Positions 1 to 64,000 of a stretch of DNA of 64,000 bases are shown here, piece after piece. Location of the stretch: positions 806,001 to 870,000 of the forward strand of contig OZ037840.1 of the NCBI GenBank assembly GCA_964035575.1, read 5' to 3'. The notes under the pieces were generated by a model. The model did no database searches, was not told where the DNA came from, and was given only the letters and a program-made list of their open reading frames with translations. Source of the DNA: Rhynchopus sp. YZ270_cl-10 (lineage: Eukaryota; Euglenozoa; Diplonemea; Diplonemida; Diplonemidae). The translations under genes and the position numbers were made by a program. Numbering within the stretch: position 1 is the stretch's first letter; every line of letters begins with the position of its first letter.

Positions 1-1175
1 CGAACACAAAAAAAATCCCAAACCCACCCCACAGCCTGCTCTAAGGCAACACATTGTAATGCAAGACTATCGTGTCAGTAGCAGCTACTGTTTAGCAAAA
101 AAAAGAGAGGTTGTCAAAAGAAATCTTCCCTCCTTTGGTATGAGGTAACTAGGCACTACGAAGTTTCCAATTTCCACCTTCGTGTTATTGCTTCCGTGGT
201 GTGGCTGAATGGGGGGGTGCAAAAAAAAAAAATCGCCTGGAGCAATTCGGGCATTACCTAGAAGCGTGTAGTATAGTGGTGTTCATCTTCGGGGTATCTA
301 CACTAAAACAACCAAGTTTTCACAAAAGAGTGCGCAAGCAGTGTGAATTCACCCCCTTCAGCCACCCCAGCAAGGTTGTGTGTGCATCCAGGGCTAGCAG
401 TATGCGCGTCAAGGTCGGAGGTGTGTGCCTGCGTCAATACCAACCATTTATTTCTTTCTTTCTGTGCAGTGCCTGCACCCGCTGTGTACGGTGAGGTGTT
501 TGCACTTTCAACCTCTCTTTTCTCGGCAATGATAGTAGCGAAAATATGTGTGTGAATAGGCATGCTTCTTCTTTTACCGTATACAAAATGTTGGACCGGG
601 GCTTTTTGGGGGTTTTTTTTTGAGTATTGGGAGTTTTTCTGGTCCATTTTTATTACGATCTTTTTGTTTTCTTTTCTATGATTACTTTCCCCTCGGTTTA
701 GCTGTGGAAAAAGTGTGTTTTGCCAAAATGAAGGCAACAGCTTTTTATTTTCTTGTTCACTTACTAAGACGAAAGGTGTACAAAGGAAGTACACGGCTGG
801 TTTTTGGCCATTCAGCATTTCTTTACTGTTGTAGGCCGCAGGGTACTTCTGTTTTTATCCGGATGGCTGGCATCGTACGTCAGTCGGAGGTGCCTGCATC
901 AACTAGTTTCTTTTCCTTCAGATGTGTGTGCGCGAGAGGCGCATTTCATCTTCCAAGTTTTTTCTTTCTTTTCTGTGGATGGTGTGTTCCAAAACAAAAA
1001 GGTACCCCAGGGTACGCTCAGAGTCATTTGGATGATTGTTATTGTTATTTCAATGTAAAATCAAGGTGGCTACTCAAGAGAGTAGCGATAACATACAAAA
1101 AAAAAAACAAATGACTGATGAATAGACCAAAGAATAATCTAATCAGACTAAGCAAATGAGAGGCTTAGGTTCATC
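1..1175. other. AT-rich spacer with short dispersed repeats, no gene seen
   Basis: No convincing coding region: the reading frames here are short, T/A-run rich and without recognisable domains. Two dispersed repeats are visible. One lies near 268-320 (core cttcggggtatctacacta, ending in accaagttttc) and recurs near 3320, 36862, 47198 and 47357. The other lies near 826-905 (core gtcggaggtgcctgcatcaa) and recurs near 25237 and 36645. From about 1120 a copy of the gactaagca...aggcttaggttcatc repeat begins, which is interrupted at 1176. Confidence 0.6.
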
Positions 1176-1322
1176 ATGGTTTGTTGTCAGACTGAGTCAG
1201 ACTGGCTCATCTCGCGCCCCTCTCGCACTCGAGTGCGCGAGAAGTGCGAGATGAGCGTGAGAGGAGTTCCGACCCTCAGCCTTTGGCCCAAAATCCGGAA
1301 AATCAGTCTGACTACAAACCAT
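1176..1322. mobile_element. 147-bp inverted-repeat element (MITE-like) with 8-bp target duplication
   Basis: Ends are inverted repeats: the left end reads atggtttgttgtcagactga and the right end, reverse complemented, atggtttgtagtcagactga. It is flanked on both sides by GGTTCATC (1168-1175 and 1323-1330), an 8-bp target duplication. The host sequence is the dispersed repeat aggcttaggttcatc, so the empty site is known from other copies. The interior contains a GCGAGA-rich palindrome around 1215-1255, resembling the material at 55.9-56.0 kb. No coding capacity. An 8-bp duplication suggests hAT-type transposition, but the TIR does not start with the usual CA, so the superfamily is uncertain. Confidence 0.75.
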
Positions 1323-2505
1323 GGTTCATCCGATAGATTAGTCTTTTATGGTACAGTGCATCGTTATTGATGTGGTGTAGCGGTGACGATCGCAACTTAC
1401 CGTGCGTTTTTTTTTTTCTTCTTTTGACTTTCCCCCCGTTTTGGACCACACCAATGAATTGAAAGACCTGAATTCCTTATTTTTTTTTGTGCGAAAACGA
1501 AAACCATCGTTTTTTTTTTTCTCCCCCAAGCGGTTTTATTGCCTATAGCGTACAACCCCACCGGGATTTTTCCTGTTTTTTTCTTCTTCAAAAACCATTT
1601 TTTTGACACAATTTTTTTTTAGAAACCACATTTACTCTATTATTTTCTTCTCGGGCACAAATGTGGGGTTTTTTTTTTTGTTGTGTTTTTTTTTTTCTTT
1701 TGTTCTCTGTGTCGAGTTGTTGCCAACAATCTTGTGACATATCAAGGACTCCTTCCTGCATTGTTTTGCAGGTATGTGGTTGGCTGTGCTGTTCTGAATG
1801 TCTTTGAAGCTCGTTTTCAACCCACGATTCGACTTTGCTTCTGGGGGTTTGTGGAGTAGTTTTTTTTTTTTTCGGGTGATTGTATTTTCTTAAGGTTTTC
1901 TTTGGAAGTGAACGCACTGCGAGGCACATCCACCTTTGGATCCTTCTTTTTGTCAAAAAAAAAAAAAAATGACAACCAACGCACAGCTTTTATTCATCCT
2001 TTCCCTCCCTCCCCTTTTTTTGTCTGGTCCTATTCGTTTTCGTTTTGTCGGAGGAACCCTTCCCGTTTCCTTTATCCATGAGGAAAAAGGGGTCGGAAAC
2101 CTGCCACGTCTTTTGACTTAGCAATGTAAAAAAAAATAATAGAAAACACGAACCAAAATATTTTTTCCCACAGAAAGAACATATTTCCAGACTGCCATAC
2201 AAAATAATAAAAAAACTCACAGAAAAATACACCCCCCTTGGTTAGCCAATGGAGGCTGTGAAATGCAAAGTGATCCGGCCATGGGGTGTGTGGTATGTGT
2301 GTGACGGCGTCTTTGCCGTTTCATGCGATTTTCTTCGAAGTTTTCAAAGAAAAAAGAAAAAAAAGAAAAAAAAGAAAAAAAATGGTGTGGTGGGTGTTGT
2401 CTTTATCTCTCTCGTGCAGTGACGTCGTTACGTATCTACTGCCCAACATAAACTCCTCTCTTCTGCCCCCCTACCCCCACATATTCTTTACTGAATGCCA
2501 AAATC

Positions 2506-3138
2506 CAGGGTGTTTCCTAATTTCGGAACTTTTCCGGAAAATTTCGACATCCGGAAGCAAATTTTTTCCCTGAAGAAACGGTAGGTTTTCAGGCCCAAAA
2601 CACACCGCGAATGGCATTTCCGGAATCCGTCCGCGCTGTGGTGGGGTCAATTTGCCGAAATGGCCAAGTTCTTGGTGTTGGTCAAAATGAGTGTAAGGAA
2701 AAGGGGACCAGGTAAATCCCACAACCCAGATTTTCTCTCCCTGATCCTGAAAACATGAAAATGCCCGAAAACACCGGCATTTGCATTTCCGGAATCCGCC
2801 CGTTCTGTGGTGGGGTCAATTTGACGAAATGGACAAGTCCTTGGTTTTGGTCAAAACCCGTCAGTGTAAGGTAAAGGGGGCCAAGTGTTTGCCTGTAGAA
2901 ACTGGTAGGAACAGGCAGCGCCGCAGGCGCACGGTACCCAACATCGGTGAAAATAAAAATTCCCGAAAACTGCTTTATTTGAATGATTGGAGCGATCCAG
3001 AACAGCGAACATACTTCTTTCGGGAAAATACCAAAACATAAGCACTTTAAATACGTCCCTAATTTTTTCCCGCAAATTTTTTCCCTGGCCAATTTTTTCC
3101 AAATCCCCGGAAGCGGAAGCAAATTAGGAAACACCCTG
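2506..3138. mobile_element. Non-autonomous hAT-like DNA transposon, 633 bp
   Basis: The ends are inverted repeats beginning CAGGGTGTTTCCTAATTT on the left and the same 18 bases, reverse complemented, on the right. Flanks are a perfect 8-bp duplication CCAAAATC (2498-2505 and 3139-3146). CAGGG-type termini plus an 8-bp duplication are hallmarks of hAT elements. The interior holds two direct copies of a ~85-bp module (near 2614-2690 and 2780-2860, core ggtggggtcaatttg) that also occurs in two other TIR elements of this window. No transposase seen, so it would depend on a partner in trans. A poly-A run follows the right duplication. Confidence 0.88.
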
Positions 3139-3146
3139 CCAAAATC

Positions 3147-3148
3147 TC

Positions 3149-3185
<37 letters not shown>

Positions 3186-3642
3186 CAAAAGATGCGCTTC
3201 TTTGTATACATAAATTCCCTTCTTCCCTCAAACCCCCAATACACAACCAAAGAAATGCAAAACAAAAACAGACGACGGCCGAGCATTGCATAGAGTAACT
3301 CTGGCATCACTTAGAGAAAAGTAGAGTTCATCTTCGGGTGTCTACACTAAAACAACTAAGTTTTCAAAAAAACAAAAAAAAAAATAAAAATATTCACAAC
3401 TCCCTTCGTCATTACACAACCACTACAGCACACACATAACATTCCTTTCTTTGTGTCTCTTTTTCAAACCCCCTTTTTGCTTTTTTTTTAGATTATCCCT
3501 TCAATCTCAGCCCCCCCACAATGCTTGTTTTCTTATTCCTCTGATAAGGAGGGAAAGATTTAAGCAAAACCAATACCGTACAATATTCTCTTCGCTGTTT
3601 TGTACAAAAAAAGAACCGATTTTTTTTTTGTTGAAAAAATAA
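3147..3642. other. 5' flank of the channel gene
   Basis: About 500 bases with no gene. It starts with a long A run (3150-3177), contains a copy of the dispersed repeat ending near 3365 (core cgggtgtctacactaaaaca), then a pyrimidine-rich stretch (3440-3640) with a T run followed by AG at 3481-3492. An in-frame TAA lies directly before the ATG at 3643. No TATA-like or other defined promoter element can be assigned. Confidence 0.5.
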
Positions 3643-6600
3643 ATGGAGTATCAGAGCCATCCGTTGAAGGCATCGGATTTGCAGCAGAACAATGTAGGGT
3701 ATGAGGACAATGATGCCTCCAGCTCTGCGTCTACGAAGATGACGGTGTTCGTTGAAGAGTGGGGGGACGGTGCACGGAACTGGGTGAGGAGTGTTATTTT
3801 ATTAAATCCGTGGTTCGAACGGTTCTGGCTGTTGATTATTATTGCAAACTGCGTGGTCCTCGCGATGGAAGACCCGACAGACAAGGACTGCGAAACAGAG
3901 CGCTGCAAATTCACGAAAATCGCAGACTACGTCTTCACGAACCTCTTCGTCGTGGAGATGGTCTTGAAGCTCATTGGCTATGGAACCTTTCGCCGGCATG
4001 ATTCGTATCTGCGTGACGTGTGGTGTCTCATAGATGGGTTGATAGTGGTGTCCGGTGTCATCGCCTTCCTGCTTGACGTGATCTTCTCAGCGTCGGGCCC
4101 AGCGTTGACGGGGCTGCGTGCATTCCGTCTGCTGCGTCCGCTCAAGGCGATCCAGTCGTTTCCCGCGGTGCGTATTTTGATTCAGTCCATTCTCGCATCG
4201 TTGCCAAAGCTGGGGGATGTGTTTGTGTTGTACTTCTTCTTCGTGCTTGTGATGGGGATCATCTCGCTGCAGCAGTGGAAGGGCTCGCTCAGTGTGCACT
4301 GTGCAACGGAGGAGTCGTACCAGGCAGCGTTGCTGGAGGACAACGACTCCCTGGTCGAGCTTGCGGAAGATGGGCGTGTGTGCACGAACTCAAGCTACTT
4401 CCACGTAGGTGGGCATCTCTGTGACTTCGGATACGTCTGCGTGCGGCACGGCGGGAACCCTGAGGGCGGGCTGCTCTCCTTCGACAACATCGGGGTGGCG
4501 GCACTGACGCTGTTTGTGGCGCTGACGCTTGAAGGGTGGACCGACGCGATGTACGAGACCATGGACGCGACGACGTACTTTGCTGCCTTTTTCTGGGTGA
4601 TCCTTGTCATCTTTGGCGCCTTTTTCATTCTCAACCTTACTATTGTCATTATTACTGAGGCTTTTGAGATGAAGCAATACGAGCAGAAGACTTCTGCGTT
4701 TCGCGCCATTGACAAGGACGGCGGGGGCGAACTGGACAAGGAAGAGGTGCGCCGCCTGCTGAAGAAGCTTAATGGACAGGATCCCTCTGAGGAGGAGCTG
4801 GACAAGGTCTTTACGGAGATGGACACTGACGGGGGTGGCACGGTGTCGTTGGAGGAGTTCCTTGAATACGCAGAGAAGCACGCAGCCACTGTGGGCGCCG
4901 CACTCACCAAAGGGAGACCTGGCGCAACAGGCATGATGACATCCGTCAAGCAAGTAGCATCGAAGCTCCCCCTCCTCGGGAACGTGAAAGGCGCCGTGGA
5001 GCGTGCCACAGAAGACCTAGGGGAAAGGGAGGAGAAGCGTGCACCCTGGCGTGACCGGATTTACCAAGTGGTGGAGCCCACAGGGTTGGAGACAACAATG
5101 CCCGTGGCAAACAGGCTCTTCGACAGAACAGTGATGGTGGTCATCATCCTCAACACCATCGCCCTCGCAATCGAGCACCACGGCCAGCCTGATGAGATGA
5201 CCACTGTGCTTGAGGTCTTCAACTACATCTTCACAATATTCTTTGCCCTCGAAGCCGCTATAAAGATCATAGGTTTGGGCATCATGGGGTATGTTCGTGA
5301 TAAGTTCAATATCTTCGACTTCATCGTGTCCCTGCTCTCGGTGGTGGGTCTCTTTGGCGTTGTCGGGAATGTGTCGGTGTTCCGCACGTTCCGTGCCCTG
5401 CGTGTGCTGCGCCTGGCGAAGCAGGTGCCACTCCTGCAGCGCTGGATCGGGATTCTGCTGAACTCAATGAAAGGTGCTGCGGTGCTGACGTCGCTGCTGA
5501 TGCTTGTGGTCTTTATTGTGGCACTGCTCGGGATGCAGCTGTTTGGGGGGAACTTCTGCCACCTTGACGAGGACTTTGATGCAAACGCCGCAGGGCTGAC
5601 GGATGCAGAACGCGGGACGGGACGTGGCTGTGGTGGTGTACCACGCTCCAACTACGACGACTTGGCGAGCGCGCTGATGACAACATTCCAGATCCTGACT
5701 GGCGAGGACTGGAACAAGATCATGTACAACGGGATGCGTGCTGCGGGGGACTGGGTGTCTGTGTACTACGTGCTGTACTACATGCTGGGGAACTACATGA
5801 TGCTGAACCTCTTCATTGCTGTGCTTCTCAACAGCAGGGAGATGACCGACTCCTCTTCCTCCATCACCGAGGCGCCTGGCGACGACGACCCCCTCGACAT
5901 GCCTGCGAGCCCTGCCACAGCGAGCCCTGCCACCCTCAGCAAGGCCATCTCCGATGACCCTGCCTCACCCAAGGTGGAGTGGCAGAAGCTGTGTGACGAC
6001 ACGAATACGGATCACAACGAGGCAGCCAGCCCCGTCGCTGATGCCGCAGTCGTCCTAGGGCGCAGAAACATGGGATACCAGGACGCCATCGACCGCAAGG
6101 AAGGCCCCAAGCGTCGCCTCCCTGACTGGCTCAACGAGCTTGTCGAGTCCGAGCGCTCCCTCCTAGTCTTCAGCAAGGACAACGTCATCCGCCAGAAGAT
6201 GCTCTGGATCATCAGCACCACAGCCTTCGAAGCAGTCGTGCTGCTCTGCATCCTCGTCTCCACAGTCACCCTTGCCCTCGAGAACCCGGTCCGCCCACCA
6301 GACCACCCACAGGAGCTCCTCCTGGCACAGGTCAACTTCGTCATGGTCTGGGTCTTCCTCACAGAATGCTTCTTTAAGGTAGTCGGGATGGGGTTTGTTT
6401 TGCACAAAACAAGTTATCTGCGTTCAGAAGGGTGGAACATTCTTGACTTTGTGATCGTGTGTGTCAGCCTTCTGTCGTTGGTGATCCCAGGAGGCAACTC
6501 GCTTGAGTTCATCAAGATCATGCGCACGCTGCGTCCCCTGCGCTTCATCAACAAGTCTGAGGGGATGAAGGTCGTTGTCCAGGCGTTGGTGAAGAGTATT

Positions 6601-9498
6601 ACGCCGTTGCTGAACGTGATGTTGATCTCGCTGCTGGTGTGGGTGATCTTTGGCATCATGGGTGTGCAGCTTTTTGCGGGGAAGTTCCACCGCTGTTCGC
6701 TCAACGAGTATGGCGACATGGATGCGATCACCTTCCGCGTGGACTGCCTCGACATCGACAAATGTTCCGGCGACGACGGCGAGCCCTGCAGGTGGCTGAA
6801 CTACGTCTCACACTTCGACCACCTGCCTGCAGCGTTCCTGAACCTCTTTGAGGTGGCGTCGCTTGAAGGGTGGGTCGACGTGATGAACCTTGGGATTGAC
6901 TCCGTTTCGTACGACGAGGCGCCGAGACGGAACAACAACCGGTGGATGGCGCTGTACTTTTTGATTTTTGTTGTGTTTGGCGCCTTTTTCATTATCAACA
7001 TGTTTATTGGCGTGCTTATTGACACATACTACCAGGAAAAGGAAAAGGCTTCCAGCACGGGTGGAATATTTCTGAATGATCGGCAGAAGCTGTGGGTCAC
7101 ACATCATACTAAGATGCTCAACATTATGTCAGCCACGAATCGCGAGGCGGTGACGAGACGCCAGCCACGTGACAGCTTTCTTTTCAAACTGATGACCTCT
7201 TCTGCCTGCGACGTATTCATCACGGGGTGCATCATCCTCAACGTCCTGCTCATGGCCACAGAGCACTATCCTGGGGGAGTCTGGCTGGACGTTCTGCACA
7301 TCATTAACTTAATCTTCTACGGTATATTCTTGCTGGAAGCAATTCTGAAGAATCTTGCATTAGGACCAACAGAGTACTTCAAGGATATGTGGAATAGGTT
7401 CGATATGTTCATCGTGTGCCTGTCCACGGTGGGCGTAATAATGGAGTTAGTGTTGACAGCAAGCCCCGCAGTAAGTATTTTCCGGATTCTGCGTCTGGCC
7501 CGCCTGCTGCGCATGGTGAAGAAGGCAAAGGGCATCAAACGCATCCTGCGCACGCTGCTGCTCTCCCTCCCCTCAATGATGAACGTGGCGGGGATCCTCT
7601 TCCTCATGTTCTTCGTCTACGCGGTGCTCGGTGTGAAGCTCTTCGCAAAGCTGCGGCGTGGCGGGCCCGACGATGCGATGGGGCGGTACGCAAACTTCGA
7701 GAACTTTGGGTTCTCCCTTTTGCTTCTCCTCCGCATGACGACAGGCGAGGCGTGGCAGTCCGTTCTCAAGGAGGCCTCTGTGGAGCCGCCGCACGCATGC
7801 TCCGAGCACCTCGGGAACTGCGGGCATCCCTTCATCGCGGTGGTCTACTTCTGCTCCTTCACGCTTGCGGGGATGTACGTTCTTCTCAACCTTTTCATTG
7901 CTGTTATCTTGGACGCCTTTTCACAGTCCAACGAGGAAGGCGTTTGCACAGACGAATACATGGAGCGCATCAAATACTGCTGGGACGATGTCAGGGAAGA
8001 CGACGCCGACGGCGTCGACCCTAGGAACCTTTACAGCTTTTTAACCGCTATCGGACCACCCTTGGGGATGGAAGTGGACTCTTTAGAATCTGATCTGGAA
8101 GCCTTCATTGCACCTATGGACCTCGAAGTGTGCCCAGAGACGGGCCTCATCTTGCAGGTAGAGTTGATCCCAAAGCTCTTCAAGATGCGCTATGGCCAGT
8201 CCCTCCCTGACGACCTGCAGGAGCACCTCACCGCCAAAGAACGTGAGCACATCACCCTAGGCCGCCAGGTGACCGGAGTGTCGCTGAAGCAGCAGCACTC
8301 TAATGTGGAGTTGAGTGTCCTCCCTTCGTACGACGCTGCCTTGTTGGGGGGGCCGAACACAGACGGTGAGCAGAAGACACATAGACCCAGGAGGTTGACA
8401 GTCACGCTGCCTGACGAAGAAGAAAGCACCTTCCCCGGCACGCCGTTGGGGGTAAAGGAAAGCAGCGCAAATGGGGGGACGACCTACACGGCCCCCTCGC
8501 TGCTGCTCTCTTCCGCTTCCACTGCGTTGCTGGAGGCTCCTGTGCAGACCGCTCCACGACGTGACCCTCATCGCACACCACACCCATGGGTCTCTCAAGG
8601 GGTCTGGCCAGATGGCGGCATAGACAGGAGGAATGTTACCTTACATAAGCCCCCTCTGTTAGGCGCGTCATTAGGGTTCAAGGTAAACCCAGATACTGCT
8701 AGGGTGACTACGGTTGAAGAAGGGTCTGTCGCTGATGCGTCGGGGATCACTCCGGGAATGCGGTTGACCGGGGTCGATGGGGAGGTGGTGACGGCAGGGA
8801 ATATTGAGGCTGCGACGAAGGATATACGGTATGCAAAAAGCGCGGTGAATCTGGAGTTGGAGACGCCGGACCCTACTGATATGTTGATGGAGCGGTATGC
8901 GGGTCCAAACAAATGCCTGAACTTTTTGCAGCTAAGCGGAATGTGCACCGCCCTCGGTGTCAGCGGACCGAACAATTTAAAAACCTTCGAAGCAGTGTGC
9001 GCAGCAAAGGGTCTCAACCCGAGACAAGGTTTTGGATGGTCCGACACACACGAAATGATGTCCGCGCTCCCATACGAAGGCAGACGGCGTGTACTCCTCT
9101 CCCTAGGGCTGCTCCCTGAAGAGAGGGGGTTGGGCATGGCCAGCTCTGCGTCTCCACACCACAGCCAGGTGGTGCAGGAACACTGGGAGGAGGTGTATGA
9201 GTTGAAGTCGCTGTCCCCTGTGCAGCCGCTCCTGCGGCAGCAGCAGCAGCAGCATCCGTTGACGCACCCACTGCTGGCGCCTGCGGGGTCAGGTGCGGAA
9301 GGTCTGCCACACCATCGTCTCAGCCACAATGCATTAACAGCGAACAACAGACTGCTCGGCAAGTTTGAGCATGCTTTTATGGAGGTGCGGGATGGAGCAG
9401 GAGGAGGAGTGCACCACCACCATCACCACAACCACAACCCACACGGTGGATTTGCGGGTCCTGGCGATTATCTGTCTCGCTCATATGTCCCGTTGTGA
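3643..9498 (+). CDS. Four-domain voltage-gated calcium-type channel alpha subunit with linker EF-hands and PDZ-like domain (1951 aa)
   Basis: Pore-forming subunit of the Cav/Nav superfamily, predicted in a cellular membrane. Four six-helix domains: I (S1 near residue 60), II (near 496), III (near 861), IV (near 1188). Each has an Arg-rich S4 (about 155-172, 577-596, 956-972, 1278-1297), so voltage gating is expected. Pore loops are TLEGW (~294), TGEDW (~686), SLEGW (~1073) and TGEAW (~1368): an E/E/E/E ring, the pattern of Ca2+-selective channels. Two canonical EF-hand loops (DKDGGGELDKEE ~357 and DTDGGGTVSLEE ~393) sit between domains I and II, in addition to the degenerate EF-like region after domain IV (~1440-1520) common in Cav. 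A PDZ-like fold (~1672-1740, GASLGF) and a disordered tail with Q and H runs follow. TAA immediately precedes the ATG in frame. Intronless. The family call is firm; the selectivity is inferred from the filter. Confidence 0.95.
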   Translation: MEYQSHPLKASDLQQNNVGYEDNDASSSASTKMTVFVEEWGDGARNWVRSVILLNPWFERFWLLIIIANCVVLAMEDPTDKDCETERCKFTKIADYVFTNLFVVEMVLKLIGYGTFRRHDSYLRDVWCLIDGLIVVSGVIAFLLDVIFSASGPALTGLRAFRLLRPLKAIQSFPAVRILIQSILASLPKLGDVFVLYFFFVLVMGIISLQQWKGSLSVHCATEESYQAALLEDNDSLVELAEDGRVCTNSSYFHVGGHLCDFGYVCVRHGGNPEGGLLSFDNIGVAALTLFVALTLEGWTDAMYETMDATTYFAAFFWVILVIFGAFFILNLTIVIITEAFEMKQYEQKTSAFRAIDKDGGGELDKEEVRRLLKKLNGQDPSEEELDKVFTEMDTDGGGTVSLEEFLEYAEKHAATVGAALTKGRPGATGMMTSVKQVASKLPLLGNVKGAVERATEDLGEREEKRAPWRDRIYQVVEPTGLETTMPVANRLFDRTVMVVIILNTIALAIEHHGQPDEMTTVLEVFNYIFTIFFALEAAIKIIGLGIMGYVRDKFNIFDFIVSLLSVVGLFGVVGNVSVFRTFRALRVLRLAKQVPLLQRWIGILLNSMKGAAVLTSLLMLVVFIVALLGMQLFGGNFCHLDEDFDANAAGLTDAERGTGRGCGGVPRSNYDDLASALMTTFQILTGEDWNKIMYNGMRAAGDWVSVYYVLYYMLGNYMMLNLFIAVLLNSREMTDSSSSITEAPGDDDPLDMPASPATASPATLSKAISDDPASPKVEWQKLCDDTNTDHNEAASPVADAAVVLGRRNMGYQDAIDRKEGPKRRLPDWLNELVESERSLLVFSKDNVIRQKMLWIISTTAFEAVVLLCILVSTVTLALENPVRPPDHPQELLLAQVNFVMVWVFLTECFFKVVGMGFVLHKTSYLRSEGWNILDFVIVCVSLLSLVIPGGNSLEFIKIMRTLRPLRFINKSEGMKVVVQALVKSITPLLNVMLISLLVWVIFGIMGVQLFAGKFHRCSLNEYGDMDAITFRVDCLDIDKCSGDDGEPCRWLNYVSHFDHLPAAFLNLFEVASLEGWVDVMNLGIDSVSYDEAPRRNNNRWMALYFLIFVVFGAFFIINMFIGVLIDTYYQEKEKASSTGGIFLNDRQKLWVTHHTKMLNIMSATNREAVTRRQPRDSFLFKLMTSSACDVFITGCIILNVLLMATEHYPGGVWLDVLHIINLIFYGIFLLEAILKNLALGPTEYFKDMWNRFDMFIVCLSTVGVIMELVLTASPAVSIFRILRLARLLRMVKKAKGIKRILRTLLLSLPSMMNVAGILFLMFFVYAVLGVKLFAKLRRGGPDDAMGRYANFENFGFSLLLLLRMTTGEAWQSVLKEASVEPPHACSEHLGNCGHPFIAVVYFCSFTLAGMYVLLNLFIAVILDAFSQSNEEGVCTDEYMERIKYCWDDVREDDADGVDPRNLYSFLTAIGPPLGMEVDSLESDLEAFIAPMDLEVCPETGLILQVELIPKLFKMRYGQSLPDDLQEHLTAKEREHITLGRQVTGVSLKQQHSNVELSVLPSYDAALLGGPNTDGEQKTHRPRRLTVTLPDEEESTFPGTPLGVKESSANGGTTYTAPSLLLSSASTALLEAPVQTAPRRDPHRTPHPWVSQGVWPDGGIDRRNVTLHKPPLLGASLGFKVNPDTARVTTVEEGSVADASGITPGMRLTGVDGEVVTAGNIEAATKDIRYAKSAVNLELETPDPTDMLMERYAGPNKCLNFLQLSGMCTALGVSGPNNLKTFEAVCAAKGLNPRQGFGWSDTHEMMSALPYEGRRRVLLSLGLLPEERGLGMASSASPHHSQVVQEHWEEVYELKSLSPVQPLLRQQQQQHPLTHPLLAPAGSGAEGLPHHRLSHNALTANNRLLGKFEHAFMEVRDGAGGGVHHHHHHNHNPHGGFAGPGDYLSRSYVPL

Positions 9499-10067
9499 GT
9501 GTGAAGGGAGGGGGGCAGCCCGGAGAGGGGGGCTAGAGAGCGTGAAAAGGCGATGGGGTAGGTGGACACAGCGTAGTCAAAGGCAAGCTCGAATTGATGT
9601 TATTTTTGTTTTTTTTTTTTTTTTTTTGTGCTGGATGGGGGAAAGGGAATATTTCACAAATTAGGGTTGTAAATGAATGTATTGGGTGGGGGTGGGTGTG
9701 GGGGGGGAGGGTATGGGGCCTTTCGTGTGTTGTTGTGTCATTTTTTTTGGTTCAATCTTGATTGGGATTCCGTGTCATGTCCCCCTTTTATTAGGTGTTC
9801 GTGTCCGCGAGACACTTATTCACAATCTCTATTCGTATTTCAAATCAACTTTATTATTGTGTCGGCGTATGTGAACAAAAGGCGTTTTCACAAATTTTCA
9901 ACTTTTTTTTTCCCCCAGATGTTTACCTCGAAAAATGGATGTACAGCTGCATTGGTTTGGGGGGTCCACCCCACGGTGCACCAGTCATGCCAAGGTACAC
10001 TGTCACACAAGAGGGCTGTTGTATTTCAAGTCAACTTTTTGTAGGTGACTCAGCACATAAAGCTTAA
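9499..10067. repeat. Spacer with a dispersed repeat copy, split by the TTAA element
   Basis: T/G-rich spacer after the channel gene. From about 9920 to 10067 it carries the dispersed repeat seen also at 13.54-13.72, 28.28-28.40 and 45.44-45.60 kb (elements in order: cagatgt..., a gtgcac-rich part, gagggctgttgtatttcaag, then ggtgactcagcacataaagc). The canonical repeat continues aggcttaggttcatc; here that continuation (ttaagttcatc) is found only after 11230, on the far side of an insertion. No gene. Confidence 0.7.
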
Positions 10068-11230
10068 CCCTTTGGGAACTAACCGCCACTGTGGTGGCGG
10101 TTATAACAATTTTTCTTAGGAAGACGAGTTAGACATGATCTACTCAATATTTTCGACCAACTCTTGGCATGGTGGAAAGATTTTATGGCCCATCTTTCCA
10201 AAGAAGCAAGAATAGAAGATTTTGTAAAAAATGCATTCGTGTCAGATGGTGGCGCCCCCAAGCCAATTTTCGAAGAAATCAGAAAAAGTGGGTTTTTTAA
10301 AATTTTTCCGTTTTAGTGCTCCCACGTGAGTAAGATATCTTTAAAATGGTATTTTTCAAAAACTCGGGGTGTCGTGAAAAGATTTCTTGCAAATCTATCC
10401 AATAACGCCATTTTCGGGGGGGAAAAAATAGGTGTGGTATGCAGAAAGCGGAATAAGCAGTTTTTGACAGATCTGTCACAGGCTTTAAATCACCACTCGT
10501 CAAAAAATAAATAAATTTTTTTTTCTGGAACTGATCTCGCATTGCTTTGCATTCCGGCAGTTTCGCGCATTTAACGACGCCAAAAGTTTTCAAAAATGGC
10601 CAATCTGAAGTCAATTTACTCACTTTCCCCCCTAACATACCCTACTTTTTTTCCACTTTTCCCTAGTAAAAGTGCCATTTTTAGACATGTTGCCTGAGGC
10701 CTCAAAATATGGAAAATTCACCCATACCCCGCCCCAAAAATGCCCGGAAATGCGTTTCCGGGCCGAAATTTAGGAAAATATGAAAAAATTGACCCAAAAA
10801 ATGCACTTTTAATTGTTGTCACACCCCGCTTTACCACCTTTTCAGGTGACCCAGGCTCTCCAGTATCTAATAAATTTCCAGGATGCCAAAACTGAAAATT
10901 TTTTGCTTCTTTGGATTTATTTGATGAAAAATCTTTCAATTCCGCCCCTCGACTTTGGTTTTTATGCATGTGGGACCATATTACCCACGTTCTCGGGTGG
11001 CGCTCTGTGAGGACCCCTTTTAAGTATGACACCAGGCTCTCCAGTATCCAATAAATTTCCAGGATGCCAAAAATGATAATTTCTTGCTTCTTTGGATTTA
11101 TTTGATAAAAAATCTTTCAATTCCGCCCCTCGAGTTTTGTTTTTATGCATGTGGGACCATATTACCTACCTTCCTCTGTGGGGACCCCAATTTTGGGTGT
11201 TTAATTCAGCCACCCTTCGGTCCCAAAGGG
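10068..11230. mobile_element. Non-autonomous piggyBac-like (TTAA) DNA transposon, 1163 bp
   Basis: Bounded by TTAA on both sides (10064-10067, 11231-11234). Ends are inverted repeats: left CCCTTTGGGAACTAACCGCC, right (reverse complement) CCCTTTGGGACCGAAGGGTG. TTAA targets with CCC... termini are typical of piggyBac. A short inner palindrome (accgccactgtggtggcggt) lies at the left end. The interior has a ~180-bp tandem duplication (about 10853-11010 and 11033-11185, both containing ggatttatttgat). No transposase. It is inserted in the TTA of the dispersed repeat gtgactcagcac...aggctta-gttcatc, which is rejoined if the element is removed, confirming the boundaries. Confidence 0.85.
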
Positions 11231-11234
11231 TTAA

Positions 11235-12118
11235 GTTCATCTGGCGGGACTAATAACAGTGTCGTGGTGTATCTGAATATGAGGGCGGTGAAACCGTACA
11301 GCGCAGGAAACACGAGCCGATGATAATACCACTTTCACATTGTATCACAAAACGTTTCTTTTACTATTAAATTTCCACCCCCCCTTCTCACAACAAGCGT
11401 CTGATTGCTCAGAGCAGTCTATCTTTGGCTTAGTTTCAGGAATTTTCCCCCAATTTTTTTTCTTCTTTTTGAAAACGCCCCTTTCCCTTCCCCTTCTTTT
11501 CAGTATATCTCAAATCATGACAGTATACTGCAAATGTGAACGTACATATTTTTTTTTGATAAAACAACTTGTTGTCAATTCTAAAAAGATTGGAGGCAGC
11601 GCTGCGGGCAAACAAAACAGATTGAATTCTTTTTTGCACAGTGCCTTGCATCCGCCCTGAGGTGTCTCCATGTTATCAAAATCACTTTTTTTTTCCCCCC
11701 AGAAAGATGGGAACATTTTTATTGAATCCCTCCTCCTATGCTAACAATTTATTGATTGCATGTTGAAAATACCTTTTTTTTTTTCCTTTTGCTTTTTACT
11801 CAAAGCCCCCCCTTTGTTCAATGCGCCAACTACAGTAGAAAAAAAAAATCCCAATTTTCTTTTTTTTTTCTCTTCCTCAGTTCTAGAAAAAGGACTCTGG
11901 CACCTCCTGCAAAAGCGTACTCCTTCTATTTCCTCTCTTTTAAGGATCCTGTGAAGAAAACCCGTGGCTACTATCTAGTGATAGTAGTCTATAATCAAAC
12001 AAAAATTTTTTCTCTTCCTCAAAAAGCTGGTGGATAAAACTCCATCTTTCGATTGAAAGTTATATATTAATCCTCTTCCTCAAAAATCCACAAAAAACAC
12101 CCCCCCTACAGAGGAAAA
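11235..12118. other. AT-rich spacer upstream of the Ubl-LRR gene
   Basis: No gene. Holds the tail of the split dispersed repeat (11231-11245) and T-rich stretches. A region at about 11905-12000 (containing tctcttttaaggatcctg and tagtctataatcaaac) recurs at 42.18-42.26 kb upstream of the carrier gene, so it may be a shared 5' module. The phrase ctggtggataaaactccatc at 12025 recurs at 16271. Pyrimidine-rich cttcctc runs precede the ATG at 12119. Confidence 0.5.
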
Positions 12119-13318
12119 ATGCATCTGACTGTAAAGGGATTTGGTAAAAATGACTATGTGATTGAGGTGGGTGAGGATGACACAACGGATACGATGCGGC
12201 AGAAGGTTGCATCTGCAGCGGGGTTGTGCGCAGACAGCTTTCATATGGGCTTTGGGGGGAAGGAGGAAGGAGAGGACATCACAGAGCTGAGTGATGGGGA
12301 TACGATCTGGTTGGCGAAGACGAAGAAGTATTTGGCCATTACAGCTCTTCATGCGTTGGGGGAGATGGATATTAGCGCAGAACGGTTGGAGGGTGTGGAG
12401 GATCCGGAGGTGGCGTGCCTGCTTTTGCAGGCGGAGGTTGCGACTGTTATTCCAAAAAAGTTTTTGTCTGCCGTCGTTTTGAGCAGAATCGACCTCAGCA
12501 TGGAGTCAGATGTTACTGAGATTGGCGACGACTTTCTTGCACATTGCGAAACACTTGACAGCGCGGACCTCTCAGGGTTGTGCAACGTGACGCACATCGG
12601 AAACCAAGCCTTTTTCCGTTGCGTATCATTAACCGCAATCGATCTTACAGGGTTGCGCAGTGTGCTTCGTGTCGGCAGCTTCTTCCTAGCGCACTGCACA
12701 GAACTGCAAGAGGTTGACCTCTGCTCATTCAATCGCGTCACCCAAATCGGGGACAGCCTGCTAGCCTATGGAACTGCATTGACATCGATCAATCTTTCAA
12801 GATTGGTCAATGTGGTGCAAATCGGGAATTTTTTTCTTTCATATTGTGAGCGTCTGAAGAAGGTAGATTTAGCGTTTGGTAAGGTGTCGCGGATAGGAGA
12901 CGGCTTTCTTTCGCGGTGTGCACGCTTGGAGGCGGTAGATCTGTCTGTGTTTGAAAAGGTCACGCAGATCGGCGACGGCTTTTTGTTTCACTGCGAAGGT
13001 CTGTTTTCCGTTGATTTGTCGGGTTTAAGGAATGTGGCGCAAATAGGGAACGGCTTTCTCTACCGTTGCTCGTCGCTGCGTGCGATCGATATGGGGCCGT
13101 TGGGTGGCGTCTCGCTGCTCGGGGACGGCTTTCTCTCGCGATGTGAATCCCTCATGATCGTAGATCTGTCCCCATTAATAAACGTGGTGCAAGTAGGAGA
13201 TGGTTTCCTCTTCAATTGTGAGGCGCTAACAGCGATCCACGTCTCTGGAACCAGCAAGGCGCTTCAAGACGAAGTCGCAGCGTACACAGTCGAAAGACGT
13301 TGGATTCAAGTTGCATGA
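12119..13318 (+). CDS. Ubiquitin-like domain plus BspA-type leucine-rich repeat protein (399 aa)
   Basis: Residues 1-70 have the length and hydrophobic pattern of a ubiquitin-like beta-grasp domain (starts MHLTVKG, then VIEVGEDDTTDTMRQKVA and a Lys-poor core). From about residue 115 to 385 there are about ten 23-residue leucine-rich repeats of the BspA/LRR_5 type, with recurring IGDGFL and LxxVDLSGL signatures. No signal peptide or membrane segment, so cytosolic location is likely. The LRR part suggests protein binding; the Ubl could link it to ubiquitin-type handling, but no C-terminal Gly-Gly is present after the Ubl, so it is a fixed domain, not a conjugated modifier. Single exon with its own T-rich leader. 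Function unknown. Two other genes here (37852 and 40497) also start with a Ubl domain. Confidence 0.85.
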   Translation: MHLTVKGFGKNDYVIEVGEDDTTDTMRQKVASAAGLCADSFHMGFGGKEEGEDITELSDGDTIWLAKTKKYLAITALHALGEMDISAERLEGVEDPEVACLLLQAEVATVIPKKFLSAVVLSRIDLSMESDVTEIGDDFLAHCETLDSADLSGLCNVTHIGNQAFFRCVSLTAIDLTGLRSVLRVGSFFLAHCTELQEVDLCSFNRVTQIGDSLLAYGTALTSINLSRLVNVVQIGNFFLSYCERLKKVDLAFGKVSRIGDGFLSRCARLEAVDLSVFEKVTQIGDGFLFHCEGLFSVDLSGLRNVAQIGNGFLYRCSSLRAIDMGPLGGVSLLGDGFLSRCESLMIVDLSPLINVVQVGDGFLFNCEALTAIHVSGTSKALQDEVAAYTVERRWIQVA

Positions 13319-13720
13319 TTTTTCTAGAATTTCGTGAATGAGAGAGGGAGGCGAGAGGCTTAGGGCCATCTTACAAAACTTTTCTTTCTTTTTTCGAGCT
13401 GTCGCAAGAGTGATTTGTGAATAATCTGTGGATTACGAAAAAGACAAATTTTAAATTTTTAAAATATCTGGCTTCTCTGTTGGTTGGCTAAGCGACGAAA
13501 CGCTTCATCTCTACTAACCCTTTTTTAAAATCCACAGATGTAAACCACGAAATAGACGTAGGACCACATGGTCGGGGACCCATAGTGGTGCACTGCTCAT
13601 GTACCAAAATACACTGTTCACGAGAGGGCTTTTGTGTTTCAAGGCAATTTTGTTTAAAAATAAGATAAGGTGACTAAGCACGAGAGGCTTAGGATCATCT
13701 TATAAACTTTTCTTTGTTTT
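13319..13720. repeat. Dispersed repeat, extended copy
   Basis: Contains gagaggcttagggccatctta (13353), a T-rich stretch, then cagatgtaaaccacgaaat (13536), the cactgttcacgagaggg part (13611) and gtgactaagcacgagaggct (13671). The same modules in the same cyclic order occur at 9.92-10.07 kb and 28.2-28.4 kb. The order suggests a composite repeat of alternating modules rather than a single SINE. No coding capacity. Confidence 0.65.
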
Positions 13721-13900
13721 TGTTTCCCTTTCTTTTTAAAAACGTGCACGGAGAAGCACATTCACCTTTTCAAGTTTTTTTTTCTTTGTTGAAGTATTTC
13801 TCAAAAAATAAAGGTAAGACCAACCCCTGCTTTCTCATTTGTGTCTATTTTGGAGGTTTTTTGCTTTTTGTGAATTTCTGCACAACGCCCACGCTAGGCC

Positions 13901-14076
13901 CAATGATGGGCGGATACGGTAGGATACGGTCGTATCCCAGGATTAGGGAAACGGATACGGTATCGCACGTATCCTGTATCCTGTATCCCTAATCCTTAAC
14001 AATCCTTAACGTATCCTTACGTATCCCTATCCGTATTTATCCATATCCTCTGTATCCTCGTATCCTGCCATCACTG
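13901..14076. mobile_element. GGATACG-rich short inverted-repeat element (hAT-like MITE)
   Basis: About 176 bp made of repeated ggatacg in the left half and cgtatcc in the right half, so the whole folds back on itself. Ends are CAATGATGGGCGGATACGG and, reverse complemented, CAGTGATGGCAGGATACG. Flanks gctaggcc and tgctagggg give an imperfect 8-9 bp target duplication. Non-coding. It lies 140 bp upstream of the cyclase-like gene and may be part of its promoter region. Superfamily is inferred from the CARTG end and duplication length only. Confidence 0.6.
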
Positions 14077-14215
14077 TGCTAGGGGCGTTTTGCGCCATCA
14101 ATTTTACTGTCATTGGGATGGCTTCCCACGCCCTCACCCACCTATGTCTGTTCCTCCTTCTGTCACACATTAAAACCCACTCGCCTTCACACCTCTGCCA
14201 GATTCTGCTGGACAA

Positions 14216-16072
14216 ATGGATTCGCTAGATTCCCTAGATAGCCGAGGTACCATAGATCCCGTAACGGAAAATGTGACGATGGTGGGCAAGATAAAGCGTT
14301 GGGTCAAATCGGTCTTGTCCATGGACGGCACACTAAGCAAGAGGAAGGAGCGGAAACGTGGTCTGTTCTGTTTCTTCAACCTCTTCTGTTTAATGGCAAC
14401 GGTCGCCTCTGTCCCAGCGAATATCGAAGTCTTTCAACTAGAGCCTATGTTTGGAGTAGCGTACGGTGTGGTGATCCTGGTGTCGCTCTTGGGGGTGTTG
14501 GCTATGGTATCCAAGATGAATATGACACCTGGGGTGATCGTATTGTGTGCGTACGGCTACGGGTTTGCCACATTCCTGTCAGATCTGACCAACCGTGTGA
14601 AGGGGGAAACAATGTGGGCACCCTTAGTGCTCATAGTCGACCTCCTGCTTGTGATGGAGGTGCCCACACGCTACACAGTGGTGTTCGTTGCTGGTGTCAC
14701 AGTGTGGCTGTGTGCTGTGGCGTCGGAGGAAATGTTTCGCTTTGGCCTGTTCGACCTTCCCGGGTTGCTCCCGCAACACGGTGTTCACGGGAGATGGGAG
14801 CTACACCGTAAGCAAGGTGAGTGCACGGAGCTTCCCTGTGCCAGGGACAGTGGTCTGCTGGTGTCCTCGTTGGCAGTGTTCCTGATTGACTTCATCGCAA
14901 CAAGGGGGTTTGCACGCGACATCCTGAGAGAGCAAAAGTCGATGGAGCGGACGATCAACGCTGTGCAGGAGATTGCCTCCCTTCTTGCGGGGTACGACGT
15001 GGAGGAGGTGGCGGAGCTGCTGGAGGCTCATGAACACGAGCTGCCTGAGGGGATGACGACGGCACTGCGGAGTCTTGAACAGAACCTGCGTGTGTACAAG
15101 GCGTACCTCCCGCAGACGTGTCTGTCGTTTGAGAGACGGGCGACTGAGGCGTGCGAATTGCACGAGGTGTCTTTCCGTACTGGTACGACAGACGCTTCTC
15201 TGTCGTCTGTGTCATCTGGAGGTGGAAGAAGAAAGACGTTGGTACAGCAGACTTTGGACCTCTCGTTCACAAATGCAACACTGCTGACACTGAACATCAA
15301 AGACACGTTGCACCGCTTGGAGGAGGACAGAGCACGCTTCTCCGACCTGTTCACAACTCTTCTTCAGAAGACGTTGCAGGCAACAGAAGTACGCCGTGGG
15401 ATGGTGGACGTCTTTGTTGGGGACAGGATCCACTGCTCGTTCAACACATCAAAGCAGTGTGCACCACACGCAACCTCAGCACTGCACGCTGCCACATTGC
15501 TGCTCCGTTGTGATGACATTGCACCACACGTGAACATGGGAGTTGCGACCGGGAGGGTACTGCGTGGTGACATGGGGTGCGAAGTGATGCGCCGCTTCAG
15601 CATGGTGGGCACACTTGTACATGACGTGAACGTGCTGGAACGTGCAGGCCGTGTGTTGGGGTGCAATGTGCTCTGCAACCGCCTCTGCTTCAGCGACGGT
15701 GAATGCGAACACGACCTGCGTCTGGTTCCTTGCAAGGTGGAAGTTGGTGAGTCCCGTGTGGAGGTTGTTGCTGAGTTGGTTGTGCTGAAGGAGGCAGTGG
15801 CGCACAGACAAGAAGAAGAGTGGATGTACATGCTGCAAGGAAACAAGCAGTGCGATGAGTACAACACCGCAGTGCGTGGGTACCTGCGGGGTAATGTGTC
15901 TGCCTCTCAGGCAGCAGCAGCAGCCGCAATCGCGTTAGGAAAACCCGTTGGCGATAATAGTGATGGCGACATTCCTGAGTTCTCGGAGGTGTGCGAAGTT
16001 TTACAGCTTCCCGTGCAGACGAGGCAGATTGCGAACATGAACACAAACTCTTCCGATGCTTGTGTGAAGTGA
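14216..16072 (+). CDS. Six-TM protein with degenerate class III cyclase-like domain (618 aa)
   Basis: Paralogue of the adenylyl cyclase at 18401. A basic N-terminus (~20-50) is followed by six hydrophobic segments (about 55-240), the conserved RFGLFDLPGLLPQ motif and a coiled region (MERTINAVQEIASLLAGYDV, ~243-300) that matches the sister protein closely. The C-terminal part (~346-500) keeps the outline of a cyclase homology domain (GVATGRVLRGDMG... then FSMVGTLVHDVNVLER) but lacks the metal-binding FTDI motif and the EVKTIGD motif, so catalysis is unlikely. It could be a regulatory partner for the active paralogue, as half-domains pair in this family; that is inference. ATG chosen as first in frame after an AT/pyrimidine leader. 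Ends in an Ala-rich tail. Confidence 0.85.
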   Translation: MDSLDSLDSRGTIDPVTENVTMVGKIKRWVKSVLSMDGTLSKRKERKRGLFCFFNLFCLMATVASVPANIEVFQLEPMFGVAYGVVILVSLLGVLAMVSKMNMTPGVIVLCAYGYGFATFLSDLTNRVKGETMWAPLVLIVDLLLVMEVPTRYTVVFVAGVTVWLCAVASEEMFRFGLFDLPGLLPQHGVHGRWELHRKQGECTELPCARDSGLLVSSLAVFLIDFIATRGFARDILREQKSMERTINAVQEIASLLAGYDVEEVAELLEAHEHELPEGMTTALRSLEQNLRVYKAYLPQTCLSFERRATEACELHEVSFRTGTTDASLSSVSSGGGRRKTLVQQTLDLSFTNATLLTLNIKDTLHRLEEDRARFSDLFTTLLQKTLQATEVRRGMVDVFVGDRIHCSFNTSKQCAPHATSALHAATLLLRCDDIAPHVNMGVATGRVLRGDMGCEVMRRFSMVGTLVHDVNVLERAGRVLGCNVLCNRLCFSDGECEHDLRLVPCKVEVGESRVEVVAELVVLKEAVAHRQEEEWMYMLQGNKQCDEYNTAVRGYLRGNVSASQAAAAAAIALGKPVGDNSDGDIPEFSEVCEVLQLPVQTRQIANMNTNSSDACVK

Positions 16073-16341
16073 GCAACAGTCTAGGTGTCTCCCCCTTTTT
16101 ATGTGAGGAAGAAACCAAAACGGTGTAATGAAGCTTGTGAAATGAGAGTGGAGGTTGTTTCGTATTGTTTCATTCTTCCCCTCACACTTCGCAGGAAAAA
16201 ACTCTTTTTTCGTTCGCGAGTTTGTTTTGCGTCTTCTGCAATTTACAATTTTTTTTTTGGCCCCGTACGAAGCTGGTGGATAAAACTCCATCTTTCGATT
16301 GAAAATTATATCTTAATCTTTTTTTTTTGGCCCCGTATCAC
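16073..16341. other. Spacer between cyclase-like gene and hAT-like element
   Basis: AT-rich, no gene. The phrase gctggtggataaaactccat (16271) duplicates sequence at 12025. Ends with ggccccgtatcac, the left target duplication of the next element. Confidence 0.5.
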
Positions 16342-17406
16342 CAGGGTCCTCAACCGTAGACAAAGTCTGGCCACAGATTTGTCTAAGTTAAAAAAAAAGG
16401 CTAAAAAAAAATTTTCGCGCTCCGCGCGAAAAGGTCCTGTACAAAGCTAAAAATTGGGGGCTTTTTTTTTTGGTGTTCGTGAGGTTGGGATTGTTCGTGT
16501 TGGAGTGCGTGGGACCTAAGAAGACAACATCGCCGTCAGAAGAGTACTCGTCGACATCATCGATTTCCATTGCTGCCTCGGGTTGCTCGGATGCTGCGTT
16601 GCGTCTCACTGGCACACATTGCTCCTCCTCCTCTTCTTCGGACGTTGAATCCACGTACTTAACAGCACTCACCTGTGGAGCCATCATCACCACACGTTTC
16701 TTCACCTTCTTGCCTTGCGACACCTGGCTCTGCACAGACACGGCAGAGGCATCGCTGTCTCCCCCCTTCTCTGCTTCGTTCATGGCGAACTCATGCGCCT
16801 CCGCAACGATCGTCAGGATCGTCTTCCGCTTGCTCCCCTCCCTGTCGTCGTCCGCCAGTTTGGCGCGATCAAACTCCTTCAACCAGAGTTTGAGCACCTT
16901 GTTGGTGTCGTTCTGGTGGTTTTTAAACCCCCTCACCGTCCCCTCCGCCACAAGAAAAAGGTGAAGGGAAGCGAGCCGGGGTGTCGGACCATCGGGGATG
17001 GACTTGTACTTGCCTGAAGACCACAGGTCGTAGTGCGTATCCCCTTTGTTGGGTTCCACCACACGTACCACAGGTGCCGCAACAGCTCCCTTCTTGAACA
17101 TGGACACGATGGTGGGCTGTGCTTTGGAGGTCTTGGCAGTGGCAGGCATTTTTGCGGATGAGTTTGTTCAATTGTAGTTAGTCTGAGGAGGTGGCTTGTG
17201 TGGGTGGGTACAATGGGGTCCGCGCAGGTGAGGACTGAGGGAGTCTTGAGGGAACTCATTTTTTTTTTTGTTTTCAGTAAAGCTTCTTCTCTTTCAAACC
17301 ACCCAAAAACCCAAAACCCAGGTTTTGTCTAACTTAGACAAAGCGTTTTTCAAAAAAAAAAAAATTGTCTAAGTTAAGGCCTAACTTAGACAGGTTGAGG
17401 ACCCTG
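16342..17406. mobile_element. hAT-like DNA transposon carrying an ORF, 1065 bp
   Basis: Ends are inverted repeats: left CAGGGTCCTCAACCGTAGAC, right (reverse complement) CAGGGTCCTCAACCTGTCTA. Flanked by a perfect 8-bp duplication CGTATCAC (16334-16341 and 17407-17414), the hAT signature. Subterminal copies of tgtctaagtta / taacttagaca occur at both ends (about 16379-16390; three near 17327-17392), the kind of motif a transposase binds. The only sizeable ORF is a 253-aa protein on the minus strand that does not look like a hAT transposase, so the element resembles a gene-capturing, non-autonomous transposon. Confidence 0.88.
16388..17149 (-). CDS. Hypothetical 253-aa protein inside the hAT-like element, with PIP-box-like N-terminus
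   Basis: ATG at 17149, stop at 16388; fills most of the element. No known domain recognised. Near the N-terminus QPTIVSMF fits the pattern of a PCNA-interacting (PIP) box, Q-x-x-I-x-x-M-F; one position is Met rather than aromatic, so binding is speculative. Residues ~35-130 look folded (YDLWSSGKYKSIPDG; FKNHQNDTNKVLKLWLKEF). The rest is low complexity: KKVKKR basic patch, a Glu run, acidic EIDDVDEYSSDGD. The last ~25 residues read into the AT-rich element end. GC-rich body unlike the element ends argues for capture of a host gene fragment. Neither transposase catalytic motifs nor a BED finger are visible. Confidence 0.55.
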   Translation of the reverse strand: MPATAKTSKAQPTIVSMFKKGAVAAPVVRVVEPNKGDTHYDLWSSGKYKSIPDGPTPRLASLHLFLVAEGTVRGFKNHQNDTNKVLKLWLKEFDRAKLADDDREGSKRKTILTIVAEAHEFAMNEAEKGGDSDASAVSVQSQVSQGKKVKKRVVMMAPQVSAVKYVDSTSEEEEEEQCVPVRRNAASEQPEAAMEIDDVDEYSSDGDVVFLGPTHSNTNNPNLTNTKKKSPQFLALYRTFSRGARKFFFSLFF

Positions 17407-18400
17407 CGTATCACTTGATACCATTTCCATGGATAGACAGGAAAGGGGCAGCACACAGGTGGTTCCGTGCTGGTTTTTCTACAGAACTGACTCGTAGGGC
17501 GTGTCTCCCAAACAACAATAAAGTAAATGAATAAAAAATGTTGCAAGCAAAAAGGAAGAACAAAACATATGTGGTTTTTCAAAGGGGACTATAAAAAATG
17601 ATTACATGCCTTTTACTAACGTATCAGAGTTACTATTTTTTGTGTTTTTTTTTGAGACCTTGTTGTCCATAACCAAACAAATTTTTTTTTGGTTGTGGCG
17701 TTGCAGATTTCCGGGTGTCGAGTCGACGCTCGCTATTGTTGGTACCTTTGCGGATTTCCCCCCCACCCCACCCTTTTGAATACAACTGTATGATTCTTAG
17801 GACTGAAACAGGGTTATTGTCAGAAACCAATCTACTTTCAACTTGTGCACGAAGCATTTTACTTTTCTTTTTTACATTTTGCAAAACATACAGCATAAAA
17901 AGAAAGATGGGACCATTTTTGTTGAGTGCGTGGCGCGGATCTAATGTTCGACTTTCTTGAAAGATACGTGCACTGAAGGGGCACCTTTTTTTTTTGTGAT
18001 TTTTAATAAGAACCGCTTTCCTACCAAATAACTTGTCGACCGAAAAATATTGGCGGGTTTTGGGGGTTTTCTTGCAATTGGCGACTTTTTTGGTTGCCAA
18101 AATTACTTGTCCGACTGTATGTTATTTGTCCTATTTATTACACCGTGCAATATTTGGGTGAAACTCAAAGCATGCACATAAAAAACAAACAAATAAGAGG
18201 CCGCCTCGTACCCCCTCCAGGCAAACAAAGAAGTAAAAGAATGCCCTTCCTCAGTCTGGAAGTATCACCTCAATCGGTTACCTGCCGTAAAAGCGTGTAG
18301 AGGTGACAGAGTATTATTAATCACAAAAGTATAAAAAAAAACATAAAATGAATGTTATCTCCCCTCTTTTCCGAACAGTCTTTGCTCTTTATTCCTGCAC
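17407..18400. other. Spacer upstream of the adenylyl cyclase gene with a MITE remnant
   Basis: AT-rich, no gene. About 17990-18117 is related to the short MITE family at 51460, 53715 and 45195 (shared gcaattggcgac and the right end, reverse complement CAGTCGGACAAGTAATTTTG, followed by TA). The leader 18115-18183 (gttatttgtc...gcacataaaa) and 18348-18398 (atgaatgttatctcccctct) are duplicated in front of the broken copy at 20.7 kb, marking the 5' extent of the duplicated gene; the broken copy lacks the ~160 bp between them. Confidence 0.55.
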
Positions 18401-20668
18401 ATGGCACACTTCCTCGCCTACCTGCTGTTGCACAGCACATTCGCTATTAACCTTTTGCCACTGCACATCCTGTTGCAGCAAGCCTCCCCACCACCCCACC
18501 TCTCTTCCCTTACAGATGCACAGTGGTTGCCAGATATGTACCAGACTATGCTGCGCTGTTTGGAGCCAGCACTGACGCTTGATGGGCAGACGTCTGCGAA
18601 CGAGCGGAAGAAGCGGACGCTGTTTTTTCTGTTCTTCGTTATGACGGGGCTTTTTACAGCACTGGACTTTCTTAGTAGCTTGGGCGAACGTTACGCTGCC
18701 ACGTCCGTGGGGACAATTAATTTGTTGGTTATCTCAGCAGCATGTGTGTGCAGTGTGCTCCTCAAGATCAAGATCCACGACTGCACTGCTGCCTTCGCCA
18801 TTTTTGGTGTCTCCTTCACCATCTTCTGCTGGGACCTGGCCGCTCGGGTACGTCTCGACAGTGCGTGGCCATTGCTTGTCCTGTGTGTGGATATGCTGTT
18901 GGTCATGGAGCTGCCTGCACGCTACAGTGTTGGTCTTGTGGTGTTCACGTGTGTGTGGCTTCTGGTGTTGGCAGCGGAACAAAGCCTTAGGTTTGGCCTG
19001 TTTGACCTTCCTGGGCTTCTACCACAGGAGGGTGTCAATGGACGCAAGGATCTGGTAAGAAAAATGTCTGAATGCAGCTCGCTGCCGTGCCCCGTGCCAT
19101 TCCCACCTCCGATATTGTTCACGTCGCTTGCAGTGTTCAGCATAGACTTCCTCGCAACACGAAGCTTCGCCGCACAGGTGCTGAAGGAGCAGGCAGCAAT
19201 GGAGAGGACGATCAGTGTGGTGCAGGAGATTGCGAGTCTGCTTGCCAAGTACGATGTGGAGGGTGTGGCGGTGATGCTGAAGGTGCAAAGGGACGAGCTC
19301 CCAGAGGAGATGCACGCAACACTGCAGAGGATGGAGGAGAACCTGCGGAAGTACCGTCCCTACCTCCCTGCAGCGCTGTTTGAGGAGGAGGGTGGTGCGC
19401 CAAGCGCGTCTGTGCCGCCACCTGTGCTTGTGAACGACGTGGGAACGATTGTCTTTACAGACATCCGTTCGTCGACGTCGATCTGGGAGTGTGCGCCAGA
19501 AGGGATGTGTGCTGCGCTGAAGATCCACAACGCTGTGCTGCGTGAGGTGATGCAGGTGTTTGGTGGGTACGAAGTGAAGACAATCGGCGACGCCTTCATG
19601 GTTGCCTTCGCAACTACAGCTGACGGTGTGAACTTTGGCCTGAAGGTGCACGAGCGTCTTTTGGAAGCAAACTGGCCTGCGTCGCTGCTTGAGGAGGCAC
19701 CGATCTGTGCTGAACAGGGACCACTTTGGGGTGGACTGACTGTGCGCATTGGTGTGAACAGTGGTCCTGTGACTGTGGAGCAGAACACACTGACGGGACG
19801 GACAGACTACTTTGGACACACGGTGAACGTTGCATCACGTCTTGAGAGCACATGCACACCAGGAGCTGTGGCAGTACTTTGTGACCTGTGGACTTCTGTC
19901 TGTGGGTTGTGCACTGCTGTTGCTAGTGAGGCTGAAGCACTTGACTTGAAGGGTGTGTCACAGCCAATGCGTGTGCGTTGCTTGTGGCCTGCTTCACTTG
20001 CGGGGCGAGCACACAACCCTCTTGCTGATGTGGACATGTGTGCACACTCAGTAGCCATGTCTATCAAGGGATGCGGGATGTCAGTTAAGTCACTGGGGTC
20101 ATCAATTCGCAGCTCAGCTGGGTCAGAGTGCGCATCTCCCATGCTGCGCACACAACTGGGTCGTCAGGTGACCGGCACTGTCGGTGTTGTGGACATTGAA
20201 GTGGGTGACGAATCTGCCCTGAAAGCACTGCACACAATGAACGCAGGACTTGCAACACTCACGATTACCCTGGACCAGAGCGGTGGGAGCCTGGTGACAC
20301 TGCTTGGGAGCTGTGTGTGCGTTGGGTGGAACGTGACCCGTTCGGCACCTGCACACATGGAGAACGCGGTGCGGTTTGCACAACGGATGATGGCGAAGAC
20401 TGCGTACTTCAAGGGTGCTGGTGTTGTGAGTGGTCCTGTGCAGCACGGGGACATTGGCAGCCACAAACAACGCTTTGTGACAGTGTTGGGGCACATTGTG
20501 CGACGGAGCTGGACGCTGTGTGAAGAAGCTGTGCGTGAGGGGGGCACATGCCTTTACGAACCCGACAGCACAACACTGCCGTCTGCACTTGAAGACACTC
20601 TTGTGCAACACAAGGGTGGTGGCTACAGAGTGGTTCAGGAGAGCAGGGACAGAGTGGAGTGCATTTGA
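18401..20668 (+). CDS. Membrane adenylyl cyclase, class III, with a second degenerate cyclase domain (755 aa)
   Basis: Makes cAMP from ATP. Six membrane segments (about residues 65-260) with RFGLFDLPGLLPQ after segment five, a coiled linker (MERTISVVQEIASLL), then a complete cyclase domain (~345-510). Metal-binding Asp are in FTDIRSST (~351) and in EVKTIGDAF (~390); the Lys of EVK and the Asp of TDYFG (~467) are the residues that select adenine over guanine; Asn/Arg of NVASRLES complete the site. The domain resembles those of kinetoplastid receptor cyclases. A second domain (~588-720) has the same outline without catalytic residues, so the chain carries an active/inactive pair. The start is uncertain: the conserved leader at 18348 is in another frame, and a splice-acceptor-like cttacag lies at 18510-18516. 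Downstream paralogue fragment at 20765. Confidence 0.93.
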   Translation: MAHFLAYLLLHSTFAINLLPLHILLQQASPPPHLSSLTDAQWLPDMYQTMLRCLEPALTLDGQTSANERKKRTLFFLFFVMTGLFTALDFLSSLGERYAATSVGTINLLVISAACVCSVLLKIKIHDCTAAFAIFGVSFTIFCWDLAARVRLDSAWPLLVLCVDMLLVMELPARYSVGLVVFTCVWLLVLAAEQSLRFGLFDLPGLLPQEGVNGRKDLVRKMSECSSLPCPVPFPPPILFTSLAVFSIDFLATRSFAAQVLKEQAAMERTISVVQEIASLLAKYDVEGVAVMLKVQRDELPEEMHATLQRMEENLRKYRPYLPAALFEEEGGAPSASVPPPVLVNDVGTIVFTDIRSSTSIWECAPEGMCAALKIHNAVLREVMQVFGGYEVKTIGDAFMVAFATTADGVNFGLKVHERLLEANWPASLLEEAPICAEQGPLWGGLTVRIGVNSGPVTVEQNTLTGRTDYFGHTVNVASRLESTCTPGAVAVLCDLWTSVCGLCTAVASEAEALDLKGVSQPMRVRCLWPASLAGRAHNPLADVDMCAHSVAMSIKGCGMSVKSLGSSIRSSAGSECASPMLRTQLGRQVTGTVGVVDIEVGDESALKALHTMNAGLATLTITLDQSGGSLVTLLGSCVCVGWNVTRSAPAHMENAVRFAQRMMAKTAYFKGAGVVSGPVQHGDIGSHKQRFVTVLGHIVRRSWTLCEEAVREGGTCLYEPDSTTLPSALEDTLVQHKGGGYRVVQESRDRVECI

Positions 20669-20696
20669 TGACAGTTGCAATATATCAGTTTGGTTT

Positions 20697-21050
20697 TGAT
20701 TATGTTATTTGTCTTCTTTATTACACAGTGCAATATTGAGTGAAGCTAAAAACATGCACATAAAATGAATATTCTCTCCCCTCTTTTCCGAACAATCTTT
20801 GCTCTTTATTCCTGCTTCGACCACAAGAGGGTGTCAATGGACGCAAGGAGCTGGTACTCGCAGGTGCTGAAGGAGCAGGCAGCAATGGAGAGGACGATCA
20901 GTGTGGTGCAGGAGATTGCGAGTCTGCTTGCCAAGTACGATGTGGAGGGTGTGGCGGAGATGCTGAAGGTGCAAAGGGACGAGCTCCCAGAGGAGATGCA
21001 CGCAACACTGCAGAGGATGGAGGAGAACCTGCGGAAGTACCGTCCCTACT
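20697..21050 (+). pseudogene. Broken copy of the adenylyl cyclase gene
   Basis: Duplicated from the 18.1-19.4 kb gene: leader, then atgaatattctctcccctct, then a jump to the gagggtgtcaatggacgcaa part, another jump, and the coiled linker through RKYRPY. About 610 bp (all but the last membrane segment) and ~118 bp have been lost, and the cyclase domain is missing. The remaining frame is open from 20765 to a stop at the junction with the next element. Identity to the source is very high, so the copy is recent. The truncation point coincides with the left end of the TIR element at 21050, which probably cut it. A truncated 95-aa peptide could be made, but function is unlikely. Confidence 0.85.
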
Positions 21051-21744
21051 AAAGGGGGGGCCCAAATAAGTTTACCCCCAAATAATAGCTATTTTCCCAA
21101 ATAACTTTTTTTTTTCTCAGATTTTGGGTGCCGAAAAAGTTACCGAATAACTTCGCCCCCTCTCACCTCCTTTTTTATTTTTCAAAATTTTCCCCCAAAC
21201 TGATAGTGTACTATATAAAATGGCGCCGCAGGCGAAAAAAATTTATGGTACGGTGTAAAAAGCTAGTTTTTTACACCACAGATATAATCATCTAGGCGGC
21301 AGCCACGCTGGAGAAGGAAGTCTGGGGCGAAACAGATTTAAAGCAGCATCATCATTCGGGTGGTCGGGTCTTCTGGGGTCTTTACCAAACTACAAAACAG
21401 GAAAACAGAAAATAAGAGTTGACCCTCCCGCCGACTCCCGACTTTTGGACCCCCAACCCCCGACCTCTGGTGCTGTCCTGCTACTGTGTACTATGAGGAA
21501 ATTGATCAAAAACGAGAACTTGTCCATTTTGGCAAATTGACCCCACCACTGGCCGGACGGATTCCAAAAATGCAAATACCGGTGTCTAAAAGCTCCACCA
21601 AGTTGGCAACGAGAAAAAACCCTGTTTTCAGTGCCCAAATAAGTTTACCCCCAAATAACTTAGGTTCCAAATAACTTTTTTTTTTGCCGCGATTTTGGCT
21701 TTTCAAAGTTACCGAATAATATCGTTATTTGGACCCCCCCTTTA
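21050..21744. mobile_element. TIR element of ~695 bp with TA target (mariner/MITE-like)
   Basis: Ends: left TAAAGGGGGGGCCCAAATAA, right (reverse complement) TAAAGGGGGGGTCCAAATAA. TA at each border is consistent with Tc1/mariner-type integration. Further copies of ccaaataa(c/g)tt occur inside both ends. The interior contains, in reverse orientation at about 21502-21585, the ~85-bp module also found in the hAT-like elements at 2506 and 39445. No transposase. It abuts the broken cyclase copy. Confidence 0.75.
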
Positions 21745-22469
21745 TGTTGAAAATACTATTTTTTTTTTTTATTATAAGACATGCATGCATTTCTAGTGAA
21801 ATTTTTCAGTATCCACGAGTCGTTTTTTCCCTCCCGTGCTCCCCATCTCTCACACATACATTACATCTTCATCAGGAAAATTGTCAATTTTTCGTTCATT
21901 ATTGTGAACAGCGTTTGGTGTTTTTCAAAAAAAAAAAAAAATGTGTGACTGAGTGTGGGGATGCGTTCAAGAATTAAACTCTTCCCCCCAAACCCCCTTT
22001 CATCTCTAGTTTTCTTTATCCAAACGTCGAGTGGACGCGTAATAATTTTTTTTTGTAAATCAAGGTACTTGACAATAGGAAATAGAAACGACGGAAGGTG
22101 CGTGCCCGCCAGCTTGTGTTTTTCTCATTCATTGTTTTTTCTCTCTCACACACAACACACACTTCAGCGAAAAAACACACCAAGCTTGCGGAGCGATAAA
22201 CGAAAAAAGTTGTTTTTCATTGTTTTCTTTTTATTCAGAACCGGAAGTTAGTTTCTATTTTTGATTTTTTGATAACTTTGTTGGAGTAGTTTGCCTCTGC
22301 TACCAGCTGTGCGATCTCCACTTTTCCAGAAAGTTCATAATGTGCAATTTCAGGTTTTCGAAACAACAAAGTTACTGATCCAGAGATTGAATATTTTTCA
22401 AAGCACGAGCCTTCTTGGGCACTTTACACCAGACTGCACCTTCCCCACACCCACCCTATTTTGGCAGTA

Positions 22470-22503
<34 letters not shown>

Positions 22504-22505
22504 AT
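21745..22505. other. Spacer with CA microsatellite upstream of the symporter gene
   Basis: AT-rich, no gene. A (CA)n run of about 15 units lies at 22470-22500 immediately before the ATG at 22506. A frame through the CA run is open but has no ATG, so the run is taken as leader. Confidence 0.6.
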
Positions 22506-24584
22506 ATGTCATCCATATCTTCAATGGATATGTCTGGGTCTGATTCGAATAGCAGCTCCTCAGGGTCGGATGAGGAAATAGACATCCCGCGCCAGGTCTT
22601 TACTTTGGTCCTGTTGTTCATTTTGCTTGCGGGGATGGCGTCTGGGGTTGACATAGTACTCTTCCGCTCGCTGTTTCGAAAGCCGAAGCCAATCATTGTT
22701 GGGCTGTCCTGCCAGTTTTTCATTCTCCCTGCGCTTGCGTACAGCAGTGTACGCATCTTTGACGTAAGCGAAGTGGTCTCCGTAGCGTTGCTCTCCACCT
22801 GCATGTCCCCAGGGGGCGCCTTCTCGAATTGGTTCTGCGCCCTTTTCAACGCTGATCTGGCACTCAGTATAGCAATGACGACTGTGTCAACGGTGATGGC
22901 CTTGGCGGTGCTTCCGCTCAATATGTATCTGTACATCGAGGTGTTTTATGACTCGACAGTGCATCTGGACTGGCCAGCGCTTGTCATCTCAGTGGCATCT
23001 GCGGCGGGTGGGTTGGTAACGGGGCTTGTCATCTCCGCGAAGAAGCCGTCGTGGCGCCCGTGGTGCAGCCGTGCTGCAACGGTGGCGGGGGTGATTTTGG
23101 TGGTGTTTGGTGCGATTGCGTCGTCTACGGTATGGGTTTGTTTGCAAATACAATGTGAAGCAGAGAAAATCAATAAAAGCCATGCCACCCGATAGATCTC
23201 GGACAAAAAAAAGCGTTCTTTTTGTTTGAAAAATTCTCCTTTTTATGTTCAACGAAATACTTGGTATAGTCGGAACCAGACGGGATAAGTACTGCGAATT
23301 AATTCGGAGGTGTTCCCCCGGGGAAATTAAAGAAGGTGACTTCTTAAAAATAATAAGTTGGCCCTGAGGGTGTAAAATATTGTTCTGGAGGGGAAAGTGT
23401 CGAGAATGGGAAGGGAGGAGGTACGGCAAAAATTAAGTTGAACTATTTTGATATTGATTGAGACTCGAGTTGTTGCATTGTCAACTCCTTTTCCTCTTCA
23501 TCCGTGTCCATTATTCGGTAGCACTGGTCTTCATGCTCAAGCGCAGTCACCCAGTGGGGATACCCTCCTTGTTGAGGCCCCATCAGGTACGCCACAAGAG
23601 AGCTCTGGGGTTCGAGGGAATGTCTTCATGACGGACAAGCACTCCGCGACTGAGGAATTGTACTCAGTGAAAAATTCCCCCCCGTCATCTCTTCCTCTGA
23701 CTTGTCACCCAAAGTCAATCAGATTGCCGGACAGGTGGGCCTGTACGTTGTGGGCAAGAGAATATGCAGTTCTCTCCCCCCCCAACGTGGTGCAGAACCC
23801 AGTTCATGCACGCCCACCCCCGCACTCGAACTCGGTCCGCTGCTCCCCTCTCCGGTTCCTCCTGCTAGTAGACGTACGACAACAAGAACGGGGCATTTTG
23901 GGTTCCGATCACAACACCTCACCCACCCCCCCTTTTTTGAGTATCATAGTTGGTTTAGGGGTTTTCTCCCTCCCCCTCTTCACTCTCCACCTCTCCACCC
24001 CCCCTACACAGAAAGCACCTCTTTGGGACAGAAGCGGTCTGTTCTATTTGCAGGTTATTTTTCCTTGCATGGCAGGTCTGGCCTGCGCGCATTGTCTTGC
24101 AAGGATTGCAGGGGTGCCTCCACCGCAGGCTGTCGCGATTGCAGTGGAATGCGGCTATCAGAACACCGGAATCGCTATGAGCATTGTCCTTGCAACGTTT
24201 AAGGGGGACACGCAAGGAGAGGCGCTTGGGGTGCCTTTGTTTTATGGGCTGACGCAGTGTTTGCTGTTGCTTCCTTATTGTGCGGTGATGTGGAAGCTTG
24301 GGAGCACGCATGCACCTTCCTCAGAAAGTTTCATCAAGGCTGTCCGCGGGAACTACCAACCAATGGAGGTGGCCGAGGCGCAGCTTGGGGACGATAGCAT
24401 GGCCTCTCTCGAGCGGATGTCATCCCTCGGGGAGACAAAGGAGCACCGCCTCCCCACACCACGTGACCGTTCCCTCTGTGAAAACGACTCCGTTCTCAAA
24501 GCACTCCTCAAAGCAGACAGACAAGACACCTTCGATCCTCTCCCAGAACCAACGGAGATGGGTGCAGTTCCTGTGTTGCAGTGA
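22506..24584 (+). CDS. Bile acid:sodium symporter (BASS/SBF) family protein, two exons (~384 aa)
   Basis: Secondary transporter with about ten membrane helices, predicted in plasma membrane or an organelle. Exon 1 is 22506-23129, exon 2 24054-24584; the intron (924 nt) begins GTATGG and ends tatttgCAG, phase 0, and joins ...AIASST to VIFPCMAGLACAH. An alternative acceptor 18 nt downstream keeps the frame. Exon 1 carries the SBF signature CMSPGGAFSNWFCALFNAD and STVMALAVLP; exon 2 carries ECGYQNTGIAMSIVLATF, the second conserved Na+-site motif. Neither half alone has both motifs, which supports splicing. The N-terminus is Ser/Asp-rich and cytosolic; the C-terminus is a ~90-residue polar tail. 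An AATAAA at 23170 inside the intron could give a short transcript. Substrate cannot be told from sequence. Confidence 0.88.
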
Positions 24585-24681
24585 GATGTAGTGAGGTGGT
24601 GGGGGGAGAGAGAGAGAGGGTATTTTAGAGAAAAAGTGGAAAAGGAAGAGGGGGAAAAAAAAAGCCTTCCGTAGTACAAAG

Positions 24682-24760
24682 GGCTTCGGCCGACATTGAG
24701 TGCAAAAGACCGTATTAGACCTAAGTGGGTTCTAAGGCGATTTGTAGGTACAACAACAAC
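24682..24760 (+). ncRNA. Structured RNA element, copy A
   Basis: About 100 bp after the symporter stop, so probably in its 3' UTR. GGC-UUCG-GCC hairpin (24682-24691), then CGACATTGAGT, a variable part, and an A-rich end after gtacaaca. It aligns with copies B (24812) and C (44584). The closing UGUCG half is degenerate here, so this copy is weaker. Confidence 0.45.
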
Positions 24761-24811
24761 AAAAAAAAAAGAGTTGAGGACGACCTCCGTCTATATCTTT
24801 TAAGTACAATA

Positions 24812-24867
24812 GCCTTCGGGCGACATTGAGTACAGATCCTGCACTAGCAGGTGATTGTCGACACAAC
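24812..24867 (+). ncRNA. Structured RNA element, copy B
   Basis: Hairpin GCC-UUCG-GGC (24812-24821), CGACA (24821-24825) pairing with UGUCG (24856-24860), and an inner hairpin CCTGC-ACTA-GCAGG (24838-24851). Compared with copy C the first stem has all three pairs swapped in orientation and the inner stem has a different sequence but still pairs; flanking single strands (ATTGAGTACAGATC, GTGATTG) are conserved. That is covariation. Followed by acaacaaaaaa. Confidence 0.55.
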
Positions 24868-24869
24868 AA

Positions 24870-26314
24870 AAAAGAATTCAATTATGGGGGTGATTCCTTA
24901 AGAGAGGTTGATTTGATTGTGTTTTTGTGTTTTTTTTTTGGTTCACTTTAGTTAGTTGAATCTTATCGGGGGGGTTTTTTTTTGGTGTGTTTCACTGTAA
25001 ACGGAAAATGGAAAAAGAGAGGTTTGTCGGTAATTAAAAAAGGAACTGATGTATTAGGTAATCTTTACCTAGTATTGAAAAGTGTGGTTCGAAACAAAGG
25101 AAAAAACGCTTTATCTAGGTGTGTCTCATGAACAAAAGACTGCGGTCTTCTGGTGATTAGGAGCTTTGTTGTTGTTGGTATTGTTAAATTGCTTGGAGCA
25201 GTGAGTTACCTCGGCGTGTGTTGCTGCAGGTGTGCAATCTCTTGCTTTGGTGCTTTCATCAGATGGCTGGCACCGTCCGTGGGTCAGTTGGAGGTGCCTG
25301 CATCAGCAAACGATTATTTTTGTTGCATTTTTTGGATCCCATTTGCATCCACCTTTCCCCTTCCATAAAAAAAACCCCAAATCGGTTCACCCGGGTTTTT
25401 TCAAAAACCGGTAAAGCGGGAAATCAACCCCTGGTTTTGGCGATTTTTTTTTGTCTTTTGTGTGCACAGTGATGCACACAGTCATCTTCTTTCAAAATTC
25501 TTTTCAGAACGTGGTCAGAGGCAGTACCAGGGTCAAAGTGCCTGCACTAAACCCGCCTACACTGTTAGGCAGTCTCTAAAAAAGCAGCACGCTTGTTTTT
25601 GAGTAACACAAAAAGACCACCCAAAAATAACCAAAACGCGAACAGAACAAAATATTTGATTTTTTTTTTAAACCAATCAATCCTATCGCTATCCTCCCTT
25701 GCCAGCATGCACTACTTTGTTCAATCATACACAGCAAAACCCCCCAAAGGCGTACCGTTAGCGTGGCGTGCAAGAGAGGAGTGTGTAGACGGGAAGGGGG
25801 GATAAAACCTGTGTAAAAACTGCCGGTCTCGACACACTGGGGTTGTGCCAATCTCTCAAAAAAAAAAAAAAACCCCCCCCCCGTTTTTTTCCAGCTCTTG
25901 AAGGCTTTTTTTTTTGATATATTATTGTTGTTCACAGGATGTGCGTGAGACACGTTCATCTTTCAAAAAATTCTCTGTTGAAGCTCAGAAAATTTCAGTC
26001 GATCCGTATTGATACATAGCTTCGTCGCTTTTTTTTTTCTGGCAGTGTTTGATTTTGATTTGATTTGATTTTTTTTTTTTTTTGTGAAAACAGATGCACC
26101 CACACTGCCTTGTTGTGGATACAATGAATGTGGGTTTGCCGTCTGTCCTCTGAATTAGCAGAGTGTGCTTCGTTTCGTATGTTTTTTTGTCGTTTATTTT
26201 CTCGCCATGTTCCCCCACTCCCACTCCGCTTGTTGTGTTGGTCGCTTGAAAACTATCAATTTTAAGCCTTTGTTCGTCACCTGGTGATATCTTTTCAAAG
26301 TGACTAAGCACGAA
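24870..26314. other. Gene-free AT-rich spacer
   Basis: Nothing coding is convincing. Holds a dispersed repeat at about 25237-25310 (tggctggcaccgtccgtggg, gaggtgcctgcatcagcaaa), long T runs, and near 26300 gtgactaagcacgaa, the half-repeat into which the next element is inserted. Confidence 0.5.
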
Positions 26315-28237
26315 TTTTTTTTTTTTGAACATGATCCACTTTTATTTTTGCAATTTTGATTTTTTCATTCTTTTACAATGTAGGTTTCGAAAACTGTCTG
26401 GGCCTTGAGCGACAGCGGAACACTAACTACAAGTCCACAGAGGGTCATGCACTGATGAAGTCCACCTCTGTTTACAACTAATGTATGCGTTTAGGACTGA
26501 AACATGGACTTGTGGTACAGATGTACCACCCTACAAAAACTTTTGAATATGCATATTTACAAAAAAACAAAAACAAAACAAAAAGGATCCAAAAATACAA
26601 CAAAAAAGATTGATGAATAACCAATGTTCAAAACATTAAGTAATCTAATCAGACTAACCCCTGTGATACCGCGTCCTAGACGGTCTGTTGGTCGCAGCAT
26701 TTTGTTTGCAACAAGCAGGCAGCCACATAAAACGTAGGAAGTGGCTTTTTTCTGCTTCCAGTAGTAATAAGACCATGGACGTTTTATATAGTTGAATAAA
26801 AATATAAAAAAATATGTGTTCAACCTGGCGGACGAGCGGCTTAGAAACAGATACGCCAGTCCATGAATGCCAGAACATCAATCAAACTTTTCATTCAAAA
26901 GACTTTTTCCTTTTTTTATTTTTTTGAAACAAAACACCGATGAAGACGAACCTGCTGTTATCCAGTGAACGGGTTCCACGAAACAAAAAGTATTCATGTC
27001 TCGCTTCAGTGAACGCGGGGATTTTTGTCTCGCGTACTAATTACGTTGAGAATAACCACGAACAAAGTGTGCCGCAACATTTTTTGCGAAGAGGATATAC
27101 CCGTACACCAAATATCCATTTTCACCTTTTTTTCCTTTTTTTACCTTTTTTTACGGTCAGCCCGGATAATACCGCTACATACTTGGGGAAAGATGTACAG
27201 GCTGTACCCCGAATAACTTTTGTGTACCTTCAGCAACACAAAAAGCGCAAAAATAAGATACACTCATTTTTCTAAGCTTAGCCTGACATGTGGCAAACAA
27301 GAAAACATTGCAACAAGTTGGCGACTATTAAATATCACCAACATGCACCTTTGTTCATCCAAGATAAAAAAAACAAAAGAACCAAACAGATGTAAGCAAT
27401 CAAGACAGCGCTTCTGCATAACAAATGATAGAGTCGATGTCGATAGCTAACTTTTATTTTTTACTTCGTGCCTGATAGACAAGCAATGGCGAGTATGGGC
27501 AGCCAACCCATTCCGACCAAGGGCAAGCTTGGGCGATGAACCCATTAAGACCCACAGGGCGAGCCGGGATATATACCCGAGCCGACCCTGCCCCCAACCC
27601 CCAACCCCCTGCCGAGCCGAGCCGAGCCGAGCGAGTGTGCCGAGCCGAGCCGAGCAGAAAAGACTTGATCAACCAGAGTTACAAAGTTTCTTCATAAAAA
27701 AAGCTAAAAAAATGGTTGAAGATTAAAATGTACTAACAACCTGCAAACCACCTGTGTCACTATTATGCTGACTATCGACCCACGTGGCGAGTCAGTAGTG
27801 GCGTTATATTTGACCTTTTTTTAACAAAGTACCCTGCTATATGCAGAGTAACTGCCTTGGATGAGGTGAGCTACGATCATCCGAAAATATAAAACAAGTT
27901 TTTTTTGAACATGATCCACTTTTATTTTTGCAATTTTGATTTTTTCATTCTTTTACAATGTAGGTTTCGAAAACTGTCTGGGCCTTGAGCGACAGCGGAA
28001 CACTAACTACAAGTCCACAGAGGGTCATGCACTGATGAAGTCCACCTCTGTTTACAACTAATGTATGCGTTTAGGACTGAAACATGGACTTGTGGTACAG
28101 ATGTACCACCCTACAAAAACTTTTGAATATGCATATTTACAAAAAAACAAAAACAAAACAAAAAGGATCCAAAAATACAACAAAAAAGATTGATGAATAA
28201 CCAATGTTCAAAACATTAAGTAATCTAATCAGACTAA
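26315..28237. mobile_element. Element with 339-bp terminal direct repeats; possible non-autonomous LTR-like relic
   Basis: Two identical direct repeats (about 26319-26657 and 27899-28237) enclose a 1.24-kb interior with no gene. The outer flanks are both gcacgaa, a likely 7-bp target duplication; removal restores the dispersed repeat gtgactaagcacgaa-aggctcagg. Identical ends suggest a young insertion. Small non-autonomous LTR-type elements have this layout, but no capsid, polymerase or integrase coding is present and a primer-binding site is not convincing. Interior holds a GCCGA microsatellite near 27612-27655. Confidence 0.55.
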
Positions 28238-29192
28238 GCACGAAAGGCTCAGGTTATTTCTCATAATGTTTGGTCCATTTCAGATGTAAACCACGAAAAA
28301 TGGATGTAGGACTGCATGGTTGGGTGACCACCCCCCGGTACAGCCGGTCATGTACCCAAGGTGCACTGTTCACGAGAGGGGGTTGTATTTCAAGGTCAAT
28401 TTTTGTTTTGTCCATTTCAAAAAACCTCAAAAACACCAGGGCTTTCTTTGGACTATATCCTGGGACAGAGCCTATTTAACACAACCCCCAGCCAATTCCG
28501 CCTGAGAACAGGAGTCTACTGGAAGTTGTCCTACACGACGTGGTCCAGGACCAATTTCACTTGTCATGGTGACAACTGAAATGACAAGTGACATTGATGA
28601 GGCACCTCGTGCACTGTGTGTGTCTGGGTGACAGACCCACACCTTGCCACGTCGTGCGACACCACAAGCTTCGCCTCCGTCGCCACCGTGTTTAAATAAG
28701 GCCAAAAAAAGGGAGGGGGGGTTTTTTTTTATAGCATAGCCTTTGTTTTGTTCAATCTACGTTATGTCCGTTTCTTCTCTCTACCCCCCTCTATCATCTC
28801 ACTGTGCTGCGATTGCCCAAAAAAAAACAAAAAACAAAAAAAAACCCCTAGTCGGCTTGCTTCACAATGAGTTATCCCATGACAAATTATCCCTGTTTCG
28901 GTGACTGACGAAGAGAGTTGGATAGGTACTAGGGTGACTCAACGTAGACTGCGACAAATGGAAGTAAGCTGGCGGGAGGGGGAGGTGGGTGTACTGTTGC
29001 AACACGTGATATTTTATTTTATTTTTCGAATTTTTTTTTTTCAAAAAAAAAAAAATAGAAAATACAATGGGGCATCCTTAGACCCCTTGGGTGACATTCT
29101 GTGGCCAACCTATAGCGGGGCCATAGTCGATGCAACAAAAAAACCCCACAAAAAAAATCCAAACAAAAAAATATTGTTGTAACGAAGTCGGA
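28238..29192. repeat. Dispersed repeat copy and spacer
   Basis: 28230-28420 carries the composite dispersed repeat (gcacgaaaggctcagg, cagatgtaaaccacgaaa, ggtgcactgttcacgagagg). The remainder is AT-rich spacer with A runs; no gene recognised. Confidence 0.6.
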
Positions 29193-29245
29193 AAAAGAAT
29201 TTACCCCCTCTTCCCCCCTTGATTAATTCTTGATACACCTCCACA
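29193..29245. repeat. ~53-bp direct repeat, upstream copy
   Basis: Contains aagaatttaccccctcttcc and ttgattaattcttgatacac. Apart from one C more or less in a C run, it is identical to 34934-34987. The two copies flank the NLR-like gene, and each lies in the 5' region of a gene (about 200 bp before ATG 29449, about 60 bp before ATG 35046), so it may be a shared promoter element. Confidence 0.75.
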
Positions 29246-29249
29246 TACT

Positions 29250-29350
29250 TTGTAAGTCCGCCTCGGTGCTAGAGGGAGTCCGCCCTGAGTTGAGGCGGAC
29301 TTGGCGGACTCTGGGCGGACTCAGTCAAAAGTCCGTCTCAACTCGGGCGG
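29250..29350. repeat. GTCCGCC-rich inverted repeat
   Basis: Repeated gtccgcc and ggcggac motifs (palindrome agtccgccctgagttgaggc followed by ggactt) make this ~100-bp stretch fold back. Similar in style to the GGATACG element at 13901. No clear target duplication. Non-coding, in the promoter region of the next gene. Confidence 0.5.
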
Positions 29351-29448
29351 GTCAGTAACTAGGATTCTCCTTCTTCTCACAACGCACAACAGGAACAGCA
29401 AACCAACATCTGTGAACAAGTACATACCACACATTTTCTTTCAGGAAG

Positions 29449-32400
29449 ATGGGATCCGGAGCGTCGAAGCCTGAAAAGGACGAGATTGCAAAGGGAATTA
29501 CTGGGAAGGAGAGGCCCGTGGACGCAGTCGACAGCGTGGACGGGAGGACAATGCTGCACAGTGCTGTGCTTGCGGGAGACGTGGAGGCAGTGCGGTTTCT
29601 TGTGGAGAACGGGGCAGGGAACGTGCGTGACAGGGACGGGAACGTGCCGCTATGGTATGCACTGCAGCACAGGGACGCGGATGTGCGGGGGCGACTTGAG
29701 GCGGAGCTGGGGGCGCATGCAGCAGAAATCCTTGTGGAGGTGGAGGATGCTGTGCAGGTGTACCTCACTCACGGTGTCGCCACAACAACGACAACGACAG
29801 CAACACCAAGAACAACAACAACAGGTGTGGCGGTGGAACGGAGCAGTGGTGATGCAACGACAGCACCTCTTACTGACCCTCACATGGACATGGCGAAAGA
29901 CACGAAGACCTCGACTGAAGACAGGCACCTAGGAGAGGACGATCTTGACGGGGACACGGGTGCACTGCGGCACACAGACGGACGGAAGGTGGAGTGGCTG
30001 CGGAAAACAGAGGACAACAACAACAAGAACGGCAATGGAGGTGAAGACCTGCTGTGCTGGCTGCGTGGTCTGCCAAAGGTGGATCCGCCGTTGGGCTACA
30101 CAGACGAACACGTGCGGCACATGGAGGCGGGGTTCCGTGTGGTGTGCAAGCGTCTGCTGGAGGACATCAGAGGACGGAGGGAGGCTGCGGGGACACGTGG
30201 GCACGTGGAGGTGGAGGACTGGATGGCGGCACGCGACCCGTTTGAGCTGCTGCTGTCGGGGTTCCTGTTCACGTCTGACTGCGTGGAGTATGTGCTGGAC
30301 AGCGGCGGGGATGTTGTGTGCGACGAGGATGACGGGACACCACAGATTGCGAAAGGGCCTGACGGGAAGCTGCGGTACATCAAACTGACGGAGCGGGCTG
30401 TGCTGGACAACCACGGGAGTGCTGCTAATTCACAGTCGCTTGCGCTGTACATGACGATGAACACTGCGATGCGTGCTGTGGGGTGGCTGCCTGCGGTGAA
30501 GGAGTGGAAGGGGACACCTGAGAAGACAGCACCGAACGTGTTTGAGCTGTCGCCTGCACCCCCGCAGCTGCACGTGATTGCGACCTTTGCGCCGCTGATC
30601 CGTGGTCTGGACCGGCTGATTGGGAGCCGTCGGAAGCAGCTGCGGACTGTGTTCCGTGGGATCAATGTAAACGTGTCTGCGAAGTACGCGCTGGGGACGC
30701 ACGTTGTGGAACTGCTTCACGTCGACAACACTGAAGCGGGATGTGGCTCGGAGCTTCATGTACGGGAAGGGAGGCACGTTCTTTGTGGTGGTGGCGAAGG
30801 AGGGTGCTGCAGATGTGAAGTTCTCGTCTGTGTATGCTTCGGAGGACGAGCTGCTGTACACAGCGAACATCGAGTACCGGGTGCAGTGGAAGCTTTCGCC
30901 GACGTTACTGCGGATGATGGGGCTGCGCTTTGACGTGATTGTGATGCAGGAGGTGTGTGCGGATGCGGGTGTGGGTGTGGGGGAGACGAGTGCGGCTGAG
31001 CAGGTGGGTGCGCTGCAGGAGGTGATGGGACACACAGTCGCATTCTTCAAGGACTACCTTGCGCAGTACGTGGAGGGGCGTGTGGGTGACGACACGCGTG
31101 TGGATGAGTCGGAGACAAGTCCGCTGATGGAGGAGGTGCGGAGGTGGCTTCGTGCACGTGGAGGTGGGAAGCAGATGTCTGCAGTGTGCACACAGGCAGC
31201 AGCGCGCACAGAGCGCAAGCCTGATGTGGAGGCAAAAGAAGAAAGACAAGGGACGTGTGGTGTGCTGTGTGTGATCGGAGAAGGAGGGAGCGGGAAGACG
31301 TCTGCTTCGATTGCAATTCTGAGCGACCTTGCAACGTCTGCGAAGAAGAGTGAAGGCACCAGCAACGAAGACACAAACAGGAACAGGAACAGCGTGGTGA
31401 GTGATGTGACTGCGGATGCGGATGCGAAACCATACTTCCCTGTGTTTGTGGCGCTGCCGACTGTGAAGCGGCACCTGCTTGAGAAGGGAGGGCTGGACAG
31501 GTTTGTGCTGGAGTCGTTTGCGCTGCGGGAGGCGGACCGTGCGTACCTTGCGGAGACGTACGAAGTGGTTCTGGTGCTGGACTCGCTAGACGAGGTGGGT
31601 CTGACGCAGAAGAATGTGGGTGCTGTGGTGTCTGAGGGTGGCCTTCTGTGCCGGCACCCGTGGGTGGAGGCACACTGCAGCGTTATTGTGACTGTGCGTG
31701 GTGAGTACCTGAAGGGTGTGGACACGTCTCCGTCTGGTGTGTGTGGGGCTGGTGTGCGTGCTCTGTACATGCAGCCGTTCACAGAGGTGGATGCGAGAAC
31801 GTACATCAAGCGTGCAAACACAGCCTGGGAGAAGGAACACAAAGTGGAGCAGCCAGCCCACAAGGAAGAGTCTTCGTGCGTGAGGAGGACGTTGAGGGAC
31901 TTGTGCAGCTGCGGAACCCGTTTGTACTGCACATGGCGTGCCACGCGCAGTGCAGCGGGAAGGCTTCTGAGGAGGTGATCTACGAGACCTACCTGGAGAC
32001 GTGGACGAAGAAAGAGATGTCGTCTGGTGGTGCTGCTGTTGCTATTTCCGATGTGTCTTTGGAGGATGTGGTGCGTGCAGGGGAGCTTGTTGCATGCAGG
32101 ATGTTGGAGACAAACGAATGGCAGGGGACTGTGGGTGTGGCGTCGGAGGTTCTTGTGTCGCGGCACGGTGTGTGTGAGGCTGTGCGGGATGCGTGCTTCC
32201 GCTGCCTGCCGTTCCGGATTGAAGACTTGGGGGAGGAGCGGAGTGCGTTCACGTTCCGGCACAAGTCGCTTGGGGAGCACCTTGCAGCACGGCGGCTTGC
32301 ACGTGATCCAGCAGGGACACTGAGAACGCTGGTGCAGCGGAGCTTCAGCAAAGACTCGCAGCGTGTGCTTGGGTTCTTTGCGGCGCTGGTGTGTGGAGAC

Positions 32401-34644
32401 AGTGGGCTGTACGAACGTGCCTGCACAGTGTTGCTTGCGGCTGTGAAGGCAACACGCGGCAGTGGTGGAGGTGCAGGTGTTTGTGGGGAGGATGCTGTGA
32501 CAGCAGGGTCGAATGCAGCAGCACTGCTGGCACGTGCACGCATCCCTGTGAGTGGGGAGGACCTGAGCGGGATCCGTGTGTCGAACTGCGACCTGCGCGG
32601 GTCTCTGTTTGTGGAGACGGCGCTGACGGGCGCTTCCTTCTCGAACTGCTGGCTGGAGCACACTGAGTTCCACACCTGCGACATGGGTGGCACGATGCTG
32701 CCTGACTGCTCCCTTGGCACGCCACTTCCTGTACTGCAGAGTCATGCCTTTGGTGTGGCAGTGACACCTGATGGCAGTCAAATGGTAACCGGTGGCTATG
32801 ACGGCAGTGTACATGTGTGGAGCATGTCTTCTGGGGAAGAAGTCATGGTCTTGGAAGGACATTCGAACCACATAAAAAGAGTGACATTAACACCTGACGG
32901 CACCCACGTTATTTCGTGCTCTGTTGACAAAACTGTGCGTGTGTGGGGTATGCACACTGGGGAGGCAGTGTTCGTCTTGGAAGGCCACAAAGGTATTGTG
33001 GAAGAAGTGTCAGTCACTCCCGACAGTTCTAAAGTTGTTTCAATTTCTGCAAAAGATGGCATCCGTGTGTGGGATCTCTCGACGGGGATGGAAGTGCTGG
33101 CAATAAAGTCGCTCGGCATTCGCAGCATGGTTATTACCAAGGATGGAAGTCAAATAGTGACATGGTCCAAGGAGATGCTGTGCGTATGGGGTCTGGTCAC
33201 GGGGAAGCAGGAGATGCAGTGGCCTTGTTGTGTGGAGTCTTCGCATGCACTAGCAGTCACTCCCGATGGATGCCATGTCGTTTCGTGCACTGATGGCGCA
33301 CATCTTTGGAACCTCTCCACTGGGGCAGAGGTGATGGTGTTCCATGCCGACGCTGAGTTGACAGCAGTGGCAGTCACCCCCGATGGATGTCACGTGGTTG
33401 CTGGGTCCGGGAGCGGCACTGTGCACGTTTGGAGCATTTCGACTGGGAAGGAGGTGACGGTGTTGCAAGGGCACACCTCTCGTGTGAATGTAGTGACAGT
33501 GTCACCAGATGGATGCCACGTGGTTTCATGCTCCTGCGAAGACGGTACTGTTCGAGTGTGGAACATCGCGACCGGGAAGGAGACACCAGGTTTCGAAGGA
33601 TTCCCAGGCTGGTCTGTGGTAGTGGCCCCTGATGGATCTATCATTTCGTACGGTGGCAAAAGACACTCCATCTGGAACACATCCACCGGCAGGCAGACAC
33701 AGGTAGTCGAAGCAGGAATAATGCATAGCGACGATGTTGCTGCCGTGTCCCCAGCTGGCTCTCATGTAGTTTATTGCTCTTGCGGCGACGCTGGCGAAAG
33801 GAGAGCGTGTGTGTGGGACGTTGCGACGGGGAAAGTGCGGCCTTTGTGCACAGCTTCCAGTGAGTTTGCGGTGTTCTTGAAAAAGGTTGGAATACTTGAG
33901 TTCTTCGCAGTGTCTCCCGATGCATCTCACGTGGTGACCTTTTCAAAGGCTCCACAGGAGGAAGACACTTACTGTACGTATGTGTGGAGCATGCCGACTG
34001 GGAAGAAGGTGTCAGTGTATGAAGGAACTACTTGCCCTCCCAGCGGAGTGGTAGTGACTCCTGATGGAGTGCATGTGGTTTCGTACTTTGAGGATTACAC
34101 CGTACACATGTGGAAACTTCACACTGGAGAAGAGACGATGGTGTTCACAGGACATACTGAAGATGTCTCAGACGTGGACGTGACTCGCGATGGGTCTCGT
34201 CTTGTTTCATGCTCTTACGACGAAACTGTGCGTGTGTGGGATGTTGCCAGCGGGAAGGAAATCTTCACCTTGGAGTATGATCGTTCAGTATTACGAGTGG
34301 CACTGACACCTGATGGAGCTCACATGGTGTCGTTCTGTGACGGTTCTATGAGTGTGTGGAACATGACCACTGGTGAGAAGGTGGTAGTGATTACACCACA
34401 TTGTGGTTTGTACAACGTTGCTGTGAGCCCTGATGGACGCGAAGTGATCTGTGGTTGTGATGACCACACTGTGCGTGTGTGGAGCATCTGCACTGGGGAA
34501 GACGGCACGATTGATGGGTTGCGGCTGAAGAGAGTGATCGGTGTCCCTCCAACAGTTCCTCGTGCAGTTGGCTGTCGCAATGCTGATGCTGTGGAACCTG
34601 AACTTGCGAGACGGATTCTTTGTCCTGTCGAGGAGGAGGAGTGA
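29449..34644 (+). CDS. NLR-like STAND protein: ankyrin, ADP-ribosyltransferase, NACHT, 14 WD40 repeats (~1731 aa)
   Basis: Begins MGSGASK, an N-myristoylation signal, so membrane attachment is likely. Order: ankyrin-type repeats (~30-88), Thr-rich linker (~110-125), ADP-ribosyltransferase domain (~205-490), NACHT NTPase (~600-800), pentapeptide-like stretch (~1040-1085), and 14 WD40 repeats (~1103-1686), i.e. two seven-blade propellers. ART centre is of the R-S-E type: Arg in FRG (~402), FTSTT, and EDE in YASEDELL, so arginine-type mono-ADP-ribosylation is possible. NACHT has Walker A GEGGSGKTS (~611) and Walker B VLVLDSLDEV (~707). The frame shifts near 30.69 kb (a G run) and back near 31.87 kb, while domain sequence continues; the shifts compensate. 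Single-base assembly errors are the simplest cause; decay is possible. Inferred model: WD40 senses, NACHT switches, ART acts. Confidence 0.85.
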
Positions 34645-34647
34645 GCG

Positions 34648-35045
34648 CACTGTTCGTACTTGCTCTTTGTGTTTGCTTCTCTTTTCCAAGACGAATGCAG
34701 TCTGAGTGACGAGTACGAACTGTGTTGAACACTGCCTGTGCGGTGGTGCCCTGCGTTGTGCGACGACAGAAGAGCGGCTTGTCGAAGTGTCCCACTGCCA
34801 GTGCACTAAGTGTGCTGTCTGTTCATATTCACACGTCTTTTCCAAGATGTGTTGCGATTACACATGTGTTTTGACCACTTGGTTTTTTGGAGTGTCACAT
34901 ACTGCCACTTCCACATTTGTACACTTTTCATTTAAAAAGAATTTACCCCCTCTTCCCCCCCTTGATTAATTCTTGATACACCTCCACACCTTTTCCACAT
35001 ACACCCTTCCTTCAAACACAAGGTGCGACGTTTTCACTCCACACA
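34648..35045. other. Spacer with direct repeat, promoter of the PH-like gene
   Basis: About 400 bp without a gene. The downstream copy of the ~53-bp direct repeat lies at 34934-34987, about 60 bp before the ATG at 35046. Confidence 0.6.
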
Positions 35046-36314
35046 ATGCTTTTATTAAAACGAGTTAAACAGAAGCTAACCCGCAGCAATGCCGACTACG
35101 GCAACCCCGACATGGAGGCTGGATGCAGTACAAAGCCTCTTGCCCTGGCTGCATACGAACCGCCAGCACACATCCCCACCCCTACCTCTGTTCACAACAT
35201 GACGCACCATCCCGCCCATCTACTGCCGTTGGTGAAGGTACCTCCCGCTCATACGCGAATTTTTGACCTAAATGGCAATGTTTTACTCTATTTCGGATCG
35301 GTGTTGAGTATCGGCAAGACCGCGAAGAAACGGATTGGCATTATTTCTGACCAATGTATTTACATTGGTGACACAAAAGGAGTGGTTCTGCGCTGTCTTG
35401 CTATTAAAAAGATTGCGAATCTGTACAATCATTCCCTGCAGATAGGTGTTCACATGGAAGATGGCTACGACGTCGCGATAGAGTTTCCAAATGAAGAGGA
35501 GTTGACGAAGTTTGCGTTGGTTGTGGTGACTGTTCGTTCGAAGATGGACGTTTCGCCGCTCGAAGTTGAAGGTGTCAGTCCCAAGAATCTTTTTAATTCG
35601 CTTTCATTGGAAAAACCGTTGTCGTTTATTCCTGGAAAAGAAATTTTCCCGATACCGACATTAAAGACGTTGTTTCAGCATTACGAAACATTGTCAAAGC
35701 CGCGCAACACCGTAGGCCTGGTAGAGGTCCCGGGGTTGCCGGGTGCGAAAATAGACGTCTCAGATCCAGCATCGCCTGCAGAGATGACGCACCACCCCCT
35801 CACTCTGCTTCCTCTCATCCCTGTCCCCACGCAGTACAAGAATTTATCATATCTCACCAACTCTGTAGTGCATTACATCTCTGCTGTGAATAAGCTGAGC
35901 AGGAAGGGGGCAGATAAGGAGCGTGTGTTGGTTGTGTCGGATAAAGCAGTGTATATTATGCAGAAAGATGGGGAGGTGGCGAGGTGCATCACTATGGAGT
36001 CGATAGCGAAGCTGGCCACAGAGGGGCAGAGGTTGGGGATCGTGGTGTCGGATGGGTACGACGTAGCGTGTGAATTTGAGACTTCCGAAGAAGTGGCGCG
36101 TGTGGTCGACATCTTTGTGAGAATATGCGCAAAGATGAAAACGGTGCAGACTCCGCTCCGAGTCGAGGTGACACGCGTGCAACCCCCACAGAACATCGCA
36201 AGTCCACAAGGTTCTATGCAAAGTGTGTCTGCACCGTCATCTCTCGACACCCTCCACCAGAATTACAAGGCGCTGTATGCAGAGGGGAGGAGAATGAGCT
36301 TGGAAAAAATCTGA
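35046..36314 (+). CDS. Protein with two tandem PH-like domains (422 aa)
   Basis: Two related ~100-residue units (about 71-170 and 263-365). Each has a beta-strand series with the pattern RxxxISDxxxYI...VxRCxxxxxIAxL...GxxxxDGYDVAxEF and a terminal helix ending in K-M, which is the outline of a PH-like or myosin-TH1-like fold. Each unit is preceded by MTHHP..LLPL, so the repeat includes the linker. No membrane segment or signal peptide; PH-like folds bind lipids or proteins, so a peripheral membrane role is possible but not shown. Single exon, ATG 60 bp after the direct repeat that also lies upstream of the NLR-like gene; the two could be co-regulated. No specific family recognised. Confidence 0.75.
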   Translation: MLLLKRVKQKLTRSNADYGNPDMEAGCSTKPLALAAYEPPAHIPTPTSVHNMTHHPAHLLPLVKVPPAHTRIFDLNGNVLLYFGSVLSIGKTAKKRIGIISDQCIYIGDTKGVVLRCLAIKKIANLYNHSLQIGVHMEDGYDVAIEFPNEEELTKFALVVVTVRSKMDVSPLEVEGVSPKNLFNSLSLEKPLSFIPGKEIFPIPTLKTLFQHYETLSKPRNTVGLVEVPGLPGAKIDVSDPASPAEMTHHPLTLLPLIPVPTQYKNLSYLTNSVVHYISAVNKLSRKGADKERVLVVSDKAVYIMQKDGEVARCITMESIAKLATEGQRLGIVVSDGYDVACEFETSEEVARVVDIFVRICAKMKTVQTPLRVEVTRVQPPQNIASPQGSMQSVSAPSSLDTLHQNYKALYAEGRRMSLEKI

Positions 36315-36317
36315 GTA

Positions 36318-37851
36318 AGATGCAAGACCTAAACAAGACAGTGGAGCTTGTACAGGTGGTAGCTACATAACTATTCCAACAATTTTTCAAAAAAAAAAAA
36401 AAAAAAGCTAAAAATAGTTTTATCTAACAGTAAATTCACGAAAGGTCCCGCCCAACAAAGAGTCATCCCTAACAAAAGAACTGCCCGTCGATTTACCGAT
36501 TCGCCCTTTATGTTTGGGCGGGGCTTGTCGTGATTTACTATACTTTTCAAAGAAGAGAAAAAAGCACAAAAGAACGTTCAAAAGAGCAGATGTATCGTAT
36601 AAAACACATTTTTTTTTTTTTTTAGGTTTCCTTTTCACATCTACTGTTGTAGGTCATAGGGTACTTCTGCTTTCATCCGGGGCTGGCATCGTATGTGGGT
36701 CAGTCGGAGGTGCCTACATCAACAACTACAGTTTTTTTTTTCGATACCGAGAATGTGTTTTCATCTCGCTTTGTGTAGTAATGTGCGGATACGTGATACC
36801 ACTCGCTTCGTGGAAAATTAAACCTCTGAACCTCGGGTGTGGGATGGGGTAAAACAAAAAAATGTATAGTGGAGCACACTCTAGGGTGGCTACACTAATA
36901 CAACCAAAAAAAATAGAAAACGACTTCAGGATATGACAGTTAAATGAAATAAAGAAAACACTTTTTCGTTTATCGCACCGCAAAAGGATTGTGTTTTTCA
37001 CTGATGAATGTGAGTGATGTTAGTGGAAAAACAATACGCTAAAGCGGGCACGCACCATCCGTCGTTTTCCATTTCTATTCGTCAATGCTTGATAAGGGCT
37101 TAGTTATTTTTTTTTTTGGTACGCGTCCGGGACCCCCTCAAATTTTGAGCGCGCGCGCGCAAAAAAAAATAAAATACCAAAAAAAAATAACTTGTTTTGG
37201 CCTGCAAAATCAATGTTGTGCCCAAAAAAAAATATTTCGAAAAAAAAATTGTTGAAATTTTCCAACTTTTTTTATTATACTTTTCCATGCACACCACACC
37301 GGCATATTTTTTTTTATTTTTTATTTTTTATTTTTGGATTTCCAAAAATTTGAGCGCGCGCGGACGCGTACCAAAAAAAAAAATAACTAAGCCCTAACAC
37401 AAAAAAAAAAAAAGTTTCAAATTTCAAAAAAAACAAAAACCACCTTAGTTGGTACCCATGGTTTTTGCAAAACGAGCCCCTCAAGAACCCCTCACGAACC
37501 CCAGCAAGAACCCCGCAAAATGGGTCTCGAGATGAATATTTTGCCCTCTTTTGTTAGTGTTTTTTGGTTCTTTTGTTTTTGGTAGTACTAGTAGTATTTT
37601 TTTTGATAAATTTTCCACACCTCTCTCACGCAGAACATTTTCTCCCATTATTCTGATACGCTTCAGGGATCTGTTTTGTGCATTGGGGTGTGAGGCTCTC
37701 CTAGTCAAAAAAAAAAATTCAATTTCATTCAAAAAAAAAAGTGCGCAGATGCTTCCCAAAAAGAAATATTGCTCTACGCAGTTGTCGACACAACAAACGC
37801 ATCACATCACCTCCAGGCGCCCCTCCCTTCTTGGACTCCCTCCCACCCACT
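36318..37851. other. AT-rich spacer with two dispersed repeats
   Basis: No gene. Repeat near 36645-36725 (tttcatccggggctggcatc, gtcggaggtgcctacatcaa) and near 36862-36910 (gtggagcacactctagggtg). 37100-37400 contains an inverted arrangement: gcttagttatttttttt with gtacgcgtccg on one side and cggacgcgtaccaaaaaaaa with aactaagc on the other, around gcgcgcgcgc runs, i.e. a ~310-bp fold-back element (about 37099-37393). Pyrimidine-rich leader before 37852. Confidence 0.55.
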
Positions 37852-39075
37852 ATGGAAGTCCACATCGAGGAGACCAGCAGCGGTGCCACCTACACCGTCG
37901 TCGTTGGTACCGAGGACACCGTCCGCTGCCTGCGTGCCAAGGTGGCTGCAGCGACCTCCCCCTCCTGCCACACACACCCACCCAGCTCTCTCCCGGACGC
38001 ACCACCGCCACCCCTCCCGCACCTCCTCCTGCACGGCACGCCCCTCGGGGATGACGACACCCCCATCAGCACAACACGACTCTGCAGTGGCGACAGGCTT
38101 ACGGCAGACGTCTCCCCCATGGAGGTGGAGGAGGAGGAGGCTGCCTGTACGTGGAAGCACCCTGCACGATACGAGGCAGGAGGGGGTCTCATGGCGATGT
38201 CCCCCTGTGGAAGGTACTGTGTGCACACCGTGGTGGGGTGTGGCGTTCATATTGTCGATCTGGTGGCAGGAGAGAGTGTTGTGGTGGTGTCTGGAGATAA
38301 GAGCAATGTGGTTTCTTCGTTGGATGTGACGGAACACCACATTGTGTATGCAGTGTACGGAATGTCCCGAACAGAGGTCGCTGTGGTGGACCGGAGAACG
38401 CATTTGACCCTGCAGTCTCTGCATTGTGATAGCGCAGTGACGGCGTTGTCTGCGACGTCAGATGGAGTGTTTCTGGTGGTAAGCTGTTATGCTGGGATCT
38501 GTGTGTTCAATATCTTAACGGCAGAGTGCGTCAGAAAGAAGCGAGGGTATGGACACATTGCGACAGTTTCGCCGTGCAACCGATGGATCGCAAGCTGTGA
38601 TCGGCTGATTGATTTTGAGACATTGGAGCAGATACATCACTTGGGGCACACAGGCACCCCAATTCGAGCACCGGTGTTTTCACCAGAAGGGGATGTGGTG
38701 GCGATTCTGAATGGAGGTGTTGTGGATGTGTTTGCGACAAGAGACGGCACGCATCTGCATCGCACAGGGCACCGGCATATCATCTCTGCGGTGACGTTCA
38801 GTGCGGACGGAGTGTACCTCTTCACAGCCTCCTTTAACCAGGTGGACTCCTGGGTCACGGCATCCCACCTTGCCACCCACTCCCGCACACCCTTCTTATC
38901 GTGCACATCTTCTCTGTGTGGTCTAGCTGTCTCACGCGATATGCAGGTAGCATTGATCCTGGATAGGCAGAAGATCGACGTTGTCAGCAGACGTATCCCT
39001 GATACCAGAACTGCTAGCGTAAAGGATGCAAATAGCAGCAGCCAGGCAAGCAGCAGCGTCTGTCCATGCTGCTGA
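37852..39075 (+). CDS. Ubiquitin-like plus beta-propeller protein, copy 1 (407 aa)
   Basis: Residues 1-85 form a ubiquitin-like domain (MEVHIEETSSGATYTVVVG, DTVRCLRAKVA, HLLLHGTPLGDDDTPIS). Residues ~95-390 contain WD40-like blades (AMSPCGRYCVHTVVGCGVHI; ATVSPCNRWIASC; TFSADGVYLFTASF), weakly conserved, consistent with one propeller. Ends in ASSSVCPCC: C-terminal cysteines might be lipidated or bind metal. No signal peptide. ATG at 37852 is preferred over the upstream in-frame extension because sequence identity with copy 2 in the frame starts at MEVH and the upstream part is leader in copy 2. Paralogue at 40497 is nearly identical for the first ~300 residues. Function unknown. Confidence 0.85.
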   Translation: MEVHIEETSSGATYTVVVGTEDTVRCLRAKVAAATSPSCHTHPPSSLPDAPPPPLPHLLLHGTPLGDDDTPISTTRLCSGDRLTADVSPMEVEEEEAACTWKHPARYEAGGGLMAMSPCGRYCVHTVVGCGVHIVDLVAGESVVVVSGDKSNVVSSLDVTEHHIVYAVYGMSRTEVAVVDRRTHLTLQSLHCDSAVTALSATSDGVFLVVSCYAGICVFNILTAECVRKKRGYGHIATVSPCNRWIASCDRLIDFETLEQIHHLGHTGTPIRAPVFSPEGDVVAILNGGVVDVFATRDGTHLHRTGHRHIISAVTFSADGVYLFTASFNQVDSWVTASHLATHSRTPFLSCTSSLCGLAVSRDMQVALILDRQKIDVVSRRIPDTRTASVKDANSSSQASSSVCPCC

Positions 39076-39444
39076 GAGGCCAGGGTATCATTTTAGGTGA
39101 CGAAAGAGAGTGCGGTGAAGGTTGTCTGATAAGCGTTCTTTTGGTACCTCCATTGCAGCCTCCCTGGAAGCCGTGTGCCAAATGAAATGTTCTGTCCTAT
39201 GTACACTTTTGGTAATATAAAAAAAACGGTTAAGACAATGCATGTCTTCAGACAGCTGTCGCTTCCCCGACCTCCGTAAAGTGCACATCGAGAGGAGATC
39301 GGGAGGCGATAGCATTAGCTAGTGAGCCCTCGTTTGGTGATACCAGGTGGGGAGGTGGGGAGTTTGGCTGGGGCGGTAGATCTGTTATGCATTAACACAA
39401 CAAACACAACACAACCCCCAGGCCCTTCTTGGACTCCCTCCCAC
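39076..39444. other. Intergenic region between the two Ubl-propeller genes
   Basis: No gene. The end (ttggactccctcccac) matches the leader of copy 1 and forms the left flank and 8-bp duplication (CCTCCCAC, 39437-39444) of the inserted element. Confidence 0.7.
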
Positions 39445-40483
39445 CAGGGGTACCTGTAACGAGGGGGGTAAAAACGGCCCGGCCCCCGGCCCCCGGCCCT
39501 TGGTTATCAAATGGAGAAAATCACGTGTATGTATACACGGTATACACAACGCAACCTTGTGCGCGGGTTTTTGGGTCATTGTTGCCCACAAACGGGCCGG
39601 CATTTGCATTCCGGAATCCGTCCGGCCAGTGGTGGGGTCAATTTGACGAAATGGACAAGTTCTCGTTTTTGGTCAATTTTTGCAGTATACACAGTATACA
39701 CAGTATACACAGTATACACAGTATACACAGTATACACAGTATACACAGTATACACAGTATACACAGTATACACAGTATACACAGTATACACAGTATACAC
39801 AGTATACACAGTATACACAGTATACACAGTATACACAGTATACACAGTATACACAGTATACACAGTATACACAGTATACACAGTATACACAGTATACACA
39901 GTATACACAGTATACACAGTATACACAGTATACACAGTATACACAGTATACACAGTATACACAGTATACACAGTATACACAGTATACACAGTATACACAG
40001 TATACACAGTATACACAATACAGTACAGTACAGTACAGTACAGTACAGTACAGTACAGTACAGTACAGTACAGTACAGTACAGTACAGTACAGTACAGTA
40101 CAGTACAGTACAGTACAGTACAGTACAGTACAGTACAGTACAGTACAGTACAGTACAGTACAGTACAGTACAGTACAGTACAGTACAGTACAGTACAGTA
40201 CAGTACAGTACAGTACAGTACAGTACAGTACAGTACAGTACAGTACAGTACAGTGTAAAAAAACTCAAAAATCCCTCTCGCGCCTTGGCGAAAAATGTTT
40301 TTTTTCAAAACCGGCTTTATTTGAAAGATTGAGATCCGCTGACCCCAAAAAACAAAATCGGCCCCAGCCAAGAATAGCTATACAAAAGCAGAATAACGGC
40401 GAGAGCATTTCCCACGTAATTTCTTAAGGGATTTTTCTCGGCCCAGAGGCCCGGCCCGCGGCCCCACGTTACAGGTACCCCTG
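39445..40483. mobile_element. Non-autonomous hAT-like transposon (1039 bp) inserted before a start codon
   Basis: Ends are perfect 17-bp inverted repeats CAGGGGTACCTGTAACG. Flanked by 8-bp duplications CCTCCCAC (39437-39444, 40484-40491). The empty site is present in front of copy 1 (ttggactccctcccaccc), so the insertion is proven by comparison. Interior: GC-rich subterminal ggcccggccc blocks, the shared ~85-bp module (39599-39682), then a huge microsatellite and a piece with cggctttatttgaaag. No transposase. Confidence 0.95.
39684..40255. repeat. Microsatellite: ~37 x CAGTATACA then ~47 x CAGTA
   Basis: An almost perfect 9-bp array (about 39684-40017) changes abruptly into a 5-bp array (about 40018-40255); the 5-mer is contained in the 9-mer, so the second array may have grown from the first by slippage. 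The 9-mer contains the palindrome GTATAC. All frames are open through it, which is an artefact of the repeat. Lies inside the hAT-like element. The true length is probably unstable and may be collapsed in the assembly. Confidence 0.97.
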
Positions 40484-40496
40484 CCTCCCACCCACT

Positions 40497-41708
40497 ATGG
40501 AAGTCCACATCGAGGAGACCAGCAGCGGTGCCACCTACACCGTCGTCGTTGGTACCGAGGACACCGTCCGCTGCCTGCGTGCCAAGGTGGCTGCAGCGAC
40601 CTCCGCCCCCTCCTGCCACACACACCCACCCAGCTCTCTCCCGGACGCACCACCGCCACCCCTCCCGCACCTCCTCCTGCACGGCACGCCCCTCGGGGAT
40701 GACGACACCCCCATCAGCACAACACGACTCTGCAGTGGCGACAGGCTTACGGCAGACGTCTCCCCCATGGAGGTGGAGGAGGAGGAGGCTGCCTGTACGT
40801 GGAAGCACCCTGCACGATACGAGGCAGGAGGGGGTCTCATGGCGATGTCCCCCTGTGGAAGGTACTGTGTGCACACCGTGGTGGGGTGTGGCGTTCATAT
40901 TGTCGATCTGGTGGCAGGAGAGAGTGTTGAGGTGGTGTCTGGTGAGAGGAGCAATGTGATCACTGCGTTGGGTGTGACGGAACACCACATTGTGTACGGA
41001 ATGTCCCGAACAGAGGTCGCTGTGGTGGACCGGAGAACGCATTTGACCCTGCAGTCTCTGCATTGTGATAGCGCAGTGACGGCGTTGTCTGCGACGTCAG
41101 ATGGAGTGTTTGTGGTGGTAAGCTGTTATGCTGGGATCTGTGTGTTCAATATCTTAACGGCAGAGTGCGTCAGAAAGAAGCGAGGGTATGGACACATTGC
41201 GACAGTTTCGCCGTGCAACCGATGGATCGCAAGCTGTGATCGGCTGCTTGATTTTGAGACATTAGAGCAGATACGGCGCTTTGGCGTGTCTATTCGAGAG
41301 TCCACTAGAGCACCGGTGTTTTCACCAGAAGGGGATGTGGTGGCGATCCCGAGGGGGAACTTTGTGGATGTGTTTGCGACCAGAGACGGCACGCATCTGC
41401 ATTGCACAAGACACGCGAACGTCATCTCCGCAGTGACGTTCAGTGCGGACGGAGAGTACCTCTTCACAGCCTCCTTCGACTCCCGGGTCATGGCATCCAA
41501 CCTCACCACCCACGCCTACGTCCGCACGCTCTTCTTCTCACATAGAACGTCTCTGTGGGGTCTAGCCATATCGCACGATATGCAGGTTGCGTTGATCCTG
41601 GATATGCAGAGTATCCACGTTGTCAGCAAGACCTCGTACACCAGAGGTCATCGCGTAGATGCAAATAGAAGCAGCCAGGCAAGCAGCAGCGTCTGTCCAT
41701 GCTGCTGA
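40497..41708 (+). CDS. Ubiquitin-like plus beta-propeller protein, copy 2 (403 aa)
   Basis: Tandem paralogue of the gene at 37852. The first ~155 residues differ by little more than an Ala-Pro insertion; the middle is also nearly identical; residues ~255-380 are more divergent, pointing to recent duplication or gene conversion with a variable propeller face. Same Ubl domain and same C-terminal SSVCPCC. Its ATG lies 13 bp after a 1-kb hAT-like element, so the original leader and promoter are displaced; transcription would have to start in the element or cross it. Confidence 0.85.
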   Translation: MEVHIEETSSGATYTVVVGTEDTVRCLRAKVAAATSAPSCHTHPPSSLPDAPPPPLPHLLLHGTPLGDDDTPISTTRLCSGDRLTADVSPMEVEEEEAACTWKHPARYEAGGGLMAMSPCGRYCVHTVVGCGVHIVDLVAGESVEVVSGERSNVITALGVTEHHIVYGMSRTEVAVVDRRTHLTLQSLHCDSAVTALSATSDGVFVVVSCYAGICVFNILTAECVRKKRGYGHIATVSPCNRWIASCDRLLDFETLEQIRRFGVSIRESTRAPVFSPEGDVVAIPRGNFVDVFATRDGTHLHCTRHANVISAVTFSADGEYLFTASFDSRVMASNLTTHAYVRTLFFSHRTSLWGLAISHDMQVALILDMQSIHVVSKTSYTRGHRVDANRSSQASSSVCPCC

Positions 41709-41711
41709 GAG

Positions 41712-42494
41712 TCCAGAGTTGTGCTGTTCGGGTGCTGTGCATGATGCAGGTAGACGCTGCTCTGTAGGCTGTTCTTGGCAATGCTCAGCACCAATGTGTA
41801 ATCTTCCGCTTTTTAGACACTTTTGATAAGTCAGCGTCAACGTCAAGCCACCACGCAAAGTGGTCTTGTTGGGAATCTCATGGAATCTCTTGCAAAAAAA
41901 AAAAAGGCCTCCTTTCCACACCTTTTTTTCGCATACAACCCAGCCCTGCTAGCTTCCTCCTCCCAAAAATAAGAATAAAAAGGTATCGGTCCCAACTACT
42001 CAAACGTTCTCTCACCCCAGGTTTGCTTAACCTGAGTTTTCATCGATTCTTCCCATTCGTCACCCACCAATGAGATATGGAGAGGAGGGCATAGCTCTTA
42101 TGTGAATGGAGCCTAAGACGGAGATGGATTCCGTGTCAAGACACATTTTTTTCTCGTTTTTCGGTGTGTTGTTACCGACTGCAAAGCGTGCTCCTCCTAT
42201 TTGTTCTCTTTTAAGGATCCTGCGAAGAAATCGTAGCTACCATAAGTAGTCTATAATAAAACAATAGCTTTGGTGGTGCAGCTGAAGGGAGGTGCTATGT
42301 TTGTGCTATGTTCTGCTATGTTCTGCTATTCTGGGCATCTGGATTTTTTGGTGCGGCTGAAGGGAGGGTGCTATTTTGTGCTATTTTTGGGGTCGTCGGC
42401 CACACCAATTTGCCTTGACCATTTTTGTTTTTACATTGATACATTGCATTACCACACAGCTTACACACACCCCACCCTACCACTCTTACCTACG
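41712..42494. other. 5' region of the carrier gene
   Basis: No gene. About 42185-42262 repeats the module found at 11905-12000 (ctcttttaaggatcctgcga, agtctataataaaacaatag). A short internal duplication follows (gcagctgaagggaggtgcta / gcggctgaagggagggtgct). An in-frame open stretch from 42270 reaches the carrier ATG but lacks similarity to the family. Confidence 0.55.
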
Positions 42495-43427
42495 ATGTCT
42501 GCCGCCATGGTCACCCCCGCAACCAACAAGAAGGTGCAGCAGCAGCCTGCGCAACAGCAGTCGTCCCTTGCGAGCATCGTGCCCCGCTTTCTGTGCAGCT
42601 CCTCTGCCGCGTGCATTGCGGAGATCTTCACCTTCCCCATCGACACTACTAGGGTTCGTGTGCAGATGACCGGAAAGAAGGTTGGCATGTTTGCAACCGC
42701 AGCTGAGGTCTATCAGAAGCAGGGCTTTATGACATTCTACAAAGGTATTTCCCCAGCATTGGTCAGACAGTTTGTGCAGTGCGGGATGAACCTTGGAACG
42801 TATGTGCCCATCAGGAATGCGCTTGGGGCCGACAAAGATCAGTCGGTGTTGAAGAAAGGGATGGCCGGAGCGATGAGTGGGTCGTTCGGACAGTTCTGTG
42901 CAATCCCGACCGATATCGTGAAGGTCCGCATGCAGGCTGACAACAAAAGCATTTTGATGGGAGGACAGCCGAAGTACAATGGCGCGCTGCACTGCGCGCA
43001 GGCCTGCTACAAGGAGGCTGGGTTCTTGGGGATGTGGAGGGGCGCGACTCCGAGCTGTACCCGCTCCGCCGCGATCCATTCCTCAGGGCTTGCGAGCTAC
43101 GACACCTCGAAGACGTTGGTTGTCTCGAGGCTCGGATTCGACAGTGAAAAGACCTCAACACACATTTTGTGTTCTGCCATCAGTGGTGTGGTCAGCAGTA
43201 CCGTTGGCTGCCCCTTCGATGTCATCAAGACACGTGTCATGAACCACGACAACTTCTCGACAACAACCCCCCGTCAAATTCTGGTCGAAACCATCAGGAA
43301 GGAAGGTGTCCGCGCGCTCTTCAAGGGTTACATCCCTACCCTCTCCCGTCTTGGACCCTGGCAGGTGTGCTGGTTGACGTGCTACGAGAAGTTCTGCATT
43401 CTCGCAACAGGGCAGTCGAAGATTTAA
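42495..43427 (+). CDS. Mitochondrial carrier (SLC25), dicarboxylate/UCP-like (310 aa)
   Basis: Inner mitochondrial membrane exchanger with three ~100-residue repeats. The signature P-x-D/E-x-x-R/K-x-R appears three times: PIDTTRVR (~49), PTDIVKVR (~138), PFDVIKTR (~239). Other family features: GISPALVRQ, GATPSCTRSAAIHSSGLASYDTSK and the C-terminal RLGPWQVCWLTCYEKF, which best fit the dicarboxylate carrier, uncoupling protein and oxoglutarate carrier branch. Length is normal. The ATG (MSAAM) gives the usual short N-terminus; an upstream in-frame extension is leader. Single exon. Precise substrate not determined. Confidence 0.93.
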   Translation: MSAAMVTPATNKKVQQQPAQQQSSLASIVPRFLCSSSAACIAEIFTFPIDTTRVRVQMTGKKVGMFATAAEVYQKQGFMTFYKGISPALVRQFVQCGMNLGTYVPIRNALGADKDQSVLKKGMAGAMSGSFGQFCAIPTDIVKVRMQADNKSILMGGQPKYNGALHCAQACYKEAGFLGMWRGATPSCTRSAAIHSSGLASYDTSKTLVVSRLGFDSEKTSTHILCSAISGVVSSTVGCPFDVIKTRVMNHDNFSTTTPRQILVETIRKEGVRALFKGYIPTLSRLGPWQVCWLTCYEKFCILATGQSKI

Positions 43428-44583
43428 AGAAACGCTGAATCAGAGATTAGAAGCGGATTCATTGCAAACTTTTTATTGTTTCGTTTTTTTTCTCACGCAA
43501 AGTAACATACAATACAACGAGGCTATAGGATACGCCTGAAAATAGGCAGATCTGGAATATCTATGTGAGGCGTGTCTGAGGCGTGACTGATCCGGCCTGA
43601 GAGAGGGGCTGCTTCGACCTCGTTGCATTGCATGAAAGTACAAGAAATCTTTGCATTTTTCATTTTTTATTTATGTTGTTACCACCAGGCAGAACCCCTA
43701 TTTTCAATCTTTTTTTCTAGTTGGTTTGGGGAATTTTATTTTATCTTGCAGGCGCAATCCCGACTTAGCTTTCTTTATTTTTTTTGTCTTTTTTAAAAAA
43801 AGGTGAATAAATGATGATGCGATTTAGTGCATTTTTTTTTTATCTCCCCCTCCTCCTCCTCCTCCTCCTCTCTTGCCCAGCGTCGGTGTTCTGACCATGA
43901 TACAGTATGATACAAGAGGTTACCCCGTCCCTGCTCTCTTTTCCCCCCAAAAAAAAGAAGTGTCTGAGAAAGCGTGCACGTTAGTCGACTCCCTGCAACA
44001 TATAAAAACCCACCCATCCCCTTCCTTCTTGCATGGCTCTTTGGAAAATATGGTGTTGATTTATTTTTTTTTTTGTGCCAAAATGGAGGTACCGTTTGGT
44101 TTTATTTGGCTATTGGCCATCAGTGCCTGCGTCCCAGAGGCGTTTGTACTATCAACTTTTCTTTTATTTCTCCTTTTTGAGATTTTTTTTTTTGCTTTTT
44201 TTGCTTCTTTTGGTTTTCTTTTCTTTGTTTTTTTTTTTGCTTTTTTTGTTTTTTTCTCTTTTTTTGTGCTACATCTGTTGGGTATTGTGTGTTTTTTTAA
44301 TATCAACCTTCTTTTTTTACTTGGGGGATTTCCTCAGTAACCTTTATAGAGTAAGAGGAAGTGCCACAAAAGGGCCCCCCGGATGAAATTTAACGTCCAG
44401 CCCAGGACAGTGGTGGATTTTTCTTTTTCTTTTTCTTTTTTTTTGAGCAGGCTGAAAAAAAAAAAACACAAAACACATACCCCAAAAAGCACCTCCTCTC
44501 CCCATCTCCTCTTCACCCTCCAAAAAACGTGAAGCGCATAAGAAACCCTGACCCATCCCCTTCATGGGGGTTTCAATTAAAAA

Positions 44584-44646
44584 GGCTTCGGCCGACATTG
44601 AGTACAGATCGTTATACCAGTAGGTATAACGTGATTGTCGATACAA
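44584..44646 (+). ncRNA. Structured RNA element, copy C
   Basis: GGC-UUCG-GCC hairpin (44584-44593), CGACA (44593-44597) pairing with UGUCG (44636-44640), inner perfect 8-bp hairpin GTTATACC-AGTA-GGTATAAC (44611-44630). The single-stranded ATTGAGTACAGATC and GTGATTG match copy B exactly, while both stems differ but still pair. Followed by atacaacaaaaaaaa. About 1.15 kb downstream of the carrier gene. RNA class unknown; it does not match hammerhead, HDV or SECIS patterns. Confidence 0.55.
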
Positions 44647-45194
44647 CAAAAAAAACACTTCTTCTGATTTTTGGTGAGACGTCGAGCTTTTTTTCCCCCC
44701 TCCGAATTGCATTCCACCTACCCCTCCCTTCACTCTCCGTCTCCACCCCCTTCCTTAAAAACCCCTTCATAAAAACCCCACCCAAGGCCCTCTCCCTAAA
44801 ACCCCATTCTCCCCTGATTGGCTAGCTTCTGCTGCGTCTTTCCCTTCCGGGATCTTCTGTCTTGTTACACGCAAGATAATTAGCCCCCCCCCCCCCCCCA
44901 CCCCGACCTGAAATAGAACCCCTGAAATTTCTAGAATTTAACGTTCTATTTTATCAAATAATCCCCCGACCCCTAGTTTTATGCAATCAGATTTTTTTTT
45001 TTGTGGAAGCGAACAACAACCTTAATGTTTCCTCTTCCCGTTTTCCAGCCTTTTGAGCAACAAGCAAAGAGTAACGAGTCTCTCGAGCATTTTTTTGCCT
45101 TTTTTTTTTTTGAGAGAGTTACCAGATATCTCTTTGCATTTGTACCACCAACGACTGAGAAGGGGTAAGGCCTTATAAGGGGGGAAAACAAACA

Positions 45195-45316
45195 CAGTAG
45201 TCCAAATTAAGTTTGGCGTCCAAAAAGAACAAGGCACCGAATTACTCCAAAATAAAATCTCCAAAATCCGCCAAACTTTTTTTTTTTTGGACGCAAAGCT
45301 TTCTTTTGGACTATTG
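45195..45316. mobile_element. Short MITE, mariner-like ends (122 bp)
   Basis: Ends CAGTAGTCCAAATTAAG and, reverse complemented, CAATAGTCCAAAAGAAAG, then ggcgtcc/gcgtcc on each side. Shares its core (reverse complement of ctccaaaatccgccaaactt) with the copy at 53715. TA follows on the right; the left TA is lost. Non-coding. Confidence 0.65.
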
Positions 45317-46219
45317 TATGGTGTATCCCCACCTTTTCAAATACAATACAAAACAAACAGAGTAGCAAAAACAAAAAAAAACAAAAAGCAAACAAGCTTA
45401 CAAACCCCCCCGCCTTTTCACTTCACCTTTTTCTTCATAGATTACATGGTTGAGGGTTCACCCCGGTACAGCCGGTCATTGTACCAAGGTACTGTTCACG
45501 AGAGGGCTGTTGTGATTTCAAGTCAACTTTGTTTTTGGCGTGATTTGCGAAGAACACAAACCAGGAGGGAAATTTTTTGTGAATCAGGTGACTGAGCGCT
45601 TCAGGCTTTAGGGCTCCTCTTTAACAAAATGCTGAAGAAAGGGTTTTGTATTTCAAGTCGACTTTTTCTTCCCCTTTCCTCATGCCTTAATGACTTGAGG
45701 GGTTGATGCCCTGCATTGACTTTCTATGCAGCAAAAACATGGATGAGTGAAAGAGTGTCTTGTATGGGCTACACTCGAACAGAATATCAAAAAAAAAAAC
45801 AAAACAAAAATAGTTAGTAATTTCACGACAATGAAGTAGTCATTTTTTACTCGAGTATGTTTTTTTTTTGCACGCGAGAAAAATTGTATCTGCTGTCCTC
45901 TGGATGAGGGTCTGCAGATTTCATTTGGGTTTTATTTAGAAGGTTCAGAGGTGACCTACGATGTTTAGGTTCACCTTACCAACTTTTATTCCTGTGTTTT
46001 CGATGTGAACCGCGTGCATTTCGTGTGAATTTAGTTCTTCCGATTTTCTTTTTTCTTTTTTTTTCTTTTTTGTGTGAAGAAAAATCGTGGCTGTTATCTT
46101 GTGGTAGTCAATCAAACAATTTTTTGCTTTCCCTCCCCTCTCGATTTCTCCCTCCAAAAAACAAACAAAAAAATAATAAAAAAAATAATAATAACACAGA
46201 AAGGGGAGATGCCAAAGAT

Positions 46220-46560
46220 ATGATTTTCCCACTATTGTTGCCTGCATATTTTGCAGCATTTATCATGGGGCAACACTATGCACACAGAGCCACCCCTATC
46301 CCCTAAGTTCCCCTCAAAGGTAACCTATTGCGGAGCTCCCCCAGCCGCCCCAACGTGACATAGCGAAGAAATGCAAAATTGTCCTTCCACACCCACGCAC
46401 GCACACCCTCGGGTTTTTGCTGTTGTGGGGAAAATGGTATTTCTTTGTGCGCACATCAAGGCACATTCTTTCGCAATTTTTTCTTCTTTTAGACGCCCTT
46501 TTTATATGGTTGATGGGTAGAATGTAAAAGGGTGGCTAATCACAGAGGATTGGGTTTCTT
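46220..46560. repeat. Isolated copy of the 51-55 kb satellite unit
   Basis: Starts at cctgcatattttgcagcatt, includes the GC-rich core attgcggagctcccccagcc (46330) and the end ggtggctaatcacagaggat. Separated by ~4.6 kb from the main array. Confidence 0.8.
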
Positions 46561-46939
46561 CTTCTTTTATAAAAAAAAATGAAAACAAAAGGTGAAATTT
46601 ATTCTGTTCCCCGCGAGACCTATCTACTCTTCTGGGGGTCTCCCTGACTGCGAGATGTGGTCACGAGGGAATTTATCTTTCACATGTTTATTTTTTATTT
46701 TTGGTGTAGGTAGGTGACCCAAGCCAGTGAGTCTTGGGTTCATATTACCATGCCATTTCTCTCTTGTATTCCGGTGGTGTGCTCTATTCTTTATTCCGAG
46801 ATACGTGGACAAGAGGTGCATGGTTCATTTCATTTTATTTTTTTCGCTCTTCCTTGTAACATCTAGTTCCTCTTCTTCGAAACTGTGCTTCCCAGTGTGT
46901 GAGGCCACCTTCCAACCTTCGCTATCTCGTTTTTTTAAA

Positions 46940-47100
46940 TTTGTACGCACACTACTTTTGTGAGCGGAAAGTGTCAACGTCGTTCACTCACCTTAACCGT
47001 GCTGCGCAACACCACCACCCAACATGTGTGGAAGCGTCAACGCATCAAACAACTACAAGAAGGGGGGTGAGGGAACGACAAGGTGACACTTTTTATTTCT
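46940..47100. repeat. ~150-bp repeat shared with 54258-54420
   Basis: Contains ttgtgagcggaaagtgtcaa and caactacaagaagggggg in both places; the 54-kb copy has an extra ~15 bp (gcgagagagtagtgc). Non-coding. Confidence 0.75.
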
Positions 47101-47419
47101 TATCTGCTGAACAGGCCTGGTGCTAAGTGCCATTTCGCCGTTTCGGGTTTTTTCGTAGGGATCTCTTACTCATGTGAAAAAGAAAAAAATAAATGAAGTA
47201 TAGTGGAGCACACTCTAGGGTGGCTACACTAATACAACCAAGTTTCCAATAAATGAAAAAAAAAAAAAAAAAACGGCCTGGGTGTCCTGGGAAAATATGT
47301 TGGGAGTCTTGTATAACTGTGTGGGAAATGCAAAAAAAAAATAATAATAAAAAAATAGTGGAGCTCGCCCTCGGGTGTCGACACTAATACAACTAAGTTT
47401 TCAAAAAAAAAATATTTAA

Positions 47420-48423
47420 CCCTTTATGGACCACGACCGATTTTTTCGATTTGCTAGGATCTTCTCTCCCATAGGTAAAATGAGATCCGATGCATATTTT
47501 TGATCGTACCTGGCCGCAATTGAAAGATTTTGAGCAGATCTTTCAAATGGAGCAGAAATCGAAATAAAATGAGAAAAATGGAAAATTGAAAATTGAGGAG
47601 AGCTGATATTTTTTTCTGAAAATTTTGAAGAAAAAAATTATTCCGGTTGCGTACCTGTTTTTTCGGTTTTCGAAAATGGCTTTATTTGAAAGATCGGTTC
47701 AAAATCTTTCAAAAGAAAAAAAAATCGATCAAAAAGTCCTAGTAGATAATGTCTCACTGCATGGAGAGAAGGTACCAACCAACTATATATACCGTAATTG
47801 TACAGAGGTAGGACAGTACAAAAGTTGGGGCTTTTGGGACTTTTGGCCAACTTGGCCTGGTGCTGAACAAAGGTGAACGCCGCATCCCACGCACATGTAA
47901 TCTGTTTTCAGACGCCTGTTTCCCAAGCAAGAAGAAGTTGTCGACCAACACCCTCCTGCCAGTGTCTCTGTACCTTGACCGTGTTGATATAGATTTTCTG
48001 TACAATGTCCCTCAAAAGACAAAATGCAATAAATACACGGAGAAGAGGCACATCCAGTTCAGGGTCAGGAACTGCAACTACGCGTGTTACTTTGCCCAGT
48101 CGCGGGTATTTTCCATTATTTTGGTTTCGTTCTGAAGACCGTACAAAATGGTTCCCTGCACACCAAAGTTTGAATCCTCTGATGACTCAAGCGCGTCAGA
48201 ATGGTACATTATTCCCAAAAAATGACCCAAAATACCCTATTATGTGATAATGCCGGGTGTGGATGAGAGGGGATGAGAGCGTCAAAAAAAATCGAATCTT
48301 GCGTCTTTTGAAAGATTTCGCACAAAATCTTCTCATTTAAAAAAAAAAATCTTCAAAAAATCCTAGTGGAAGCCAATTTAGGTGGTTGCGTGGACATATA
48401 TGTCCCCTCTGGTCCTTAAAGGG
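47420..48423. mobile_element. Non-autonomous piggyBac-like (TTAA) element, 1004 bp
   Basis: Flanked by TTAA (47416-47419 and 48424-48427). Ends: left CCCTTTATGGACCACGACC, right (reverse complement) CCCTTTAAGGACCAGAGGGG. Interior has gaaagat-containing motifs near both ends and small ORFs without recognisable similarity. Two copies of the gtggag...ctacactaatacaac dispersed repeat lie just outside on the left (47198, 47357). Confidence 0.82.
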
Positions 48424-50123
48424 TTAAAAAAAAAAAAAATGCCCAAATTCCCCACAGTACAAGACCCCTAACATATTTGCAGGCAGTGTACCACATCTTG
48501 ATTATTTATGTTCTCTCCCCTCCAGAGAAAAGCCTTTCAATTCTCCCCCGTCGTCAGTGCCATTTGGCAAATAATTCCCTCCTCCCCGTTTTTGCGGGTA
48601 TTTTTTGAACCATTTTTTTTCTTCCATTACTGTAACCTCCCAGTAACCTCCCCGTTTTTGCGGGTAAAAACACCCCTTTTTTGTGGGCAAAAAGAAAAAA
48701 AAAAAAAAAAAACACAACAGAAAAGGAAATCAAAAAGAAAAGGGGGGCATGATGGCTTGTAGCAGCTGCATAGCCGCTCTGATTATTTTTTAAAAAAAAC
48801 GAGGGTTTTTGATAGGTGTCTACTTTCGCTGCCTCAAAGTGCTCCCTCCCTCAGGAACCGAATAATAAAATTCTTCGAAAAAAAATAAAAAAAAAATAAA
48901 AACCAGTGACAGGTCTCCTGTCTAAGAACAAAATGTTGAAAAAAGCAAAACAAAAAAAAGAAAAACTTAAGTAACGAAGTTAGGGTCATCTTACCAACCG
49001 TTTTTTCTATTGTGTGTATGCCCTGTTTGTGTGATGATTTTTTTTTTTTTTTTTTTGCACACAGATTATCGCTTTTTTGCACAAAGAACGGTGATAGTGG
49101 TGACTGGGCTTTGCCTTCATCCTCGTTTCTCAAATTTCATCGTGATTTTGAAGCACTCAAGGTACCCTTAGTGAAGTTAAGAAGCAGTGCAAGGCATTCG
49201 CGTTGCCCCTCTGCAATCTCTCAACTTACAAAGTACTACAATGAAATGCAATACAAAACAAACAGAGTAGCAAAAACAAAAACAAAAAACAACAAAGTTG
49301 AAACAAACTTTTTGAAGCCCCTCTGCGGTGCCTCGTGCAGGATGGAAAGGATCGAAGGTAACTGTTCTGCTGTCTGTGGGGAAGCTTTTCAAAGGAACGC
49401 CCGCACATTAGTAGTGTCGCCGTTCCATCACCATGGCCAGCCTCTCCACCCAACGACCTCTGCAGAAAGCTGTCTTTTCTCTTTGGCGGGTTCTCGTCCT
49501 GCGTGCTGATCTGCGTGTCTGCTTTGACATTGTGTGTGTTGTCTTGTCTTCTGTGTTGGGTTCTGTGCAGAGGTTGTGACGAGAGAGGACAAAAAAATGC
49601 AACACACCCCTGTGAGCGAACGGAATACGCGTGGGGGCACGTCACTCACATTTTGTCATCTTATAAAGGTGTCTACAATAGCTCCGCTCTTTTTTTTTTT
49701 ATCCTTTTCAGAAAGTAGTGATTGGTTACATAAGGCATGGTCACACTATTCTGGGATAATTTTTTTTAGAACCAGCGTCCACTACGATTGTTCGGTGAGG
49801 CGCTTTATTTTTTTTGCACTTTCAACTTATCTTTTAGGGAAATAGCTACAACTCCCCCTTTTCACAGGGTTGCACTTTGGAGGATATCACAGCGTCTCCC
49901 CCTCTCAGGCAGCCTTTTTCTTCAGATGACCAAATTGCTCTCAAAAAAAAATACAATTGTTTTTAAAAAATACAATTTTCCCCCAATAACTTCTTCCCTC
50001 TAACTCTCTCTCTCCCTCTCTCTCGTTTTCCCTTCCTCCCCCACCAGGCCTCAGCCTAACTGGGGGGGGTAGGCAGGCCAACACGGATTAGGGGTGGTGG
50101 GTCCCCCCCGCCCCCCCGCCCCC

Positions 50124-50513
50124 CCCTCTGTACACGGTTGTACAGGGGCTGGGCCGAAGAAAAATTTTTCCAACCAATTTTTGCCCACAAAAAATCGAGA
50201 AAAAAAAAATTTTTTTTTCGATTCTCCTGTGTCTGTGCGTGCTGTGATGGGGTCATTTCGCGCTCAGAAATGAGTATTTTTGACCCAAAATACATGTGTC
50301 AGTTTTGGACTGAAAATTTCAAAAATCGTGTAAAAACTGACACATGTATTTTGGGTCAAAAATACTCATTTCTGAGCGCGAAATGACCCCATCACAGCAC
50401 GCACAGACACAGGAGAATCGAAAAAAAAAATTTTTTTTTTCGATTTTTTGTGGGCAAAAATTGGTCGGAAAAATTTTTCTTCGGCCCACCCCCTGTATAA
50501 CTGTGTACAGAGG
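50124..50513. repeat. Near-perfect 390-bp palindrome (fold-back element)
   Basis: Left arm about 50124-50306 and right arm about 50332-50513, some 180 bp each, nearly identical as reverse complements; the 25-bp spacer contains gactgaaaatttcaaaaatc. Both arms contain aatgaccccatcacagcacg or its complement. The palindrome extends outward into C runs (left) and G runs (right). A transcript would form a long hairpin. No coding. Confidence 0.92.
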
Positions 50514-51459
50514 TGGGGGGGGGGGGGGGGGGGGGGGGGTACCACCCACCCCCCAAGGCCAACATCGGCCGAAAAATTACCCAGAGGCCTGTCCCCCCCC
50601 CCCCCCTCTCTCTTTTTTATTATTCCAAAGTGTACTCAAAAAAACAATGACTCGACAAAAGTGTTCATGTTTTTACTTTTTATTTTAAGCCCTTGCTCCT
50701 TCTGATGAGCGCGGTCGAAGGGCACTTTTCCTGGTCAGGGAGCAGACCGCCGAAACCAGTTTTTAACTTTTCCTTTTCTTTTATTTTGAAAAACACGAAA
50801 AAAGATTCCTGAAGACCAATTGGTCATGGATCCAAAACACAAAAGCAACAACAAAACAAAAAAGCAAATAGTACATTTTTAAAGACCACCAAAACAAAAA
50901 GAGCACAAAGCAAAAACAACAACTTTCTGACAAACACCCCCCCCTCTCAGATCTATATAATAGGTCATTCGAGTGTACACCATGCGTATAAGTCAGGGTG
51001 TTAGCTACTTTTTCGAACTTTCCTGGAGAAAAAAAAAATTCACCAATTCCGGAACCAACTTTTTTTTCCCCTGAAGAAAAAAGGGGGGTGAAAGTTAAAG
51101 CGATGGATATGGCTCACGTGCACACACATCTTTGTTTTGTTGCATCTCATCTCTGTCTCAAAGCGCCTCATTTATTTTTGCCTGCATATTTTGCAGCATT
51201 TATCATGGGGCAACACTATGCACACAGAGCCACCCCTATCCCCTAAGTTCCCCTCAAAGGTAACCTATTGCGGAGCTCCCCCAGCCGCCCCAACGTGACA
51301 TAGCGAAGAAATACGAATTGTCCACCCCACCCATGCGCCCTACACCCTCGGGTTTTGCTGTTGTGGGGAAAATGGTATTTCTTTGTGCGCACATCAAGGC
51401 ACATTCCTTCGCAAATTTTTCTTCTTTTAGACGCCCTTTTTAAATTGTTGATGAGTATC

Positions 51460-51555
51460 CAGTAGGACAATATTGGCGACCAAAAAATTCGCCAATTGCA
51501 AGAAAAACCCCCAAATCCGCCATTTTTTTTGGTCGCCAAGCTTCTTGTCCAACTG
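51460..51555. mobile_element. 96-bp mariner-like MITE nested in the array
   Basis: Ends CAGTAGGACAATATTGGCGACC and, reverse complemented, CAGTTGGACAAG...TTGGCGACC. TA on both sides; other array units show the uninterrupted gatgggtagaatgtaaaagg. Same family as 45195, 53715 and the remnant near 18.0 kb. Confidence 0.82.
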
Positions 51556-52814
51556 TAATGTAAAAGGGTGGCTAATCACAGAGGATTGGGTTCATCTGAG
51601 AAACCTTTTCTTTTGCAGTTTCAAAACTCTTTAATTTGATGGGTGTGCACGTGATGCATATTACATCTTTCAGCTTTTTCCCCTTTTTTTGCATCTCATC
51701 TCTGTCTCAAGATGCCTCTTCTCTTTAGAAATAGATGACCAAGCACGAGAGGCTCAGGTTAGTCTTATCAACTTTTTTTCTTTTGCCTGCACATATTTTG
51801 CAGCATTTATCATGGCTTGGTGCACACAGAGCCACCCCTATCCCCTAAGTTCCCCTCAAAGGTAACCTATTGCGGAGCTCCCCCAGCCGCCCCAACGTGA
51901 CATAGCGAAGAAATACGAATTGTCCACCCCACCCATGCACCCTACACCCTCGGGTTTTGCTGTTGTAGGGAAATGGTATTTCTTTGTGCGCACATCAAGG
52001 CACATTCCTTCGCAAATTTTTCTTCTTTTAGACGTCCTTTTTATATTGTTGATGGGTAGAATGTAAAAGGGTGGCTAATCACAGAGGATTGGGTTCATCT
52101 GATAAACCTTTTCTTTTGCAGTTTCAAGTTCTCCTTTTTTCTTTTTGATGGGTGTGCACGTGAAGCGTATGTGATCGTTCAGTTTTTTTCCTTTTCATCT
52201 CATCTCTGTTTCAAGATGTTTCACTTATTTTTGCCTGCACATATTTTGCAGCACTTATCATGGCACGGTGCACAATAGCCACCCCTATCCCCTAAGTTCC
52301 TCAACTCCCTTTTGTAAGGTGACTGAACAGCCTTTCAGTTAATCTTGACAAAGTTTTTCTCTGACAAACTGTTTTGAGACTTTTTATTTTGGATAACGAA
52401 AAAACCGCCCCCCCCGTTATTCCCCATTGCGGAGCTCCCCCAGCCGCCCCAACGTGACATAGCGAAGAAATACAAAATTGTCCTTCCCACCCGTGCACGC
52501 ACACCCCTCGGGTTTTTGCTGTTGTGGGGAAATTGTATTTCTTTGTGCGCACATCAAGGCACATTCCTTCGCAAATTTTTCTTCTTTTAGACGTCCTTTT
52601 TATATGGTTGATGGGTAGAATGTATAAGGGTGGCTAATCACAGAGGATTGGGTTCATCTGATAAACCTTTTCTTTGCATTTTCAAGTTCTCTCTATTTTG
52701 ATGGGCACATTCCATCTTGCAACTTTTTTTTCCTTTGCTGCATCTATCTCTGTCTCAAGATGCCTCTTCTCTTTTGCCTGCATATTTTGCAGCATTTATC
52801 ATGGGGCAACACTA

Positions 52815-52984
52815 CACGACGGTGAAGTAAATCACATGGCATGTGCTTTACATGTAACTTTTTTTTACATGTCCTCACATGTCATTTTACCTGTAAAATA
52901 ACATGTAAGGTAACGTATACTGACCATAAAAAGGTCAACCGACATGTAAAATGCACATGTCATGTCATTTACTTCACCGTCGTG
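52815..52984. mobile_element. 170-bp TIR element nested in the array, no target duplication
   Basis: Inverted ends of about 40 bp starting CACGACGGTGAAGTAAAT. Flanks cacta and tgcacacag join exactly to the uninterrupted cactatgcacacag of other units, so no bases are duplicated. Interior rich in acatgt. Non-coding. Confidence 0.85.
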
Positions 52985-53714
52985 TGCACACAGAGCCACC
53001 CCTATCCCCTAAGTTCCCCTCAAAGGTAACCTATTGTGGAGCTCCCCCAGCCGCCCCAACGTGACATAGCGAAGAAATGCAAATTGTCCACCCCACCCAT
53101 GCACCCGCACTCTCGGGTTTTGCTGTGTGGGGAAATGGTATTTCTTTGTGCGCACATCAAGGCACATTCCTTCGCAAATTTTTCTTCTTTTAGTCGCCCT
53201 TTTTATATTGTTGATGGGTAGAATGTAAAAAGGTGGCTAATCACAGAGGATTGGGTTCATCTGAGAAACCTTTTTCTTTTCACTTTCAGCATTTTCATTT
53301 TTTAATTTGATGGGTGTGCACGTGGTGCATATTCCGTCAATTCAGCTTTTTCCCTTTTTGCATCTCATCTCTGTTTCAAGATGCCTCTTCTTTTGCCTGC
53401 ATATTTTGCAGTATAGGACTTGAGGTCTCTTTTTTGGAAAACAGAAAAAAACCCCCATCATTCCCCATTGCGGAGCTCCCCCAGCCGCCCCAACGTGACA
53501 TAGCGAAGAAATACAAAATTGTCCTTCCCACCCGTGCACACACACCCTCGGGTTTTTGCTGTTGTGGGGAAAATTGTATTTCTTTGTGCGCACATCAAGG
53601 CACATTCCTTCGCAAGCTTTTCTTCTTTTTTTTTAGATCTAATCCGACGCCCTTTTTTTTTATCCTTGATGAGGGGATAATTGGTCGGTGGTCAGTAGAG
53701 ATTTCAGTTATCTG

Positions 53715-53814
53715 CAGTAGTTCAAGTATTTTGGTGGCCAAATAAGTTTGGTGGATTTGGAGATTTTGGAGTAATTTGGTGCCTATTGTGACACCAATCA
53801 TATCTGTACTGCTG
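53715..53814. mobile_element. 100-bp MITE nested in the array
   Basis: Ends CAGTAGTTCAAGTATTTTGG and, reverse complemented, CAGCAGTACAGATATGATTG; core matches the 45195 copy in opposite orientation (gatttggagattttggagta). Older or more diverged than the copy at 51460. Confidence 0.65.
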
Positions 53815-54649
53815 TGATAACCGTTTTCTTTGCGCTTTCAACGTCTCTTTCGTTTTGCATCTCATCTCTGTCTCAAAGCGCCTCATTTATTTTTGCCTGC
53901 ATATTTTGCAGCATTTATCATGGGGCAACACTATGCACACAGAGCCACCCCTATCCCCTAAGTTCCCCTCAAAGGTAACCTATTGCGGAGCTCCCCCAGC
54001 CGCCCCAACGTGACATAGCGAAGAAATGCAAATTGTCCACCCCACCCATGCACCCTACACCCTCGGGTTTTGCTGTTGTGGGGAAATTGTATTTCTTTGT
54101 GCGCACATCAAGGCACATTCCTTCGCAAATTTTTCTTCTTTTAGACGCCCTTTTTATATTGATGGGTAGAATGTAAAAGGGTGGCTAATCACAGAGGATT
54201 GGGTTCATCTGATAAACCTTTTCTTTTTGCTTTCAACTTCTCTTTTTTCTTTCAAAATACGCACACTACTTTTGTGAGCGGAAAGTGTCAACGTCGTTCA
54301 CTCACCTAACCGTGCTGCGCAACACCACCACCCAACAGGCGAGAGAGTAGTGCGTGGAAGCGTCAACGCATCAAACAACTACAAGAAGGGGGGGTGAGGG
54401 AACGACAAGGTAACACTTCTTTATTTTCCATCTACCAACTTTTCTCCCCCCCCTTTGTTGCATCTCATCTCTGTCTCAAGGTGCCTCATTTATTTTTGCC
54501 TGCATATTTTGCAGCATTTATCATGGGGCACCACTATGCACACAGAGCCACCCCTATCCCCTAAGTTCCCCTCAAAGGTAACCTATTGCGGAGCTCCCCC
54601 AGCCGCCCCAACGTGACATAGCGAAGAAATCCATATGTCCTCCCCACTC

Positions 54650-55472
54650 ACCTAAGGATCCCCCATGTCTTTTTAACGTAGACGTTGTAAAGGCATCTGC
54701 TATGTCGTTATTATTTTTTTGGTATTTTTTTTTTGGATTAAAATTGACTGTTTTTCTCAAAAACAACGACTCAAAAGGCATGAGAGACACCTACGGTGTG
54801 TCATTGTCGCCAACACTACGGTGTCATACAACTATACGGTTTCTTTCTTCGACAGATGTACACTGGTTTATGTTTTGCACAAACCTTTGGTACGTCTGTT
54901 CCTTCGAAGACAGAATAAAACACAGTACAGAATGCACACCGTGGTGTTGGCGACAATCAGCAAAGAGGACGCCGCATGGGCAGGGGTGGCTGCATTCCTT
55001 TTCGGACCGGGGAGCTCCATCCTATTTTGACAAACGTTTATTAGCAAAGAGTACGGCAGCATTTAGAATAGCAGACAAGACAACAACCGGAGCGTTGCTG
55101 TGCAGTTGGCGGGGGAAGCTACTAGAAGATGTCGTAAAGCAGTTCTTTGCGTTACGAAGTGACGCACTCAAAGTCAGCTAGGAGGGGGTTTTTTTTCTCC
55201 AACAACATGGAGATAGACTCGAACAGCTGTGCAGGCAACTCTGCCTGCACAGCTGAACGGCAGTTGCCAAGGGCTCTCAAGAAGCGGGGTGTTTGGAAGA
55301 GAAAGAAGCCAAAAAGAAAATCAGAACGAAAAAAAAAAAACCGACCGAACAAAAAAAAGTGATCATCGCTGTCAGGTTCCATGTGAACTCAGAGTGTGTA
55401 TTTTAACACAACTCTTTTATATCTGTTATTTTCTATTTTCGAAATTTTGAAAAAAAAGGGGGGGATCCTTAC
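54650..55472. mobile_element. ~820-bp TIR element nested in the last array unit
   Basis: Ends TAAGGATCCCCC on the left and, reverse complemented, TAAGGATCCCCC on the right; TA borders. The array unit resumes with accacccacctctcgggttt after it. An open frame (54702-55181, 159 aa) has no recognised transposase motifs. A perfect inner palindrome gcaggcaactctgcctgc lies near 55232. Confidence 0.68.
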
Positions 55473-55620
55473 CACCCACCTCTCGGGTTTTGCTGTTGTG
55501 GGGAAAATGGTATTTCTTTGTGCGCACATCAAGGCACATTCCTTCGCAAAATTCTTCTTTTTTTTTTAGACTTTTTTTTTTCTTGATGGAGGTTTAAAAA
55601 GGATGACTGAGCACAGCTTA

Positions 55621-56642
55621 GGTTCATCTGAAGACCTTTTCTTTATTGTTTTTTTCTTCTTTTTTTTTTGTTCCCACCCCCCCCGCTTCCTCTTCTCTAA
55701 AACAAAATAATGGTGAACGCGCATCTCACAGGGTTTCCACGCTACTTCGATGACAGAAGATGCGTGACTGCAAATTGGGGGATTTTTTTTTTATTTCATC
55801 ATTCTGTTCGTTTAGAAAAGAATGAAGAAATTATGAAAAAAATCATTTCAGTATTTTGTTCGCAAGATGACTAAGCGCGAGAGGCTTAGGGTCATATGCG
55901 AGTCAGCATGCGAGAATCATTTTCGCTCACGTAGAAGATTTTGGTCGTGCGAGAACGAGCGAGAATTGTGCGAGAGAATTTTTCGCCAGACCAAAATAGT
56001 GCGAGAATGCGAGAAATGCGGCTCGCATCGAGTGTATGCTTAGAGTCATCTTAAAAAAACTTTTCTTTGTGTTGCCTCACTCGAACACAGCTCAAACAGC
56101 GGAGAAACACAAACAAAAATTTGCAGAGCGATAAAACGAAACGCGTCGTTTTTTTTTTCCTCCCTTTGTTTTCTATGGTATTCAGTTATATCCTGAAGTC
56201 AGATTCTATTGTCCCCCATAAAGCAAAGCATCAACAACAATACGAGATTATTTTTCAATCACCTCTACACCTCTCCCCTCCCCCTTAACCCTTTACGGAC
56301 CGGAGCCATTTAAAGTGCCGCGGCTAATCCCGCAAAAAATTGTGGGGTGTACCAAAGGCAACACACATCCACACCCAGTGTCACATCATTTCACCACATT
56401 TCACCACATCACAACACCTTGCCCAAATCCTCCAAACCCTCCCAAAATGCCGCTTAAACCTCAAAACAGAAAAAAAATCAACCCCCAAGACACACACTTC
56501 CCCCTATATAATATGCCTAACTCTTCGCCATAACCTTCGTTTTCTTTCTTTCTCTTTCTCCTCTCCCCTTTCTAAAATACCTCATTCCTGTTCTCTCTGT
56601 TTGCGTTCTCCCTCTCTCCCCCTCCTTTGTATTTCTCCTAAA
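55621..56642. other. Spacer with GCGAGA-rich insertion and a piggyBac-like end
   Basis: No gene. 55893-56035 is a gcgaga/tctcgc-rich insertion inside the dispersed repeat (gcttagggtcat before, gcttagagtcatctta after). At 56285 TTAA is followed by CCCTTTACGGACCGGAGCC, matching the left end of the piggyBac-like elements; no right end is seen before the next gene, so it is truncated or a solo end. Pyrimidine-rich leader precedes ATG 56643. Confidence 0.55.
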
Positions 56643-59600
56643 ATGCGGTGGTTTTTTGCCTTGCTATGTGTATACATGGTAGAAGCGTTAGTGGACTCAC
56701 AGCAGGTTATGAGAAGTGCTGAAGTGACGCAAGCTGATCAATGCATCTGGAAGGAACTGGATCTGCTCCCAGAATGCGCGGTCATCCGCAACCTTCAACC
56801 ATTAGGGGACACAACGATCACCCCGACGGATGTACAGCAGATCTGCAGTTTTTGCCTCAAGGCGGTTACCCATTTTCTTTCAACCAACGATCTTTCTGTT
56901 TGCTCCCAATTTCTTACGTGGACTTCCACTATTACTAAGGCATGCACGAAATCGGATCTCATTGATATTCCTTGCCCAGATCTTACCTCCGCTGGGTGTG
57001 CGCAACTTCATGACCTAGGGTTGTTAACGTGGAAGGATAGCAAGCCTGATGTTCCTATTCCGGTTGGAACGATAAAGGTGTATTGTGATCAATGTGTTGC
57101 GGTCATGGGAATGGATTTGACACCGTGCCCTGCGGAGAAGGCGTTTGATAAGGCGCTACGTGCTGCGTGCACTTTGGTGCAAGCGTCGTACTGCTTTAGG
57201 AAGGAATATCCAAAGGCGTTTCCCTCCTCTCCTTGCGGCGCAACGATAGCAGCATACGGAATGTACGGTGCAGTGATGCCGAGCAACGTAGTCACCACAA
57301 CCTGCGGGGAGTGTCTTCCGTTTGTTCAGGACAACTATGATGCCTGGAATCCACAGTGTGCGACAACGTCGAAGCGTTCGGTCGTTACCGTCGCAAAGTC
57401 GCAATGTATCACCGGAGATGCAAAATGTACCGCAGATTTTCTGCTTCGCATACCCGGCTGTGAGGCGCTGGCATCTATTTTGCTTGGTCTGAACGCTTTT
57501 ATGACGCAGCCTGACTGCACAGCGTGTCTTTCTGTCGCGATTCGACAGGTTTCGAATAGCGATCGGGCGTCGTGCGCTACTATTGAGGCGACCCTCGCGC
57601 AGCTGCAGGTGGAATGTCTCGCAGGGGGCTTTCTTGACATAAAGTGCTCTGTGCTGTACGCCTGGCTGGACAGCAACCATTCCTACGTCCCGCCCCCGAG
57701 AAACAGCTCCTCCACGCTGTCGGTGACCCTCACCCTCCCCTCCGTCACCATAACCGAGACCATCTCCTCCGTCCCAGGGGTGCTCACCGCCGCCCCTGCA
57801 GTTTATCAACCCCCAGGGCCCTGCAAGGACCCACTCTCATGCAGTTGTGCCTTTGCGATGAAGGACAGCTTTTATCAAAAATGGCGTTTCTATTTACAAA
57901 AATGCGGCACTACACCTGTTGCCACACGAATCAAATGCACCTGCGGAATGATCAAAACAAAACTCTATGATACGGTCCCTACTTGCAATGGAGTGTTGGA
58001 TCGGCCAAATCTATTTTCCTTATGCTCTGACTGCCATCCGGAGCTTGGGTTGATCGCCCCCATCCTGCAAGACTATGACACCTGCACTAAGAGCAGCGTA
58101 GGCGCGGCGACCCTTCGCGGAATTAACGCTACCTGCCAAGAAGGAGGCATAGGTCATGCCATCTGCCCAGATGCCATTCTCGCCGCAGCGGCAACCCAGC
58201 ATTGCGAAGGCACCTTTGACCGTCTTATCGAATCCTCCCTCCGTTCCACTGTCGTCACGCAAACCATCTTCCGCGACTGGGTCTGCGCGAACAGTACCCG
58301 CTGCCCTGACAACATCCTCCAAAACCCTTCTTTGACAGACTCTCTCAAAACCTGTGGGATTGATGTCGGGAAAGAACGCGCTGTGTGCCTCTGCTGGCCG
58401 CTCCGTAAGAAGATTCTTGCGACAACCAACTGTGAAGTGCTTCTGAACGACCAATGGAAAATGTCGGAGTTAAACTATTCTAAACTCTGCCTAAAATGCC
58501 TGAAAGACATTCAAATCTATGGGAGTCTGGTGTCTGAATATGGTACCTGCATGGGGTGGGGGCACTACTATGCTTCTGACCTTGCAGGGAATGTCAACAC
58601 CATTTGCGCGCAACGCTACCTCGGTGTAGGTGGGTATGTGTCACATAGTCCGGCAGTTTCTGCTTGCCATGCTCGCCAGGATGGTGCCTCCAGCTGTACC
58701 CCTGCTCGGCTTTGTGATATAGAACGTTACGTCCCCCCCTGCTCGCTTGCCTATCAAGATAGGGGGTGGCGAGCGCAAGGATCAGGAAACCTTGCAACAG
58801 TGTGCACATCATGTGTCATCCCTTTGCTTGAGGCGTTTGCGCAAAATGCGTTGGGGGTGCAGACCCCTCTTGGCGGAGCGGTGGTGAGACTGCAGGAGTG
58901 CAACGCAGCTTGGGGTGCTGTGGAGCTGCAGGCAACGTGCCAGCACTCTGCGGATGTGTGCACAGCGTACCCTGATGGGTGCACCAGCTTGCAGGTCGCG
59001 GAGGGCACCTCTGGGTGTGATGTGCAGGTGTTGGAGGAGAGGGGGCAACGTTGGTCCCGCTGCCTTGCCTCGACCCCAGGGGACCAATGTAGCTGTACCC
59101 GCGACTTCCTTGCAGGGATGAGTGAGGGCTGCACAAACCATTCGATTCTCGTGGCCTGGCTCTGCACGGTGAGGCAGCAGGGCTGCAGTGGTGTGCCGTA
59201 TCCGCCAGGGGTGGGTGCTGCGGAGTGTGCGTTGTTGATCCCAACGTTGGGGTATGTTGCTGGTTTGGGAATTATTTTTGCTACAAGAGAAAACCGAATG
59301 GAGTAGGAACGCAAACGAGCTTTTATTCATAATGTTTTATTCTCCCCCAAAATCTCATGAAGAAATACCATTTGATCTGCACCCCCCTTTCCCACCTCCC
59401 ACAGATACAACACCCACGGACTGCACACCCAGTACGCGCTCTGCTCCCGCCCCACCGTCGACAAGCTCTACTCTGATGCCGCTGTGTGCCTCGACTTCGC
59501 CAACTCGGTATGCCCCGTTTCTCCTTTTTGGATATCCACAAGCATAGGCAGTTCTGTTCCCCCAGAAAGGCCATTGGTAGCCAAGCCTAAAAGGTTGTTT

Positions 59601-62600
59601 AATAGCCTATTCTTCACCATCCTCCACAGAACGACACCTGCGCCTGCATTAATGCGACCATCCAGGCACTTCCTGTTGCGTGCCATTGGGGCGAGACGCG
59701 TCAGGACATCACACGGGTGTCGTGTCTGGCTCAGGGCCGCTGCCCTGCTGCTGTCGCGGTATCTGAGTGCGAGGTGCTGCTGACAGAGTACGACACTGAG
59801 GTGGCGACACGCCCGCTGCAGGAGCGGATATTTAGGGCGAGTTTGTGTAGCGCTGGGATGGCGAAGGTGGCGGCGTACATGGTGGCAACGCTGTGGGACG
59901 CATGCACCAACATCGACAAATGTGTGTGCATGGACGCAGTGCACCGTGCAATGAAGACCCTCCGCTACTGCGCGTACGGCGCACCCGAGTGGGAAACCCT
60001 TCGCTGCATTGCCCACCTGCACTGTGCGCCACGCTTTCCGAACCGCTACACACCACCCGACATGCCAAGCAAATGTCAGCTCCTCACACACAACCCCACC
60101 ATCGCGCATGAGCAGAACGACTACATAGCCTCAGGCGCGCCGTTGCTCCGTGCGCCGGTCTGTGAATGGACCAATATCAACGCAACGTACACCAGGTTTC
60201 TTTCCTGTTTGCAGGAAACTGCGGTGACGCGAGAGGGGAGGTGCCATTGTGTGGTGCTGTTTTCGTTTCAGATTCCGCTTCCGTGCAGGATGCAGCCGAG
60301 TCTTGCGTGGAATCATGCTCGGTGTTTGGCGTCTGACCTAGGGTGCACAGCGTTGCCGATGTTGCAGACGCAGTCGTGCGATACGATGTACGCACTGCTC
60401 CAAGTGCAACCAGACTTCCCCCTCGTCTCCCGCTCCGAATCAGAAATCAACACCGTCGAGCAACAGATCCGAGAGGTACCAGATCGGTGTCTGCTTTCCT
60501 CGCAGCCTTCTCATGCCATCACAGCGTGCTATACCCAGGGCGCTTCGGCCCCGGACCCGACGTTGGTGAAGATAAATATTTTAATGTGCTCTTGCATCAT
60601 GACGACGTACTTCGACATGGTGCCCTGCGCGCCTTGGCAGCCCTTTGCGCTGGAGGAGCTGCGCTGCATCGCTAAGGAATGGGACTGCTACGGCGTGCCC
60701 CTCCCGCTGACGAAGTGCGCCTCCGTCGCGGGCACGCTTCTGACAAACCCTTCCGTCGCTCCGTGCATGGCGGTCGACAAAATCCTTCGCAAACACACCA
60801 TTCTCGACACCTGTGTGGCATTGGACCACTTCCGTGCGTTCATCCCATACATCTGCCGCTACTCCAGCATCACCTCGGAGGACTACCAAGCTAGCTTATG
60901 CCGTTCCGCTCAGTTGGGATGCGCATTGACAGAGATTCCAATGCTAAAATGCACCCGATTTTTGAACGACAAAGGGCACACCATTGCGTTCGAAGCTGCG
61001 AGACGATCACGACAGCTTCTGGCATCGGTGGCGAAGGAGTGTGCTCCTGTGTTTCTCATGGCGTCGCACGAACGCACCGTCGCATCCTCCTGCAACGGCC
61101 GCTGTGGCGACATGCTCAGCGAGCTGCAAAACGCGCTTCTCTCCGGCGCCTCTTCAGACAACAAATGGTACGTGAAATACCTCGTCGCGGCATGTGTCCG
61201 AAACAACAACCTGCTCCCCGTCTTCGTCGCTCTGCGCACCTCGCACCACCAGATACAACACATCGATGTGGACACCCCAATCGCCTTGGGCAACGTCCCT
61301 CACTTCATTGGCCGTCGCGTTCGCGGTGCGCTTCTTGGCAGCTGGCCTGGACCGAAGGGGGAAGTGCAGATGCCGACATCCCCCTCCGCCAATGCCATGA
61401 GGTCTGTCTGCAGCGCGCAGTACGTCCGCGCCTTAGGCATACTAGCAGGTTATGTTCTTGTGGATGCACAGCTCGAACTCTGCTCTCAAATGATCTCCTC
61501 TACAACGCAACGGAAAATGTGCGCCTTCGAGAAACACCTCTGGCATGACACCATACCTGCGGGGGTCGACGCGCAATGCAGTTCACGGTGTTACAACAAG
61601 GTGGTGCAAAGTGTAGGAAAGCGCGCCGGACCTGCTCTCGAGAGCGCTAGCAAAGCTGCGCTTGCGTTAACCTGCAAACGCGACCCTCTCACAAGCACGC
61701 TCTGTATGGGTGCGATCTCTGCTAACCTTGCTGGGGTGGGAGGAACGGTGGGCACAACGTTCTATGACGGGACGTACCCTATAAAGCTCTGTCGCCATGC
61801 GCTCGCCGCGTTTGAACAGTGTAGGAGAGGAGGGGACGTTCACCTCTGTGACTGCGTCCGAGCATTAAGCCGCGCCGAGCCGAACAGCGCATGCCTCGTC
61901 CACGAAAACGTCGCTCCAACCACACTATGCCTTCTAAACAACCTCTTCCCTTGTGTTCACACCGAATTTAAGTTGGCATATTCGAAATATTGCACACCAT
62001 CCATGGCATTAGACATGACCTGTCGTGAGCATATATGGAACCCTCAAATGCGGTGTACAGAAAGCTGTATACAACGTTTTCATAAATACTCTGAAACCTG
62101 GGGGTGTTGTGCCGGGGTATATAATGCATATTTGCAGACGAAAGGGCGGGGGTCGCTTGACAATGTCGCCAACGCCTGCAAAATCCAATTCGGAGGGACC
62201 TGTCCGGACACAGAATACCCAGATGGATTTACCGGGAGGATTGTGATTGACGCCGATATCACGGTTTTCCGCGCCTACGAGGCAGAGTTGATTGCTGCTG
62301 CGAGATATGATGTTGTGACCACTCTAGGGCTTGTCGACTCCAACATCGTTGCAACCGCAGTCGGTACTGTCGATATTCAATTCGCCCTCAAAGAAAATGA
62401 GCAAACCTTATCTCGAGATGCCATCACCCTTCAGGCAGCAGGTGGCGTTTTTCTATCCAACGAAACCACCCAAGAAGTTTCCATCGTCTTCCTCGTAAGA
62501 GGGGAACGGCGTGGCGAAGCGGACACTCTAAGAAGGGATTTTCAGTCCTTCGTCACAACAGGGTTTCCAATGGGTCGTCTTGAGGAGGTGTACCTCAAAA

Positions 62601-62803
62601 GGGCGGCTCGGAATTTCTTGGTCAGCACTCATCTCAGTCTCGTCTCGACGACGGTACGACCGTTCAACTACTTTCAAAAGAACATCACAATTGGCCTCGA
62701 TGACACCGATACTGTTGCATATGAGCTTACCCCGTTTGATGCATGTGGCATGTTATCACCAGGGATGGCAGTCACCTTGACGCTCTTCGTTTTGTTAATC
62801 TGA
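56643..62803 (+). CDS. Giant Cys-rich secreted, probably GPI-anchored protein, three exons (~1961 aa)
   Basis: Exons 56643-59251, 59405-59507, 59630-62803. Introns of 153 nt (GTATGT...cccacAG, phase 2) and 122 nt (GTATGC...ctccacAG, phase 0) join TLG-YNTHGLHTQYALC and LDFANS-NDTCACINAT; the peptide stays Cys-rich across both junctions, which is the main support. Signal peptide MRWFFALLCVYMVEALV at 1-17. The ectodomain repeats a pattern of CxxC followed ~15-30 residues later by further Cys (ICSFC, YCDQC, TCGEC, DCTAC, LCSDC, LCLKC, VCTSC), with a Pro/Thr/Ser stretch near 370. The C-terminus (SPGMAVTLTLFVLLI) is a short hydrophobic tail ending the protein, as in GPI signals. Likely a cell-surface or wall protein. 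No known family recognised. Without splicing two separate ORFs would be called. Confidence 0.83.
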
Positions 62804-62877
62804 TAATGGTGTGGGGGGAAAGAAGAGAATTATGGGGGGGGGTATAATTTTTTTTTTATTTTTTGCATGGCTTCATA

Positions 62878-63020
62878 AATATATTGAATATCGTCAATAT
62901 ATTGATTTGGTGATGAATATTATTGATTGAATATTGAAAGTGTCAATAATATTGACTGAAAACTGTCAATATTTCAATAATATTGAAATATTGATCATAT
63001 TATTGAATATTGACGTTGCA
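62878..63020. repeat. Degenerate CAATATTGA palindromic repeat
   Basis: About 140 bp of repeated tcaatattgaa-like motifs in both orientations, AT-rich and self-complementary. Lies just 3' of the surface-protein gene; could act as a terminator-type hairpin or be a decayed MITE. Confidence 0.6.
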
Positions 63021-63050
63021 GTGCCTGCTTTTTCCTTGAGGGGGGGCCAT

Positions 63051-63284
63051 AGCTGAGAATAAGACTTGGGGACCCGGGACCCGGTTATTCTCAGTGGGAC
63101 TGGGCACAATATGTCGAAAACGCTGTGAAAACGCCTGAAAGCGGGTCAGGGACCCGGGCGCGGGAGGGTGGGGCATGGATGGAGGGGTATTCCCAGTCCC
63201 TAGGACTGGGACTGTACCCAGTGCCCAGTACCCGTCCTAGTTCTAGTCCTGGGACAGTACCCGGGACCCGGCTTATTCTCAGCT
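63051..63284. repeat. 234-bp fold-back repeat
   Basis: Begins agctgagaataag and ends cttattctcagct, with gggacccggg-type repeats inside both halves. Non-coding; no clear target duplication. Confidence 0.65.
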
Positions 63285-64000
63285 CCCTTCCAGCCACAGA
63301 GTGGAGAGGCAAAGGGTCAAACTTTTCTGTTGAAGCCATGTGCGCAATATTTCAAAGATTGTGCCATAAATCGCACATTGTTACCGCCAAACTATATCAT
63401 AGATAGGGTAGAGCTGCGGGCTACCGCTCGTAATTCCTAAACACTTGTGTTTAGGTTTTTAAGGTTGCTGCCCTCCCAGTACCCTCCTGGTGCACCCACC
63501 CGAAAATGCACCAAAGTGTAAGATTTTTTCGGCGTTGGAAAGATTGGGCCTCAAAAATGCGGATCACCAAATCAGATCTGTGAGAGATTTGTTTTTACTT
63601 CCTATTTTCGTGTCACGAGTTTACGTGGGAAATGCTTTAGAAACGTGCGTTCCTTAAGTACCCTATGGGCAAAACAGGCGTTTTTCACCAAAAACCGGGA
63701 TTTTCGCCTTTTTGGGTGGTTTTTTGGGCCATACCCGGCTATATGGACTGGGAAACGCGATTCTGGGGTGCTAGAACCAGGTCTAGGCCGCACAGGGGTA
63801 CTTCTGTGGGCAAAAACAACCCACAAAACCATGCACTGCGTTGTGTTCTGTGACCATTCAGGTGTTTTAGCTAGTCGTAGTGTACGAGGCGTTGCGATCG
63901 ATTTGGTTTCGTTCTCGCTCATCAACCACACGAGCTAGCAAAAAATATTTAGGATTCACAAAACCAAATTTTGTCCGCGCCGCAGGCGCACGGTGCGCTA
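63285..64000. other. Spacer to window end
   Basis: No gene recognised. The last bases (gccgcaggcgcacggtgc) match a piece inside the hAT-like element at 2.92 kb, so the window may end inside another repeat. Confidence 0.5.

Follow-up and report, generated by a model that had tools for sequence, protein, structure and literature searches.

Among the closest described systems are the NACHT-WD40 NLRs HET-D, HET-E and HNWD of Podospora anserina, which, like the genes reported here, form a gene family and combine an N-terminal effector, a NACHT domain and C-terminal WD40 repeats. Animal NLRs, such as NLRC4, NOD2 and NLRP3, likewise contain a NACHT domain and subsequent helical domains, together with LRRs and a death-fold adaptor. 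To our knowledge, little is known about non-self recognition in free-living protists. Positive selection acts on codons 7, 9, 25 and 27 of the WD repeats of the Podospora proteins, in two pairs on either side of the constrained codons 8 and 26 (PMC1805685), and PMC3419727 gives a rule by which the residues R1-2, R1 and D-1 make the protein contacts of the WD40 top face. ADP-ribosyltransferase (ART) domains are mentioned as toxins or effectors in conflict and apoptosis systems in PMC7159879 and PMC8195603, so the idea of an ART acting in systems of this kind is not new.

Positions 29449-34644 of the window, i.e. the whole 64,000-nucleotide stretch of Rhynchopus DNA analyzed here, had been read in the initial annotation as one protein with the architecture of an NLR-like receptor. 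The domains named there are real, and are encoded on the forward strand in the order MGSGAS start, ankyrin repeats, helical region, ART, NACHT NTPase, pentapeptide-like stretch and 14 WD40 blades; what did not stand is the single coding frame, as the region consists of three pieces, the middle one in frame 2 and the outer two in frame 1. The respective open reading frames extend over 29449-30933 (frame 1), 30704-31978 (frame 2) and 31741-34644 (frame 1). When the whole frame-1 ORF is compared with the other full-length matches, almost all of these end at its residue 420-422 (~30.71 kb). Homology resumes in frame 2 at 30704 and continues to ~31.83-31.86 kb, and frame 1 is used again from 31.87 kb; for this second comparison the pieces were cut at overlapping limits (415, 385 and from residue 41). 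The breaks lie near 30.70 kb, inside the ART domain, and at 31.83-31.87 kb. Piece 1 (29449-30708, frame 1) carries the MGSGAS start, which we take to be an N-myristoylation-type motif, the ankyrin repeats (29539-29682, residues 31-78; Pfam Ank_4/Ank_2, with Ank_4 at 35.9 bits), a linker, the helical pre-ART region and the beginning of the ART with its arginine (FRG, 30655-30657). Piece 2 (30704-31859, frame 2), delimited by frames, Pfam and homology, encodes the remaining ART, with the STT motif that provides the S of R-S-E (30722-30730) and the ExE motif in the form EDE (30842-30850), followed by the NACHT core, in which sequence and locus comparison identify Walker A, GEGGSGKT (31277-31300), and Walker B, LVLDSLDE (31571-31594). 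The first break splits the arginine motif at 30655 from the STT and ExE motifs. Piece 3 (31870-34644, frame 1) contains the C-terminal helices of the NACHT module, the pentapeptide-like stretch (32545-32730), recognized by homology to the paralog L015 (Pfam Pentapeptide 23.1 bits, cut-off 20.2), the 14 WD40 blades (32731-34495), delineated by Pfam and repeat analysis and probably forming two seven-blade propellers, and the stop codon. Taken alone, the window pieces stay below the Pfam cut-offs for ADPrib_exo_Tox (17.2 versus 23.4) and nSTAND1 (17.6 versus 27.1), and an Rfam search of the window gave no match. The unit is flanked by a 54-bp direct repeat, with the left copy (family D6) at 29192-29245 and the right copy at 34935-34988, whose core word occurs in only these two places within the window. 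A pyrimidine tract ending in AG directly 5' of the ATG (29429-29444, forward strand) is a likely spliced-leader acceptor; a count by eye places TTCAG immediately before the start codon at 24 of 30 loci, in keeping with the trans-splicing of spliced leaders reported for Euglenozoa (PMC10161547).

A search of the 152-Mb genome with the first 494 residues recovered at least 96 matches at 87 or more loci, the latter figure being a lower bound since 87 of the 306 candidates were scored. Frames of 1,500 aa or more are open at 79 of the 87 loci, one of these (on contig C42) having a TGA inside the match. The 1.70-Mb contig C21 alone holds 44 loci, all on the minus strand up to 0.45 Mb and all on the plus strand from 0.69 Mb on, contigs C3 and C5 hold 12 and 11 loci respectively, and some loci are arrayed in tandem at intervals of 6.3-6.6 kb. 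Five paralogs on other contigs (L015-L019) each have one frame of 1,528-1,817 aa, the more distant members L016-L019 being single frames of 1,528-1,800 aa. An intact family member is a single-exon protein of ~1,750 aa, and effector, NTPase and repeats lie in one polypeptide in all five paralogs, though not in the window copy itself. All 29 of the other loci that were read retain the ART arginine, FTSTT and ExE motifs as well as the two Walker motifs; in a separate motif count over 67 proteins, these were picked by RTVFRGI, so that the arginine falls outside what the count measures. L018 and L019 are intact paralogs that have lost the ART motif residues; they may be partners or decoys, or may have another output.

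The same comparison bears on the frame changes of the window copy. An intron behind them is ruled out, as all 29 other loci and the five paralogs run in a single frame through that stretch. Separate adjacent genes are ruled out for the family by the single-frame paralogs, which, together with the transcriptome relatives P0020, P0023 and P0024, contradict a division of the domains between genes. A programmed frameshift is judged unlikely because the paralogs do not need one. The window copy is the sole one of the 87 loci on its contig (C8) and stands as a lone unit of ~5.7 kb, with two frame breaks, between the direct repeats; most likely it is a decaying dispersed duplicate, i.e. probably a pseudogene, and its description as a working gene is unsupported. 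Alternatively, the gene could be intact and the breaks two assembly errors, a reading that we hold to be plausible but somewhat doubtful: the two breaks together return to the original frame, none of the three pieces is interrupted by a stop, and long open frames prevail in the family (79 of 87 loci), but most loci are intact in the same assembly, runs of equal bases at the breaks do not exceed four, and a lone copy between direct repeats is the expected setting of a decaying copy. Moreover, the protein matches from the other assembly of the same species, in which a broken gene could be missed, include no identical counterpart, the best being ~83% identical over the WD40 part.

The ART assignment, which had been proposed from motifs in the region now seen to span the first break, holds in the paralogs. 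The equivalent stretch of L015, the nearest paralog tested, passes the Pfam ART model (26.1 bits, cut-off 22.3), those of L016 and L017 fall just under it (20.5 and 21.2), and the AlphaFold model of the L015 ART matches solved ART structures; a PDB sequence search with the ART alignment returned nothing related (best E 0.19, with unrelated names). With the R, S-T-S/T and ExE motifs set in this predicted fold, the domain is of the R-S-E ADP-ribosyltransferase class. No HET domain appears among the Pfam matches (E up to 0.5) to the pre-NACHT parts of the five paralogs. The Pfam NACHT model scores L016-L019 above its cut-off and L015 below (23.9 versus 26.7). An AlphaFold model of L017 residues 75-905 (831 aa, ART to NACHT; pLDDT 84.6) has NLRC4, NOD2, NLRP3 and NLRP9 as its leading Foldseek matches, with ART structures and the bacterial Avs4 (rank 43) also among the best 50 of 810, and the modeled region following the NTPase core is NLR-like in fold. 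Curated PADLOC defense models matched only the WD40 and ankyrin parts, and these weakly, giving no match to the ART and NACHT parts. Pfam, two AlphaFold models and the selection pattern seen across paralogs, described below, support the initial interpretation as a STAND sensor in which the effector is an ART and the recognition end consists of WD40 repeats.

The WD40 repeats had also been described as very similar to each other, which is overstated: the repeat copies within the window gene are 60-80% alike at the DNA level, and the striking variation is that between paralogs. Pairwise identity across 11 close paralogs averages 0.974 for the ART, 0.947 for the NACHT, 0.938 for the pentapeptide part and 0.684 for the WD40 part. 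An exploratory WD40 set comprised these 11 paralogs and piece 3 of the window copy, its four positions having been picked after seeing the consensus. For a ranking with position sets taken from PMC3419727 and PMC1805685, the 14 blades could be placed in register in 48 of 85 proteins, which overlap the exploratory set; the 37 dropped were distant members, the duplicate P0030, and failures of start pattern or length. Counted from the PDG-turn Asp, the three most variable blade positions are -9 (3.00 bits), -7 (2.87 bits) and +9 (2.77 bits), against an average of 0.87 for the others. These correspond to R1-2, R1 and D-1 under the PMC3419727 rule, and this set ranks 1 of 4,060 triples. By spacing and flanking constrained sites, the selected Podospora codons 7, 9, 25 and 27 probably map to -9, -7, +9 and +11 around the constrained -8 and +10, and this set ranks 2 of 27,405.

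The codons for R1-2, R1 and D-1 have a dN of 0.93 and a dS of 0.48, with pN exceeding pS in 19 of 21 pairs from 7 sequences, multiply changed codons possibly inflating both dN and dS there, given that dS in the rest of the blade is 0.23; the latter has a dN of 0.14 and pN exceeds pS in none of the 21 pairs. These values come from a counting method on non-independent pairs with possible gene conversion, the 7 sequences being 6 full genes plus piece 3 of the window copy, with 12 of 14 blades recovered by pattern. At the hot codons differences are more frequent at codon positions 1 and 2 (0.54 and 0.55) than at position 3 (0.35), and elsewhere position 3 is highest. All six kinds of base change occur at the hot codons and no adenine-only pattern is seen, which gives no support to targeted hypermutation by a diversity-generating retroelement, an idea prompted by PMC10907252. 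The dN/dS ratio is 0.20 in the ART and 0.36 in the NACHT (15 pairs) and 0.79 in the WD40 part as a whole. This last value, like the ease with which repeat arrays recombine, is what a signaling or scaffold family lacking a recognition role would present if its WD40 part drifted through relaxed constraint and repeat recombination; yet we consider this very unlikely, as the variation sits on contact positions with dN above dS and the rest of the blade is constrained. Furthermore, dS in the ankyrin, ART and NACHT parts (0.06-0.08) is roughly a third of that in the WD40 part (0.24), which suggests that the front half of the genes is kept uniform by gene conversion.

We consider it likely that the locus, whether broken or misassembled, belongs to a family of NLR-like receptor genes with at least 87 members that would act through a WD40-NACHT-ART route. 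The best reading of the sequences is that the family constitutes an NLR-like repertoire for recognizing non-self in which the ART is a built-in effector, with putative ligand and target. The architecture, predicted folds, catalytic motifs, family size and selection pattern are direct results; from these, and by analogy to known systems, we infer a ligand, nucleotide switch, oligomer, substrate, membrane attachment, outcome and immune role as follows. The top faces of the WD40 propellers would recognize a variable ligand, either non-self or modified self, and binding would release the NACHT NTPase to oligomerize, in an ATP-dependent manner if it resembles NLRs. This assembly could free and concentrate the N-terminal R-S-E ADP-ribosyltransferase, which the myristoylation-type start would hold at a membrane, and which might modify a cellular or invader protein, probably on arginine. 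Such ADP-ribosylation would stop the infected or fused cell. The family could instead serve allorecognition rather than defense, setting cell or strain compatibility within the species as HET-D and HET-E do at hyphal fusion, with the ART as the killing agent. We find this unlikely: the hypervariable WD40 positions are the same as in the fungal allorecognition genes covered in PMC1805685, but a set of 87 or more genes greatly exceeds the ten NWD genes that are listed there for Podospora, and suits many ligands.

Relatives outside this genome were sought by protein searches. Residues 80-890 of P0003 gave at least 24 matches, two of them own genes, after scoring the 7,997 candidates sharing most words; the closest named relative among the matches listed is a Diplonema papillatum 'putative WD repeat-containing protein' (P0006), 52% identical over this ART-NACHT query, and transcriptome relatives from EukProt (P0020, P0023 and P0024) are also among them. 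Genetic tractability has been described for D. papillatum (PMC8611851). The EukProt relative labeled Hpha is presumably from Hemistasia phaeocysticola. With P0027, 3 matches are listed, including the query, and with the ART part of P0001 at least 72 from 248 candidates. As P0030, P0071, P0077 and P0049 match L015, L051, L054 and L055 respectively at 100% identity, many 'ena' entries represent the other assembly of the same species and not independent species. No WD40 is listed for P0007 (NACHT listed), P0016 and P0026 (P-loop found), P0025 (no Pfam domain listed) or P0065 (only ankyrin and ART listed).

The ART-NACHT-WD40 receptor class, its size and its positional recognition code in Euglenozoa appear to be new. 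Broad literature searches, weak in that they gave the best 10 of many, found none naming such a family; the genome paper on D. papillatum makes no mention of NACHT, WD40, WD repeat, ankyrin, innate immunity or ADP-ribosylation, nor does a survey of fungal NLR effectors (PMC9815663) mention ADP-ribosylation. In a literature search covering few subscription journals, diplonemids and ADP-ribosyltransferases occur together in a single paper, which deals with a dinoflagellate. On balance, we lean towards the view that diplonemids possess a germline-encoded receptor repertoire, here of at least 87 genes, that represents a new NLR class with an R-S-E ART effector on a NACHT-WD40 chassis, and that shares its WD40 top-face code with the fungal incompatibility receptors, perhaps having reached it independently, with gene conversion keeping the effector half uniform as the propellers diversify.

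R-S-E mono-ADP-ribosyltransferases such as HopU1, ExoS and the eukaryotic ART2.2 have the fold and R-S-ExE motifs of the family ART, which differs in that a host-type gene joins it to NACHT and WD40. The bacterial NACHT/Avs defense NTPases have the STAND switch in common with the family, Avs4 being the representative recovered by fold. TEP1 also joins NACHT and WD40 in one protein, but has TROVE where the family has the ART; a separate TEP1-like gene (L012) is present in the same genome. The animal NLRs provide the leading fold matches, but the family has WD40 in place of LRRs and a catalytic ART in place of the death-fold adaptor. Finally, HET-D and HET-E diversify at top-face WD40 codons equivalent by spacing to the hot positions of the family (PMC1805685), but their effector is a HET domain and that of the family an ART, and the family is further distinguished by within-gene repeats that are only 60-80% alike in DNA and by its 87 or more loci.

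Across the whole coding region of the family loci, synonymous divergence (dS) in the half encoding the ankyrin, ADP-ribosyltransferase (ART) and NACHT domains is about 3-fold lower than in the WD40 repeats, pointing to gene conversion of this effector half. Two intact members elsewhere in the same genome, L018 (862-6264, minus strand) and L019 (941-5905, minus strand), have an MGS start followed by ankyrin, NACHT and WD40 regions, and in the ART of both the R and ExE residues are gone; going by these residues, they are possible catalytically dead partners. Frames of about 2,900-3,100 aa were found in members on contig C85 (1155413 and 1166138) and in the database proteins P0022 and P0080. In P0022 the WD40 region precedes the ankyrin-ART-NACHT module, as if the domain order had arisen by head-to-tail fusion of adjacent genes.

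The copy in the window is bracketed as a whole gene unit by a 54-bp direct repeat, with the left copy at 29192-29245 and the right copy at 34935-34988. The core word of this repeat is absent from the rest of the window and is present in 2 of 55 loci, both of which cover the site of the window copy. The repeat may be a trace of the route by which this copy was inserted. Elsewhere in the window, a 1,951-aa frame (3643-9498) is predicted to be a single-exon four-domain cation channel; it contains four ion-transport stretches, accompanied by EF hands and by a PDZ-like match. Two other frames, each about 1,000 aa long (56340-62803), gave no Pfam matches at E-values up to 0.001.

The proteins P0027, P0028 and P0029, located on short contigs, form a distant clade in which an FRG/ExE-type ART is followed by NACHT, pentapeptide and WD40 regions. 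A further locus of the genome, L012, encodes a TEP1-like gene (900-7907, plus strand), whose single 2,336-aa frame combines a TROVE domain (257 bits) with NACHT and WD40.
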